Source of the DNA: a virus
Strand: one strand, 5' to 3'
DNA length: 46,700 bases
Virus record (IMG/VR): IMGVR_UViG_3300042373_000598
Location: 1-46,700 of that record
The notes beneath the pieces were generated by a model. That model was not told the DNA's origin, did not search any database, and saw only the letters and a list, made by a program, of their open reading frames with translations. Below, in pieces: positions 1 through 46,700 of this stretch (the first letter of the stretch is position 1; every line of letters starts with the position of its first letter). Position numbers and translations under genes: made by a program.

Positions 1-244
1 TGTACTCCTTCAACGCCACCTGCATCTGGGGTGCAAGTTTGCTCTCCACAGTATCGAGAAAAGCAACAGGCGTTGTAGGGTGTACGGACTTGAAGCACCA
101 GTTGTGCTTGTCGAACACTTCCTTGTACACGAACGGATACTCGTGGTGTTCCTTGGTCTGGAAACAGTCAAGGCACACAGCGATGTACGGCTTGAACTTT
201 TCACTCGTTGCGTCCCATACAGGGACTGCGTCTGCTTTGCAGTG
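1..244. repeat. Left copy of the 244-bp contig-end overlap
   Basis: Bases 1-244 match 46457-46700 except at one site (C at 128, T at 46584). The repeat lies wholly inside the DnaC-like gene and the reading frame continues across the junction. I read this as the overlap of a circular assembly rather than a functional terminal repeat. The mismatch falls in a third codon position and is silent (GTG or GTA, Val). Confidence 0.95.
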
Positions 245-262
245 GATGCACTTAGAAGCCAT
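1..262 (-). CDS. DnaC-like helicase loader, N-terminal part
   Basis: This is the first 87 codons of an AAA+ helicase loader; the rest is at 46029-46456 across the contig junction. Joined, the protein has 229 residues. I chose the ATG at 262-260 because it adds a four-cysteine zinc ribbon: C5-x2-C8 and C30-x2-C33. Starting at the later GTG would cut that ribbon. The Walker A motif GITGTGKT follows at about residues 97-104. DnaC/DnaI-type loaders place the replicative DnaB helicase on origin DNA. The gene overlaps the end of the initiator gene (252-881) by 11 bases, so the initiator and loader are translated as a pair, like lambda O and P. No phage helicase is visible, so the host helicase is the likely client (inference). 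Confidence 0.85.
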   Translation of the reverse strand, partial: MASKCIHCKADAVPVWDATSEKFKPYIAVCLDCFQTKEHHEYPFVYKEVFDKHNWCFKSVHPTTPVAFLDTVESKLAPQMQVALKEY

Positions 263-881
263 TGGCGTGGTCTTGGTTGGTGAGCGTCTTCTTGATGTTT
301 GGTGTTACCACAAAAAGACCCTGCCAGCCGAAAGCAATACTTTTGTTAATCGAGGCGATGGCGTTCTGTTCAGACCCCCAGCCAGAGAGCATCAGCAACT
401 GCTCCTTCATCGTCATCTCTGACAGGGGCTTCTTAATCTGTTTCCGATAGGCCACCCACTTGTCCCAAGCATCCGAAAAAGGCTGTTCGTAAGGAAGGGT
501 TAGGGTAGGTTTATCCTCTTTCTTATCCTCTTTTCTATCTGTAGGAAGTCTACTTCCCCCCCTGCGGGAAACTGGCTTCCCCCTCCCTAGGAAATCTGTA
601 GCACCCACCAAGGCTTGCTTCTCTACTGTCCGTAGGATGCGTTTGCCGTCCACTTCGATGCGTACCACCAACTGGAAGTCGATAAGCGTTTTGAGGACAT
701 TCTTGACCTGTCTGTCGCTCAGTTGCAGGGTCTGTGCAAGGTAGCCGTTAGAGGCGTAACAGCCCTCTTCGTTATCGAGGGCGTTTACAATTCCGTACAC
801 CACCTTCTCGGTGATGGTAAGGGTCTCCATCTGGAAGACCTCGACAGGAATCCAGACACCAGTGAATGAGGGCTTGCTCAC
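252..881 (-). CDS. Winged-helix replication initiator, lambda O-like in layout
   Basis: The 209-residue protein has an N-terminal winged-helix region (about 10-75), including an HTH stretch with YLAQTLQLSDRQVKNVLKTL. A basic, polar linker follows (about 90-125). The C-terminal segment (about 130-200) carries FSDAWDKWVAYRK and SINKSIAFGWQGLF, a pattern common in phage replication proteins that partner a DnaC-type loader. The start is GTG at 881, overlapping the exonuclease stop as GTGA. An ATG at residue 18 is a weaker choice because it would lose the coupling. The linker-coding DNA contains three 23-bp iterons (505-606), as the lambda origin sits inside gene O. It probably binds the origin and recruits the loader encoded just downstream. 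Confidence 0.75.
   Translation of the reverse strand: MSKPSFTGVWIPVEVFQMETLTITEKVVYGIVNALDNEEGCYASNGYLAQTLQLSDRQVKNVLKTLIDFQLVVRIEVDGKRILRTVEKQALVGATDFLGRGKPVSRRGGSRLPTDRKEDKKEDKPTLTLPYEQPFSDAWDKWVAYRKQIKKPLSEMTMKEQLLMLSGWGSEQNAIASINKSIAFGWQGLFVVTPNIKKTLTNQDHANGF
505..606 (-). repeat. Iteron array R1 inside the initiator gene, candidate replication origin
   Basis: GGAA boxes start at 544, 567 and 590 on the plus strand, exactly 23 bp apart, and CTTCC boxes at 553 and 576 keep the same period. On the minus strand each unit reads about TTTCC(T/C)..., then a G-run, ending in CTTCCTACAGATAGAA and a purine-rich tail (505-540). A 23-bp period is not a multiple of three, so the repeat is selected as DNA and not as protein. 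A related array lies at 9139-9227. Role as an initiator-binding origin is inferred from the position and the lambda analogy. Confidence 0.6.
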
Positions 882-1672
882 GACAGGTACTGGCTCAAGT
901 TCAGGCTACCTAGGGTCTGGCTGTTGTAGCCAGTCCAAGCCTTGGTGTTGGTGCAAGCCTTCAGATGGGACAGATTACAGTCCACGATGTGCTTCCACAT
1001 CTCAAGTTCCTTAGCGTCCACATCGTAGATGGTGCAAGTGCTCGGGTCACCTTTTTCCACAGCGATGAATTCAAAGCCAAAAGGCTTTCCGAACACCTTT
1101 TCAGCGACAAGGGCATAGAACCCTGCCTGTACCCAGTATAGGCGGTCACGGACTTCGTACTTAAACCGCTCAGGCGATGCGTCCTCACAGGTTTTGATAT
1201 CCCTGATAACGCCAGTCTCGACATTAATCAGGTCAAGGCGAGCCTTGCAGTCCTGCTCCCATAGGCTGGTAAGCAAGACCTGCTCCCTGCGGTTCTCAGG
1301 GTTGGCGAGGATGAGCCTGACCTCTTGGTGCGTGGTCACGGCCTTAACAGCCCTCTCCACGATTTCCTTGGAGTCAGCCTTAAGGATGGTCTTGCCGACA
1401 GCCCCAGCCTCAAAAGCCTTTTTGATGGCCTTACCCTCAGTCGTGCGTCCGTCAGCCTCTGGGTAGAAGGCGATGGTGCTCAGGTACTGCTCAGGCTCAA
1501 GAATGGCGGTGTGGATGGCAGTGCCAATCCTCATAGCCTCGGTTTCCTCGACCTCCCTCTGGTTAAAGAAGTGGAAGGGCGAGCGGAAGAACGCCTTGAA
1601 GCGGGAAGCATTCAAAGCGGGAAGAGAGCGATATTCGCTCTCCGACATAGTACTAACAGTAGCGTCTTTCAT
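878..1672 (-). CDS. RecE-like PD-(D/E)XK exonuclease
   Basis: The 264-residue protein belongs to the RecE C-terminal/PDDEXK nuclease type that digests one strand of double-stranded DNA ends. An early segment SALNASRFKAFFRSPFHFF matches the family's usual start ('...S.l..l..sP.hy'). GTAIHTAILEP is the conserved GxxxHxxxLEP block. The nuclease core is RLDLI, then IRDIKT (the D-x-K pair), then YWVQAGFYALV. Start ATG at 1672-1670 overlaps the RusA stop as ATGA; an upstream in-frame ATG at 1705 would run 36 bases into RusA and is less likely. With ERF (45064-45771) and RusA it makes a recombination set that could process DNA ends or concatemers. Confidence 0.85.
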   Translation of the reverse strand: MKDATVSTMSESEYRSLPALNASRFKAFFRSPFHFFNQREVEETEAMRIGTAIHTAILEPEQYLSTIAFYPEADGRTTEGKAIKKAFEAGAVGKTILKADSKEIVERAVKAVTTHQEVRLILANPENRREQVLLTSLWEQDCKARLDLINVETGVIRDIKTCEDASPERFKYEVRDRLYWVQAGFYALVAEKVFGKPFGFEFIAVEKGDPSTCTIYDVDAKELEMWKHIVDCNLSHLKACTNTKAWTGYNSQTLGSLNLSQYLS

Positions 1673-2121
1673 TGGTTTTGGGTTTTTTGGTCGTAGTAGA
1701 TGCACACCTTTGGGGTAGCACTCCAGTACTTCTCAATGGTGATGCACCAGATTTGGCTATCGTCAAGCCAGTATCCGCATTTTGTCATTTCGTCCAATAT
1801 GACCTTGACAACATTGTCCACATCTGGTTTAGTCGTTTTTACAAGTTCTTTACACTTGTTAATCTTTGGTAAAAGGTACTTGGGCGATGTATAATAAAGT
1901 CTAATACAGACCCTGACCGCCCCCTCCATAGGTTGTAGTGGCTTTCCCCTTACAAGGTACGGCCTCATCTGGTCTACCCATTTGGTGACCTTGTTTTTTT
2001 TCATCTTCCCTACGAACAGCCGCCCTGTCTTGGTCTTCAAGACCCTAAGGTTGGCCTGATGGGTGCTGGTGGGAGGCTCAATCGGGGCTTCAAGCCAGCA
2101 TTGACTTGTTGGTAAATCCAT
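1669..2121 (-). CDS. rusA: RusA-type Holliday junction resolvase
   Basis: The 150-residue protein carries the RusA signature KPDVDNVVKVILDEM followed by YWLDDSQI. D100, D102 and D121 correspond to the three catalytic aspartates of Escherichia coli RusA. RusA cuts four-way DNA junctions made in recombination or replication. It is the first gene of the leftward arm and is coupled to the exonuclease gene by an ATGA overlap. Its ATG is only 15 bases from the divergent gene at 2137, and no SD sequence precedes it. The N-terminal 25 residues before the RusA core are polar and may be partly dispensable. Confidence 0.9.
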   Translation of the reverse strand: MDLPTSQCWLEAPIEPPTSTHQANLRVLKTKTGRLFVGKMKKNKVTKWVDQMRPYLVRGKPLQPMEGAVRVCIRLYYTSPKYLLPKINKCKELVKTTKPDVDNVVKVILDEMTKCGYWLDDSQIWCITIEKYWSATPKVCIYYDQKTQNQ

Positions 2122-2126
2122 ATACT
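2121..2126 (+). promoter_or_regulatory. Possible -10 box giving a near-leaderless mRNA for the gene at 2137
   Basis: TATACT at 2121-2126 matches the sigma-70 -10 consensus in five of six bases. Transcription would begin near 2133, three or four bases before the ATG at 2137. There is no convincing -35 at 16-18 bp; TTGACT at 2101 is only 14 bp away. The short untranslated end would fit the lack of SD sequences. This is tentative. Confidence 0.3.
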
Positions 2127-2136
2127 AGTTGTTTTT

Positions 2137-2598
2137 ATGGAATATGAGTCCAACCCAGAGAGAGTCAAGACCGATAACAAGTCCACGACCCTAGAAAAAC
2201 TAGACCCTGAAAAAAAGAAGCAGATTGTCTGGATGACCGAACAGGGACACACCCAGAAGGAAATCGAAGACAAGGTAGAGGTCTCCAGCCATACTGTCGT
2301 GGCTGTCAGAAACGATATGGGTGACAAGGACATCGACCTTGGTACTTACAAGCGTAAGACCAGCGACCTGTTTAAGTCCATCATCCTTAAGGGTGCTAAC
2401 AGGCTCGATGCAGAGATTGACAAACTGCCCATCACCCAGATGCCCCTCGCTCTGGCTATCCTCATTGATAAGGTGCAGACCCTCAACGACCAGCCTGTCG
2501 TTGTTACTGAGCATCGCCTCCGTGTGAAGCACGAGGACATTAACAAACTGATTAGCGGTGAGGTCATCGACCTTCCGTCCGAAAAGTCGGAAAATTAA
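2137..2598 (+). CDS. HTH DNA-binding protein, small-terminase-like
   Basis: The 153-residue protein begins with a charged stretch rich in Lys and Asp/Glu. A helix-turn-helix follows at about residues 40-60 (GHTQKEIEDKVEVSSHTVVA). The second half is helical, with PITQMPLALAILIDKVQTL and then EHRLRVKHEDINKLI. HTH, then a helical 'D+K' segment, then an 'EHR' tail is a layout I associate with phage terminase small subunits and related HTH proteins. No other small-terminase candidate lies next to TerL (12533). It might equally be a transcription regulator, since it sits at the divergence point and heads the rightward genes. No SD is present. The family assignment is inference from pattern. Confidence 0.55.
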   Translation: MEYESNPERVKTDNKSTTLEKLDPEKKKQIVWMTEQGHTQKEIEDKVEVSSHTVVAVRNDMGDKDIDLGTYKRKTSDLFKSIILKGANRLDAEIDKLPITQMPLALAILIDKVQTLNDQPVVVTEHRLRVKHEDINKLISGEVIDLPSEKSEN

Positions 2599-2605
2599 AA
2601 TCGTA

Positions 2606-2720
2606 AAAAAGGTCACGCACAAGGTAAGGTGTCAGTAAGAAATAGGTGACCCCCTTGCGTCCAGTCCGACCCTCGCCTTCCGAAAATTTACGGACGCAGG
2701 GCGGCTGGTAAGAATAGATG
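2606..2720 (+). promoter_or_regulatory. Promoter cassette A for the early-type gene cluster
   Basis: A -35-like TTTACG (2687-2692) and a -10-like AAGAAT (2710-2715) are exactly 17 bp apart. The blocks AAATTTACGGAC and AGAATAGATGT recur with identical spacing in cassette B at 8080-8108, again about 140 bp before an ATG. Upstream, AAAAGGTCA and CGCACAAGGT are also shared with cassette B. GGTCAC (2611) can pair with GTGACC (2646), and TGCGTCC with GGACGCA around the -35, but these stems are not conserved in B. That favours a DNA promoter over an RNA element. Confidence 0.6.
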
Positions 2721-2744
2721 TAAGCGAGAAGGAGCGGGTCGGCC

Positions 2745-2823
2745 AGTCAGCCCTACTTGGTAGAGCGTTTGCTCTGCCCTGACTATCTGTTGCATTGCTG
2801 AACACAACTTACAGGCAATGCAA
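2745..2823 (+). promoter_or_regulatory. Structured 5' leader of the gene at 2859
   Basis: Two hairpins lie between promoter A and the first gene. The first pairs AGTCAG (2745-2750) with CTGACT (2779-2784) around an inner stem GGTAGAGC/GCTCTGCC with a GTTT loop. The second pairs TTGCATTGC (2790-2798) with GCAATGCAA (2815-2823). The leader is about 137 bases long and has no SD near the ATG. A role in mRNA stability or translation is plausible but unproven. Confidence 0.45.
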
Positions 2824-2858
2824 TGGAAGCCAATCTGCTCTCATCGTGAAACAACACT

Positions 2859-3338
2859 ATGGACATCAAAGTCTATAACTCGGTTAAGTCGGTTCGTGTC
2901 AGCAAGGTGTATGTCAGCGAGTACTCCAAGCCGTGGGTCTCGGAAGATAAGTTCGACGGCAAGGACAAGTTCTTCCGTGCCTATCGTGAACTGGTGATGT
3001 CGAGCCACAACGACATCATCACCATCAAGACTGTCGGTGACTACGACATCGAGAACTCGCTGTCGCTCACGCAGTTGATGGCGTTCTTCGCCTACGAACT
3101 GCTGACGCACGGCGTGGTCAGCGTTGACGAGAAGTTCCACCGCCACTCGTCTGGCTTCGGCAAGGACGAGGTCGTTGTCAACGGCTTGCGTGAGTCCGCT
3201 GAACGCAACGGCTACGAACCTCGCACCGCCTTTGAAGATGGCATTCGCCACTTCAATATGGAACAGGCTGAAGCCCGTGAAAAGGCTTCGACTGAGTTCT
3301 GGGCGAAGGTCGAAGAGATGAAGGAGGGCAAGCAGTAG
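2859..3338 (+). CDS. Unknown early-type protein, 159 residues
   Basis: I do not recognise this protein. It is soluble and has no signal peptide or membrane segment. The N-terminal third has beta-strand-like alternation (MDIKVYNSVKSVRVSKVYVS); the C-terminal 40 residues are helical and charged. It is the first gene after promoter cassette A and its structured leader. It uses CGT/CGC for Arg, like the rest of the 2859-8850 cluster and unlike the late genes. No SD precedes the ATG (ACAACACTATG). A strong hairpin follows at 3346-3378. First position after a promoter suggests high early expression (inference). Confidence 0.7.
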   Translation: MDIKVYNSVKSVRVSKVYVSEYSKPWVSEDKFDGKDKFFRAYRELVMSSHNDIITIKTVGDYDIENSLSLTQLMAFFAYELLTHGVVSVDEKFHRHSSGFGKDEVVVNGLRESAERNGYEPRTAFEDGIRHFNMEQAEAREKASTEFWAKVEEMKEGKQ

Positions 3339-3345
3339 TAGCAAC

Positions 3346-3378
3346 GCATCCGCACCATCACATCGGTGGTGCGGGTGC
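3346..3378 (+). terminator. Intercistronic hairpin
   Basis: Arms GCATCCGCACCA (3346-3357) and TGGTGCGGGTGC (3367-3378) pair over 12 bp with one G-U pair around a 9-base loop. No U-run follows, so it may be an attenuator or mRNA-stabilising or processing site rather than a full terminator. It ends 19 bases before the ATG at 3398. Confidence 0.6.
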
Positions 3379-3397
3379 ATCTACTCCATTCTTCGTT

Positions 3398-4198
3398 ATG
3401 AAGAACTTGTTCTGCTTCAACAACGCCAAGACCAACAAGGGTGAGGCGTTCGGATGGCGTACCGCTATCCTCTATCTCGCTCCCGCTTCGCTGTCGGGAG
3501 AAAATGTCTGCAAGCACAGCACCGCTGAATGCAGACTCCTCTGCCTCAACACCGCTGGTATGGCTGGCGTGTTCAAGAACATCCAAGAGTCTCGCATTCG
3601 CAAGACGAAGTGGATGCTCCAGAACCCTGCCGCATTCTGGCAACAGGTGGACAGGGAGATTACCAACCACGAGAACCTTACGCATCGTCAGCAGACGAGG
3701 CTCAAGCGTAAGTTCCGTCCGTGCGTTCGCTTGAACGGCACGAGCGATATCTGGAATAGCGAGATGGAGACGATTATGTATCGTCACCCCACCACGCAAT
3801 TCTACGACTACACGAAGGATGCAGACAGGATGAGGGCGTATATGCGTGGCGAACTTCCTCGCAACTACTACCTCATCTACTCGTTCAGCGGCACAGAGCA
3901 GTCGAAGGATTTCTGCGACATCGTTTTGCAGAACGGCTTCAATGTGTCCGTTGTGTTCGGCATCAAGCGTGGCGATAAGTTGCCGCAGTACTGGCGTGGT
4001 TGCTACTCCGTCATCGATGGAGATAAGCACGACATCCGCTTCCTGACCGAAGAGCAGGGCGAGTTGCAGATTAGCGACTACTTCCCCAAGGGTATGCGGG
4101 AAGGCAATGTCGTTGGCCTTCGTGCCAAAGGCAAAGCGGTAGGTGTTGTCGCTCACGATAAATCGTTCATCCAGCCTTACAGCGATGACCGCCCATAA
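3398..4198 (+). CDS. Conserved phage protein with N-terminal cysteine motif
   Basis: The 266-residue protein has the segment LAPASLSGENVCKHSTAECR followed by LLCLNTAG, giving C38-x6-C45-x3-C49. This 'SGxNxCxxSxxxCxxxCLxxxG' block marks a family of unknown function that I have seen in many phages (DUF7227-like from memory; the accession should be checked). The three cysteines could hold a metal or iron-sulfur cluster, but that is inference. Later segments include FRPCVRLNGTSDIWN and YFPKGMREGNVVGLRAKGKA. It is soluble. It ends inside the start of the next gene (4185), so the two are translationally coupled. A host-takeover or nucleotide-related role is possible; nothing in the sequence decides it. 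Confidence 0.7.
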   Translation: MKNLFCFNNAKTNKGEAFGWRTAILYLAPASLSGENVCKHSTAECRLLCLNTAGMAGVFKNIQESRIRKTKWMLQNPAAFWQQVDREITNHENLTHRQQTRLKRKFRPCVRLNGTSDIWNSEMETIMYRHPTTQFYDYTKDADRMRAYMRGELPRNYYLIYSFSGTEQSKDFCDIVLQNGFNVSVVFGIKRGDKLPQYWRGCYSVIDGDKHDIRFLTEEQGELQISDYFPKGMREGNVVGLRAKGKAVGVVAHDKSFIQPYSDDRP

Positions 4199-4409
4199 TA
4201 AGTTCAGCCGCAGGGCTGCTAGGCATATGCGTAAGGTCGCTGACTGCAAGGAACGCATTGCAACGCTGAAGCGTAGTCGCCTCTCCATCTGGGAAGACTC
4301 CCACGAAAACCTTCTCGCTGAGTTGCTGTCTGCCGACAGCGACAAGGCGAAAGACAAACCCAAAGAGAACAACGATGAGGAAGCCCAAGACCACCAAGAA
4401 GTGGTCTGA
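4185..4409 (+). CDS. Small charged protein, 74 residues
   Basis: The ATG at 4185 overlaps the previous gene by 14 bases, and the 3' end overlaps the next gene by 35 bases. The N-terminal half is basic (HNKFSRRAARHMRK); the C-terminal tail is very acidic (KPKENNDEEAQDHQEVV). I recognise no domain. An upstream in-frame ATG at 4143 would add 14 residues but lies deep inside the previous gene. Codon use matches the cluster. Existence is supported mainly by the tight chain of overlaps. Confidence 0.55.
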   Translation: MTAHNKFSRRAARHMRKVADCKERIATLKRSRLSIWEDSHENLLAELLSADSDKAKDKPKENNDEEAQDHQEVV

Positions 4410-4851
4410 CATCAGGAGCGAACTAGTTCGCCGCCTGACCAGCGAAGTGTCGAAAGACACTTCTGTAACTGCGGACAGAAATGTCTCGCAGACCGAAAGC
4501 AACAACCAGATGCCTGTTCCCAAGAATATGGCGATGGTTCGTGACCAACAGCGTATGAGAGCCAAAGGTCTCGTACCTCCGAAGCCGCTCACTAACATCG
4601 AGCGTCTGCAACTCCCAGATGTCGAGGCCAAGCGTAAGGCTGGCTTCGATGCTTACTGGGCGAAGCGTCGCAAGCGTAAGGAGCAGATGGACAAGTGGCG
4701 TGATAAGCACGGACTCACCTCCGTCAACTTCATCATTCCCGATGACTTGCTCCAAGCGTTCAAGGCCAAGGCCGAGAGCGAGAGCAAGACGAGGACGGAA
4801 GTCCTCCGAGAGTTGATGCTCGATTACATCACCCGACCCGATAAGTCGTAA
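4375..4851 (+). CDS. Ribbon-helix-helix protein, 158 residues
   Basis: The C-terminal 45 residues (SVNFIIPDDLLQAFKAKAES, then KTRTEVLRELMLDYI) look like a ribbon-helix-helix DNA-binding fold: one short strand, a helix, a turn and a second helix. Residues 1-110 are basic and polar, with KRKAGFDAYWAKRRKRKEQM forming a likely helix. RHH proteins usually bind DNA as dimers and act as repressors or partition factors. Here a regulator of early transcription is a reasonable guess. A hairpin with a T-rich tail follows at once (4860-4889), so transcription probably ends or is attenuated after this gene. Confidence 0.65.
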   Translation: MRKPKTTKKWSDIRSELVRRLTSEVSKDTSVTADRNVSQTESNNQMPVPKNMAMVRDQQRMRAKGLVPPKPLTNIERLQLPDVEAKRKAGFDAYWAKRRKRKEQMDKWRDKHGLTSVNFIIPDDLLQAFKAKAESESKTRTEVLRELMLDYITRPDKS

Positions 4852-4859
4852 AACTATTA

Positions 4860-4892
4860 GGACGCACAGTTGTTGGCTGTGCGTCCTTTCCC
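4860..4892 (+). terminator. Rho-independent terminator
   Basis: Arms GGACGCACAG (4860-4869) and CTGTGCGTCC (4877-4886) form a perfect 10-bp stem with a 7-base loop. A T-rich tract TTTCCCTTTCCCTTT follows. It lies nine bases after the RHH gene and 55 bases before the next ATG. Confidence 0.75.
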
Positions 4893-4944
4893 TTTCCCTT
4901 TCGCACGGCAATCCCGCTGTGCGGATACACACCGAAAAAACATA

Positions 4945-5754
4945 ATGAGTAACATCATTGGTTGGTTCAAAGGGTTGGCATTCGTGCTGACCAACGCTGG
5001 CGAGTTCGCTCGTCAGCAACAAGAGGTCGCTACGCTCACCAAGCGTATCGAAGAACTGGAAGCCGCTAACAAGTCCGACACGCTGTCGCTGGACAAGCCT
5101 TACCTCGTAACAGGCAAGGCGTTCAAGACTGCGGTACAGGCCATCGCAGAGGAGGTGTTGGAAGACAACATCGAGTCTGCTGTCGAAGACGCAATCGGTA
5201 ACTCCTCAATCGTTGAGGACACCACCGAGCGTGTCATCGATGAGAAGGACTGGGACTACACTCTGCGTGACAGCATCGACTGGGACAAGGTCGCTGACAA
5301 GGTCGCAGAAAAGTTGGACTGGGAGACTATCGTCTCCGACAACGACCTCGTCACTCGTGGTGATTACGACTTCGATGATATGATGCTCAAGTCGGAGCAT
5401 ATGTCTGACGATGACCTAGTCACTCGTGAAGACCTTGGCACGATGGTCACCGATGAGTTGAAGCGTGATTGGTTCTCTTCGTTGCTCAAGGACGAGGTCG
5501 CTCGTATCTTCAAGGATACGCTGTACGCCGCCCGAGACACCGAGGAAGACAATTGCCGCAACGCCATCGATGACGAAATCGAACACAAGGTCGATGCACT
5601 CATCCGTGAGCAGTTGCAGTCCAAGTTCGGTGCAACCTATGACGAGTGGTTCAACGGCTTTGTCCTTCACGCTGTGAAGGCATCGCTCGCTGACCTGCTG
5701 GAGCAGTCTTACAAAGCGGCACAGGCCAACATCAAGGAAGGAGGCCAGTCGTGA
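4945..5754 (+). CDS. Acidic protein with coiled coil and internal repeat
   Basis: The 269-residue protein starts at ATG 4945 (CATAATGAG); an upstream in-frame ATG at 4870 lies in the terminator and is rejected. The N-terminus has a hydrophobic segment (NIIGWFKGLAFVLTNAG), then a heptad-like helix with ATLTKRIEELEAANK. The middle is rich in Asp and Glu, with the short repeat DNDLVTRGD then DDDLVTRED. I do not recognise the family. Strong acidity could mean DNA mimicry or binding to a basic host protein, but this is speculation. The stop overlaps the next start (GTGA). Confidence 0.65.
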   Translation: MSNIIGWFKGLAFVLTNAGEFARQQQEVATLTKRIEELEAANKSDTLSLDKPYLVTGKAFKTAVQAIAEEVLEDNIESAVEDAIGNSSIVEDTTERVIDEKDWDYTLRDSIDWDKVADKVAEKLDWETIVSDNDLVTRGDYDFDDMMLKSEHMSDDDLVTREDLGTMVTDELKRDWFSSLLKDEVARIFKDTLYAARDTEEDNCRNAIDDEIEHKVDALIREQLQSKFGATYDEWFNGFVLHAVKASLADLLEQSYKAAQANIKEGGQS

Positions 5755-6008
5755 GTAAGAAGGTTTCGCCTGAACGAGTGGCTGAACTCGTTGCGGCTCT
5801 CGAAATTCCCGAGAGCATCACGCCTGACCAATACCCATTCTTCATCGCTCCTACGAGTGGCAACATTATGTTCGCCATCTCCGCTGGCTCGAAAGCGTGG
5901 CGTAAGGTTGACCTAGGCGTTTCCAATAGGCTGTTCAGCGTGGTAAACGCTAACTGCCAATCCGAACACGAGGTGGACGCACTCCTAAACGCCATCTCTG
6001 CCCAGTAA
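5751..6008 (+). CDS. Unknown small protein, 85 residues
   Basis: GTG start at 5751, overlapping the previous stop as GTGA. It is one of the few genes here with an SD-like GGAGG (about 5740-5744, 6-7 bases upstream), which supports the GTG. The protein is soluble, with a helical N-terminus (SPERVAELVAALEIPESITP) and a beta-rich middle. No family recognised. Confidence 0.65.
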   Translation: MSKKVSPERVAELVAALEIPESITPDQYPFFIAPTSGNIMFAISAGSKAWRKVDLGVSNRLFSVVNANCQSEHEVDALLNAISAQ

Positions 6009-6088
6009 TCCCAAACCTTTGTGCGAAAAGCGAACGCTCCTCCAAGGTGCGAACGCCTAGTAGCACATAACCCAAGAACACAACGCAT

Positions 6089-7018
6089 ATGTCTCACGAC
6101 ATCGAGAGTGCTGACCTCTCCAAACTCCGTCAGCAATACGAGAGCGAAACCCAAGTGGCTCGCTCCTACGGCCAGAAGATTTCTTCTGGTCAGAATGCCC
6201 ACAACTACATCGTCAAGTCTGTCCCGCTCTACACAGCGGATGGCAAGCCTGCCAATGCGTGGGGTAATCAGCGTACTGATACTGGTGTCATCATCGGAGT
6301 CACATCCGAGCGTTATGGCATCGTGCAGAACTCCGCATTCACCGACTCCATCGAGAATGGCTTCCGTGATATCGGCCTGTCGTACACCAAGCGTGACGCT
6401 ATCGTCACTCGCTGGGGTGCTCGCTCACATATCGAATACGAGTTCAACACTCGTACCGCTATCGTGGCGAAGGGCGATACTGTGGCTCTGCGTATCATCG
6501 CTCGCAACTCGTTCGATGGCACGAGCAAATCGTCCATCAGCGTTGGTGCGGTTCGTCTGGTCTGCCTCAATGGTATGACCTCGTTCAAGCAAGACCTGTC
6601 GATGTCCGTGCGACACACTACCAATGTGTCTCCCGCCTTCGTCAATCAGGTGTTGCAACAGGCGATGTCCGAGTGGGCTGAACTTAACAATGTGTGGGCT
6701 AATATGGCTCGCATCAATGTTACGCAACAGCAGGGCTACACCATCATCGAGAACCTTACGAAGCGTGGCATCTATGCCGAGCGTTTCGCCAAGGCCGTCA
6801 CCGATGTTTGGGCTAGGCCGTCCTATCGTGAAGACGAGGGTCGCAACATCTGGAACTTGTACAATGCCCATACGCAGGTGCTCACGCACAACTATGGCAT
6901 CGCCAAGTACGAGATGACGCAACGCTCTGGTCATAACATCGTGACCAGTCTTCGTGGTGCATCTGTCAACGAGAACGAGTTCCTCTCGCTGGTGACCCCA
7001 GCGGGTAAGGACAACTGA
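6089..7018 (+). CDS. DUF932-type phage/plasmid-like protein
   Basis: The 309-residue protein matches the DUF932 'phage/plasmid-like' family in length and pattern. It has an N-terminal region with VPLYTADGK, the segment GVTSERYGIVQNSAF (the family's 'v.s.rY.vvqn.eaf'), then KGDTVALRIIARNSFDGTSK and RLVCLNGM. The family is widespread on phages and plasmids, and its biochemical role is not settled. It is soluble. It lies in the early-type cluster between unknown small genes. A 30-base hairpin (7025-7054) follows seven bases after the stop. No SD precedes the ATG (AACGCATATG). Confidence 0.85.
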   Translation: MSHDIESADLSKLRQQYESETQVARSYGQKISSGQNAHNYIVKSVPLYTADGKPANAWGNQRTDTGVIIGVTSERYGIVQNSAFTDSIENGFRDIGLSYTKRDAIVTRWGARSHIEYEFNTRTAIVAKGDTVALRIIARNSFDGTSKSSISVGAVRLVCLNGMTSFKQDLSMSVRHTTNVSPAFVNQVLQQAMSEWAELNNVWANMARINVTQQQGYTIIENLTKRGIYAERFAKAVTDVWARPSYREDEGRNIWNLYNAHTQVLTHNYGIAKYEMTQRSGHNIVTSLRGASVNENEFLSLVTPAGKDN

Positions 7019-7024
7019 TACACA

Positions 7025-7054
7025 GGGACGCATCATCGCAAGGTGGTGCGTCCC
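7025..7054 (+). terminator. Intercistronic hairpin with GCAA loop
   Basis: Arms GGGACGCATCATC (7025-7037) and GGTGGTGCGTCCC (7042-7054) pair over 13 bp, including G-U pairs, around a GCAA tetraloop. No U-run follows. It ends only 10 bases before the ATG at 7065, so it could mask or space the start, protect the mRNA, or attenuate transcription. Confidence 0.6.
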
Positions 7055-7064
7055 GCTTATCACT

Positions 7065-7472
7065 ATGGGACTCGACCAGACCGCATTCGCTGTGACCCCG
7101 CAGGTCGCACACCTCACTCTCATCACGGAGCGAGAACTGACGGACGAAGAGATGGAAATCCTTGAGCAAGGCCGTGTCGCTATCGCCAACTGGCGTAAGC
7201 ACGCTGACCTTAACGCTTGGATGGAAGACCTGTATCACCGCAAGGGTGGCACGGAGGTGTTCAACCTCGTGACTATGCCTATTGTGCGTGATGACTTGCT
7301 GTCTCTTCGCCAACACCTGAAAGATAACGGCAACGCCTACGCTGTCCGTGGCGAAGGCTTCTTCTGGGGTGAAACAAGACCAGAGGACATAGAGAACGAC
7401 CACTACTTCATCGAGCGAGCACTCAAACTCATCGATGAGGGTTACGAGATTATGTACTCCTGCTGGTGGTAA
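7065..7472 (+). CDS. Conserved phage protein of the MGLDQ...YxxxWW type
   Basis: The 135-residue protein begins MGLDQTAFAV and ends YEIMYSCWW, with WRKHADLNAWMEDLY, GGTEVFNLV and GFFWGETRPEDIENDHYFI between. This whole pattern marks a conserved phage family of unknown function. It is sometimes labelled 'phosphoglycerate kinase' in databases, which I would not trust. Aromatic clusters at both ends suggest a compact globular protein. It is followed after three bases by the next gene, so the two are probably co-translated. Confidence 0.75.
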   Translation: MGLDQTAFAVTPQVAHLTLITERELTDEEMEILEQGRVAIANWRKHADLNAWMEDLYHRKGGTEVFNLVTMPIVRDDLLSLRQHLKDNGNAYAVRGEGFFWGETRPEDIENDHYFIERALKLIDEGYEIMYSCWW

Positions 7473-7475
7473 CCT

Positions 7476-7931
7476 ATGAGCCTTAACTTCAAGTTCCCCG
7501 ACAGCATTGACCGCTCGCTCATCGAGTATTCGACCAAGCGAGATGGTGACGATAAGCCGCAACTGTACTGGCATCCTCGTGCTGAAGTCTTCATCTGGTA
7601 TCAGATGTTGTTACAGCACGACCTGACTGGCGAGATGACCGATGAGAAGTTGATTGAGTGTGCTAGACGCATCGCTCTTATCGACCTCCATCATACATCT
7701 CCGTCTATCTGGGAGGGTGACACAGCGTATCGCATTCAGTTGAACGATGTCGTGACCTATTGGGGTCTGACCACCAATGTGACGCATCTCTCACGCACCA
7801 AGTGGGACGCATACTATCACAGGGTGTTCATCACCAAGAATATGCGAGACATCAAAGATACAATCGAGAGGCTGAAGGTGCGTAAGCCTCTCTTCGTTCG
7901 GGAGACCAAGCCTGATGCCGAGCCTACCTGA
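7476..7931 (+). CDS. Unknown protein, 151 residues
   Basis: Begins three bases after the previous stop. The protein is soluble, rich in Trp, Tyr and His, with a helical middle (MTDEKLIECARRIALIDLHH) and a charged C-terminal helix (NMRDIKDTIERLKVRKPLF). I recognise no motif. It is the last gene before the 317-base gap that holds cassette B, so it probably closes a transcription unit. Confidence 0.65.
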   Translation: MSLNFKFPDSIDRSLIEYSTKRDGDDKPQLYWHPRAEVFIWYQMLLQHDLTGEMTDEKLIECARRIALIDLHHTSPSIWEGDTAYRIQLNDVVTYWGLTTNVTHLSRTKWDAYYHRVFITKNMRDIKDTIERLKVRKPLFVRETKPDAEPT

Positions 7932-8044
7932 AGTGGTAGCAGTAGGTATCTGGTTGGTCGCTATGTTTAAGATATTACGCAAGTAATCGAAATCATAGAA
8001 AAGGTCATTCGTTCGCACAAGGTTTCAGCGAGCAAGACCTGATA

Positions 8045-8074
8045 AGCGGTTGGCTTGGCAACAGGCCAGCCGCT
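8045..8074 (+). terminator. Hairpin just upstream of promoter B
   Basis: Arms AGCGGTTGGC (8045-8054) and GCCAGCCGCT (8065-8074) form a 10-bp stem with one G-U pair around a 10-base loop. CCAAATTTA follows, not a U-run. It could end the preceding transcript or be part of a regulatory element; cassette A has no equivalent single stem. Confidence 0.45.
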
Positions 8075-8079
8075 CCAAA

Positions 8080-8108
8080 TTTACGGACACCAAGTGTCTC
8101 GACAGAAT
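8080..8108 (+). promoter_or_regulatory. Promoter B
   Basis: TTTACG (8080-8085) and CAGAAT (8103-8108) are 17 bp apart, the same spacing as in promoter A. The blocks AAATTTACGGAC and AGAATAGATGT are identical in both. An expected start near 8115 gives a leader of about 134 bases before the ATG at 8249. Confidence 0.6.
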
Positions 8109-8123
8109 AGATGTGTCGAAGGA

Positions 8124-8231
8124 AGTGTAGTTGCTGGTGGTCTATCCAAGTGTGAGCGTGTCGCTCATCGCCATCATCGTATCAGCAAGCCAACCCAACA
8201 TCGTGCGAGCGAAGTGCGAAGCGATTACACT
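8124..8231 (+). promoter_or_regulatory. Structured 5' leader of the gene at 8249
   Basis: Nested pairings are possible: AGTGTAGT (8124-8131) with ATTACACT (8224-8231), TGCTGGT (8132-8138) with ATCAGCA (8181-8187), and TGAGCG (8153-8158) with CGCTCA (8162-8167) around a three-base loop. The leader has no SD. Its fold differs from leader A, although both have about the same length. Confidence 0.4.
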
Positions 8232-8248
8232 CCGAGACATCAACGCCT

Positions 8249-8668
8249 ATGGCGAAGAAAAAGAAGTCGGTGCGTCAGAAGAAGGTCGTTCACCTCGAAG
8301 GTGTGAAGACCGAAACCATCAACACCATCGTGAGCAAGGTCATCGCCGCTGAAGAAGCCGCGAAGGCCGTGAAGCCGAAGGACATCGGCTCGCTCGTGCA
8401 ATGGCTGATGGTCGGTGAGAAGTTGGTGACCGAAGCGGTCAGCGGTGTGAAGGACATCAAGAAGGCCGTGCTCAAGTCGGATGCGAAAACTTCGGCTCGT
8501 GCGTCCGTCTATGTTGCGACCACTCCCTTGCTCAAGTGCAAGGTGAAGACGAGCGACATCAATGCGGTGTTCAGCCAGCATAAGAAGCGGCTCAAGAACA
8601 TCGCCACGCTGATGGAGTCGCTTGGCATCAAGTGCAAGGCCGAGGAAAAGAAGGGAGGTAGCAAGTGA
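8249..8668 (+). CDS. Lysine-rich unknown protein, 139 residues
   Basis: The first gene after promoter B. The N-terminus is very basic (MAKKKKSVRQKK), suggesting nucleic-acid or membrane-surface binding. The body is helical, with repeated Lys-Ala-Val content, and the C-terminus is again Lys-rich. I recognise no family. No SD precedes the ATG. The stop overlaps the next start as GTGA, so the two genes are coupled. Confidence 0.65.
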   Translation: MAKKKKSVRQKKVVHLEGVKTETINTIVSKVIAAEEAAKAVKPKDIGSLVQWLMVGEKLVTEAVSGVKDIKKAVLKSDAKTSARASVYVATTPLLKCKVKTSDINAVFSQHKKRLKNIATLMESLGIKCKAEEKKGGSK

Positions 8669-8850
8669 GCAAGCCCTTCGGTAAGTGCAAGCGGGTCTTC
8701 GCCTTCGCTCCTCACATCAAGGCTCGTGAACGCCGCGAGCATCGCCGCACCGACAAAGTGCGGATGCTCTTCGACCTGTTCCACAAGTACAACGCCTGCA
8801 CGCAGAAGCGGAAGCGTATCTGGGAACGCATTACGGAACTCGCCAAGTAA
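8665..8850 (+). CDS. Small basic protein, 61 residues
   Basis: GTG start at 8665, four-base overlap with the previous gene, and an SD-like GGGAGG about six bases upstream. The product is strongly basic (many Lys, Arg and His; FGKCKRVFAFAPHIKARERR). No domain recognised. The stop TAA shares a base with the ATG of the next micro-gene. Confidence 0.6.
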   Translation: MSKPFGKCKRVFAFAPHIKARERREHRRTDKVRMLFDLFHKYNACTQKRKRIWERITELAK

Positions 8851-8912
8851 TGGTCGCAGTTGTCACGCTCCTCGTGCTCGTGACTTGCTGCCGCATTATC
8901 AGCGGTAAGTAA
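8850..8912 (+). CDS. Possible 20-residue hydrophobic peptide
   Basis: An ATG at 8850 shares its A with the previous stop (TAATG), the coupling used throughout this genome. It encodes 20 residues, MVAVVTLLVLVTCCRIISGK: a short hydrophobic helix, two cysteines and a basic end. It could be a small membrane peptide, or chance. Only the overlap and the composition support it. Confidence 0.35.
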   Translation: MVAVVTLLVLVTCCRIISGK

Positions 8913-8944
8913 TCCGTACACACGCACGGCATTGTATGTAACAA

Positions 8945-9002
8945 GCGGTGACGCTCTCGCTCCTCACGCAAGTGGGGGGCGGGGGTCTCACCGCCTCTTT
9001 TT
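8945..9002 (+). terminator. Terminator closing the early-type cluster
   Basis: Arms GCGGTGA (8945-8951) and TCACCGC (8988-8994) enclose a GC-rich, partly self-pairing 36-base loop. CTCTTTTT (8995-9002) follows. It is the last element before the switch to AGA-rich late genes. Confidence 0.6.
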
Positions 9003-9020
9003 CCCTTGAATCCTTACGCA

Positions 9021-9047
9021 TTTACACACACACAATTTATGTGTAAA
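9021..9047. promoter_or_regulatory. Dyad, possible operator
   Basis: TTTACACA (9021-9028) and TGTGTAAA (9040-9047) form a perfect 8-bp inverted repeat with an 11-bp spacer. The arms lie 19 bp apart centre to centre, about two helical turns, as for a dimeric repressor or activator. It lies upstream of the late operon. Confidence 0.4.
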
Positions 9048-9138
9048 AGCCACTATATTAAGTCTGTGTTGGGGGTTATTAGGGGGGTTTATGGTACTAT
9101 GTGTCAAGCGGAAAGTGTTATTTTAATGTTATGGGTAG

Positions 9139-9227
9139 GGGGAAATCTATTTCCTAGGGGGGTGTAATGTATTTCCCGAGGGGGGTGCTATGGATTTCCT
9201 ACAGATAGAATAGGGGATAGAATAGGT
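9139..9227 (+). repeat. Iteron array R2, related to the array inside the initiator gene
   Basis: TTTCC boxes start at 9150, 9172 and 9195 (22 and 23 bp apart), each of the first two followed by TAGGGGGG or GAGGGGGG. The array ends in TTTCCTACAGATAGAA and a purine-rich GGGGATAGAATAGG tail. The minus strand of 505-606 has the same order: three units, then CTTCCTACAGATAGAA and a purine tail, and the shared block GGGTGCTA before GATTTCC. Here the array is noncoding. It may be a second origin or a site where the initiator controls late transcription. Confidence 0.65.
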
Positions 9228-9275
9228 TATAGATAACAAGGTTGACATATTGGTTTTCATTTGAAAAGTGGGCGT

Positions 9276-9779
9276 ATGGACATCAAGGAGAGCGACCTAT
9301 CTAAGGAAATTGGCCTTCCTAGGGCTGAATTCAAAATCATCCGTAAGAACTTGGCTGATAAACACGACCTTGGCGTACTCTGGTACAGGGAAGACTCGAA
9401 AAAGCCCGAACATCTGCGAGCCATCTACTGGACTGATGTCGGAATTTACTATCTTCGTACATATTTGAAGGTCAAAGACGAATGGAACAAGGAAACTAGC
9501 GTTCCTGTTGACCTAGAGGTGATGTCCAAGGATGATTTTAACAATACTGTCAACAATACGATGTGGGTTGGAAAGGTTGTTAGGAATAAGTATAAAAACA
9601 AGCGTATCATTATGGTCGAACACGATATCGGCTACAAATGTAATGTAAACTGCAAGGACAACGCCAACTACTCGATGCATTCGTATGTGGTTGTTGATTC
9701 TAAGAATTTGAGACACTGTGTCAGAAAACCCCCTTACAAATCCTATGAAAAAGCCCTCAAAGACTGCAAACGAGTATAA
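9276..9779 (+). CDS. Unknown protein with possible N-terminal HTH
   Basis: I chose the ATG at 9276 (167 residues). A TTG at 9261 would add five residues, and no SD decides between them. Residues 4-30 (ESDLSKEIGLPRAEFKIIRKN) resemble an HTH, followed by KKPEHLRAIYWTDVGIYYLRTYL. The C-terminal half has four Cys and many Lys and Asn (YKCNVNCKDNANYSMH), possibly a metal site. It is the first gene of the late operon and lies just downstream of R2. A phage-specific late regulator is a fair guess, not shown. The segment CTTCCTAGGG near 9315, inside the gene, resembles one more iteron half. Confidence 0.6.
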   Translation: MDIKESDLSKEIGLPRAEFKIIRKNLADKHDLGVLWYREDSKKPEHLRAIYWTDVGIYYLRTYLKVKDEWNKETSVPVDLEVMSKDDFNNTVNNTMWVGKVVRNKYKNKRIIMVEHDIGYKCNVNCKDNANYSMHSYVVVDSKNLRHCVRKPPYKSYEKALKDCKRV

Positions 9780-9882
9780 GAACCTAGAAAAGTCTCTAGG
9801 AATCCCTAAGTTCAAGCCTCTCGACCACGAAAATGGGTCGAAAAACGAAAAAAAGGAAAACAAACCCAAGGGTAAGTGCTAA
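9745..9882 (+). CDS. Lysine-rich micro-protein, 45 residues
   Basis: ATG at 9745 lies 35 bases inside the previous gene; the stop TAA at 9880-9882 shares a base with the next ATG. The product is rich in Lys and Asn (MKKPSKTANEYKNLEKSLGI at the start), predicted disordered. No family recognised. The chain of overlaps supports it. Confidence 0.5.
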   Translation: MKKPSKTANEYKNLEKSLGIPKFKPLDHENGSKNEKKENKPKGKC

Positions 9883-9986
9883 TGTCAGAGCCAGATGAAG
9901 AGGAAGAGGACGAATACGACCCTCTAGACTTCATTTGGTTGACAAAAGCGGTTCGACCCTTCGGGTCGAACAATACAAAGCGATGA
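9882..9986 (+). CDS. Acidic micro-protein, 34 residues
   Basis: ATG at 9882 overlaps the previous stop (TAATG), and its TGA overlaps the next ATG at 9983 (ATGA). The sequence starts MSEPDEEEEDEYDPLDFIWL and ends basic. A 9-bp hairpin (9951-9971) lies inside it. The acidic head with an aromatic DFIWL patch could be a binding peptide. Support is positional. Confidence 0.5.
   Translation: MSEPDEEEEDEYDPLDFIWLTKAVRPFGSNNTKR
9951..9971 (+). other. Hairpin inside the coupled micro-gene
   Basis: GTTCGACCC (9951-9959) and GGGTCGAAC (9963-9971) pair perfectly over 9 bp with a three-base loop. It ends 11 bases before the ATG at 9983, so it may tune coupling between the micro-gene and the next gene. 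Confidence 0.5.
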
Positions 9987-10756
9987 ACGACAAAGATTAT
10001 ACTGACCTTCTTACCAGACACGGAGTGCCTATGCCTCCGTCTTGGGGTGGCCTGATTGGCTCAGGAGGCAACCAGATGTACTCGTTGGGGGGAAGGTGGC
10101 TTAAGGCAGGACAAAAGACTCCACAGGGGCATACGATTGATTCTTTTGACCCAAAGACAGGCTTCCTTAACCTTTCTTATCAAGGTGTGCCGCTTATTCC
10201 GCTTAAAATGAGGGATTCTGTTGTACAAGATTATGTACCAGCGTTTACCCAGAATGGCAGTGGAGAAAGTGAAGCGGACGCAAAACGAATGCAGGAATTG
10301 TTTAATCCTATTCAAAACGATGATGGCACTTGGAGCGTTCCAACATTTGGAAAACAAGTATTTAAAGATTTGGAAGAAGCAATGGATATGGTTAAAACCT
10401 ATGGGGTTAAAGACAGAACAGGAATTGACAAGTTCTTGAAATCTTTTAAGGAAAAAAACATTGGGGCGATGGGTACGCTTTCTGATTTTTGGAATTCAAC
10501 ACCTGAACAACAAGCCGCTGGTATGAAGGTCTATAATAATTTAACTGGAGACTTTACTGATATGTTTAAAGCCGCTCCTCCACCTGCTTTGCAATCAATG
10601 AAAGAAATTATGGAAATGTACAAAAAAGCCGCAGAAACTGGAAGCAAGGAGTATCTTCAATACGAAAGGGATGCAATACAACAAGGCAATCCTGCTGAAT
10701 CTTACTTAGAAGACCCATCGGTTCAACTTTTTGGAGATGATGGGTTTATCAAATAA
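9983..10756 (+). CDS. Unknown late-operon protein, probably virion-associated
   Basis: The 257-residue protein starts at ATG 9983 by ATGA overlap; an upstream GTG at 9935 lies inside the micro-gene. The first 70 residues are Gly-rich (PPSWGGLIGSGGNQMYSLGG). The C-terminal half is helical, with LQSMKEIMEMYKKAAETGSK. No membrane segment or known domain. Location just before the packaging genes suggests a structural or assembly role. The stop is one base before the tRNA-Thr gene. Confidence 0.65.
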   Translation: MNDKDYTDLLTRHGVPMPPSWGGLIGSGGNQMYSLGGRWLKAGQKTPQGHTIDSFDPKTGFLNLSYQGVPLIPLKMRDSVVQDYVPAFTQNGSGESEADAKRMQELFNPIQNDDGTWSVPTFGKQVFKDLEEAMDMVKTYGVKDRTGIDKFLKSFKEKNIGAMGTLSDFWNSTPEQQAAGMKVYNNLTGDFTDMFKAAPPPALQSMKEIMEMYKKAAETGSKEYLQYERDAIQQGNPAESYLEDPSVQLFGDDGFIK

Positions 10757-10757
10757 C

Positions 10758-10832
10758 GCCACAGTAGCACAATGGTTGTGCAACAGTTTTGTAAACTGTA
10801 GGTTGTCGGTTCAAGTCCGTCCTGCGGCTCCA
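10758..10832 (+). tRNA. tRNA-Thr (anticodon UGU)
   Basis: The 75-base gene folds as a cloverleaf. The acceptor arms GCCACAG and CTGCGGC have one A-C mismatch. The anticodon stem is ACAGT/ACTGT around loop TTTGTAA, giving anticodon UGU, which reads ACA. The T-arm has GGTTCAAGTCC. CCA is encoded (10830-10832). It sits between two late genes, one base after one stop and four bases before the next ATG, so it must be cut out of the late mRNA. Confidence 0.9.
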
Positions 10833-10836
10833 CTTT

Positions 10837-11211
10837 ATGGAAGAATGGAAACCAGTCCCAATTGAGCAGTTCAAAGGCTTGTACGAAGTTTCAAGCCTAG
10901 GACGGCTTAAGGCTTTGCCAAAGACTACTAGCGATGGTAGAAAACTGAAAGAAAAGATTATAGCACCATTCAAAGTGGCTGGTGGCTACTTACAGTACAA
11001 GTTGTACAACGATGGGTTTAGGCATAACATAAATGCTCACAAACTTGTGGCTATTACATTTGGAATCATTTTTTGGAACGAACATTCTCACTCGGAGTTA
11101 CAGATTAACCACAAAGATGGTAACAAGGAAAATAATTCTATTTCTAATTTAGAACCTTGCACTCCTAGCGAAAACCTTTTACACGCCTATAGAACAGGAC
11201 TTAGAAAATAA
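10837..11211 (+). CDS. HNH homing endonuclease (NUMOD4-HNH)
   Basis: The 124-residue protein starts with a NUMOD4-like segment (EEWKPVPIEQFKGLYEVSSL, then GRLKALP). It has an HNH motif near the C-terminus: INHKDGNKENNSISNLE, then TPSENLLHAYRTG. These free-standing endonucleases cut DNA at specific sites and spread themselves, and are common in phages. It begins four bases after the tRNA-Thr and its stop overlaps the next start (TAATG), a clean insertion into the late operon. Codon use is late-type, AGA-rich. Confidence 0.9.
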   Translation: MEEWKPVPIEQFKGLYEVSSLGRLKALPKTTSDGRKLKEKIIAPFKVAGGYLQYKLYNDGFRHNINAHKLVAITFGIIFWNEHSHSELQINHKDGNKENNSISNLEPCTPSENLLHAYRTGLRK

Positions 11212-12536
11212 TGGAAAACGATTTACCCCCAGATGTTGCTGACCTTTTCAAGGGAGCAGAAGGAAGACTTAGAAATATGGAAGCCGCTCGTGCTCAAAAG
11301 GGTACGCCTAGTCTTTTGACACAGGCAGTCGAAGCCAAGGACGAAGGTTATTTCCCTGAAATGGCGGCTGGTGCTACAGCCCTTGGTGCGGCTAAGTATA
11401 TCCACGGAAAGGCTAGAAGCACATATTATCAAAATCTTGTTGCTGTTAGAAAGGCCGCTGATGCTGAACTTAAACTGATTAAGCAGGTTCAGACTGGTCA
11501 GCCGTTTGCAAAAAGCGGTGTTAAAATCACAAACCAGCCTAAGTCTCCTGCTCAAAAGACAAGACTTCTTAAGAGTGGAAATCGTGCCTTAGTTCCTTAT
11601 GAATCTGGTGCTAAATCTACACTAAGCCAAGTTCGTGGTGCTAGTGCTCCTACCTCTCGTGTTGTTAGAGCCGCTACAGCGGGTCGAGCGGCTGTAGCGG
11701 CTGTTAGAGAATACAGTGACAATACTGGATATCTTACGCACGAAGTTTCGCCAGCAAAGCCAGCAGTTGCTGGAACTCCTGAAGTTAGAAGTCAGGCTAT
11801 TTCAGATATGACCAATGCTGAAAAGAAAAAGTTGGCTAAAGATTTGGCTAAAAAGCAAATGACTAGATATGCTGGTTCTGGTTACGGAAAGGCTGTTGAG
11901 GGTGTTAAGGATGTAAGAGTTACTGGCGTTGATACACGAGGAAAAGGTGCAACCAGAACTAACATCACTGTTAAGGCTTCTGATGTTAAGGCTGGGAAGG
12001 CTAACATTCCTCCCAAGTTGACTAAAGCACAGGCCGCTAAAGCCGCCGCTGAAGCCGCCGCCGCTGGTAAGGAACTTAATTTTGCACAAAAGGCTCTTCG
12101 TTGGACTGGAAATGTTCTTTCTAATCCTTGGATTCAAAGACCGCTTACTGCTCTAGATGTTGGAACTAAAGTTTACAATATGCCCCAAAGATTTAGAGAC
12201 GAACAGGCTCTGATGGCGGCAGAAAGAGCAGACCCTGTTTCTACTCTTTCTAGACCTTCTCTGCTTAGAAGCGTACTTGGTAGTGACTCCGCAATTAGAC
12301 CTTATGTTGCTTCTGGTGCGGCTATTCCAAGAATTGCGGCAAACTTTTTTACAGGGTATGTTCCTGAAATGCTTGGCGTTTATGATGCCCCTGAAAATTT
12401 TGGCAATATGTACACAGGTCTTCTCCAGAGAGAACAGTCTGAATTTGAAAAGAAAGAAGGCCGTCCTATGACTCCTGAAGAAAGAAATATTCTTATGGAC
12501 AATATGATTCTGTCCACTTTCCCAGTAGGTGGATGA
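11211..12536 (+). CDS. Unknown Ala/Lys-rich late protein, 441 residues
   Basis: Begins by TAATG overlap with the HNH gene and ends by ATGA overlap with the terminase gene. The middle (about 70-290) is basic, very rich in Ala, Lys and Val (KLTKAQAAKAAAEAAAAGK), probably helical and partly disordered. The C-terminal 130 residues are more ordered, with a hydrophobic stretch (PYVASGAAIPRIAANFF). No known domain. Basic, Ala-rich composition suggests DNA contact or a packaged protein. Direct coupling to TerL could mean a packaging partner; it could also be an ejection protein. Confidence 0.6.
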   Translation: MENDLPPDVADLFKGAEGRLRNMEAARAQKGTPSLLTQAVEAKDEGYFPEMAAGATALGAAKYIHGKARSTYYQNLVAVRKAADAELKLIKQVQTGQPFAKSGVKITNQPKSPAQKTRLLKSGNRALVPYESGAKSTLSQVRGASAPTSRVVRAATAGRAAVAAVREYSDNTGYLTHEVSPAKPAVAGTPEVRSQAISDMTNAEKKKLAKDLAKKQMTRYAGSGYGKAVEGVKDVRVTGVDTRGKGATRTNITVKASDVKAGKANIPPKLTKAQAAKAAAEAAAAGKELNFAQKALRWTGNVLSNPWIQRPLTALDVGTKVYNMPQRFRDEQALMAAERADPVSTLSRPSLLRSVLGSDSAIRPYVASGAAIPRIAANFFTGYVPEMLGVYDAPENFGNMYTGLLQREQSEFEKKEGRPMTPEERNILMDNMILSTFPVGG

Positions 12537-14143
12537 GCGAACTATCGTCTTTTAAACCGACTCCTCACCCAGTCATCAAGATGCCCGACATCAAGATGCT
12601 GGTCGAGAAAGTCGGTATTGAGAAGACGGCAGAGATTCTTGAACTCAGAGAAGATAAGATTCTAGCAGAATCTCTAGACCCTTATCGTCACGGCTTTGAG
12701 CCTGACCACTGGAAGGACGCAGATGCTCTTCTAAAAGATAAGCAGGAAATCCTTGTTCTTGGTGGCAATCGTGCTGGTAAAACTGAGTGGATGGCAAAGC
12801 GTGTAATTCAAACGCTTATCAACAAAGAGAAAGCGATGGTCTGGTGCTTGCATACAACGCAAAAGTCCAGCATCCAAATGCAACAGAATGTAGTCTGGAA
12901 GTATATGCCTCCAGAATTAAAAAATTGCAAAAAGACCAAGGTTACAAACATCGCATACTCACAGAAGAACGGCTTCTCTGAAGAATCGTTTATTCTTCCT
13001 AATGGGTCTCAATGTGTGTTTATGAATTACGCTCAGAAGCGTGATGTCATCGAAGGTGGCGAATGTGACCTTATTTGGTGCGATGAACTTGTGCCGCTGG
13101 ACTGGGTTGAAACCCTGCGTTATCGTCTTGTTACCCGCAGAGGAAAACTAGCGATTACTTTTACTCCTATTGCTGGTTATTCGCAGGTTGTTAAGGAGTT
13201 TGTCGCTGGTTCTAAATTTACAAAAACCCTTCCTGCTTCAATCCTTGACAAGGACACATACTATGTTGGCGGCTGTCCTAAAGGTCATATGCCGTATATG
13301 GCTCAGTGCCATCGCAACAACGGAGCGGCTATTTGGTTTCACTCTCAACTTAATCCTTACAATCCTTTTGACGAACTTGTTAAACAGTTGGACGGAAAGA
13401 ATATCTACGAGAAGAAAATCCGTGCTTACGGATGGGCTGACAATACAGTAGGTAACCAATTCCCAAGGTTTGGAGATAACCATATTGTTAAACACGATAT
13501 GATTCCAGAAGAGGGTACAAATTATATGGTGACTGACCCTGCTGGGGCTAGAAACTGGTTTATGATTTGGGCTAGGGTTGACAAGGAAGGTAATATTTAT
13601 GTTTATCGTGAATTCCCAGACATTTCGTATGGGGATTGGGCGTTGCCTTCAGAAAAGCCAGACGGCAAGGAAGGTATGGCTCAACGCAATGGTGCTGGTA
13701 TGGGTATTGATGATATTAAGAAACTCATTAAGACTTTAGAGGGCAACGAGGAGATACTAGAACGCTATATCGACCCTCGGGCTGGTGCAACACAGGCAGT
13801 AGGTAAGGATGGCGGGACATCGGTTATTGAACTGCTTGATTCGGGTGAAGACCCGATGTATTTTGCACCTGCCGCTGGTGTTGCAATCGAGCAAGGCGTT
13901 GCAATGATTAATGACCTGTTGGCATATGACATTAATCAACCGCTATCTCCGCTCAACCAGCCTAAACTTTATGTCAGCGACAAGTGCCAAAACTTGATTT
14001 ACTCGCTTAAAGAATGGACAAATGCTGATGGAGACAAAGGGGCAACCAAAGACCCCATTGATTGTTTGCGTTATTTGGTTGTAATGTCCCCTGACTTTCT
14101 AGATGTTAAAAACCAACCCCTTAACAAGCCTTTCTCGTATTAA
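12533..14143 (+). CDS. terL: Terminase large subunit
   Basis: The 536-residue protein is the ATPase-nuclease motor that packages DNA into the prohead. Walker A is GGNRAGKT at 77-84. The Walker B segment is CDLIWCDE (178-185), with E185 as the likely catalytic glutamate. The coupling region includes ITFTPIAGY. The C-terminal nuclease domain starts near NYMVTDPAGARNWF (about 326), with further acidic sites in ERYIDPRAG and near the end at KDPIDCLRYLVV. Length is typical. It is coupled to the genes on both sides (ATGA and TAATG). No SD. Confidence 0.95.
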   Translation: MSELSSFKPTPHPVIKMPDIKMLVEKVGIEKTAEILELREDKILAESLDPYRHGFEPDHWKDADALLKDKQEILVLGGNRAGKTEWMAKRVIQTLINKEKAMVWCLHTTQKSSIQMQQNVVWKYMPPELKNCKKTKVTNIAYSQKNGFSEESFILPNGSQCVFMNYAQKRDVIEGGECDLIWCDELVPLDWVETLRYRLVTRRGKLAITFTPIAGYSQVVKEFVAGSKFTKTLPASILDKDTYYVGGCPKGHMPYMAQCHRNNGAAIWFHSQLNPYNPFDELVKQLDGKNIYEKKIRAYGWADNTVGNQFPRFGDNHIVKHDMIPEEGTNYMVTDPAGARNWFMIWARVDKEGNIYVYREFPDISYGDWALPSEKPDGKEGMAQRNGAGMGIDDIKKLIKTLEGNEEILERYIDPRAGATQAVGKDGGTSVIELLDSGEDPMYFAPAAGVAIEQGVAMINDLLAYDINQPLSPLNQPKLYVSDKCQNLIYSLKEWTNADGDKGATKDPIDCLRYLVVMSPDFLDVKNQPLNKPFSY

Positions 14144-16320
14144 TGGATAATTACACTTCAGACCAATCTCAGGACAAACTGCTTTACGGCTCTGACACGC
14201 CTAACATTCAGGAACTTGTCCACGAACTTAACCGCTCTTATCTGTTTGGTGCTAATACCACAGAACTGAACGATAACGATGACCTGAGATTTTGCCGTTG
14301 GAACGGACAGACCCCCGATGGCAAGAAGTTTTCTTCTAACAGGGACGAAGATGACCCTGCTCTTCCGTTTGAAGGTGCGTCTGATGCTAGAATTAGATTG
14401 ATTGATAGAATCATCAACGAGCAGACCGCTCTTTGGATGAACGCTCTTAAGGCCGCTAAACTTGGCGTGTCTGGAAGAACCATTGAAGACGGAGTTCACG
14501 CTGGTGCGATGTCTACGCTTCTTGAATATGTGGCTTCAGGAAGAATGAAGCAGGAGATGCGAAAGGAAGCCGAACTTTGGGGTCAGTATGCTAATCAGTT
14601 TGGTTGGGCTGTAATGCACATCGGCTGGGAGCAGGAAATGGGTACTCGTGAGAAAAAGTTCACGATTTCTGACCTTATCCAGACTGTTAACGAACTTGCT
14701 CAGGGAAATCCTGAATCTCCGCTTTTGGCTCTTCCGAACTACATTGCGGACAAAGAAATGGAAGACATCGCTGTTTCTTTGATTATGGGATTGATGCCCG
14801 ATAAAACTGAAAATTTTATCAAAAAGGCCGTTAGAGAACTTAGAGGTCAGGGCTACACTACGCTTTACGAAGAAGTTCTGATGAAGAATCTTCCGACTGT
14901 CACCACGCTTAAGCCGTATGACGAGATTTCTTTCCCCCCAGAAACTATCGACCTTCAGAAGGCTCGTGTTGTTTTCCGCAAGGTCTTTATGACCGAACTG
15001 GAAGTCCGTGCTATGATTAACACGGATGAATGGATGGAAGGTGGCGTTGAAGAAGCGGTCAAGACAAAGGGTATGTTTACTTGGTACAGAGACCCTAACA
15101 TTGTCCCGACAAACAAACTTAACCAAGACTATAGACTTAGAACAAACAACCTTATCGAGGTTGTGTACGCTTATTACAAGCAGTTGAACGAACAGGGCAA
15201 TCCTTGCACATACTATACTGTGTTCTGCCCTAACGCTTCTTCTAACACATATTTGAAGCACGGCAAACTGGGTTATGCTCACGGCAAATACCCATTTGTT
15301 GTTCTTCGCAGGGAGTACATCCGCAAGGCCATCTACGAAAGCCGAGGCATCACCGACATCCTATCAACTGACCAAGCAGAACTTAAGGCTCAACACGACT
15401 CGATGAGAGACCGAACGGCCTTTGAGACTGTGCCGCCATTGATGTATAAGAGGCGTGTAGGTGGTACAGGCCGTATTGGCCCTGCGATGCTACTCCCTGT
15501 TTCTGATGTCAACGATTACAAGTGGATGGAGCCGCCCAAGGGTACTCCTACAATTGCTGAGTTTGTTACTCAACAGGTTGAAAAGAATGCGGCTGGTTAC
15601 TTTGGTCTTACCAGAGAAGAAACTCCTCCAGCACTTGCACAAATGCTCCAGCAGAATTCCGTGGACAACTGGCTTACCGCTTGGTCTGAAGTCTATACGC
15701 AGATGCTCCAACTGAGCATCCAGTATATGGATATCGTTGAAATTGAACGAGTCACTGGCATCTCCCTTCCTAAGAACCTAGATGACATTACTAACCAGTT
15801 TGATTTTGAAGTTAAGTTTGATGTCAGAAATCTGTACAGCGACCTAGTCCTTGAAAAACTTCAGGCTATCGCTCAGTTTGTGCTTCCGATGGATAGCGGT
15901 GGTATCATTGACAAGGCTAAGTTGGTGCAAAAGGCTGTTGAGGCCATCAGCCCTGACACTGCCAAGGAAATCATTCTTAATCCTCAGTCTGCGTCTCAGC
16001 GTCTTTACGAGGATGTCCAAACTAAACTTGGTATGATGATGCTTGGTAACGAGCCTACCTATGTCGAGAATGACCCGACAGCGGAAACCAAGATGATGTA
16101 TTTGCAACAGATTATGCAAAAGAATATGAAGGCTCAACAGGCTCAACAGGCCGACCCGATGTTCCAAGCCCTGTTGCAGAATTACATTAAAAACCTTCAG
16201 ATGTCTGTTATGCAACAGCAGAACAAGCAAATCGGCAGAGTTGGCGTAAGCCCTGTTTCAGATAAGATTCAACAGGAAGGTATGCCTGAACCCCAGCAAC
16301 AGTCTAATGAAGGATACTGA
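14143..16320 (+). CDS. Portal protein
   Basis: The 725-residue protein lies between TerL and the scaffold, the standard portal position. It has a podovirus-portal-like N-terminus: LRFCRWNGQTPDGKK, PFEGASDARIRLIDRIINE and IEDGVHAGAMSTLLEYV. The long C-terminal tail is helical and Gln-rich (KNMKAQQAQQADPMFQALLQ), as in the portal barrel or tail of several podoviruses. The portal forms the dodecameric ring through which DNA enters and leaves. Start overlaps the TerL stop (TAATG). Confidence 0.88.
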   Translation: MDNYTSDQSQDKLLYGSDTPNIQELVHELNRSYLFGANTTELNDNDDLRFCRWNGQTPDGKKFSSNRDEDDPALPFEGASDARIRLIDRIINEQTALWMNALKAAKLGVSGRTIEDGVHAGAMSTLLEYVASGRMKQEMRKEAELWGQYANQFGWAVMHIGWEQEMGTREKKFTISDLIQTVNELAQGNPESPLLALPNYIADKEMEDIAVSLIMGLMPDKTENFIKKAVRELRGQGYTTLYEEVLMKNLPTVTTLKPYDEISFPPETIDLQKARVVFRKVFMTELEVRAMINTDEWMEGGVEEAVKTKGMFTWYRDPNIVPTNKLNQDYRLRTNNLIEVVYAYYKQLNEQGNPCTYYTVFCPNASSNTYLKHGKLGYAHGKYPFVVLRREYIRKAIYESRGITDILSTDQAELKAQHDSMRDRTAFETVPPLMYKRRVGGTGRIGPAMLLPVSDVNDYKWMEPPKGTPTIAEFVTQQVEKNAAGYFGLTREETPPALAQMLQQNSVDNWLTAWSEVYTQMLQLSIQYMDIVEIERVTGISLPKNLDDITNQFDFEVKFDVRNLYSDLVLEKLQAIAQFVLPMDSGGIIDKAKLVQKAVEAISPDTAKEIILNPQSASQRLYEDVQTKLGMMMLGNEPTYVENDPTAETKMMYLQQIMQKNMKAQQAQQADPMFQALLQNYIKNLQMSVMQQQNKQIGRVGVSPVSDKIQQEGMPEPQQQSNEGY

Positions 16321-16552
16321 TTATAACATTAGTACTTTTGCGTTTTCTGAAACAAACGCAGTGTGGGAACACATTATGTACATTATCGACCTGAACATTC
16401 AGGCTGAAACGCAAAGGGCTATTGCTCCTGACATTTCTGGCGAAACACGCATTCATCAGTGCGGAAGAGCCAATTCTATGACCGACTTTAAGGCGTTGCT
16501 TCTTGAAGAAAGAAAGAAGGCCAGAGTACAGGCTGGCCTAACGCCAGAATAA
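16307..16552 (+). CDS. Unknown small protein after the portal, 81 residues
   Basis: The ATG at 16307 lies 14 bases inside the portal gene. The protein is soluble, with a helical middle (NAVWEHIMYIIDLNIQAETQ) and a basic C-terminal helix. Small genes of this kind often follow the portal in podoviruses, sometimes as head-assembly or decoration factors, but I recognise no family. Confidence 0.6.
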   Translation: MKDTDYNISTFAFSETNAVWEHIMYIIDLNIQAETQRAIAPDISGETRIHQCGRANSMTDFKALLLEERKKARVQAGLTPE

Positions 16553-16564
16553 TTTTACTTTCGC

Positions 16565-16589
16565 TTGACACTTGTAAAAAGAGTGTCAA
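16565..16589 (+). promoter_or_regulatory. Inverted repeat upstream of the scaffold and capsid genes
   Basis: TTGACACT (16565-16572) and AGTGTCAA (16582-16589) pair over 8 bp around a 9-base loop, followed by ATAAAA. TTGACA could serve as a -35, but no good -10 lies at 16-18 bp. The 107-base gap is the largest in the late operon before the capsid, so a regulatory or mRNA-processing site is plausible. Confidence 0.4.
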
Positions 16590-16659
16590 ATAAAAGGACA
16601 ACAGTTTCTGGGAGTCTGTCAAAACCCTGACCTACAAAAGGCACTTTAGACCTAATCTA

Positions 16660-17631
16660 ATGGAAGACAATAATCAAACTGGAGCAGAGAACGAAGCCAG
16701 CAATAACAGTTCTCAAATGGATGGCAACTATCCTAGTCAGGCTGAACTAAACAGTAGACTAAACAATATTCTGTTCGACGAAGAGCCTAGCGGACAGACG
16801 GAAGGTGGCGAATACGATAGTAATCAGCCTGAAGCCCAACATACGGACAGTGAGTCGGAAACGAACACTGACACCGACAATGATGGCAACGAAGTTCATT
16901 CACAGTCCGAGGATGATGACAGTGATGTCTCTCGTGGAGTGCAGAAGAGAATCGATAAACTGACAGCCAAGCGAAAAGAAGCAGAAGACGAAATCGCTAA
17001 GTTGAGAAAGGAAGTCGATGACCTTAAGCAGAACACGAATTCTCAGAGAAGCGAAGTACTACTTCCAGATGTTCCCCATTCCGATTTGAACAGCATTGCA
17101 GAAATCGAGGCAGAGATTGCCCAAGCAAGGTCTGTTCGTGATTGGGCTGAAGCGAACGCTGATGGTTATACCGCTACCGATGAAGAAGGCAATGAAACGC
17201 ACTACGACCCCGCTCAGGTTAGACAGATTAAAATCAACGCTATGAAGGCGATTGAAACTACCCTACCCCAGCGATACCAGTATGTTCAGGCCAGAGACGG
17301 AATTGAAAACCTCGTAGGTAAGGAATATCCGTGGTGGAAGGATAAGACCAGTAAGGAGCGTCAGATTGCTGAACAGTTCCTGAACGCTTTCCCGCACATC
17401 AAGAAGTTTCCTGACTACAAGATGGTTATTGGTGACTACCTTCGGGGAGTCAGAGCAAGAGAATCTGCAAGAGGTCACTCGCAGGTTCAGAAAGCACCCA
17501 TCCAGCCTCGTTCTAATAGCGTAGCCCCTACTGCAAAAAAGCAGGATATCCACAGACAGGAAGCATACGCTAGGTTTGCCAAATCTGGCAAGACCGATGA
17601 CCTCTCAAAACTTATGGAGGATTACCTGTAA
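16660..17631 (+). CDS. Scaffolding protein
   Basis: The 323-residue protein lies just before the capsid gene. Residues 1-95 are polar and strongly acidic with low complexity (DTDNDGNEVHSQSEDDDSDV). A coiled-coil helix follows at about 100-130 (KRIDKLTAKRKEAEDEIAKL). The C-terminus is basic and helical. Acidic front, coiled coil and basic capsid-binding end are the usual scaffold layout. It should fill the prohead and be lost on DNA packaging. Assigned by position and composition, not by a sequence signature. Confidence 0.75.
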   Translation: MEDNNQTGAENEASNNSSQMDGNYPSQAELNSRLNNILFDEEPSGQTEGGEYDSNQPEAQHTDSESETNTDTDNDGNEVHSQSEDDDSDVSRGVQKRIDKLTAKRKEAEDEIAKLRKEVDDLKQNTNSQRSEVLLPDVPHSDLNSIAEIEAEIAQARSVRDWAEANADGYTATDEEGNETHYDPAQVRQIKINAMKAIETTLPQRYQYVQARDGIENLVGKEYPWWKDKTSKERQIAEQFLNAFPHIKKFPDYKMVIGDYLRGVRARESARGHSQVQKAPIQPRSNSVAPTAKKQDIHRQEAYARFAKSGKTDDLSKLMEDYL

Positions 17632-17649
17632 CCCCTAATATAAAATACT

Positions 17650-18696
17650 ATGGCAAGTCTCACAGAAAGAAATATTAACTCTGGTAAGCGGGAAGCCCTC
17701 GCTGACCTCATCTCGATGATTGATGCGAAGAGCACCCCCTTCACCTCGATGGCTCCGAAGGTTGCTAAACCTGGCAACACTCTGTTCCGCTGGCAGGTTG
17801 ACTCTCTCCCCTCGGTCTCCGCTGAACAGGCTGGTATCGTTGATGGTACGGATGTTGACCCGAACGGCTCTTCTATCAAGAACTTCGTTCGTGACAATGT
17901 CGGTACTCCTCAGGAAGTCCAGTACCGCTACGAACTGTCCAACCACATTCAGATTTTCAGAGAAGCCACTCGTGTTTCTCCGCTGACCACCGACATCGCT
18001 GTCGTTGCTGGCGTTAAGTCTGAACTGTCGAACAATGTGTCCAAGGCCACTGAAATCCTTAAGCGTAAGATGGAGAAGACCCTTTGCTCCGCTAACCTGC
18101 CTAAGGCTGACAATGGCGTTGCTCAGGGCTACGCTACTCGTGGTCTCGACTCGTGGATTAAGAACGACTTCACTGGCGATACCTACCTCGCTGTTCCGTC
18201 TAACTTCCGTACTCCTACGGACTCCATCTCGACTGTCGGCACTGCCGCCCTTGACGAAAACACCTGTCAGAACATTCTGGCTTCTGTTTACAACCAGACT
18301 GGCAGAACTCAGTCCTTCGATGGTCTTGTTGGCTACAAACTGAAGCAGGCTTTCACAGCCCTGACTTACACGACCCGCCAGAACCTCGATGACAACACTG
18401 CGAGCCAGATTCGCACTCTTAACAGAGAGCAGGGTCAGACCTCCTACAAGTCGAGCATCGATGTGTTTGAAGGTGACTTCGGTTCTATCCGTCTGCATAC
18501 CTCGCTCTTCCTCAAGAACAACTTCTGCGGTTACCTGCTGAATATGGACTTGGTTGGCGTTGGTTATGGTGGCAACATCGCTCAGGTCAAGGAACTCACC
18601 GACAATGGTGGTGGCCCTGCCCGACTCGTTGAGGCTGTCGCTACTTGCATCGTCAAGAACCCGCTCGGTCTCGCTAAGTTCGACTTCACCGCCTAA
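17650..18696 (+). CDS. Major capsid protein (HK97 fold, DUF5309/SU10-like)
   Basis: The 348-residue protein has the pattern of the DUF5309-like capsid group: an N-terminal STPFTSMAPKVAKPGN, then FRWQVDSL, NHIQIFREATRVSPLTTDIA and a long spine-like helix, SKATEILKRKMEKTLC. The C-terminus is beta-rich. It should form the icosahedral shell. It follows the scaffold by 18 bases. Codon use is closer to the early cluster (CGT and ACC favoured), as expected for the most highly expressed gene if those are the host's preferred codons. No SD; the leader AATATAAAATACTATG is AT-rich. Confidence 0.85.
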   Translation: MASLTERNINSGKREALADLISMIDAKSTPFTSMAPKVAKPGNTLFRWQVDSLPSVSAEQAGIVDGTDVDPNGSSIKNFVRDNVGTPQEVQYRYELSNHIQIFREATRVSPLTTDIAVVAGVKSELSNNVSKATEILKRKMEKTLCSANLPKADNGVAQGYATRGLDSWIKNDFTGDTYLAVPSNFRTPTDSISTVGTAALDENTCQNILASVYNQTGRTQSFDGLVGYKLKQAFTALTYTTRQNLDDNTASQIRTLNREQGQTSYKSSIDVFEGDFGSIRLHTSLFLKNNFCGYLLNMDLVGVGYGGNIAQVKELTDNGGGPARLVEAVATCIVKNPLGLAKFDFTA

Positions 18697-18698
18697 TA

Positions 18699-19064
18699 GT
18701 GGCTAACGACTTCGTCCAGTCGCTGGTTGAGATTATCCCGCCCCATCTGCACAAACAGATGGAGTTGGAACTCATCCACGGCTGGAGGAAGAAGGAAGCA
18801 TACGCTAGGGCTGAAGCAAAGCAGATTGCACATTTCGGTCATACTCACGAGGCAAACGACATTGCTGGCCTCGGACGAAAGATTGCCGAAATCCCTGCTG
18901 ACGCTTATCACTATTGGGGACAGCGACTCGGTTACGAATGTTGGAAGGACAAGCAATTTATGCGTGAGTACCTTCGTGACAATCCCGAACTCGCTGTCCG
19001 CAATTATTGTAAAAAGACAGTTGTTCAAGGTGCGGTCTTTACCGCTGACGGATTTCTCACATAA
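18699..19064 (+). CDS. Unknown protein between capsid and connector, 121 residues
   Basis: GTG start at 18699, three bases after the capsid stop codon. The protein is soluble and helical in the first half (HKQMELELIHGWRKKEAYAR), with several His and Trp. Not recognised; head completion or decoration roles fit the position. Its stop overlaps the next start (TAATG). Confidence 0.6.
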   Translation: MANDFVQSLVEIIPPHLHKQMELELIHGWRKKEAYARAEAKQIAHFGHTHEANDIAGLGRKIAEIPADAYHYWGQRLGYECWKDKQFMREYLRDNPELAVRNYCKKTVVQGAVFTADGFLT

Positions 19065-19834
19065 TGAGAACTATTGATTTTTCAGAAATTATGTTCAATG
19101 CGTTGCAGTATTCTGGCAACGACAGGCATAACATTAACAGCGAAACATTCGCTCAATTTAGAGACTTCATCTCGGCTAGAATGCGTGAAGTCTGGGAGAT
19201 GGAGGAGTGGCCTGACCTTTGCAGACTTGCGGAGTTCACCACAACCATTGACCCTGTAACGCAGGTAGCATATTTTACACCGCTTACAAATGTAGATGTG
19301 CTTGGAGTTTATAACAAGAACCCTCAAACAACATCTAGGGCTGTTGAGTTAAATTATCAACTTTATGACACAGGTTCAGCGACTAGAATTGTTCTTGATA
19401 GCAATGCTCACGCCACTGGCTGGTACTACTACAGAACTGCTTTCCGTCCCCTACTTGGTGACCTATGGGACGCTAGCATCCCTTATTACCAGAACGCACA
19501 GGCGTATTATGACGCTGGCTCTGCCTCTGCAACATACACCCCTATGGCTGGCAGACCGCATATCGGTAATTTTTATTATTTAAACACTACTTCTGCTACG
19601 GCTGGCAATCTTCCGACTACCTCTTCTTGGACTAGGATTGCAATTCCTTACATCTTTGGCAACTATTGTGCGTGGGGAGCCGCCGCTAACTGGTTGGTTT
19701 CCGAAGGCCAACTGCAAGAAGCGGCTGGACTTGACGGCAAGGCTCAGTCAATGATTCAAATTGAACTCGATAAGATTCTAAAACAGCAGAACCAAAACGG
19801 CAAAATTAAATTCTTTAACCCCTACAAATCCTAA
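19064..19834 (+). CDS. Head-tail connector (adaptor) protein candidate
   Basis: The 256-residue protein follows the capsid region, as adaptors do. The N-terminal helix region (FAQFRDFISARMREVWEMEE, then WPDLCRLAEF) resembles podovirus head-tail adaptor proteins. The middle is beta-rich, with repeated Tyr and Trp. The C-terminal region has a helical segment (EGQLQEAAGLDGKAQSMIQI) and a tail NGKIKFFNPYKS. Such a protein would bind beneath the portal ring. Assignment rests on position and pattern. It is coupled to both neighbours by TAATG overlaps. Confidence 0.6.
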   Translation: MRTIDFSEIMFNALQYSGNDRHNINSETFAQFRDFISARMREVWEMEEWPDLCRLAEFTTTIDPVTQVAYFTPLTNVDVLGVYNKNPQTTSRAVELNYQLYDTGSATRIVLDSNAHATGWYYYRTAFRPLLGDLWDASIPYYQNAQAYYDAGSASATYTPMAGRPHIGNFYYLNTTSATAGNLPTTSSWTRIAIPYIFGNYCAWGAAANWLVSEGQLQEAAGLDGKAQSMIQIELDKILKQQNQNGKIKFFNPYKS

Positions 19835-20139
19835 TGTCCGCATCCTATAATTCTTTCTCCACTCCGACTCTTAGACGGATGGTTCACGCCAACGCTACTG
19901 TTGGCCTTACTGCTGTTGAGGTTCTTACGCCTCCCACGCTCCCTGAGCGTAGAGTCATTGTGATTATCCAGAACCAGTCTTCTACGGCTAACATCAAGGT
20001 CATCTTTAACTCTACTGGTACTGATGGCATCCTGCTCGCCCCGCTTGGCTCGTTCTCGCTCGACAACTACGCTGGCACTGTCCGTGTAGTTGCTACCGCT
20101 GTTGGTACTCCTGTTCATATCGCCTACGGCTCTGTCTAA
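19834..20139 (+). CDS. Small beta-rich virion protein, 101 residues
   Basis: The protein has the strand pattern of a beta-sandwich (RRVIVIIQNQSSTANIKVIF, then GTVRVVATAVGTPVHIAYGS). It is likely a decoration protein or head-fibre base. TAATG overlaps join it to both neighbours. It lies directly before a fibre gene, so it may be the anchor of that fibre. No specific family recognised. Confidence 0.6.
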   Translation: MSASYNSFSTPTLRRMVHANATVGLTAVEVLTPPTLPERRVIVIIQNQSSTANIKVIFNSTGTDGILLAPLGSFSLDNYAGTVRVVATAVGTPVHIAYGSV

Positions 20140-20885
20140 TGGGAGCAGACATCGAAACAGGGATTCCAGCCAATGTAGTTGAGATTGGCACGGAGGTTAC
20201 GCAGGGCATCATTGATGCTCTAAATACTGCTCCGTCTCCCAATGCGACCAATCGGTTTGCGGTCATTAATGACCTCAATCTTAAGGCCAATCTTACTGGT
20301 GCTACTTTTACTGGTAAGGTAACTTCTACCCCTTCAGACCTAGATACGCCTCCGCTTAACCTTGGTTCTGCAAATACAAGTCCAGCGTCAGTAGCAAACG
20401 GAGATGTTTGGATTTCTAATGCGGCTACCCCTAAACTATGCTTTAGGGCTAATGGAATTTCTTATAACATTCCATCTTCTAATGCTTATAATACCTTTAC
20501 TGGTACTAACATTTTCCCTACTCAGGTTGCTACGGACAGTAGCACAAAGGTTGCTACTACTGAGTTTGTAAGAAATTCTGTTCCTAGCACTGGAGATTGG
20601 AATCTGCTGGTTGCGTCTATTACGACTGGCAGTCCTTACAATGTGATGATTCGCCTTGTTTGGAGTGGTAACTCAACTATTGTGTTTCAGGCTAACAACT
20701 CTATTCCTGTTGGTGCTCAGTGGATTTTTGTGAACAACACTACACATACAAGAACATTTTCTGCTGGAAGCGGTGCTACGCTTTTCTCCCAAGGAAATAA
20801 GTTTATTCTTAACGGACAGTATTCTATGTGTACTGTAGTTAAGATGGACACAAATGCTTACTACCTATCTGGTAACCTTGTTTGA
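20139..20885 (+). CDS. Fibre-like protein, 248 residues
   Basis: It carries the motifs LKANLTGATFTGKVT and ATDSSTKVATTEFV, both typical of tail and head fibres where short strands wrap around a trimer axis. The C-terminal 90 residues are a beta-rich globular domain, probably the receptor-binding or tip part. It ends by TTGA overlap with the next gene. It may be a head fibre rather than a tail fibre because it lies between connector and nozzle genes. Confidence 0.65.
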   Translation: MGADIETGIPANVVEIGTEVTQGIIDALNTAPSPNATNRFAVINDLNLKANLTGATFTGKVTSTPSDLDTPPLNLGSANTSPASVANGDVWISNAATPKLCFRANGISYNIPSSNAYNTFTGTNIFPTQVATDSSTKVATTEFVRNSVPSTGDWNLLVASITTGSPYNVMIRLVWSGNSTIVFQANNSIPVGAQWIFVNNTTHTRTFSAGSGATLFSQGNKFILNGQYSMCTVVKMDTNAYYLSGNLV

Positions 20886-21388
20886 AATTAATAAGCACAA
20901 CTGGAGTAATTGCTAGCAAGAATAACTGTCCTGCCGCTGGGCAGTTTTTGTTTAGTACTTGTTCTAATGTAACTGCGGTAGATGCAAGCGGTACTAGTTG
21001 GGAGGTAGGTGCTCCTGCACAGGCTTTTACAGACGGAAATTGTGGTTACACTCTTACTGTTGGTCAGCCTAATTACGGAGAGTGTGGATTTCCTCCCAGC
21101 GGATGGTCTGTTAATTATCAGCCTAGTTACATTACTGTAGACCCTATTTACTGGAGTCATCCGAACAACCCACAGGCTGGTCAACTTGCGTATGCTGGAG
21201 GTCAGTTTGTTTATTCATCTTCAAATACATATGTAACAAATTGGCCTGAAACTTATACTGCTGGTTGGGCAAGAAGTGATAACGAACTTTTATACGAAGT
21301 AACTGGAATTGACGGATGGAGAATACAAATACGCTTTACACAGTTTAATAATTGGTATTCTGCTATTGAAGACGATTTAACCCCTTAA
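20882..21388 (+). CDS. Secondary fibre or tip protein with TTG start, 168 residues
   Basis: No ATG or GTG is available near the start; TTG at 20882 overlaps the previous stop (TTGA). The product is Gly, Tyr, Ser and Trp rich and beta-like, with five Cys in the first 70 residues (NNCPAAGQFLFSTCSNV). It may be a fibre tip or adhesin. A -1 frameshift that extends the 248-residue fibre is an alternative, though no standard slippery heptamer is visible. Not recognised as a family. Confidence 0.5.
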   Translation: MKLISTTGVIASKNNCPAAGQFLFSTCSNVTAVDASGTSWEVGAPAQAFTDGNCGYTLTVGQPNYGECGFPPSGWSVNYQPSYITVDPIYWSHPNNPQAGQLAYAGGQFVYSSSNTYVTNWPETYTAGWARSDNELLYEVTGIDGWRIQIRFTQFNNWYSAIEDDLTP

Positions 21389-21392
21389 CCCT

Positions 21393-21500
21393 ATGATTAC
21401 ACTATTCACTCACATCACTTTTACGCTTGCTGGCATCTATGTTGGTGCTCGCTACGCTGAAAAAATTAGAGCGGTCTACTACTCTATCTTTAAGAATTAA
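21393..21500 (+). CDS. Micro-protein with one membrane segment, 35 residues
   Basis: ATG at 21393, stop sharing a base with the next ATG (TAATG at 21498-21502). The sequence starts MITLFTHITFTLAGIYVGAR and then turns basic, a single-pass membrane peptide pattern. It fills the gap between two structural genes exactly, which supports it as a real gene. Role unknown. Confidence 0.5.
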   Translation: MITLFTHITFTLAGIYVGARYAEKIRAVYYSIFKN

Positions 21501-23140
21501 TGCCTTTTGAGCCTGTCAAGGACGGAGACCTAGCGTTCATCGGTTTAAACAGCCGAGACAACGCTAGTGCTTTGCCTCAAGGCATCCTTACTAAGGCTCA
21601 GAATGTAAGACTGGATAGAGGTATTGTATCCGTCAGAAAGGGTCTACAGCGTAAGAAGGATACGGACGCTGATGACCCTATTTATGGCGTTGGCGTGTAC
21701 TACGATACTACAGGCCAAGAGCGTATTGTCCTTGTAATGGGTGATAGATTCCGTGTCTATAACCCTACCACAAATTCGTACAATGACACGCAGTACCCTA
21801 CAGGCATTGCTCTATCTTCTTCAGAAGGAGTGGATGTCGTTTATGCCGTTGATACTATCTTTGTTACTAGAGGATTTTCTCTCAGACCTATAAAGTGGGA
21901 CTTGGGTAACAATATAATTGAAGCGTTTCCTACCCAACATCTTGGTCACGAGTTTCCGTCTGCTAAGGGTCTTCTTTACTACTGTAATAGACTAATTGCT
22001 ATGGGTGGTCACCACCAGCAAGTGTTTGATGCAAGACAGACTGTGTGCGTAAGCAACTATCTTGACTATAACCACTGGGATAGCCTTGACGCTTTTACTT
22101 TTAACGAAGGTTCTAATGACGAAACTATTGCCGTTTCACCTTGGACTCTAAACGAGTTCTTGGTGTTTATGCGGAACAGTATCTTCTATGTGAACATTGG
22201 GTTTGGAAGATACGCAACAGGTGATGCTCTTGATAACAACTCGTTCATCAAAACGCTTGTTACAGACATTGGTTGCTCTGCTAAGGAGTCCGTTGTTCAG
22301 GCTAACGGAGGAATTATCTTCCTATCTGACAATGGTATCTACCTGCTTAATCCTCAGTCCGTAGGCTCTAATGATGCTGTCAGACTTCTTACTGTTGCCG
22401 ACCCTCTGTCTGCTCCGATTGACGATGTAATCCAAACTATTAATCAGGCTTTTGCTTACAAGGCTACGGCTGTGTATTGGAATAACAGATACTATCTTGC
22501 CGTTCCTACTGGTACATCTGAAGTTAACAACACAGTTCTTGTATACAACTTTATCCTTAAGAACTGGGAATCCGTTGATACTTACCCTGCTGGATTCAGC
22601 ATTATCAAGTTCTGCGTGGCTAAGAAGGGTAACCAGCGTAGACTGTTTGCCGTAGATAACAATGAAGGCATCTTCCTTCTGGAAGAACTTGAAAACGGAG
22701 ACGAATACAGCGGTGAACAGGGTCTACCTAGGCTTCCGTTTACGCTTGTTGAAACTGTACCTGCCGCAGGTCAGCCAGATTTTAGAGTTTACCTGCAAGA
22801 AACAGGCTTTGTTAAGACACCAATTCAGGCTGAAATCCTTACTCGTAGGTACACTTTTAACAACAACTTTGACAAGCGGTATAGCACTGTTGAGACTGAA
22901 ATGGAATGTCAGGCTGGTGCTAATGTTAAGACTATTGCTGTTGTAACAAATCCTGATACATCAACACAGTTAGATGACTTTTACGCTCCGTCTAATGAGG
23001 ATTTCTCTAGGCGTAGTCCTATTAGGAAGACTGGCACTGGCCTACAGATGCGGTATTTGATGTCTTTCTTTAGACCTAATATTCGTTCGTTGACAATTAA
23101 CGCAACAATGCAGACTAAAACTAACAAAAGCGAGAAATAA
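21500..23140 (+). CDS. Tail nozzle/stabilising protein (beta-propeller-like)
   Basis: The 546-residue protein begins with a segment common to podovirus tail proteins: FIGLNSRDNASALPQGILTK, then AQNVRLDRGIVSVRKGLQ. Repeated four-strand blocks follow over most of the length (for example IVLVMGDRFRVYNP, EFLVFMRNSIFYVN and GGIIFLSDNGIYLLNP), a propeller pattern like T7 gp12 or P22 gp10 nozzle proteins. It would form the short tail tube end below the adaptor. It is late-type in codon use and follows the micro-protein by TAATG. Confidence 0.65.
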   Translation: MPFEPVKDGDLAFIGLNSRDNASALPQGILTKAQNVRLDRGIVSVRKGLQRKKDTDADDPIYGVGVYYDTTGQERIVLVMGDRFRVYNPTTNSYNDTQYPTGIALSSSEGVDVVYAVDTIFVTRGFSLRPIKWDLGNNIIEAFPTQHLGHEFPSAKGLLYYCNRLIAMGGHHQQVFDARQTVCVSNYLDYNHWDSLDAFTFNEGSNDETIAVSPWTLNEFLVFMRNSIFYVNIGFGRYATGDALDNNSFIKTLVTDIGCSAKESVVQANGGIIFLSDNGIYLLNPQSVGSNDAVRLLTVADPLSAPIDDVIQTINQAFAYKATAVYWNNRYYLAVPTGTSEVNNTVLVYNFILKNWESVDTYPAGFSIIKFCVAKKGNQRRLFAVDNNEGIFLLEELENGDEYSGEQGLPRLPFTLVETVPAAGQPDFRVYLQETGFVKTPIQAEILTRRYTFNNNFDKRYSTVETEMECQAGANVKTIAVVTNPDTSTQLDDFYAPSNEDFSRRSPIRKTGTGLQMRYLMSFFRPNIRSLTINATMQTKTNKSEK

Positions 23141-23143
23141 TTT

Positions 23144-24298
23144 ATGCCACAACTTAGCAAAGGGGTAACATACGCCCCCAACAATCAGGTCACTTCGACC
23201 AATCTTAACAACCTTGTTGACCAAGGTAAACTTGACAATGGTGCGATTCAAGACCAGACGCTGATGACAAGCGGTCAACTTGTTGGTGCTGATGAAATTC
23301 TTGTAAGAGACATTTCTGCCGCTACAGGTACTGTTGGTAGCCAGTTGCGTAAACTTACGATTACAAATCTTCTTGGTTCTAATCTTCCTTCGACTAACAC
23401 ATCAGTCACAGCAGAAACTCTCAATTCTAAGTCTGACCAAGACATTAGAGTTATTGGTTCTACTGGAACTGCCGTTCCTAATGTCACTTTTACTAGCACA
23501 GGTACTGTTGTTACCTGCGTGTCTGCTACGCACGGCCTGACAACTGGTATGGTTCTTAGCGTTACTACTACCACTGCTGGACTTACTGGTTTGCAGGAAA
23601 TTGAGGTTGTTGATGCTAGTACATTTAGGTTTAACCTTAGAGAGGCTGGTACTGCTACATCTGGTACGCTTTCTTATACTCGTCAGCCTAATGCAAACTT
23701 TACCACAAATGTAAGAGTCGAAAGAAATATCTTTGTCGATGGTGGTATTGCTGTTGAGGGAAATGCTACTCTTAAGGGTGACCTTAATAGCACTGGTAAT
23801 GCAAACTTTACTGGCACTGTCAGATACAATGGTGCTCCTGTTTACGGCCTGTATGGCATTGACGAACTACTTCTTCCTACCTCTGGTATTGCCAACGCAG
23901 AAGTCGGCACTTGGAAGACTTGGGCTTCTCTTACAAATCTTAGCAAGCCTACGGAAGACCTGTGGGTTATTGACCTTCAATGTCAGGTTGCCTTCTGGTC
24001 TCCGTATATCGGAAGAATCAGACTGCTTAGAACAAGCAACAACGCTGTTATTGGTCAAATGACACAGGCCATTAACCCTCCTGCTACCACTTGGTACACC
24101 AGTTGGCATCTTACTCATTATTCGCTTAAGGTTATTATCCCTGCTGGCGAGGTTTGGACTAACGATGGTATTGCCGTTCAGGTTACATCGGAACAAGCCT
24201 TTAGTATTCCTATCCCTGCTGGCTTTACTGGTGTCGCTACCCTTGGTGGTACAAGCGGCACAAGCAATATGATTATCCAAAAGTTTAAGACTGCTTGA
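23144..24298 (+). CDS. Tail fibre protein, 384 residues
   Basis: N-terminal 70 residues look like a virion-attachment region. A middle Thr/Ser-rich beta part contains VTCVSATHGLTTGMVLSV. The segment NIFVDGGIAVEGNATLKGDL, then NSTGNANFTGTVRYNG is a typical fibre shaft repeat. The C-terminal 130 residues have many Trp and Ile and form a likely tip. Receptor binding is inferred. It follows the nozzle gene by three bases and is coupled to the next gene by a TTGA overlap. Confidence 0.7.
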   Translation: MPQLSKGVTYAPNNQVTSTNLNNLVDQGKLDNGAIQDQTLMTSGQLVGADEILVRDISAATGTVGSQLRKLTITNLLGSNLPSTNTSVTAETLNSKSDQDIRVIGSTGTAVPNVTFTSTGTVVTCVSATHGLTTGMVLSVTTTTAGLTGLQEIEVVDASTFRFNLREAGTATSGTLSYTRQPNANFTTNVRVERNIFVDGGIAVEGNATLKGDLNSTGNANFTGTVRYNGAPVYGLYGIDELLLPTSGIANAEVGTWKTWASLTNLSKPTEDLWVIDLQCQVAFWSPYIGRIRLLRTSNNAVIGQMTQAINPPATTWYTSWHLTHYSLKVIIPAGEVWTNDGIAVQVTSEQAFSIPIPAGFTGVATLGGTSGTSNMIIQKFKTA

Positions 24299-24708
24299 AC
24301 GAACTACTAGAGTTTATTGAAAAGGAGAAAAAGGCCACAAAACGGCCTACCTTTGACATAGACTTTTTGGCTGAGTGGCTGTCGTACCTTAACAGCAGGG
24401 CTTTTCTTCATAAATACATTAAAGACGGAAAAATAAAAGGCGTTATTACTATGTTTCCTATTGGGAAGCATAAGAAAACACCCGATATGGCTAGAGTTAT
24501 AGAATGTATGCAACTGTATGTTGGTGGTCAGACCGACTACTTCATTATGGACGCATTGACAGAGGACGAAGAAAGTAGAAAAATGCTTGTAAAAAGATTG
24601 CTAAACATTTATCCCACAATTGAATCTGATGAAAGTCAGATTTACGCCCAGCGGGGAGACAAAATTGTCAAATTTAACAAAAAACTACTTATCACACTTA
24701 CAAAATAA
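24295..24708 (+). CDS. Unknown protein with TTG start, possible GNAT-like fold
   Basis: TTG at 24295 overlaps the fibre stop (TTGA); the next in-frame ATG is 50 residues in and would lose the N-terminal helix. The 137-residue protein has helix-strand alternation and ends in IYAQRGDKIVKFNKKLLITL. Several podoviruses have a GNAT-like small protein at this place, near the internal virion genes, but catalytic residues cannot be judged here. The assignment is weak. Confidence 0.55.
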   Translation: MNELLEFIEKEKKATKRPTFDIDFLAEWLSYLNSRAFLHKYIKDGKIKGVITMFPIGKHKKTPDMARVIECMQLYVGGQTDYFIMDALTEDEESRKMLVKRLLNIYPTIESDESQIYAQRGDKIVKFNKKLLITLTK

Positions 24709-25589
24709 TGGGTTCATCTAAAGTTCAAGCACCGCCCCCTAGGGATTACTACAAAGAAATGTCTGACACTATCCGTGCTCAGATTGACCTCGCCCCCCAG
24801 ATGATGGAGGCCGAACGAAGACTCGTACCGCAGTGGCAACAGATGCAGTACGAGCAGATGATGGGTCAGGCTAATAACCTTAAGACCTTCTATCGCTCTG
24901 TTATGGGAGATTCTGCTAATCTTCTTAGAGATTATGGTGCTCAGTTTGCAGACTCTCTTGCCCCGATTGCCGAACGCTCCAGAAACACCTACGACCTTGG
25001 TCTTGGCGGTGGTGCTGAACTTCAGAACCTAATGAGAACACAGGCTCTTGGAGACCTTAATGCTGGTATGGGTCTTACTCCTGAAATGGAACGCCTTGCC
25101 GCACAGATGGGCAGGGCTGGTGCTACTGCCAGAGGTCTTACTAACAGTGCTCAGGGTCTTGGTATGGAAACGCTTTCTGGTTATAACCTAGGACTTCAGC
25201 GTCAGGCTCAGGCTAGAACCTTTGCTAATCAGGTTCTTGGTAACGATGTCACTATGTCTGGTGCGGCTTATAACCAGTATGGTGCTCCGCTTGTTTCTTC
25301 TGGACTTGGTGCGTTGTCTCCGATGGGTCTTGCTGGTCTGGCTACACAGTATAATCAGGGACTTGGCCCGACTTATCTTCAGCCTGAGTCGCAGTATGCG
25401 GCTAACATTTACGCCAACAACTACAATGGAGAACTTCAGGCTAGAACTGCTACTGCTCAGAACAAGGCTTCTATGACTAGCGGTCTTCTTAGTGCGGCTG
25501 GTTCTATTGTTGGCGGTATGGCTACTGGAGGCGTAGGCTTCTTTGCGGAGGCTGGTCTTAATAACGCTAAAGCCAGAGGAGGTAACTAA
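24708..25589 (+). CDS. Probable small internal virion (ejection) protein, 293 residues
   Basis: Starts by TAATG overlap. The first 90 residues are helical and Gln/Met-rich (PQMMEAERRLVPQWQQMQYE). The rest is Gly, Ala, Leu and Asn rich, with a C-terminal glycine-zipper-like segment (LLSAAGSIVGGMATGGVGFF) that could enter a membrane. This matches the smaller ejection proteins of podoviruses that leave the particle with the DNA. It is the first of three such genes of rising size. Confidence 0.65.
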   Translation: MGSSKVQAPPPRDYYKEMSDTIRAQIDLAPQMMEAERRLVPQWQQMQYEQMMGQANNLKTFYRSVMGDSANLLRDYGAQFADSLAPIAERSRNTYDLGLGGGAELQNLMRTQALGDLNAGMGLTPEMERLAAQMGRAGATARGLTNSAQGLGMETLSGYNLGLQRQAQARTFANQVLGNDVTMSGAAYNQYGAPLVSSGLGALSPMGLAGLATQYNQGLGPTYLQPESQYAANIYANNYNGELQARTATAQNKASMTSGLLSAAGSIVGGMATGGVGFFAEAGLNNAKARGGN

Positions 25590-25592
25590 TTT

Positions 25593-27845
25593 ATGGCTAG
25601 CCCTTTTTCTAAGTATACTGGAGAACAAGTTCCCCAGACAAACATTCTACCCGCCACTACCGAAATGGCGAGGCAGAGGTTTGAGTCTATCGCTGGCTTT
25701 GGTAAGGACATTGGCAACGCTATTGCCAAGTACGGAGAAAGAAATCAAGAGCGTGTAAAGAACAGTATGTTTGCCGCTGGCATTGTAGGCAAGTTCCTTG
25801 AAGCCCCAGAAGAACTTACAGATGCACAGGATAGACCTAATCCTCCTGTGCTTTCTGAAACTGCACCTGCTCACATCAAGCAGTTGTATAAGAAGGCTGA
25901 ATCTGAAGGTGACGGAGACTGGGTTGCTGGTATGTCTGGTGTTAGCGGTCTTGAACTTGAATCCTTCCTAGCGTTGCAAGGCAAATACGAGAAGGAAGAA
26001 GAAGTTAAGTTTAGCAGAGGTATCCAAGAAAGAGGACTGGCGTTGCAGGAAGAAGGTCACAAACTTCAACTTAAAAGGTTTGAGGTAGAATCCAAAGCCA
26101 CAGAAGTAAACATTCAGGCCGCTGTTTTTAATCTTGAAAGAGCCAAGGCTACTGCGGCTACGCAGGACGAACTTACACAAATTGACCTAGGTCTTAAAAG
26201 ACTGATGCTCCAGTATGAACAGCAGGTTGGCCCTGAAAAGGCCAAGGCGTTTATGCTGGAACTTGAGGGCAGGAAACTTCAGGTCAAGGGCTTGCAGAGA
26301 GCGGAAGATGCGGCATCTGCATTGGATGAAGTAAAGGCCGCTGTTGTTCCTCAGTCGAAGACCCTTACCTACGAAGAACAAGTTCCGAAGGTGTATGGTC
26401 AGTACGAAATTGATGGTCAAATGATGGACAGTTTTGACCTTGCTGAAGCCATCAAGCAAATCGACCCTAGCCTTAAACTTGAAGACATTGACGGAGATGG
26501 CGTTCTTGACGCTATTGCTCCTGCGGTTGCTGATGCCGTTCCAGTTAACAATCAGATTGCCAGAAAGATGACTGGAGACAACGGCTTTGTTGTTGCCGAT
26601 AGAGCGGCTGACACAAAGTCTACCCTTAACAACAAGTTCATTGATTCTGTTTATAATGAACTTATCAGAATGTATCCTGACAAGAAGGCTCTAATTGATG
26701 CTGATTTTAAGGGCAACACTGTTACTGGAGGCACAAACAAAGACACTCAAAACAGAGTTAACCCAGCAGAGCAGTACGCTACTGCCAAGAAGTGGTTTGA
26801 CTCTCCTACCATTCAGGCCGCTCTTGCCAAGAAGTATGGTGCTGTTCCTGTTGCATCTCCTGTAAGCAAGGTTAAAATTCTTTACACCAACCCTTACAAC
26901 GACAGCGTTCAGAAATCTGAAACATACCAGTTGAGCGAACAAGCGGTCTGGGATGCTAAGATTGACTCTGTAAGAGCATCTTTTGCCAAGGCAGGTAAGC
27001 CGTTTACACTTGATAACAGAGATGTTTACAAGGCTGTTAATCTTTATGGCGGCTATATGCCTGTCACTATGCCTAATGGCGTTCAGGGCTTTGTCAGTCC
27101 TAAGGGTGAGTTTATGAGTATGTCTCAGTTTGCCGAACTGGGAGTTCCGTCTTCTCTTCCCAAGACAGAGTGGGAATCAAAGAGAAACATCCATAACAGA
27201 TTCCTTCAGGATTATGCCGCTGTTGTGGTCAAGGATGCCAACGGAAAGGTTTCCGTCAAGGGAGGCCAGACAACGGATACTGGTTACACAATTGGCTTCC
27301 TTACAAGAGACCCCAAGAATCCTATCAACGATGCAAGAGCAACTGACTTTGGTAGGACTGAAGAGACAATTGCTCAATTGAAGAAAGACCTTAACAAGGC
27401 CGATGTCTTTGTTGACCGAATGATGGAAATGTGGGATGAGGGCAACTTTATCGACATTGTTGTTGGTGCTTGGACTGGTGGTAAGTGGAATAAGGAATAC
27501 ACCGCTAATCAGCGTGGCCTTGAAACTTTCCGAAAGTACTTTATTGCTCCAGGAACAGAAACTGAAAAAGATGCCCAGCGTCTTGCCGACCTTATGTCCG
27601 AGCCTTCGTTCCAAGGTTGGAGAAATAAGGATGTGTCTAAGCAGGTTCTTGAACTTGCAAGAAGTCTTGTGCTTGATGGGATTAGGATTGAAGCCGAGTC
27701 AAAAGGCTTCTTTGTTAATGCACCAGCAGGTAAGGGTATTCCAGAAACTACCCCTATGACAAAAGAGCAAAAACAAGCCGTGCTTGATAGGATTGCTTCT
27801 TTGACTGGTGTTACCCTTCCCTCTCAAGAATCTAAGAAAAAATAA
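25593..27845 (+). CDS. Internal virion protein, 750 residues
   Basis: Residues 130-250 form a long coiled coil (LALQEEGHKLQLKRFEVESK). At 298-306 lies DIDGDGVLD, a calcium-loop pattern (D at 298, 300, 302 and 306), though position 12 of the loop is Ala. The remainder is alpha/beta without a known domain. Position and size fit the middle ejection protein, like T7 gp15. AGGAGGT stands 10 bases before the ATG; it is one of few SD-like sites, but it also encodes the end of the previous protein. It is coupled to the giant gene by TAATG. Confidence 0.65.
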   Translation: MASPFSKYTGEQVPQTNILPATTEMARQRFESIAGFGKDIGNAIAKYGERNQERVKNSMFAAGIVGKFLEAPEELTDAQDRPNPPVLSETAPAHIKQLYKKAESEGDGDWVAGMSGVSGLELESFLALQGKYEKEEEVKFSRGIQERGLALQEEGHKLQLKRFEVESKATEVNIQAAVFNLERAKATAATQDELTQIDLGLKRLMLQYEQQVGPEKAKAFMLELEGRKLQVKGLQRAEDAASALDEVKAAVVPQSKTLTYEEQVPKVYGQYEIDGQMMDSFDLAEAIKQIDPSLKLEDIDGDGVLDAIAPAVADAVPVNNQIARKMTGDNGFVVADRAADTKSTLNNKFIDSVYNELIRMYPDKKALIDADFKGNTVTGGTNKDTQNRVNPAEQYATAKKWFDSPTIQAALAKKYGAVPVASPVSKVKILYTNPYNDSVQKSETYQLSEQAVWDAKIDSVRASFAKAGKPFTLDNRDVYKAVNLYGGYMPVTMPNGVQGFVSPKGEFMSMSQFAELGVPSSLPKTEWESKRNIHNRFLQDYAAVVVKDANGKVSVKGGQTTDTGYTIGFLTRDPKNPINDARATDFGRTEETIAQLKKDLNKADVFVDRMMEMWDEGNFIDIVVGAWTGGKWNKEYTANQRGLETFRKYFIAPGTETEKDAQRLADLMSEPSFQGWRNKDVSKQVLELARSLVLDGIRIEAESKGFFVNAPAGKGIPETTPMTKEQKQAVLDRIASLTGVTLPSQESKKK

Positions 27846-30800
27846 TGTCTGACATCGTATACTCAAACATTGGTGAACTAAACAAAGCCGCTAAAGAACA
27901 GGGCTTGGTAATTCCAGAAAACAAGGCTCTGGAGAATCCAGATAACACCATCAACAGTGTTACTTCTCCTGTTAAGTTTGAAGACTTGCCCGAGGATATC
28001 CTTGGAGAGCAGGTGGCATATATGATGCAGAGGTATCAGATTCACGGATATGTGCCTACCTTCAAGGAAGCCATTGCTTACAGAAAGCATATGGAAAAGA
28101 AGGAGGCTTCTTTTATCCATTCCGCTGGTGAGGCTATTTCTCAGACAACTTCTGACCTTTATGACGCTTCAAAAGGTATTGTTGGAGATGCCCTAACGCT
28201 TAGAGTTCCTAAGGTTGTTGGTTCTGTCGTGGAAGGTGCGGCTCTTGGAACTAAGAACTGGTTCTATATGTACGAACAAGCCAAGTACGATGAGCATTCG
28301 TTCTTGAGCAAGATGCTTTACGGCAATCACGCCAGCGATGAGGACTACTACGAAAATCTTAAGAAGACAATCGAACTGAACAAGTTGATTGAAAAGGACA
28401 GAGTTGAGGGCATCTTGGTTGACCCAAAGGTAAAGATTGGTGACACGGAAATTGACCTTACTAATCCTGCGGTTGTCCAAGGCATCTCTTATGTTGCCGA
28501 CCCTTCTTGGGCTATGCCACAACTTGGCATTGAAGCCGCCATCGTTAAGTCGATGAGAGGTGCGGCTATGGCTACAAGACTTGGTACGCAACTTAGCAAG
28601 GCTGGTGCGTATGCCGCTAAAAAGGCCGCTACTGGCTTTGGAAAACTTGCGGACTTTTCGTCTGGTATTGCCAACGCAGTACAGACCATTGACAACAACA
28701 TTGTTGGCGTTGCAAAGGAAGTCACAAGCCACGACCACTACATCAACGGAACAGGAACTCTTCAGGCTCAGGATGCTATTGTAAGAAATGCCGAAAATTC
28801 CCTTGGCATTAGAATCGCAAAGATTCCGCTATGGGGTACTACCACAGCGGTGTTTGGTGTGTCTAAGGTTGTTGAAGGCGTTTCTAGAATAGGAGAGGCC
28901 ATTGGTAAGAACGCTTTTGATACCAGTCTTGCTACTGGTGGACTTACTCTTTCTGAGCGTGTGGCTCAGACTACGGAAGGAAAGATTGGCAGTGTTGCCA
29001 ACTTCTACTCCAAGAGCGTAAGCCCTATGACTGAATGGATGGGTCAGACTGCAAAGACATCTATTCACTCTGGTATGTATGGTGGTGCGTTTGGTTTGGC
29101 GTTTGGCGGTGAAGAAGGTATGTACCACGGATTTGGCACTGGCCTTGTTCTTGGCTCTGCCTTCCATCAGGTTGGTGCTTTTGCTAACGCTGTTCAAGGT
29201 GCAGATAAGTACAGAACAGTTCTTAAGAACTTCCTGTGGGCTTCAGAGCACTATGATTTTTACAAGCAAGAAGGCGTTTACCACCTTATGGACAGAGTTG
29301 TTCAAGAAGGTGGAGAAGAAGCAAGATACAGTCTTATGGCTCAGTTGGGTGCAACTGAACGAATTCTGCGTGACGAAAAGATGCTCGTCCTTACCGAGGA
29401 AAGAATTAAGGAAATGTCTTCGTCTGACGAGTGGGATGCTTACCAAAAGCAAATGCTTGAAGACTCCGAGTTTGGCGGTGTAACCTTTTCAAAGATTAAC
29501 GGAGACAATGTGATTCTTGTTAATGCAGACAGGGCTGTTAAGTCTGCCGTTTCTGAGGAACTCTTCCACGGACTGATGCTTGAGAAGCGTTATAAGAAGG
29601 CTTTTGTTAAGCATACAGTTGATAACCTTATCGGAACTGAAGACGCTAAGGGTGCATTGCTTAAGATGCCAAGAGAACAGTCTGTCAGAATTCTTGAACA
29701 GTTTAGAGACCAGTATTTCAGGCTGGATGCTGAGACACAGGGACACACTCCACAGGCAATGGAAAGAAACCTTGCTCAGTTCAACGAAGCCATTGAAAGG
29801 TTCAAGGCTGGTGAAAACCCCACGAACTTCAGAGGATTCTTTGAAGAGTTTCTTGCGTCTTACTGGAACAGATTTATCGAAGATAAGCCGCTAGACTACC
29901 TTGTTAAGGGTGGTGACCTTGGTATTATTCGTAACGCCATTGAATGGGGCAAGGATATGTACAGGGACATTCTGCGTGTAGACCTGTCCGAGGCTGGCGT
30001 TCAGTTGATTAAAGGTGCAAATCCTGACGCTTTCCTTATCGACCAGAACACCAAGCAGAGAATCAGAGTTCCGATGCTTGAGAAACTGATGAAGCATTAT
30101 GTTAAGGAGATTAACAAGGAGATGTACTCTGGTTGGGCTGTTAACAAGGAAAAGTACAGAGACACTTTCTCTCTTCTTAACAATCAACTTGAGCACCTTA
30201 TCCCGCCAGAAGACATTGGTAAGGCTGAAGCAAGGGTAAACCCTGACAGCGTCAAGGGAACTATTGCCTCTGGACTTCAGAACATTGCGGAAAGACTTTC
30301 TCAGGTAGACAGGTCTAACAGAGGCACTACGCTTGAAATTATTAACGACAATGGCGTTACGCTTGCATCTTTCTCTGGTCAGAAAGACCCAAGCAAAAAG
30401 CCAAAAAAGACTGTTGCTCAGGCTATCCCTGCTGAACAGAAAAAAGATTTTTGGAGAAAACTTCCTAAGAGCAAACAGGGTGCTGGCGTTACCAGAGAAG
30501 GACTCAGGGCTATGGGTGGTGTCAAGAAGGGAAAAGAACCCAAGAGGGTTGAAATGCCAGCCACTGAAGGCACTGGTGCGTGGGAAACCGACAAGGGTCT
30601 GAAGGCTCGTGGTGAATTCTGGGAAAGCGTCTGGCAGGGTAATCCTAGAATCAGAATCAGAGGTATGGCTAGCAACGAGGAACTCGCAATCTTCAGAGAG
30701 TACCTACCCGAAAATGTGGTTAAGCGTTTTGCTGAACTCAATCAAATCATTGAGCGAAGCAAGGTTGGGCAACTTAAGGACATCAGCAACATTGTTAAGG

Positions 30801-33800
30801 CTACTGTCATTACTGAGTCCAAGGAAAACGAAGACGGCACTAGAAAGTTTGGACATTTTATGTCCGCTAGACGCTTTATTCCTGTCGAACTTAACCTTTA
30901 CTTTAGCAGAGTTAAAAAGAGCGTCTCAAAGAAGACTGGAGACATTACCTACGAAGTCGGAGAAGCAAACCTTAAGGCTACAGTACTTGATTGGGATGCT
31001 CTTCTTACAAGAGAGGAGTACGCCTTTAACAAGGTTGATGACGGAGACCTTAACTACAAGACAGTTCAAAGACTGTTTGGCACTAGGGCAGAACTTAGAG
31101 AAGCCGTAAAGGCTATGCTAGCCAACTACAGCCTTGGAAGCAGAGCACAGGCTGGCATCAAGTTGTTTATGAACGGCAAGGGTGGTGAGCGTGATGCCGC
31201 CCTTAAGCGTGACATTGTCAACGCTGTCATCGGATATCATCCTACAAAGGGTATGGAGCAGACTGGCAGAGGCTGGTACAACGAGCCTAGGGATATGCAA
31301 CTTAGACAGAGCGGCAAGAAGCGTACCCTGCCCACAACAATGACGGACTTCAGAGTAGACCTTATTGGCACTATGCGTATCGAGGACGGAGAAGGGTTCA
31401 GATACGACCACGATGAAGCCTACAAGCGTAGTCAGGCTAACTTTTCTCCTGCCATTACCCACAGAGACCACGAAGGTAACCCTATGCCTAGCCACGCTAG
31501 GTCTATTCTCGCTAACACAAGATACAGAAACAAGGAGGGAGAAATTATTGCCGTCTATCCTCTTAGAACTCCCACATCTGAAATCACAGTCAAGAAGGGT
31601 GCAAATAAGATTTACGATGTCGTTGCTGAAGATTTGGTCGATGCTATGGAAAAGAAAGGCATCGTTCGTGGTTCGATGTACACTTCTCCTAGTGGATGGT
31701 TGCATTTTACAGCCGATGGTCACGAGGCTGGATACACAGTCCGTGACAAGATGCGTACTGGATACATCAATACAAGCAGACATCTTGACCTTTCAGACCT
31801 AGGCAACTCTGGCTCTATCAGGTCTATGGTCGTTGAGATTGGTAAGCGTGTTAACGAAACAACCAGCCTAAACGCTGGAGATGTTGTTAAGCAGATTCTT
31901 GAACTCAAGGATGCTGACGGAAACAAACTGTACGACATCTTCAAAAACGATGAGGACATCATCTCTACTCACCTAGACACGATTGAGTCTTGGCTGTTTA
32001 CGCCTCAGTCCAGAAAACTTTTTGCTAAACTTGGCATCGACTCTGTTGAGTACAGGGCTGTAAACCCGAACAGCGGTAACGAATTCTCCGCTGTCGCTAT
32101 CTTTGCCCCTGAAAGGTTCATCGAAAACAGAACCAGATACGGACTTGAACAGTTCCAGTTCTCTCCCTCTAGAACGATTGAAGAAAGCCTTAGAAAACAG
32201 ATGGCTCGTGCTGGAAGCACAGACCTTGCAAGCGTTCTTAAGTACAGAATTGATGAGTTTGGAGACCCTGTTCCTAACACAAAAAGAATTACTACAAAAA
32301 CTGTAGATGACCTGATTAGACTTAACAAGATGCTTGTTGAAGATGCTAAGAAGGCTCTTCAGAGCGGTGGATTCTTGAACGATGAGTCCAAGGCGGCATA
32401 CGAAAAGGCTCTTATTCCTTACGCTATGCGTGAGTTTAAAAAGAAGTTTCCTAACGCTACGGACGATGTGCTTAGGCAGGTTGCCGAGTACTCGCTTAAA
32501 GGTTTTGTTACCTATGTTGAGTCATTGCCTGAGGTTAGAAGAACCCTGAACAAGCCGTTTGGTGCTACGACGGAAGTTCCTACGCAGGAAGTCAAGGCTA
32601 ACAGTGCCTTCGTTGAAACCGCCCTTAAGATGGGCATCACTCCTGAGGCTTTGATGGAAACTGGCATTCCGTCTCTTGGTCATTGGATGGAAATGTCCGA
32701 AGCGGAATTCCACACCCTCAAGAACTATAAAAATTACGCAAAAGACCTTGCCGCTATCATCAAGGAACGAAAGGCAGAAGGCTTGTTCATTGATAAAGGT
32801 GCTATTCAGCGTGAACTTATCAGCAGAGTACTTGCCAAGAACAACGGAATCACTGGATTGATTGACAACATTGGTCAGAGACAGCGAGAACTGTTCTTCT
32901 TGATGGATGAGACGATGGGTGGCGTTAATCTTGCTGAAAAGTTTGCACTGTCCACACACGCAAAGCGTAAACTCAACACAGAGTTTGTAATCAGAACTAG
33001 AAAGTTTGTCGGAGAGCAACTTAAACTTGGACGCAACGCTAGTCTTAAGAAGATTAAGGATGCCTTTGACCTACTCGTTGAATCGGGAAGAGACATTCCG
33101 TCCGAAGTTTCGGAGGCTATGGCTGTCCTTACAGAGCACGAAAGAAAGGCTGAGTCTATTATCACTCAGGATAATATGGACAGAATTATGGATATTATGG
33201 CGGCGTACAGCATCAAGGAACTTGATATGGATACGCTTGAGCAGGTCAGAGCAAAGATTTATGACGAGGCTTCCAAGGGTTTCTATAACCTTGGCTCTCC
33301 AGAGTCCATCGCTAGGTCTGTAGAACTGTACGCCACCTATGACGGAGGTAAGAACAAGCGTTACATCGATGTAAAAAAGACAATCAAGGAGAACTTTATC
33401 AAGGCTCTTGATGACCTTGAGCGTAAGGGAATGCGTGGTGTCTGGTGGTCTAAGTTAGATACCAGCAGAACAGGCGGTGTAATTACCCTTGGTTCTAACG
33501 AGGCTGGCATTCCTAATAAGTTTAGCGTCACCAGTGCTATGAGGTTTGACGGAACTAACTTTCACTTAATCCGTAGAACTCTTACCGATGCTCTTAAGGA
33601 CTCTGGTCTGTCTGAGGCTGACGCTATGTCTCAGGGCAACGCCGCCAGCGTTGTTGAACTTGTTGACGGAGATGGAAGAACCCTTGACAGAATAGTTCTT
33701 GAATACGGAGAGGGTGCAGAAAAACTTAAAGAAAAGAATGACCTGTTCCTGAGAAGGGCTACCTCTATGGTCAATAAACTTGTTCCTGAACTGTCTGTTG

Positions 33801-36800
33801 CCAATGGCAAGTTCCAGACTGTTGAAGGTGCTGTTAAGGAGTTCCTTCTTAGAAGGGCTGTCAAGGCTAGCGGAAGAACTGAAAAGGATATGTTCAGTGA
33901 GCCTTGGACTTCCGCAAGCGGTGTTGGAACTGACACTCAGGTTGACAACAGACAGCAACTCAGAAGACAGACTGGTGGTCAGGGTCTTATTAAGAGTGAC
34001 GCTGAAATTGAGTCTCTCACAAAGTCTACCTCTAAGTGGGAACTGTACAGAAACGGAGACTACTTCTTGGCTTGGCCTATCTCTGACGAAAGAAAACTTC
34101 CATCTGGAAGAAGCATCGCAGAAGAAATTACCTTCCTTAAGGGTCAACTTAAGAATGGTGTTGTTACTGTACCCAAGAAGGGAAGACAGCCTGAGACCAC
34201 TAGACAGATGACTGTAGACGAAAAGGTTCAGATGAGAACCGACATCGCCAAACTACAGAAGGATGTCTACCTAGACTTGGGCTTCACATTTAAGGTTGAT
34301 AATAAATATGGTATCGAAATTCTTGATACTACATTCAATAGCATTGAACACAGAGAGCAGACGCTGGCTCAGATGCGTCTTGGAACTACATCCAGCAAGG
34401 GATTTGAGTCGTTCCTTAAGAAAACATACCTTAGTTTTGACAAGAAACTGAAGGAACTTAAGGAAACAAATCTTAAGAAAATCGACATTGTACTTTCTGA
34501 GAAAGACAAGCGTGGTGCTATTCCTCAGATTAAAGCCCTTCTTCAGGAACTACACGGCTTTGAAGCCACCAAGAAGAAGTTTATTACAAACGAGATGCTG
34601 GCTTATAACAAGGCCAACAAACAGAGAGGTACTGGAAAGAAGCAGTCCGTAGACGGAAAGGCGATGCACAGACTTCTTAAGGACAGACTGGACAACTACA
34701 GCAGAGCACAGAAGCAAGCGGAAACTCAGTACCTAGCCATCGCTGAACAGATGAGAAAGTATAACCTTCTTGAAAGAAGCGAAGGGTTTACTCCTGAGAT
34801 GGTAGAAAGTATGGAGTCTAGAATTGCTTTCAGTGACCCTGCCGAACTGTCACAGTATATGATGCCTCCTCCCCCAAAGGGAGTTGCTCTTGCAGATTGG
34901 GCTACCAATCTTCGTATGGAGTTTAGAAAGAGACTTGCTGAATTTGAATACAGAGACAGACTGCATCAGCAACTTAACGACAATCTTTACGGACTTGATG
35001 ATGCGTCTGCCGATGTTGTTGACAAGATTCAGTTCCTTATCAGCAGGTATATGGAAGCCAGAGGCTACAGAAACATTGATGCCTCCTCGTACTTCAGAAG
35101 AGGAACAGAAGAAGGTAGCGTTGGTTACACTGACCTTAAGTGGAAAGAACTTAAGGCTGGAGTTCCTGAAAGGGTTTCTGGTTTCGGCAAGGACAAGTCC
35201 AAGACAGAACCAGTAGAGAAGCAGGAAAGAAGATACCTTCCCGACAAGGAAGGCATCCTCGACACCCCGCTTCCTGATGACCACAAGACACCAGAAGAAC
35301 TTATCAAGGAGTTTAAGGACGGCCTTGAAGAGGCGGCTGACCAGTGGTACATCGGTAAGAACAGAGACCAGATGCATCTGGATGATGTCCTTAAGTGGGG
35401 CAGACATTCTGCTAACGGAGAAAACTCTACATCTGGTGCTCTGATTAGAGGTCTTAGTAAGGACAAATTTGACGCAACCGAACTGGCTTGGATTAACAAT
35501 CCTGAAAACAAGAGCCAAGTTGCGGAGTTTCACGGCAGATGGGCTAGCGAAGAGGCTACGCCTACTCAGATTATTTCTGAGATTAAGGATGCGGTTCTTT
35601 CAAGCACTGTTGGCAAGGACGGAATCCAACTTAGAGACACTGTAAAGGCACTGAACGAAACCATCAGGAAGATTGGTGTTGTTTCTGACAGGCTTAGAAT
35701 CAGACACGGAGTTGAGGCTTCGCTTACCCCTAAGGAAATGGAAAATCCTTATGCCGTTAGGACTAGAAGTATGGTCAATGAAGAGGTAGACCCTATCCAG
35801 ACCTACAGAAAGGATATGCCTAACGACATTGGTAAACTCCAAGAGGAGATTACTAACCTTAGAGCACAGAAGATTTCGCTTGAAGCCAGATACAAAGCCA
35901 TCCTTAAGAAGGCTTCTGGAAGGTACGCCAGCCCTGAGTTCCGCAAGATGGTTCAGCAGATGCGTGGCGAAGATGTAAGAGAAAGAATCGCCAGAAAGAA
36001 CACTAGCCAGAGAAGGGCTGAAGAAAAATCTTTGCAAAAGCAGTTGGCTTCTTCCGAGAAGGAACTGTTCAGAATGTACGATGACATCGCAAGGAATATG
36101 CGTATGCAGAACCCTGAACTGATTTTTGAAAGTTCCAGAATCGAGGTTCACCCTAACGACCCTCGTACACAGTACCTGTTCTATTCGTTTGGTGCTCTGT
36201 CTTGGGACTTCTTTGGCACTAAGTGGCAGATTGACCTTAGCCTTACAACGGCTGGCAAAGAATCTCCCCTTGGCATTTCTGCCCAGAGAGCGGACATTTC
36301 ACCTACTGACACACCTGTTATTAAGCAGATTAACAAGCAGGAAAGAGCGACAAGACGAAAGATTTACCTAGCGGACTACATCCACTACGCTGTAAACAAG
36401 CGTAGATTCCACGAGCGTAATCCTAGCGAGCCTATGTCTCCGATGGATGCCAACTTGTTTAGCGTCTTCTTCAAGCGTGATGTTCAGGGTGGTCTGTTTA
36501 GGGACAAGATTGCCAGAATCCCTGTCGAACAGATGCAGATGCAGGAAGCGATGAATCAGGGTATCATTGAGTCGTTCAGAAACCCTGACGAGCGTAGCAG
36601 GTTTATCAGGTCGTTCGTTGTCGATGCCCTTGACCTTATCTCCACGGACAAAGCCCTGAGAGAGAAGGCGTTTATGAACCTTAAGGGTATCAACTACGAG
36701 CAGTACAAGAAACTTGTCGCTGAGAATCCTAAGTATGTCACCACGGCTCTAGACACCCTTGAAGTTGTTGAAAAGGCAATGTACCTTATCAAGGACGGAA

Positions 36801-38494
36801 ACATCCCTGCTGGTGAGGCTGGAGAAGTTTTTAACAAAAGGGACTTTTTCTCCAGAAAATTCTCGATTGAAGAGAACAACTACATCAAGTCTGTTGAAGA
36901 CAAGCACAAGATTCCTGCTGGTACTATTAAGAGAATTCTTAGTGGCGAACTTCAGGGCGTTCCTCTCCCCAAGGAAATCCAGAGAATGGTCAGCAAGAAC
37001 CAACAGCCGTTCCTCACAAGAGCCAACATTGGTTTCGTTCCTGTTGACACGCTGGTTAGAATGCACGGCTTTGACGAAATCTGGAGACAGCATCTTAGCG
37101 ATGAAGGCTATAACACAGCCCTGTTCGCCCTTGATGGTATGTGGAATGTCAAGAAAGCCTATGAACAGATGCCTCCTCAGGAGCGTATGGCTCTTCAGGC
37201 TTCCAGAGTAAACAGACTGCTGTTGGAGAATCGTGCCAACCAGATGCAAGCCGCAAAGGAGATGAAGGAGCGGTACAGAAAGCGTGACAAGGCCGTGCTT
37301 GCCCCTGAGTCTATGCCCAACTGGGCTTACGGACAGGAAGACAGCATCGTCAAGGACGAGTTCAAGCGTGTTGATGAAATCCTTAAGACCGCTATGTCGG
37401 TTGAGGCTACAATCCAGCGATACAAGGGTGACGCTGTTACCTTTGTAAACAAGAGGCCGTTTGCCCTCGACCAACTGCTTGCTCTGGATGACAAACTTCA
37501 GATTGATGGTGCAAAGCGTAACAAGGATAGAACCCTTAGCATTGACTGGGACAACCCTGACAAGCCCCAGTGGAGAGACACAGTTGATGGACGATACTTC
37601 ATCAAGCGTGAGGTGAACTCAAAGGGTAAGGAAAGTTTCAAGGTGTACTTCAAGGGTCAGACCTTTAAGACAGCCGAAGGTGTGCTTGCTGGTCAGATTG
37701 GTGTCACATCTTTTGCCACAGTTGAAAACCTTACACAGGCTCAAGTCGCTATTCGCTTCTTTGAAGACGATGTAAACAGAGTCGTTCTGTCTTCCCGCCT
37801 CATTAAGGGTGGCGTTAAGAAGTTTGAGCCTATGGCTGTCGGTGAACAGGTTCTTCCTGTTCAGAATGTGGACAAGATTTTTGCCGTATGGGACGAAGTA
37901 CCTGCGTTCTCTCAGAGCATCCTAGACCTGTATATGGAGAACAAAGGTACGCCTTTCTTCAGAGAACAGATGGCTGAGAAACTGGCTGGCATTGGTCAGT
38001 ATGGTGAAACTGTATACATCAAGGAGTGGGAAAAGGGTAGATGGAAGAAGACTGAAATCACTATTACCCCTCGTGAGTCTGGCAGGTTTGCAGAACACTA
38101 CACAAAGACTACCAGCCCTGATGGACACACTATGTACATCAGAAAGAAGGACACTGTTACACCAGAACCTACAAATCTTGGCTCTGATTCTGCTACTAAC
38201 AAGGAACAGGCTACTAGCACTCCTGCTACCGAGAAGCAGGACAAGGTAGAGAAGACTGTTTCTGATGCCAGCAAATGGAACATCATTGAAATGGATAAGT
38301 CTTCTGCTGGTGACCACGAAGAGTGGAGCATTATCCGAAACAAACTTGGCTACACTATGCTAAGACTTAAGAATCCTGCAACAGGCCGAAGCGTATTTAG
38401 GCTTTTCAATCCTGCGTCTGCCTTTATGGCTGAGACACACCACGAGATTGATGCTATGGAACACATCTTAGACAAGGAACTTGAAGGCAAATGA
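27845..38494 (+). CDS. Giant internal virion polyvalent protein with ART-like segment, 3549 residues
   Basis: About 23 percent of the genome. N-terminal 450 residues contain Gly/Ala-rich hydrophobic stretches (near 235-280 and 406-445), which could enter a membrane. At 571-575 is EELFH after ILVNADRAVKSAVS, like a HExxH zinc-protease helix with the first His lost. Around 1150-1430 comes a polyvalent-protein block: LPTTMTDFRVDLIG, then GSMYTS with WLHFTADGHEAGYTV, GYINTSRHLDLSDL and FSAVAIFAPERFIENR, which fits an ADP-ribosyltransferase of the ART-PolyVal kind. Residues 2100-3200 are mostly helical and charged. A Ser/Thr-rich linker lies at 3437-3478. By position it is a T7 gp16-like ejection protein; injected effector domains are inferred. 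AGA is the main Arg codon. Confidence 0.75.
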   Translation: MSDIVYSNIGELNKAAKEQGLVIPENKALENPDNTINSVTSPVKFEDLPEDILGEQVAYMMQRYQIHGYVPTFKEAIAYRKHMEKKEASFIHSAGEAISQTTSDLYDASKGIVGDALTLRVPKVVGSVVEGAALGTKNWFYMYEQAKYDEHSFLSKMLYGNHASDEDYYENLKKTIELNKLIEKDRVEGILVDPKVKIGDTEIDLTNPAVVQGISYVADPSWAMPQLGIEAAIVKSMRGAAMATRLGTQLSKAGAYAAKKAATGFGKLADFSSGIANAVQTIDNNIVGVAKEVTSHDHYINGTGTLQAQDAIVRNAENSLGIRIAKIPLWGTTTAVFGVSKVVEGVSRIGEAIGKNAFDTSLATGGLTLSERVAQTTEGKIGSVANFYSKSVSPMTEWMGQTAKTSIHSGMYGGAFGLAFGGEEGMYHGFGTGLVLGSAFHQVGAFANAVQGADKYRTVLKNFLWASEHYDFYKQEGVYHLMDRVVQEGGEEARYSLMAQLGATERILRDEKMLVLTEERIKEMSSSDEWDAYQKQMLEDSEFGGVTFSKINGDNVILVNADRAVKSAVSEELFHGLMLEKRYKKAFVKHTVDNLIGTEDAKGALLKMPREQSVRILEQFRDQYFRLDAETQGHTPQAMERNLAQFNEAIERFKAGENPTNFRGFFEEFLASYWNRFIEDKPLDYLVKGGDLGIIRNAIEWGKDMYRDILRVDLSEAGVQLIKGANPDAFLIDQNTKQRIRVPMLEKLMKHYVKEINKEMYSGWAVNKEKYRDTFSLLNNQLEHLIPPEDIGKAEARVNPDSVKGTIASGLQNIAERLSQVDRSNRGTTLEIINDNGVTLASFSGQKDPSKKPKKTVAQAIPAEQKKDFWRKLPKSKQGAGVTREGLRAMGGVKKGKEPKRVEMPATEGTGAWETDKGLKARGEFWESVWQGNPRIRIRGMASNEELAIFREYLPENVVKRFAELNQIIERSKVGQLKDISNIVKATVITESKENEDGTRKFGHFMSARRFIPVELNLYFSRVKKSVSKKTGDITYEVGEANLKATVLDWDALLTREEYAFNKVDDGDLNYKTVQRLFGTRAELREAVKAMLANYSLGSRAQAGIKLFMNGKGGERDAALKRDIVNAVIGYHPTKGMEQTGRGWYNEPRDMQLRQSGKKRTLPTTMTDFRVDLIGTMRIEDGEGFRYDHDEAYKRSQANFSPAITHRDHEGNPMPSHARSILANTRYRNKEGEIIAVYPLRTPTSEITVKKGANKIYDVVAEDLVDAMEKKGIVRGSMYTSPSGWLHFTADGHEAGYTVRDKMRTGYINTSRHLDLSDLGNSGSIRSMVVEIGKRVNETTSLNAGDVVKQILELKDADGNKLYDIFKNDEDIISTHLDTIESWLFTPQSRKLFAKLGIDSVEYRAVNPNSGNEFSAVAIFAPERFIENRTRYGLEQFQFSPSRTIEESLRKQMARAGSTDLASVLKYRIDEFGDPVPNTKRITTKTVDDLIRLNKMLVEDAKKALQSGGFLNDESKAAYEKALIPYAMREFKKKFPNATDDVLRQVAEYSLKGFVTYVESLPEVRRTLNKPFGATTEVPTQEVKANSAFVETALKMGITPEALMETGIPSLGHWMEMSEAEFHTLKNYKNYAKDLAAIIKERKAEGLFIDKGAIQRELISRVLAKNNGITGLIDNIGQRQRELFFLMDETMGGVNLAEKFALSTHAKRKLNTEFVIRTRKFVGEQLKLGRNASLKKIKDAFDLLVESGRDIPSEVSEAMAVLTEHERKAESIITQDNMDRIMDIMAAYSIKELDMDTLEQVRAKIYDEASKGFYNLGSPESIARSVELYATYDGGKNKRYIDVKKTIKENFIKALDDLERKGMRGVWWSKLDTSRTGGVITLGSNEAGIPNKFSVTSAMRFDGTNFHLIRRTLTDALKDSGLSEADAMSQGNAASVVELVDGDGRTLDRIVLEYGEGAEKLKEKNDLFLRRATSMVNKLVPELSVANGKFQTVEGAVKEFLLRRAVKASGRTEKDMFSEPWTSASGVGTDTQVDNRQQLRRQTGGQGLIKSDAEIESLTKSTSKWELYRNGDYFLAWPISDERKLPSGRSIAEEITFLKGQLKNGVVTVPKKGRQPETTRQMTVDEKVQMRTDIAKLQKDVYLDLGFTFKVDNKYGIEILDTTFNSIEHREQTLAQMRLGTTSSKGFESFLKKTYLSFDKKLKELKETNLKKIDIVLSEKDKRGAIPQIKALLQELHGFEATKKKFITNEMLAYNKANKQRGTGKKQSVDGKAMHRLLKDRLDNYSRAQKQAETQYLAIAEQMRKYNLLERSEGFTPEMVESMESRIAFSDPAELSQYMMPPPPKGVALADWATNLRMEFRKRLAEFEYRDRLHQQLNDNLYGLDDASADVVDKIQFLISRYMEARGYRNIDASSYFRRGTEEGSVGYTDLKWKELKAGVPERVSGFGKDKSKTEPVEKQERRYLPDKEGILDTPLPDDHKTPEELIKEFKDGLEEAADQWYIGKNRDQMHLDDVLKWGRHSANGENSTSGALIRGLSKDKFDATELAWINNPENKSQVAEFHGRWASEEATPTQIISEIKDAVLSSTVGKDGIQLRDTVKALNETIRKIGVVSDRLRIRHGVEASLTPKEMENPYAVRTRSMVNEEVDPIQTYRKDMPNDIGKLQEEITNLRAQKISLEARYKAILKKASGRYASPEFRKMVQQMRGEDVRERIARKNTSQRRAEEKSLQKQLASSEKELFRMYDDIARNMRMQNPELIFESSRIEVHPNDPRTQYLFYSFGALSWDFFGTKWQIDLSLTTAGKESPLGISAQRADISPTDTPVIKQINKQERATRRKIYLADYIHYAVNKRRFHERNPSEPMSPMDANLFSVFFKRDVQGGLFRDKIARIPVEQMQMQEAMNQGIIESFRNPDERSRFIRSFVVDALDLISTDKALREKAFMNLKGINYEQYKKLVAENPKYVTTALDTLEVVEKAMYLIKDGNIPAGEAGEVFNKRDFFSRKFSIEENNYIKSVEDKHKIPAGTIKRILSGELQGVPLPKEIQRMVSKNQQPFLTRANIGFVPVDTLVRMHGFDEIWRQHLSDEGYNTALFALDGMWNVKKAYEQMPPQERMALQASRVNRLLLENRANQMQAAKEMKERYRKRDKAVLAPESMPNWAYGQEDSIVKDEFKRVDEILKTAMSVEATIQRYKGDAVTFVNKRPFALDQLLALDDKLQIDGAKRNKDRTLSIDWDNPDKPQWRDTVDGRYFIKREVNSKGKESFKVYFKGQTFKTAEGVLAGQIGVTSFATVENLTQAQVAIRFFEDDVNRVVLSSRLIKGGVKKFEPMAVGEQVLPVQNVDKIFAVWDEVPAFSQSILDLYMENKGTPFFREQMAEKLAGIGQYGETVYIKEWEKGRWKKTEITITPRESGRFAEHYTKTTSPDGHTMYIRKKDTVTPEPTNLGSDSATNKEQATSTPATEKQDKVEKTVSDASKWNIIEMDKSSAGDHEEWSIIRNKLGYTMLRLKNPATGRSVFRLFNPASAFMAETHHEIDAMEHILDKELEGK

Positions 38495-38796
38495 GCGACC
38501 AGCAGTCCATCAATAGTATGGTAGAGGAGTTCAAGAAGGCTGGCTGGCTCTTTGCCCTTCTTGGTGGCCTAGGAATGCTTGCTAGGCTTATCCTGACCGA
38601 TGAGAAGTACCACACTATCAGATGGACTAGGATGGTCATTGCTGGGGCTATAGTAGGCGTTCTTGTGTACTTTGCCCTGTATAACGCAGATATTGACCCA
38701 TTCTACAAAAGTGTACTATGCTCCATTTCTGGTTCTCTTGCACCAGAACTATTTGACTGGGTACGAAAGAAATTTTTACAAAAAGCCTCTAACTAA
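38491..38796 (+). CDS. Holin candidate
   Basis: The 101-residue protein has a short N-terminal helix, then membrane segments at about 19-35 (WLFALLGGLGMLARLIL) and 46-64 (RMVIAGAIVGVLVYFALY). A third weakly hydrophobic stretch (SVLCSISGSLAPELFDWV) precedes a basic tail, RKKFLQKASN. Size, multiple membrane spans and charged C-terminus fit a phage holin that opens the inner membrane at lysis. ATGA overlap with the giant gene. The spanin candidate lies three genes on. Confidence 0.75.
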   Translation: MSDQQSINSMVEEFKKAGWLFALLGGLGMLARLILTDEKYHTIRWTRMVIAGAIVGVLVYFALYNADIDPFYKSVLCSISGSLAPELFDWVRKKFLQKASN

Positions 38797-38804
38797 CTAC
38801 TACT

Positions 38805-39125
38805 ATGGGTTCATCTAGACGAATGACAATTCCCGCTCTTCCTCCTCCCAATCCTAATGCGGCTGGGTCTACGGCAAGCACATCTAAGTATAATGTGCCT
38901 GTTGTTGGAGGATATGACAGCAACAACTATCAGCCGTTCTTTACTCAAGCGGCTATAGGCCCACAGAATGGTCAACCCCAGTCGTTCTTTAATCGATACG
39001 GCAGTGTTGGCACTGACCCTGCTCAACAGCCTTGGACACCTAGTTCTGTCGGAGGAATGGGAGGTAACAATGTAATGCAGTTTGCTGGAAGTGCTAGAAA
39101 CCTGTTTAATCCGCTTGGTATCTAA
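38805..39125 (+). CDS. Low-complexity Pro/Gly/Asn-rich protein, 106 residues
   Basis: Begins eight bases after the holin stop and ends by TAATG overlap. The protein is rich in Pro, Gly, Asn, Ser and Gln (MTIPALPPPNPNAAGSTAST), with no charged helices or membrane segments, and is probably disordered. It may be a small virion protein. It starts MGSSR, close to MGSSK of the 293-residue ejection protein (24708), a possible shared N-terminal signal. Confidence 0.6.
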   Translation: MGSSRRMTIPALPPPNPNAAGSTASTSKYNVPVVGGYDSNNYQPFFTQAAIGPQNGQPQSFFNRYGSVGTDPAQQPWTPSSVGGMGGNNVMQFAGSARNLFNPLGI

Positions 39126-41965
39126 TGGCTAACATTATCGTTCCTGACTCTGGAGAAGGCAGTATCGATAGAGAACTGCTCAGAGATAAGTTTACAGGAA
39201 GAAGCAACCTGTTTTTTAATGTACAAAACGCAGGTGGTGTAAGAAGTGCTAGACAGGCTCTTAATTTTAGTCCTGACATTCTTCAGTTAGACCCAGCCGT
39301 AAAATACAGAGCCTTTTCTTCGCAGACAGCCGCTGACGATTTTCTTAAAACAGGTCTTATTGCTGGAAGAGGTCATTATGCTAACTCCTTGTTTTTTAAT
39401 CAGGGAGTTCCTCTTCTAAGTTACGCTCAAACTAGTGTTCCTAATCAAAGATTTTTAATTGCTACTCTTGGCGATAACTGGGGAGATAGAAACGCTAACA
39501 CTTTTGGTACAAAAGGAAGACAAGGTGGTCTTGGTTTAGATGTAGCAAAAGATGCTACCGCTTTTTCTGTTGAACCTCCTATCAGTATTTCAGCAAATCC
39601 GTATACAGAACAAATTGGAGACCTTTCTGCTCCAGATGAAAAAAAGTTCAAAACACTAAAAGAACTTAAAAAATACGCAAAAGGTATTAAAGAAAAGTAT
39701 ATAGGAAGAAATGCTGGAACTGAAAAAGGGCTTCCAAGGCCAGCAGTCCTTCCAGACAGAAGAATTACTGATGCGGATTATTTAGGTACGCATTTGCCAA
39801 GACTTCAAGATACGAAAAAAGAACTTTTAAAAATTGGCGATTATCTTTTAAGCCCAGATGTACAGCGTGCTGTAAGGTTAATAAGAGATAAAGAAATTTC
39901 CACCAATACTGAACTTAAAAATCCTCTTTTAGATTATTACCAAAAGTTTTTTAGAACAATTGATGATGGACATTTAAGAGGTTATCAAGACCAAGTACAC
40001 GGAGGCGTATATCCTACACAAATTGCTCCTTACGATGAAATGGCTAGGGATATTTTTGATTCATCTCCAGATAATGTAAAAGCACTTAAAGAGCAACTCA
40101 AGGTGTCTATTGACGGATTCCTTGGTTCAACAATTTCAAGAGATAAGATTGTTCCTTTTGACAAAGCGTTAACTTATTTTCCTCAAAACGACAACGCTAA
40201 AGGAGCACCAAATCCTTTTGGTAGTTTTACTGACCCTTCACCTGCTGAATTAGCGGCTGTTAAAAAAGGTTTAAAACAGAACCCTAATTATTACAGACAC
40301 GGATATCCCCAGCACATTGCAGGTATAATTAACAATCATCAATTTCAAACAGGTATTGATGGGTATGCTCTGACTCACAGAACTCAAGACCTTCTAGAAC
40401 TTCTAGATGAAACTCAAAGGACTTTTGACCCTACAAAATTTGCTACGACTTTTTCATTAGAAGACCTTCCTGACCGAGTTCCATTTCCTGATTTTGCAAC
40501 AGGTTATGCTGATGATGGTACTCTTGCAGGTACTAATATTCTAGACAAATACGGAAAACCAGTTGTTCCAAACACACCTCAAGAAGGTTTGTACATACAG
40601 TCACAATCTCCAGTTCAACCAACTTTAACAACCGCAGAAGGAACACCCCTTTTAAGGCTAACATCTGCCGATGAAGGTGTTTTTAAAACTCCTCAAGGTG
40701 TTTTGCATAACCTTAATAATGTTTTTGACCAAACACTAAGTGCTTGGGGAAAACAGACTAAAATTCGAAATTTGGAAATCCCTCGTATGGGTCTTGGTGG
40801 AGCGATGTACAGCGAAGTGCTTCCAACTACAAACATTCTTGGTAACTATTTAGACCCAGAAACAAATCAGCCTAGACAGTGGCAGATGCTTTCTCCTTTC
40901 ATAAATCCCCAAGAAGGAAGCAGACCAGCGGTTATGTTCCAGATTATGGATGATGGGACTTACAAGGTAGTAAAAGAATTCAACAATGACCCTACATCGG
41001 AAGGATGGAAACCGATTCCTACTGGAAGTTTAGCACCTGAAAAGCAAAAGGAAGCATATGTAAGATATCTTCAAGAAATGACTCAAGAGGTTGCTAATGG
41101 AAGAACTGAACTTATTGGACTTAAGTCTGATATCTTTTCTGAAATTATTCAGGAGTTGCCGCAAAACCTTACACCTTCTCAGGTAGAAGGGGCAATCGGC
41201 AGTCTTACGCCTACGCAACTTGAAGGTGTTGCGACCAGACTTATGGCGGCAGGAATCACTCCAGCACAAATTATTGATTCTAAAAAAGGGAATTACGATG
41301 CCTATCTTCCTTCTGGCAAGAATTATAGAACTCTTGGTGGACTAGTTGATGAAGCGACAAGAGGTGACCCTAACTATGGAAAGAAAGGGTTCTTAGATTT
41401 AAGAGCATACCTTGGAGGCTTCAAGGAAATGGTTACGCCTGAAATCAATGGAGAAGGTATGGTAAAATTCTTTACAGACCCAGAAAAAGCATCTAAGTTT
41501 AGCCGTCTTTATTTTAAGAACCCTGAGTTTGCAAATTATGTTAATGCTAGAGCGGGAACTGCTCTTTTAAGAACTGCTGGTAAACTTGGAGAGGTTGCTG
41601 GTGTTGCTACTGCTCCTATGATGTCTAGAGAAAGATTGGGTGCTTATGTCCAAGATTATTATGCAAAAACAGGCATTGACCCAAGAGGTACATACAGTAT
41701 GGGCAAAGATGGAGTTGATGACTTGGCAGGACTTGGTATCTTGTCTGGCGTTGAAAACGCTTTGGATGTTGCCACATTTGGCAACTACGACAGTTGGACT
41801 GGAAATGAAGTTCAGATTGCCAGAAAGGAACTTCTGGATAGATATGCCGCAATGGAAGAGGCTATGAAGCCAATTTCTGATTGGCAAAAAGCCAGAGAAA
41901 GAAGACAGGCTGGGATTGATAACCCTGTCTACAATGGGCAAACCTTCACAAGAACTACAAAATGA
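39125..41965 (+). CDS. Large unknown virion-type protein, possible N-terminal ART-like domain
   Basis: The 946-residue protein is coupled to both neighbours (TAATG, ATGA). Residues 60-110 (YRAFSSQTAADDFLKTGLIA, then YANSLFFNQGVPLLSYAQ) resemble the start of ADP-ribosyltransferase-like domains: an Arg (R62) in a YRxxS context, then a strand with an F-F pair. A catalytic Glu cannot be assigned. A middle block has many His, Tyr and Pro, and the C-terminal third is helical with QLEGVATRLMAAGITPAQII. Base use is the most AT-rich of the window, with AGA almost the only Arg codon. It may be another ejected protein or a recent acquisition. Confidence 0.6.
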   Translation: MANIIVPDSGEGSIDRELLRDKFTGRSNLFFNVQNAGGVRSARQALNFSPDILQLDPAVKYRAFSSQTAADDFLKTGLIAGRGHYANSLFFNQGVPLLSYAQTSVPNQRFLIATLGDNWGDRNANTFGTKGRQGGLGLDVAKDATAFSVEPPISISANPYTEQIGDLSAPDEKKFKTLKELKKYAKGIKEKYIGRNAGTEKGLPRPAVLPDRRITDADYLGTHLPRLQDTKKELLKIGDYLLSPDVQRAVRLIRDKEISTNTELKNPLLDYYQKFFRTIDDGHLRGYQDQVHGGVYPTQIAPYDEMARDIFDSSPDNVKALKEQLKVSIDGFLGSTISRDKIVPFDKALTYFPQNDNAKGAPNPFGSFTDPSPAELAAVKKGLKQNPNYYRHGYPQHIAGIINNHQFQTGIDGYALTHRTQDLLELLDETQRTFDPTKFATTFSLEDLPDRVPFPDFATGYADDGTLAGTNILDKYGKPVVPNTPQEGLYIQSQSPVQPTLTTAEGTPLLRLTSADEGVFKTPQGVLHNLNNVFDQTLSAWGKQTKIRNLEIPRMGLGGAMYSEVLPTTNILGNYLDPETNQPRQWQMLSPFINPQEGSRPAVMFQIMDDGTYKVVKEFNNDPTSEGWKPIPTGSLAPEKQKEAYVRYLQEMTQEVANGRTELIGLKSDIFSEIIQELPQNLTPSQVEGAIGSLTPTQLEGVATRLMAAGITPAQIIDSKKGNYDAYLPSGKNYRTLGGLVDEATRGDPNYGKKGFLDLRAYLGGFKEMVTPEINGEGMVKFFTDPEKASKFSRLYFKNPEFANYVNARAGTALLRTAGKLGEVAGVATAPMMSRERLGAYVQDYYAKTGIDPRGTYSMGKDGVDDLAGLGILSGVENALDVATFGNYDSWTGNEVQIARKELLDRYAAMEEAMKPISDWQKARERRQAGIDNPVYNGQTFTRTTK

Positions 41966-42546
41966 AATGGCTATTCTCATCCCTGTTTTTACTTGGCTGT
42001 TCAACGCCACCCAAGCAAGCCCCTGTTATTATTTCTAACAATGAGCAGAAAGATGCGTACATCACGAAGGTCGAAGCAGTCATCTCTGAGTCTGCTTCTG
42101 CTCTCACTGCTGTCGCTCCTTCCCTCCCTGCTGGAATCCCTAGAGAAATTGTTGAAGGGCAAATCACGAGACTGAACGGAGTAAGCAAGGCCAGTGTCGA
42201 GAAGGTAAAAGAGTTTGAGAGGATGATTAAAGAGAAAGACCAGAAGGCTGTCGAAAAAGATAAACAAAAAGCCGCTAAGGTAGATGCTGAGACGGATAAA
42301 CTATGGGCAGTAGTGGAAGAACAAAACCTGCAAATAGAGATAGAGCAACAACTGCGAGAGCAAGCAGAACAAGTAGCAATAGAAGAGCGTAAAACCAAAG
42401 TAGCATTCCAAGCGTCTTCGGCTTCTCTAGGATTACTTGTATTTGGAATTCTGGTAACTGCATTTAGTCCGTGGAAGAAGGCTGGTGCTACTGTGATTGC
42501 TCTTTCGATTATTTCGTTTGGAGCATTGTGGTGGTTGCTCTCTTGA
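41962..42546 (+). CDS. Spanin candidate: lipobox N-terminus plus C-terminal membrane segments
   Basis: The 194-residue protein starts MKWLFSSLFLLGC, a lipoprotein signal with lipobox LLGC and lipidated Cys at 13. A long charged helix, probably a coiled coil, spans about 60-145. Two hydrophobic segments end the protein (LGLLVFGILVTAF and VIALSIISFGALWWLL). A lipid anchor for the outer membrane and a C-terminal inner-membrane anchor are the mark of unimolecular spanins, which fuse the two membranes at lysis. Two C-terminal spans instead of one are unusual. If correct, the host has an outer membrane. ATGA overlap with the previous gene. Confidence 0.65.
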   Translation: MKWLFSSLFLLGCSTPPKQAPVIISNNEQKDAYITKVEAVISESASALTAVAPSLPAGIPREIVEGQITRLNGVSKASVEKVKEFERMIKEKDQKAVEKDKQKAAKVDAETDKLWAVVEEQNLQIEIEQQLREQAEQVAIEERKTKVAFQASSASLGLLVFGILVTAFSPWKKAGATVIALSIISFGALWWLLS

Positions 42547-42547
42547 C

Positions 42548-42606
42548 ACAACGCAACCTACCAGCAAACTGATGAGGCTTGCTTGGTTCGTGCGTGGTTG
42601 CGTTGT
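42548..42606 (+). terminator. Long hairpin at the convergence of the two arms
   Basis: ACAACGCAACC (42548-42558) pairs with GGTTGCGTTGT (42596-42606) over 11 bp. Inside, ACCAGCAA pairs with TTGCTTGGT with one bulge. It follows the last rightward gene by two bases. No clear U-run follows, so termination is likely but not certain. Confidence 0.5.
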
Positions 42607-42636
42607 ACCATTTGGGGCTGTCGCAAGAAAGGGTAA

Positions 42637-42659
42637 CACCGCTACGCACGATAGCGGTG
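42637..42659 (-). terminator. Hairpin ending the leftward arm
   Basis: CACCGCTA (42637-42644) and TAGCGGTG (42652-42659) form an 8-bp stem with a 7-base loop. On the minus strand it follows the stop of 42667-42975 by seven bases and is followed by TTACCCTTTCTT, a weak T-rich tail. Confidence 0.55.
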
Positions 42660-42666
42660 AGTAGCC

Positions 42667-42975
42667 TTACTCGTACTCGTCTTCTTCTTCTTCCTCGATG
42701 TTAAGAGGTCGTTTGAAGATGACAGGCTTAGGGTCTGGCATATACGGAATGGCTCGCTCCGTATTGAAGTCCACAGCCATAGCGGCTTGGTGGAAGTCAA
42801 TATCGTCACGCACCATAAACGCTTCGACAAGGTCATCGTAGTCATAGATAATACCGCCAGTGGCGGCACACTTGCCGATGATGGCGTTGTCAAGCCATTC
42901 ACGAGGCTCAAGGAAAATACATCCCTTGAACATCTCCGTGTTCTCCTTCAGGTCAGCCTTTGAAACTTTTCTCAT
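42667..42975 (-). CDS. Conserved small protein with acidic tail, 102 residues
   Basis: I chose the ATG at 42975 (overlap of 23 bases with the upstream gene) over one at 43050 (overlap 98). The core has FLEPREWLDNAIIGKC, IIYDYDDLVEAFM and VDFNTERAIPYM, a pattern I recall from uncharacterised proteins of several phage groups. The C-terminus is a run of Glu and Asp (EEEEEDEYE). It is the last gene of the leftward arm. Confidence 0.65.
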   Translation of the reverse strand: MRKVSKADLKENTEMFKGCIFLEPREWLDNAIIGKCAATGGIIYDYDDLVEAFMVRDDIDFHQAAMAVDFNTERAIPYMPDPKPVIFKRPLNIEEEEEDEYE

Positions 42976-43234
42976 AGGATTTCTTTTTGAATTTGTAGCA
43001 AGGACACTTACGAATTGCGAGACCGCTTTTTCTTCTTGCCCATACGACATTTAATTTTCCGTCTGCAAGATACTCGCTTACTTTTCTTTGGCAGACCCTG
43101 TGGTTCATTTTGAATTTCTGCGACATCTCTCTGGAAGAAAAGTACCCCGCTGGTACGCATTCTTCCGTTACACGCTTGTAGCGAGTCCTTATCCCATTCA
43201 GTTCGTTTAGGAACTGGATTGTTTTGTGTCTCAT
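42953..43234 (-). CDS. Small HTH-like protein, 93 residues
   Basis: ATG at 43234 overlaps the metallophosphoesterase stop (ATGA). The middle (GYFSSREMSQKFKMNHRVCQ, then RKVSEYLADGKLNVV) looks like a helix-turn-helix with wing, such as small phage DNA-binding proteins. The C-terminus is basic, with a C-x-C pair (RKCPCYKFKKK). It probably binds DNA; target unknown. Confidence 0.6.
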   Translation of the reverse strand: MRHKTIQFLNELNGIRTRYKRVTEECVPAGYFSSREMSQKFKMNHRVCQRKVSEYLADGKLNVVWARRKSGLAIRKCPCYKFKKKSYEKSFKG

Positions 43235-43980
43235 TCTGAATGGTGGCTGAAAATGAATTTTTCTCCGACTCGATGGGCTTGCCAGACCTTCCAGTTTTTA
43301 CCCTGTACAAACCCATATAACCATCCAGTACCCCACTTAGATGTTGCCAATCTGTTTTTGGCATAACGCATCTCACGCTTCTTACAGAGGCATCCTCCCG
43401 AAAAACCAACAGTACCTCGATATCGTTTGGCGTTAGTTTGCTGTATGCTGTGGATATGTCCCATAAGTACTGCTCCTTCTTCCAGTCCGTAATGGATTGC
43501 GTGTTCCTCGACTGCTCGTATCCCACAAGTATATCCGTGTACAGTTCGTATTCTGCCAAGCGTGAAAACTCCTTCTTCTGCGTGGTACGGAAGAATCTTC
43601 TTACATCCAACTTTCTTAAGGTTGCTTGTAATTTCAGCATCAAGGGCTTCGCAGAAGTCCTTAACAATTCCATTGGTTGACGAGTGGATGAGGTGGTGCA
43701 GTCGGTCTTCGTGGTTTCCATAGTGAAAAACTGTTGGCTTAAGTTCGTGGATGAATTCTAATCCAGCCTCGACATCATTGTGTAGGGACTCGGCTTCTTC
43801 CTTTCCGCTAGCCCCAGACCTGAGGCTTCGGAAATCAAAGCAGTCTCCCAAGTGAATGACCTCGTCAGGCTGGTAGTCCTGTAAAAAATCAAACAATTGT
43901 TTGGCGGCTTCGGTATCCACCATATCTCCGTGATTGTCCCCGATAGCGAGGAACTTTACTTTTTGGATTTTGTTTGGCAT
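43231..43980 (-). CDS. Calcineurin-like metallophosphoesterase
   Basis: The 249-residue protein has the full metal-binding set of this superfamily: D15-x-H17 (GDNHGD), GDCFD with D46, GNHED with N89 and H90, then VHGY and GHIH near the C-terminal third. These bind two metal ions and hydrolyse phosphate esters: nucleotides, nucleic acids or proteins. Phage members may process DNA ends or signal nucleotides; the substrate cannot be told here. It is coupled to the next gene by ATGA and overlaps the previous one by 25 bases. Confidence 0.9.
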   Translation of the reverse strand: MPNKIQKVKFLAIGDNHGDMVDTEAAKQLFDFLQDYQPDEVIHLGDCFDFRSLRSGASGKEEAESLHNDVEAGLEFIHELKPTVFHYGNHEDRLHHLIHSSTNGIVKDFCEALDAEITSNLKKVGCKKILPYHAEEGVFTLGRIRTVHGYTCGIRAVEEHAIHYGLEEGAVLMGHIHSIQQTNAKRYRGTVGFSGGCLCKKREMRYAKNRLATSKWGTGWLYGFVQGKNWKVWQAHRVGEKFIFSHHSE

Positions 43981-44198
43981 AGTTCGTATTGTAGAAGTTT
44001 GTAGCGGAGGTTCGTGACTTCATCAGTAAGGTACTGCATAGCACGAATCATATCTCCGACAGTTATTGTGGCTTCATCCACTTGTTGAGCGAGAACAGGT
44101 ACGCCCACCGCTCCTTGTTGTTCTTTGTTTGCAGGTCTACTTTCTTCTGCTCCGTTGGAGTCAGACCTTGCTTTTGAAATGGTTTTCCTTTTCCGCAT
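43956..44198 (-). CDS. Unknown small protein, 80 residues, start uncertain
   Basis: The C-terminal half (ITVGDMIRAMQYLTDEVTNL, then RYKLLQYELCQTKSKK) looks like a real amphipathic helix. The start could be ATG 44198 (80 residues), a GTG within it (41 residues) or ATG at the MIRAMQ segment (31 residues). The first half overlaps another frame, 44063-44215, that is also protein-like. The stop lies 25 bases inside the phosphoesterase gene. Confidence 0.5.
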   Translation of the reverse strand: MRKRKTISKARSDSNGAEESRPANKEQQGAVGVPVLAQQVDEATITVGDMIRAMQYLTDEVTNLRYKLLQYELCQTKSKK

Positions 44199-44215
44199 TT
44201 TCCTCGTTTGCTCAT
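44063..44215 (-). CDS. Overlapping small basic ORF, 50 residues
   Basis: ATG at 44215 overlaps the previous stop as ATGA, the usual coupling here. It encodes a basic peptide starting MSKRGKCGKGKPFQKQGLTP and ending with KERWAYLFSLNKWMKPQ. It lies in a different frame over the N-terminal half of 43956-44198. If the latter uses an internal start, this one would be the main gene here; both could be translated. Confidence 0.45.
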   Translation of the reverse strand: MSKRGKCGKGKPFQKQGLTPTEQKKVDLQTKNNKERWAYLFSLNKWMKPQ

Positions 44216-44562
44216 TTAGGAAGGTTGTTAAGCCACATTCCGTGCCAGTAGTTGGCTTCGATTTGCCAGTAGTCAAGGGAGTGCATAAGTTGCTTTACGG
44301 CTCTTTCACACTCGTTGGCATCGGAATAGTTGGGTTCTTTAAAAACATCAGAATCGCTTCTGCGTCTTTGATTGTCAGCGACACAAACTTCTGGTGCGGA
44401 CTTTTCCTTGCTTTCCCTAGCAGGTAGGACAAACGGACATCCACTGGCAGTACGGATTTCCTTCGTTTTGGAGGCGTTGTGGAGGACATCAATTAGTTCT
44501 TCTACAGATAGACCTAGTAGGTAGGCAGAGGCTTTAAGACTGTTTTGTGCGGTGTGGTTCAT
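44212..44562 (-). CDS. Unknown protein, 116 residues
   Basis: ATGA overlaps at both ends (44559-44562 and 44212-44215). The N-terminal helix (AYLLGLSVEELIDVLHNASK) resembles small phage adaptor or HTH-like helices. The middle is polar and Ser/Lys/Glu rich. The C-terminus has DYWQIEANYWHGMWLNNLPK, a Trp-rich helix. No known family. Confidence 0.6.
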   Translation of the reverse strand: MNHTAQNSLKASAYLLGLSVEELIDVLHNASKTKEIRTASGCPFVLPARESKEKSAPEVCVADNQRRRSDSDVFKEPNYSDANECERAVKQLMHSLDYWQIEANYWHGMWLNNLPK

Positions 44563-44975
44563 AGGATACCCCTAGCCCTATTAAGGGCAGGGTAGTCTAG
44601 TTCGGTGTTGAAGCGGTGCTTCATAGCCCCGCTGAAGCCCATAGCGTAGCACATATAGACACGGATAGGCGTGGGCTTGATGCCGTTAGCCCTAAGGCGT
44701 TCGACAAGCCACTCGCAGTGCCATTGGGCTACCTGTCGGGCGATGGGATAGTTGAAGGCGTTGGCCTTGTTGTAGTCCCAGTTAGCGTAGTTACGCTTAC
44801 AGGCATCGACCCAAGCCTCACGCTTCATCTGGAAGCATCCAAGGCTCTGGCCTTTGTCTCCGATAGCAGTACAGCGTTCGCTGGACTCGATGAGGGCTAA
44901 TTTATCCAAAAAGCCGTCCGTGATTTCCATTGCCTGTGCTTGGATGCACAGGGCGAGGAGGAGTGCGTATTTCAT
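44559..44975 (-). CDS. Secreted lysozyme/transglycosylase-like endolysin
   Basis: The 138-residue protein begins with a Sec signal peptide (MKYALLLALCIQAQA, likely cut after AQA). The catalytic core follows: LALIESSERCTAIGD with E30 as the likely acid, then GQSLGCFQMKREAW. This is the E-S...G...G...Q pattern of lytic transglycosylase/lysozyme-like folds. Six or so Cys suggest disulfides in the periplasm. It should cut peptidoglycan. With its own signal it may not need the holin for export. ATGA overlap with the next gene; the tRNA-Arg is eight bases upstream. Confidence 0.75.
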   Translation of the reverse strand: MKYALLLALCIQAQAMEITDGFLDKLALIESSERCTAIGDKGQSLGCFQMKREAWVDACKRNYANWDYNKANAFNYPIARQVAQWHCEWLVERLRANGIKPTPIRVYMCYAMGFSGAMKHRFNTELDYPALNRARGIL

Positions 44976-44983
44976 TAGGAAAA

Positions 44984-45055
44984 TGTCCCTGCTAGGAATC
45001 GAACCTAGATATTCTGCTTAGAAGGCAGATGTTCTATCCATTGAACTACAGGGAC
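44984..45055 (-). tRNA. tRNA-Arg (anticodon UCU)
   Basis: On the minus strand the acceptor arms GTCCCTG and CAGGGAC pair fully, and the discriminator is A. The anticodon stem TCTGC/GCAGA holds loop CTTCTAA, giving anticodon UCU, which reads AGA and AGG. The T-arm has GGTTCGATTCC. CCA is not encoded. It lies eight bases from the gene on each side within the leftward operon. Confidence 0.95.
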
Positions 45056-45063
45056 AAGGTCAG

Positions 45064-45771
45064 TTAGAAGGGAACTTCGTCTTGGGGTTCAGACTCTTGT
45101 TCACCATCCTGCTTCAACGCCCAGAGAGCCTGTGCGGATTTCTTGAGCGAGAGGTCTTTCGGGCCGACCTTTCCAGTCTTTTCCCACGGCTTCGGCTCCC
45201 ACTTGTTAGCCCAGTAGTCGAGGTCAGCCATCGGGAGGTTGTTAAGGGTAGTACCCTTGTTCTTACCGAACGGCACAGGGAGGTCGAAGTCCACGCTGAC
45301 ACCAGCCGCAGGAGCGGAGGAGGCGGGAGCGGACTTTTTGACAGCGGCAGGAGCAGAGGCGGTCTTAACGACCCTGTCTACTTCACAGTCATCATCAGCC
45401 GTAGCCAGACCCCCGATGGAGGCCAGACAGTAGCGTCTCAGGTAGGTCAGGATAGCACCAGCCTGTTGACCAGTAGCCTGTTCACCGACAGGGACGATGC
45501 ACGAGGATTCGATGCTCGTGCCGTTCCTGTGGGCGATGATGGTCTTAATGCCGATGCCGTTGTCGTGGTACTCGGAAGTCGGCAGTTGGATGACCACGAG
45601 GCCGTGCTTGCTGAAGATGGGCTTCAGGTACGACAGGTGAGCCGACAAACTGGCGAATTTCGACTTAAAATGCGGATTGAAGTCATCCGCAACAATGTCC
45701 TTCGTCTCATCGTGTACCTTGCCAAGGGCGATGTAGAGTTCGGACAGGTTAGGCTTAGGAGCGTCTTCCAT
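45064..45771 (-). CDS. ERF-family single-strand annealing protein
   Basis: The 235-residue protein has the ERF layout. The N-terminal domain has NPHFKSKFASLSAHLSYLKP, then LVVIQLPTSE and QQAGAILTYLRRYCLASIGG, followed by DDDCE, the family signature. An Ala/Pro-rich linker follows (about 130-150). A small C-terminal domain (PFGKNKGTTLNNLPMADLDY, then WANKW) resembles the ExoX-like C-terminal module. It ends EPQDEVPF, like the acidic tip of SSB. ERF anneals complementary single strands made by the exonuclease (878-1672). I used the ATG at 45771; one at 45816 would overlap the upstream gene by 20 bases. Confidence 0.88.
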   Translation of the reverse strand: MEDAPKPNLSELYIALGKVHDETKDIVADDFNPHFKSKFASLSAHLSYLKPIFSKHGLVVIQLPTSEYHDNGIGIKTIIAHRNGTSIESSCIVPVGEQATGQQAGAILTYLRRYCLASIGGLATADDDCEVDRVVKTASAPAAVKKSAPASSAPAAGVSVDFDLPVPFGKNKGTTLNNLPMADLDYWANKWEPKPWEKTGKVGPKDLSLKKSAQALWALKQDGEQESEPQDEVPF

Positions 45772-45796
45772 ATTATCGATTTTAGTCCAGAGTTGG

Positions 45797-46012
45797 TTAC
45801 TTGCTCTCGACCACTTCATCGTTAATCTTTCGACTATCGTTAGCGTTGATGCGAACAGCCTTCCCTTGGTCATTGATGTAGGAGAAGTAGCGGTAGTGCT
45901 TAACCTTAACAGGCTTCAGCAGACGAGCCATTCTGCCGTCAGGCAGAACAACATACTTCTTTGCATTAATGACCTCGATGACGGAGGCCGTGGTTTGGGT
46001 TTGGTTTTCCAT
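45797..46012 (-). CDS. Conserved small protein, 71 residues
   Basis: The ATG at 46012 follows the loader stop by 16 bases, so it fits between the two genes. The protein is basic and beta-like (YVVLPDGRMARLLKPVKVKH), with the LPDGR..RLLKP pattern seen in small phage proteins near replication genes. It may bind DNA or a replication protein. A longer frame to 46201 overlaps the loader and is rejected. No SD. Confidence 0.65.
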   Translation of the reverse strand: MENQTQTTASVIEVINAKKYVVLPDGRMARLLKPVKVKHYRYFSYINDQGKAVRINANDSRKINDEVVESK

Positions 46013-46028
46013 TTTGGTGTGGGGGAAA

Positions 46029-46700
46029 TTATTGCACGGATGCTCCGTAGATTTTGAAGTAGTCCTTGAGTCTGCGGATGATGGCAGAACCAGTTTCTCC
46101 GTTCGTGAATCTGTCAGATAGGCCAGTGCCGTTGTAGTTCGTTGTGATGATGGTCGGGCGTTTATTGGATGTACGCTCGTCAATGATGGAGAACAAATCA
46201 CTCTCCATCCGTTGCGTCAAGCGTTCTTTTCCTAAATCGTCAATGACGAGCAACGCACATTCGGTCAGGCGTTCGATGACCTCTCCGTGGTTCTGGTTGG
46301 CGAAACCCTTTTCGATTTCCTGCTCCAGTTTACGCATCGTCAGGAACTTGCTGTGCTTCGGGTAGAAGTGTAGCCAAGCCTTGTTATACATCGCCCAAGC
46401 GGTGCGTGTCTTGCCAGTGCCAGTGATGCCGTGCAACAGGACGCTCTGCTCTGGCTTGTACTCCTTCAACGCCACCTGCATCTGGGGTGCAAGTTTGCTC
46501 TCCACAGTATCGAGAAAAGCAACAGGCGTTGTAGGGTGTACGGACTTGAAGCACCAGTTGTGCTTGTCGAACACTTCCTTGTATACGAACGGATACTCGT
46601 GGTGTTCCTTGGTCTGGAAACAGTCAAGGCACACAGCGATGTACGGCTTGAACTTTTCACTCGTTGCGTCCCATACAGGGACTGCGTCTGCTTTGCAGTG
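46029..46700 (-). CDS. DnaC-like helicase loader, lacks first six codons at the window edge
   Basis: This copy runs from codon 7 to the stop of the same 229-residue gene that starts at 262. It contains Walker A GITGTGKT (97-104), Walker B LLVIDDLGKE (about 155-164), the sensor segment IITTNYNG and a C-terminal arginine pair (IIRRLKDY). These are the AAA+ features of DnaC/DnaI loaders and IstB-like ATPases. Placement next to the initiator decides for loader. It would deliver the host replicative helicase to the origin. Confidence 0.88.
   Translation of the reverse strand, partial: HCKADAVPVWDATSEKFKPYIAVCLDCFQTKEHHEYPFVYKEVFDKHNWCFKSVHPTTPVAFLDTVESKLAPQMQVALKEYKPEQSVLLHGITGTGKTRTAWAMYNKAWLHFYPKHSKFLTMRKLEQEIEKGFANQNHGEVIERLTECALLVIDDLGKERLTQRMESDLFSIIDERTSNKRPTIITTNYNGTGLSDRFTNGETGSAIIRRLKDYFKIYGASVQ
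46457..46700. repeat. Right copy of the 244-bp contig-end overlap
   Basis: Identical to bases 1-244 except T at 46584 against C at 128. See the left copy. Removing one copy gives a circle of 46,456 bases with an intact loader gene. Confidence 0.95.

Follow-up and report, generated by a model that had tools for sequence, protein, structure and literature searches.

The 946-aa cysteine-free protein encoded at 39125..41965 (+) of the window, the 46,700-nucleotide stretch analysed here (positions 1 to 46,700 of IMG/VR virus record IMGVR_UViG_3300042373_000598), rather likely occupies a site dedicated to the exchange of genes for modular, ejected virion cargo. The ever-changing proteins encoded at the swap sites of this group of short-tailed phages probably travel inside the virus head and are injected into the bacterium. 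The open reading frame is real, begins with ATG and was found with an identical product in two further records (L002 and L003).

The site, referred to as slot 2, is flanked on the left by a holin gene (38491..38796, +; PHROG 6384, E 1.5e-6) and on the right by a spanin-like gene (41962..42546, +) whose start overlaps the stop of the 946-aa gene, and the copies of these flanking genes in three close relatives (L056, L057 and L058) were 89-93% and 83-92% identical, respectively. The earlier note had placed the gene between holin and spanin, which was correct in outline, but a Pro/Asn-rich cysteine-free ORF of 106 aa (38805..39125, +), with copies of 58-71% identity in the same three relatives, comes first and gives the order holin-106-946-spanin. 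The spanin label is suggested by the lipobox-like start of the protein and by its hydrophobic C-terminal end, and profile searches with this ORF returned no convincing match. The location had also been regarded as odd for a virion gene, and is less so because a gene for a cysteine-free presumed ejection protein of 3549 aa lies directly upstream of the holin. This ORF belongs to three presumed ejection protein ORFs (293, 750 and 3549 aa; 24708..38494, +) with no Cys in 4592 aa. The mega-proteins of L047, L048 and L049 showed 32-33% identity over about the first 2500 residues. A reading of the 3549-aa ORF as an N4-type RNA polymerase was provisionally set aside, since it matched neither a motif-B-like pattern nor, by BLAST at E below 0.3, N4 gp50.

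Slot 2 holds different genes in otherwise similar phages. DNA identity between the window and L056, L057 and L058 was 76-91% in the flanks until positions 39019-39136 and resumed from 41903-42022 with nothing matching between, that is, similarity to the three close relatives ended within about 110 bases of the gene edges. Because DNA similarity ends at or near gene borders, whole or partial genes were swapped, presumably by recombination. The interval between the holin and the spanin-like gene in relatives contained another ORF (198-826 aa) or was empty. Nineteen distinct records were read after a holin match (L050 and L062 are the same record and were counted once; L051 and L052 seem to represent a single phage), and the slot was empty in nine of them, including five of eight portal-linked records and four of eleven further holin-search loci. 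Most of the ten occupied slots featured different genes, and two of the ten (L055 and L063) had a gene for the window's own 946-aa protein. Outside this count are the records found with the ART-like profile (L070, L072, L073, L075, L092, L093 and G037) and two from the spanin scan (L080 with no gene in the slot and L081 with a 128-aa remnant lacking Cys). With nine of nineteen slots empty the gene is not stably present in all relatives, and the proposal of a later addition was borne out to the extent that the gene sits in an exchangeable cassette, although its low GC3 gives no date of arrival.

The GC3 of the 946-aa gene was 0.247, the lowest among the 44 window ORFs tabulated (next 0.262). 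The gene was therefore the most AT-rich of the window, as previously stated, by GC3 but not by plain GC (0.396), which was lower at 24295-24708 (0.367) and 10837-11211 (0.384). Arginine was encoded by AGA in 39 of 49 cases, a bias that was noted before and is real but not unique, as a 441-aa ORF upstream of terL used AGA for 21 of 29. Most genes at both main sites had GC3 values of 0.23-0.37, with 0.18 for a partial one and exceptions of 0.43, 0.51 and 0.55. The idea that the low GC3 reflects a recent horizontal arrival was rejected since nearly all occupants of the two sites are low, and composition thus cannot date the arrival of the 946-aa gene.

The second main site, slot 1b just upstream of terL, also holds different genes in otherwise similar phages and in the window has the gene for the 441-aa cysteine-free protein (11211..12536, +; GC3 0.286). 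A smaller swap site, slot 1a, has a gene for a 273-aa cysteine-free protein (9935..10756, +) that is partly replaced between close relatives. Compared with L005 and L017, the window was 88-96% identical outside gaps at 10248 (9994 in L017)-10752 and 11246-12532, with the exception of one patch of 92-123 bp at 72-76% identity. An HNH endonuclease gene (10837..11211, +; PHROG 59, E 1.8e-32) located between the two slots was retained in the closer relatives while the neighbouring slot genes differed, and the endonuclease is a possible driver of exchange. Within the slot-1 set, L007, L011, L012 and L027 had terL and no upstream ORF, and L021, L030, L032, L035 and L036 were without terL.

The proteins of these sites are mosaic, as recurring C-terminal modules were joined to several unrelated N-terminal types. 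The class-1 C-terminal module of the 946-aa protein (residues 777-946; 41453..41962, +), a candidate loading or packaging module, was described by an HMM of eight members that matched eight of the 11 slot-2 proteins compared (E<1e-47), seven of the matched proteins having built the HMM and the eighth being 94% identical to a builder. The module ended in RTTK or RTTR in five of eight aligned sequences and was not convincingly detected in slot-1 proteins (best E 0.011). A second C-terminal class was common to slot-1 proteins of L018, L019 and L031 and slot-2 proteins of L059 and L065 at 42-60% identity. The ART-like N-terminal type of the window protein occurred in slot 2 (946, 817, 692, 693, 825 and 826 aa), and L068 carried it in slot 1 (1096 aa), so that one C-terminal class and the ART-like type were each present at both main sites.

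This sharing of modules with a site far from the lysis genes argues against a role in the lysis cassette, in which slot-2 occupants would be muralytic enzymes, regulators of lysis or decayed forms of these that act in lysis and not in the virion. The interval between holin and spanin is the usual place of an endolysin, the 946-aa gene lies between the holin and the spanin-like gene, and the overlapping stop and start codons suggest expression coupled with the spanin. Slot 2 of G037 held an ORF of 221 aa that matched a transglycosylase-like family (PHROG 4067, E 0.0077), which would fit a site that simply belongs to the lysis cassette; the best match of this ORF was to PHROG 22520 (E 7.5e-6), a family of no known function. 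G037 apart, no muralytic (peptidoglycan hydrolase) profile was found in the 946-aa protein or any other scanned slot-2 protein, a transglycosylase-like ORF lies elsewhere in the window (44559-44975; PHROG 4067, E 0.002), and the slot lacked any gene in five of the eight portal-linked records. A lysis function was therefore considered unlikely.

The correlate behind the proposal of ejected cargo is the absence of cysteine. No Cys was present in any of 29 slot-1b and slot-2 proteins (13,046 aa), many of which are mutually related, including the 946-aa protein (0/946). These consisted of 18 slot-1b representatives of 29 ORFs (>90% identity over >80% length), two of which (L008 and L019) were possibly cut on the 5' side by the contig end, and 11 slot-2 proteins. 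Cys was likewise absent from all nine slot-1a ORFs (1,899 aa) and from the L092 and L093 proteins, and twelve representatives of the module classes (4,854 aa) would be expected to contain 48-58 Cys. Among control genes of T7, P22, N4, SP6 and phiKMV, hand-picked from annotation tables rather than covering all CDS, 15 of 17 proteins labelled as ejected or presumed ejected, in part from annotation, were Cys-free (2 Cys in 12,954 aa) while the other genes had 330 Cys in 33,650 aa, or about 1%. Window Cys content was 1.19% in 37 other ORFs, with seven suspected Cys-free ORFs left out, and 0.67% over all 44. Cys-free proteins also included 11 of 82 other control proteins of at least 140 aa, again hand-picked, and five more window ORFs, at 2137, 2859, 4375, 16660 (scaffold-like) and 19834. 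The absence of Cys is thus a correlate of podophage ejection that is not exclusive to ejected proteins. An argument from absent Cys has been published for the N4-type vRNAP (PMC3715699, PMC3915230, PMC2784036). T4 Alt is injected and has 3 Cys, and a Cys-free rule therefore fits short-tailed phages only.

All four labelled scaffolds, from T7, P22, SP6 and phiKMV, were among the Cys-free controls, which would also suit a protein with a structural or assembly role in the head or tail (scaffold-like, decoration or adhesin) that varies with host range, and a tail-fibre-like ORF in the window (20139-20885) shared the low GC3 (0.335). That ORF has 2 Cys, however, a scaffold-like gene (16660-17631) and tail genes are already present in the window, and a slot empty in nine of 19 records would not be tolerable for an essential assembly protein, which makes this explanation quite improbable. 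Non-virion accessory genes made late in the infected cell, for superinfection exclusion or anti-defence, would fit the pattern of presence and absence and the cassette exchange. It is hard to see, however, why unrelated modules should all be devoid of Cys in a cytoplasmic protein, and lengths of up to 1096 aa, as seen for ORFs immediately before terL, would in our judgement be unusual for such genes, so that this origin was held to be very unlikely.

The N-terminal part of the 946-aa protein had been described as possibly ART-like from the motifs YRAFS, FLKTG and SLFFNQG. These motifs are present (residues 61-65, 73-77 and 88-94) and are not chance, as five columns (Y61, R62, G77, Q93 and G94) were invariant in all eight aligned N-termini of this type, each of which begins with MA. 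The pattern also extends to a second half that follows about 500 residues later. A putative split domain would therefore consist of a first half at residues 55-125 (39287..39499, +), marked by Y61-R62, F90-x-x-Q-G94 and W119 and backed by the invariant columns of the eight-sequence alignment, and a second half at residues 545-625 (40757..40999, +) with GAMYSE including E564, RPAVMFQ and KEFNN. In the alignments these are separated by a variable, mostly helical insertion (residues 178-540; 39656..40744, +) that read as roughly 215-430 residues in relatives. The E564 column was conserved in all seven rows that cover it. Between L049 and L072, omega was 0.12 overall, 0.03 and 0.02 in the two halves and 0.16 in the insertion, indicating strong purifying selection on both putative halves, while between L092 and L093 the constraint on the first half was not above that on the remainder (omega 0.29).

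In ARTs of the R-S-E type the Arg is in strand 1, the second motif has Ser, often as S-T-S, and the catalytic Glu of the third motif occurs as E/Q-x-E. R62 of the window type agrees with this by its conservation, and it falls at a strand (residues 59-64) predicted in the second of two AlphaFold models. The second motif, [FY][FM][SN]QG, had Ser in six of eight sequences and Asn in the window protein and L068, and the residue two before E564 was Tyr in six rows and His in one and never Glu or Gln. Structure prediction, proposed earlier as a check, gave two weak models. The model of the 946-aa protein (mean pLDDT 33) was unusable and its Foldseek list noise. The second model (L049 residues 1-465, mean pLDDT 42) had a weak core in which the first half, in the better part of the model, formed beta-alpha-beta (block pLDDT about 57-60) and two strands followed the RP (block pLDDT about 58-68), with the GAMY-E stretch below 50. 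DarT chains were at Foldseek ranks 15, 23, 34 and 38 in the best 50 of 309 matches to this model, with non-significant E values of 0.85-1.7. VIA-align of the same model gave no ART chain among the best 50 matches listed, where rows mainly covered the helical insertion, and a BFVD structure search gave no significant match.

Searches of Pfam, PHROGs and NCBIfam with the 946-aa protein and its relatives gave nothing convincing; further slot proteins had weak matches, and no slot protein scanned had a Pfam domain above its cut-off. Sequence profiles of the PDB gave four weak matches, the best to a coiled-coil-like chain (E 0.46), and another search gave nothing. By tblastn in phage records the 946-aa protein had no match and the 1096- and 692-aa proteins had one each (E 0.6 and 0.4), and scans of genome contigs found no relatives. 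The pattern is conserved, and an ART identity of the putative N-terminal domain is no more than plausible.

The swap-site proteins would be loaded into the head and leave it by way of the short tail, ahead of the DNA or together with it, by analogy with T7 gp14-16, P22 gp7/16/20 and N4 gp50-52 and with the lack of Cys as a correlate. The C-terminal module may serve in loading or anchoring and the N-terminal module may act at the host envelope or in the cytoplasm. In the window protein the latter might be the split ART-like domain (residues about 55-125 and 545-625, candidate residues R62 and E564), which early in infection would modify a host target as T4 Alt does. More tentatively, these phages may possess a podophage system of polymorphic injected effectors, in which a few C-terminal modules carry unrelated N-terminal effectors, one of them a split ART, that are reshuffled among two to three sites per genome, one beside an HNH endonuclease. 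In our judgement little is known of what short-tailed phages inject beyond channel proteins. A family of hypervariable, Cys-free cargo proteins that share C-terminal modules offers a concrete set of candidates and an easy sequence-based test for ejected proteins whose function is unknown, and it points to the slots as sites of competition between these phages and their hosts. If the absence of Cys does mark ejected proteins, most of what a phage ejects could be catalogued from its sequence alone.

No sequence similarity to known ARTs was found for the 946-aa protein. DarT and other ART-fold enzymes, like the window type, have an N-terminal YR...tG.i pattern and a later invariant E, although the putative domain of the window type, unlike that of DarT, is split by a long insertion and had no profile or sequence match. 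Iyer et al. 2017 (PMC5512222) describe the polyvalent proteins of phages and conjugative elements as mosaic and presumably injected, with ART the commonest protein-modifying enzyme, and give His, Tyr and Asp in strands 1, 2 and 5, respectively, for Tox-ART-HYD2, the ART clade of these proteins. While those enzymes use H-Y-D, the window type has an invariant Y-R at strand 1 and no His and so falls outside Tox-ART-HYD2, and polyvalent proteins need two or more recognised disparate domains whereas profile searches recognised none in the 946-aa protein. For T4, PMC9026906 identifies Alt as an ART and describes the IPs as poorly conserved among T4 relatives, with a shared CTS proposed to allow the loading of various proteins. 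IPI-III and Alt resemble the slot proteins as varied injected cargo with a recurring targeting part, but the IPs have an N-terminal propeptide of 10-19 residues cut off in the prohead where the slot proteins have a C-terminal module of about 70-170 aa, and Alt differs by its 3 Cys.

The ejection proteins of podophages (T7 gp14/15/16, P22 gp7/16/20 and N4 gp50/51/52) are, like the slot proteins, Cys-free or nearly so, and high divergence and domain swapping of ejection proteins are described in PMC8954989. The 946-aa protein had no PHROG, Pfam, NCBIfam or phage-record tblastn match to the known families of the gp14, gp15 and gp16 types. The window resembles the T7 and N4 sets in its three Cys-free ORFs of rising size in a row, and unlike podophage ejection proteins the slot proteins come on top of such a set, can be missing altogether (nine of 19 slots empty) and are swapped as cassettes, for which there are two to three sites.

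The window, an IMG/VR virus record in full, carries an identical 244-base direct repeat at both ends of its 46,700 bases and is therefore probably a complete virus genome. Among the 44 window ORFs tabulated, the 946-aa ORF (39125-41965) ranks lowest in GC3 (0.247), so that its description in an earlier note as the most AT-rich gene holds for third codon positions and fails for plain GC, which is lower in two small ORFs. The near-exclusive use of AGA for arginine was confirmed (39 of 49 codons). Profile libraries placed the product in no recognised family, tblastn against phage records gave no match at E 0.01, and two other contigs carry an identical protein. Elsewhere in the window, a 48-nt inverted repeat (79% complementary) has arms 8.6 kb apart at 524-571 and 9172-9219, the second at a drop in GC from about 0.56 to 0.42.

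The gene occupies a site between the holin (38491-38796) and a spanin-like gene (41962-42546), termed slot 2. A portal search returned 36 loci. Three of the 36 records behind them, many of which were fragments, encode a protein related to the 946-aa one at E<=1, and the neighbouring holin was found in eight of the 14 larger portal-linked records searched. In these eight, the holin was followed by genes for 817 aa (L047), 547 and 198 aa (L048) or 692 aa (L049), or by no gene (L050-L054). A holin search gave 12 loci, of which 11 were read, the twelfth (L062) being the same record as L050; slot 2 was empty in four and filled in seven, two with the window's own protein and the rest with ORFs of 589, 564, 351, 328 and 372 aa. 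In total, slot 2 was empty in nine of 19 distinct records and held ORFs of other sizes in eight of the ten occupied ones, in agreement with the suggestion that the gene could be a later addition, in the sense of an exchangeable cassette. In the three closest relatives the flanks shared 76-91% DNA identity with the window, the left-flank similarity ending at 39019-39136, inside a 106-aa ORF or 11 bases into the 946-aa gene, and the right-flank similarity resuming at 41903-42022, with no DNA match between these borders. The holins and spanin-like proteins of these relatives were 89-93% and 83-92% identical to those of the window, and the slot-2 proteins 24-29% identical across aligned stretches of 119-529 residues.

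Slot 2 also fits the endolysin place of a lysis cassette, because in the relative G037 it is occupied by a transglycosylase-like ORF, possibly an endolysin. This ORF (L102 927-1592, - strand) is Cys-free, is hydrophobic over a stretch near its N-terminus and matches a transglycosylase profile weakly. The product of window 41962-42546 had no profile match and combines a lipobox-like start and a hydrophobic C-terminus in one protein, as in a unimolecular spanin.

The ORF directly upstream of terL (slot 1b; 441-aa ORF, 11211-12536) also varied, 29 ORFs falling into 18 types at 90% identity and ranging from 146 to 1096 aa. Around this site the window was 88-96% identical to L005 and L017 outside gaps at 10248 (9994 in L017)-10752 and 11246-12532, one short similar patch apart; the first gap marks a third variable site, slot 1a. 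An HNH endonuclease ORF (10837-11211) was retained between the two gaps, flanked by variable genes, and could promote exchange of these neighbours. Exchange of the slot-1b gene is not universal among close pairs, since comparison with L006 left no gap in the second interval; its 438-aa protein shares 74% identity with the 441-aa protein of the window.

The class-1 C-terminal module (residues 777-946 of the 946-aa protein) was detected in eight of 11 slot-2 proteins at E<1e-47, seven of which had built the model; L059 matched at E 5e-4 and the best slot-1 match was at E 0.011. A different C-terminus was common to slot-1 proteins L018, L019 and L031 and slot-2 proteins L059 and L065 (42-60% identity), and the ART-like type, to which the 946-aa protein belongs, was found upstream of terL in L068 (1096 aa). 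As class 1 reached slot 1 only at E 0.011, sequence comparison places the other C-terminal class and the ART-like type, and not class 1, in both sites. In L048 two consecutive slot-2 genes (5949-6545 and 6610-8253) both carry the class-1 module, which suggests tandem accumulation of cassettes.

An ART-like N-terminus had been proposed for the 946-aa protein, and the motif residues stood, Y61, R62, G77, Q93, G94, W119 and R122 being invariant in all eight aligned N-termini. A second conserved block (GAMYSE, RP, NN, PIP) follows a variable, mostly helical insertion, and the Glu of GAMYSE was invariant in 7/7. Omega between L049 and L072 was 0.03 and 0.02 in the parts with the conserved blocks, 0.16 in the insertion and 0.19 in the C-terminal part, as would be expected of two halves of one constrained domain. 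The pattern was not repeated between L092 and L093 (0.29 and 0.14 in the block parts, 0.24 in the insertion and 0.30 in the C-terminal part). The second AlphaFold model, made on L049, had a mean pLDDT of 42; it gives the first block a beta-alpha-beta arrangement and the second block strands that follow RP (block pLDDT about 57-68), with the GAMY-E stretch below 50. The best 50 of 309 Foldseek matches were largely helical proteins and included DarT chains four times (E 0.85-1.7). The H-Y-D signature that PMC5512222 gives for polyvalent-protein ARTs was not found in the ART-like type, and the ART reading is a tentative lead.

Cysteine was absent from all 29 slot-1b and slot-2 proteins (13,046 aa, many related to one another), all nine slot-1a ORFs (1,899 aa; window 9935-10756), and L092 and L093. 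In 12 proteins chosen to represent different module classes (4,854 aa in total), 48-58 Cys were expected. The window's 293-, 750- and 3549-aa ORFs likewise lack cysteine; the other 37 ORFs, a set that leaves out seven suspected Cys-free ORFs, average 1.19% (five without any), and all 44 average 0.67%. Counterparts of the 3549-aa ORF (27845-38494) in seven relatives, two of them cut, had 0-5 Cys, the uncut ones having 3,716-4,390 aa and 0-4 Cys. The 3549-aa ORF had no convincing library match and did not match an N4-type motif-B-like pattern. An MGS[SK] start before a Pro-rich or Pro-containing stretch is seen in window 24708-25589 and 38805-39125, L009 5876-6244 and L016 5996-6340, and is possibly a common N-terminal signal of several Cys-free ORFs.

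As a yardstick, cysteine was absent from T7 gp15, gp16 and gp7.3 (one each in gp14 and gp6.7), P22 gp7, gp20 and gp16, N4 gp50, gp51 and gp52, the corresponding SP6 proteins and phiKMV gp35-37, giving 2 Cys in 12,954 aa (17 ejected or presumed ejected proteins) versus 330 in 33,650 aa encoded by other genes hand-picked from the same model-phage records. The absence is not exclusive, as 11 of 82 control proteins of at least 140 aa, including all four labelled scaffolds, also lacked cysteine, and T4 Alt has three. Published work reports the absence for N4-type vRNAP (PMC4837373), with a possible link to tail or periplasm passage (PMC3715699, PMC3915230, PMC2784036), and for Zobellviridae mega-proteins (PMC10747016); among the matches listed in open-access text, no statement of it as a general trait of podophage ejection proteins was found.

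The slot genes are exchanged at sharp borders, their Cys-free products are mosaics of modules, and purifying selection is seen in the ART-like pairs compared. On balance we favour their products being ejected cargo. They would be packaged and then ejected, the recurring C-terminal module may help to load or anchor them, and the N-terminal module would act on the host, in the window's version possibly by ADP-ribosylation. Beyond a single ART-like gene, this would represent a hypervariable family of Cys-free cargo that is exchanged at two or more sites. The T4 internal proteins and Alt, in which varied cargo has a recurring part, follow the most similar known logic; for the internal proteins, a common targeting sequence has been proposed to load varied proteins (PMC9026906).
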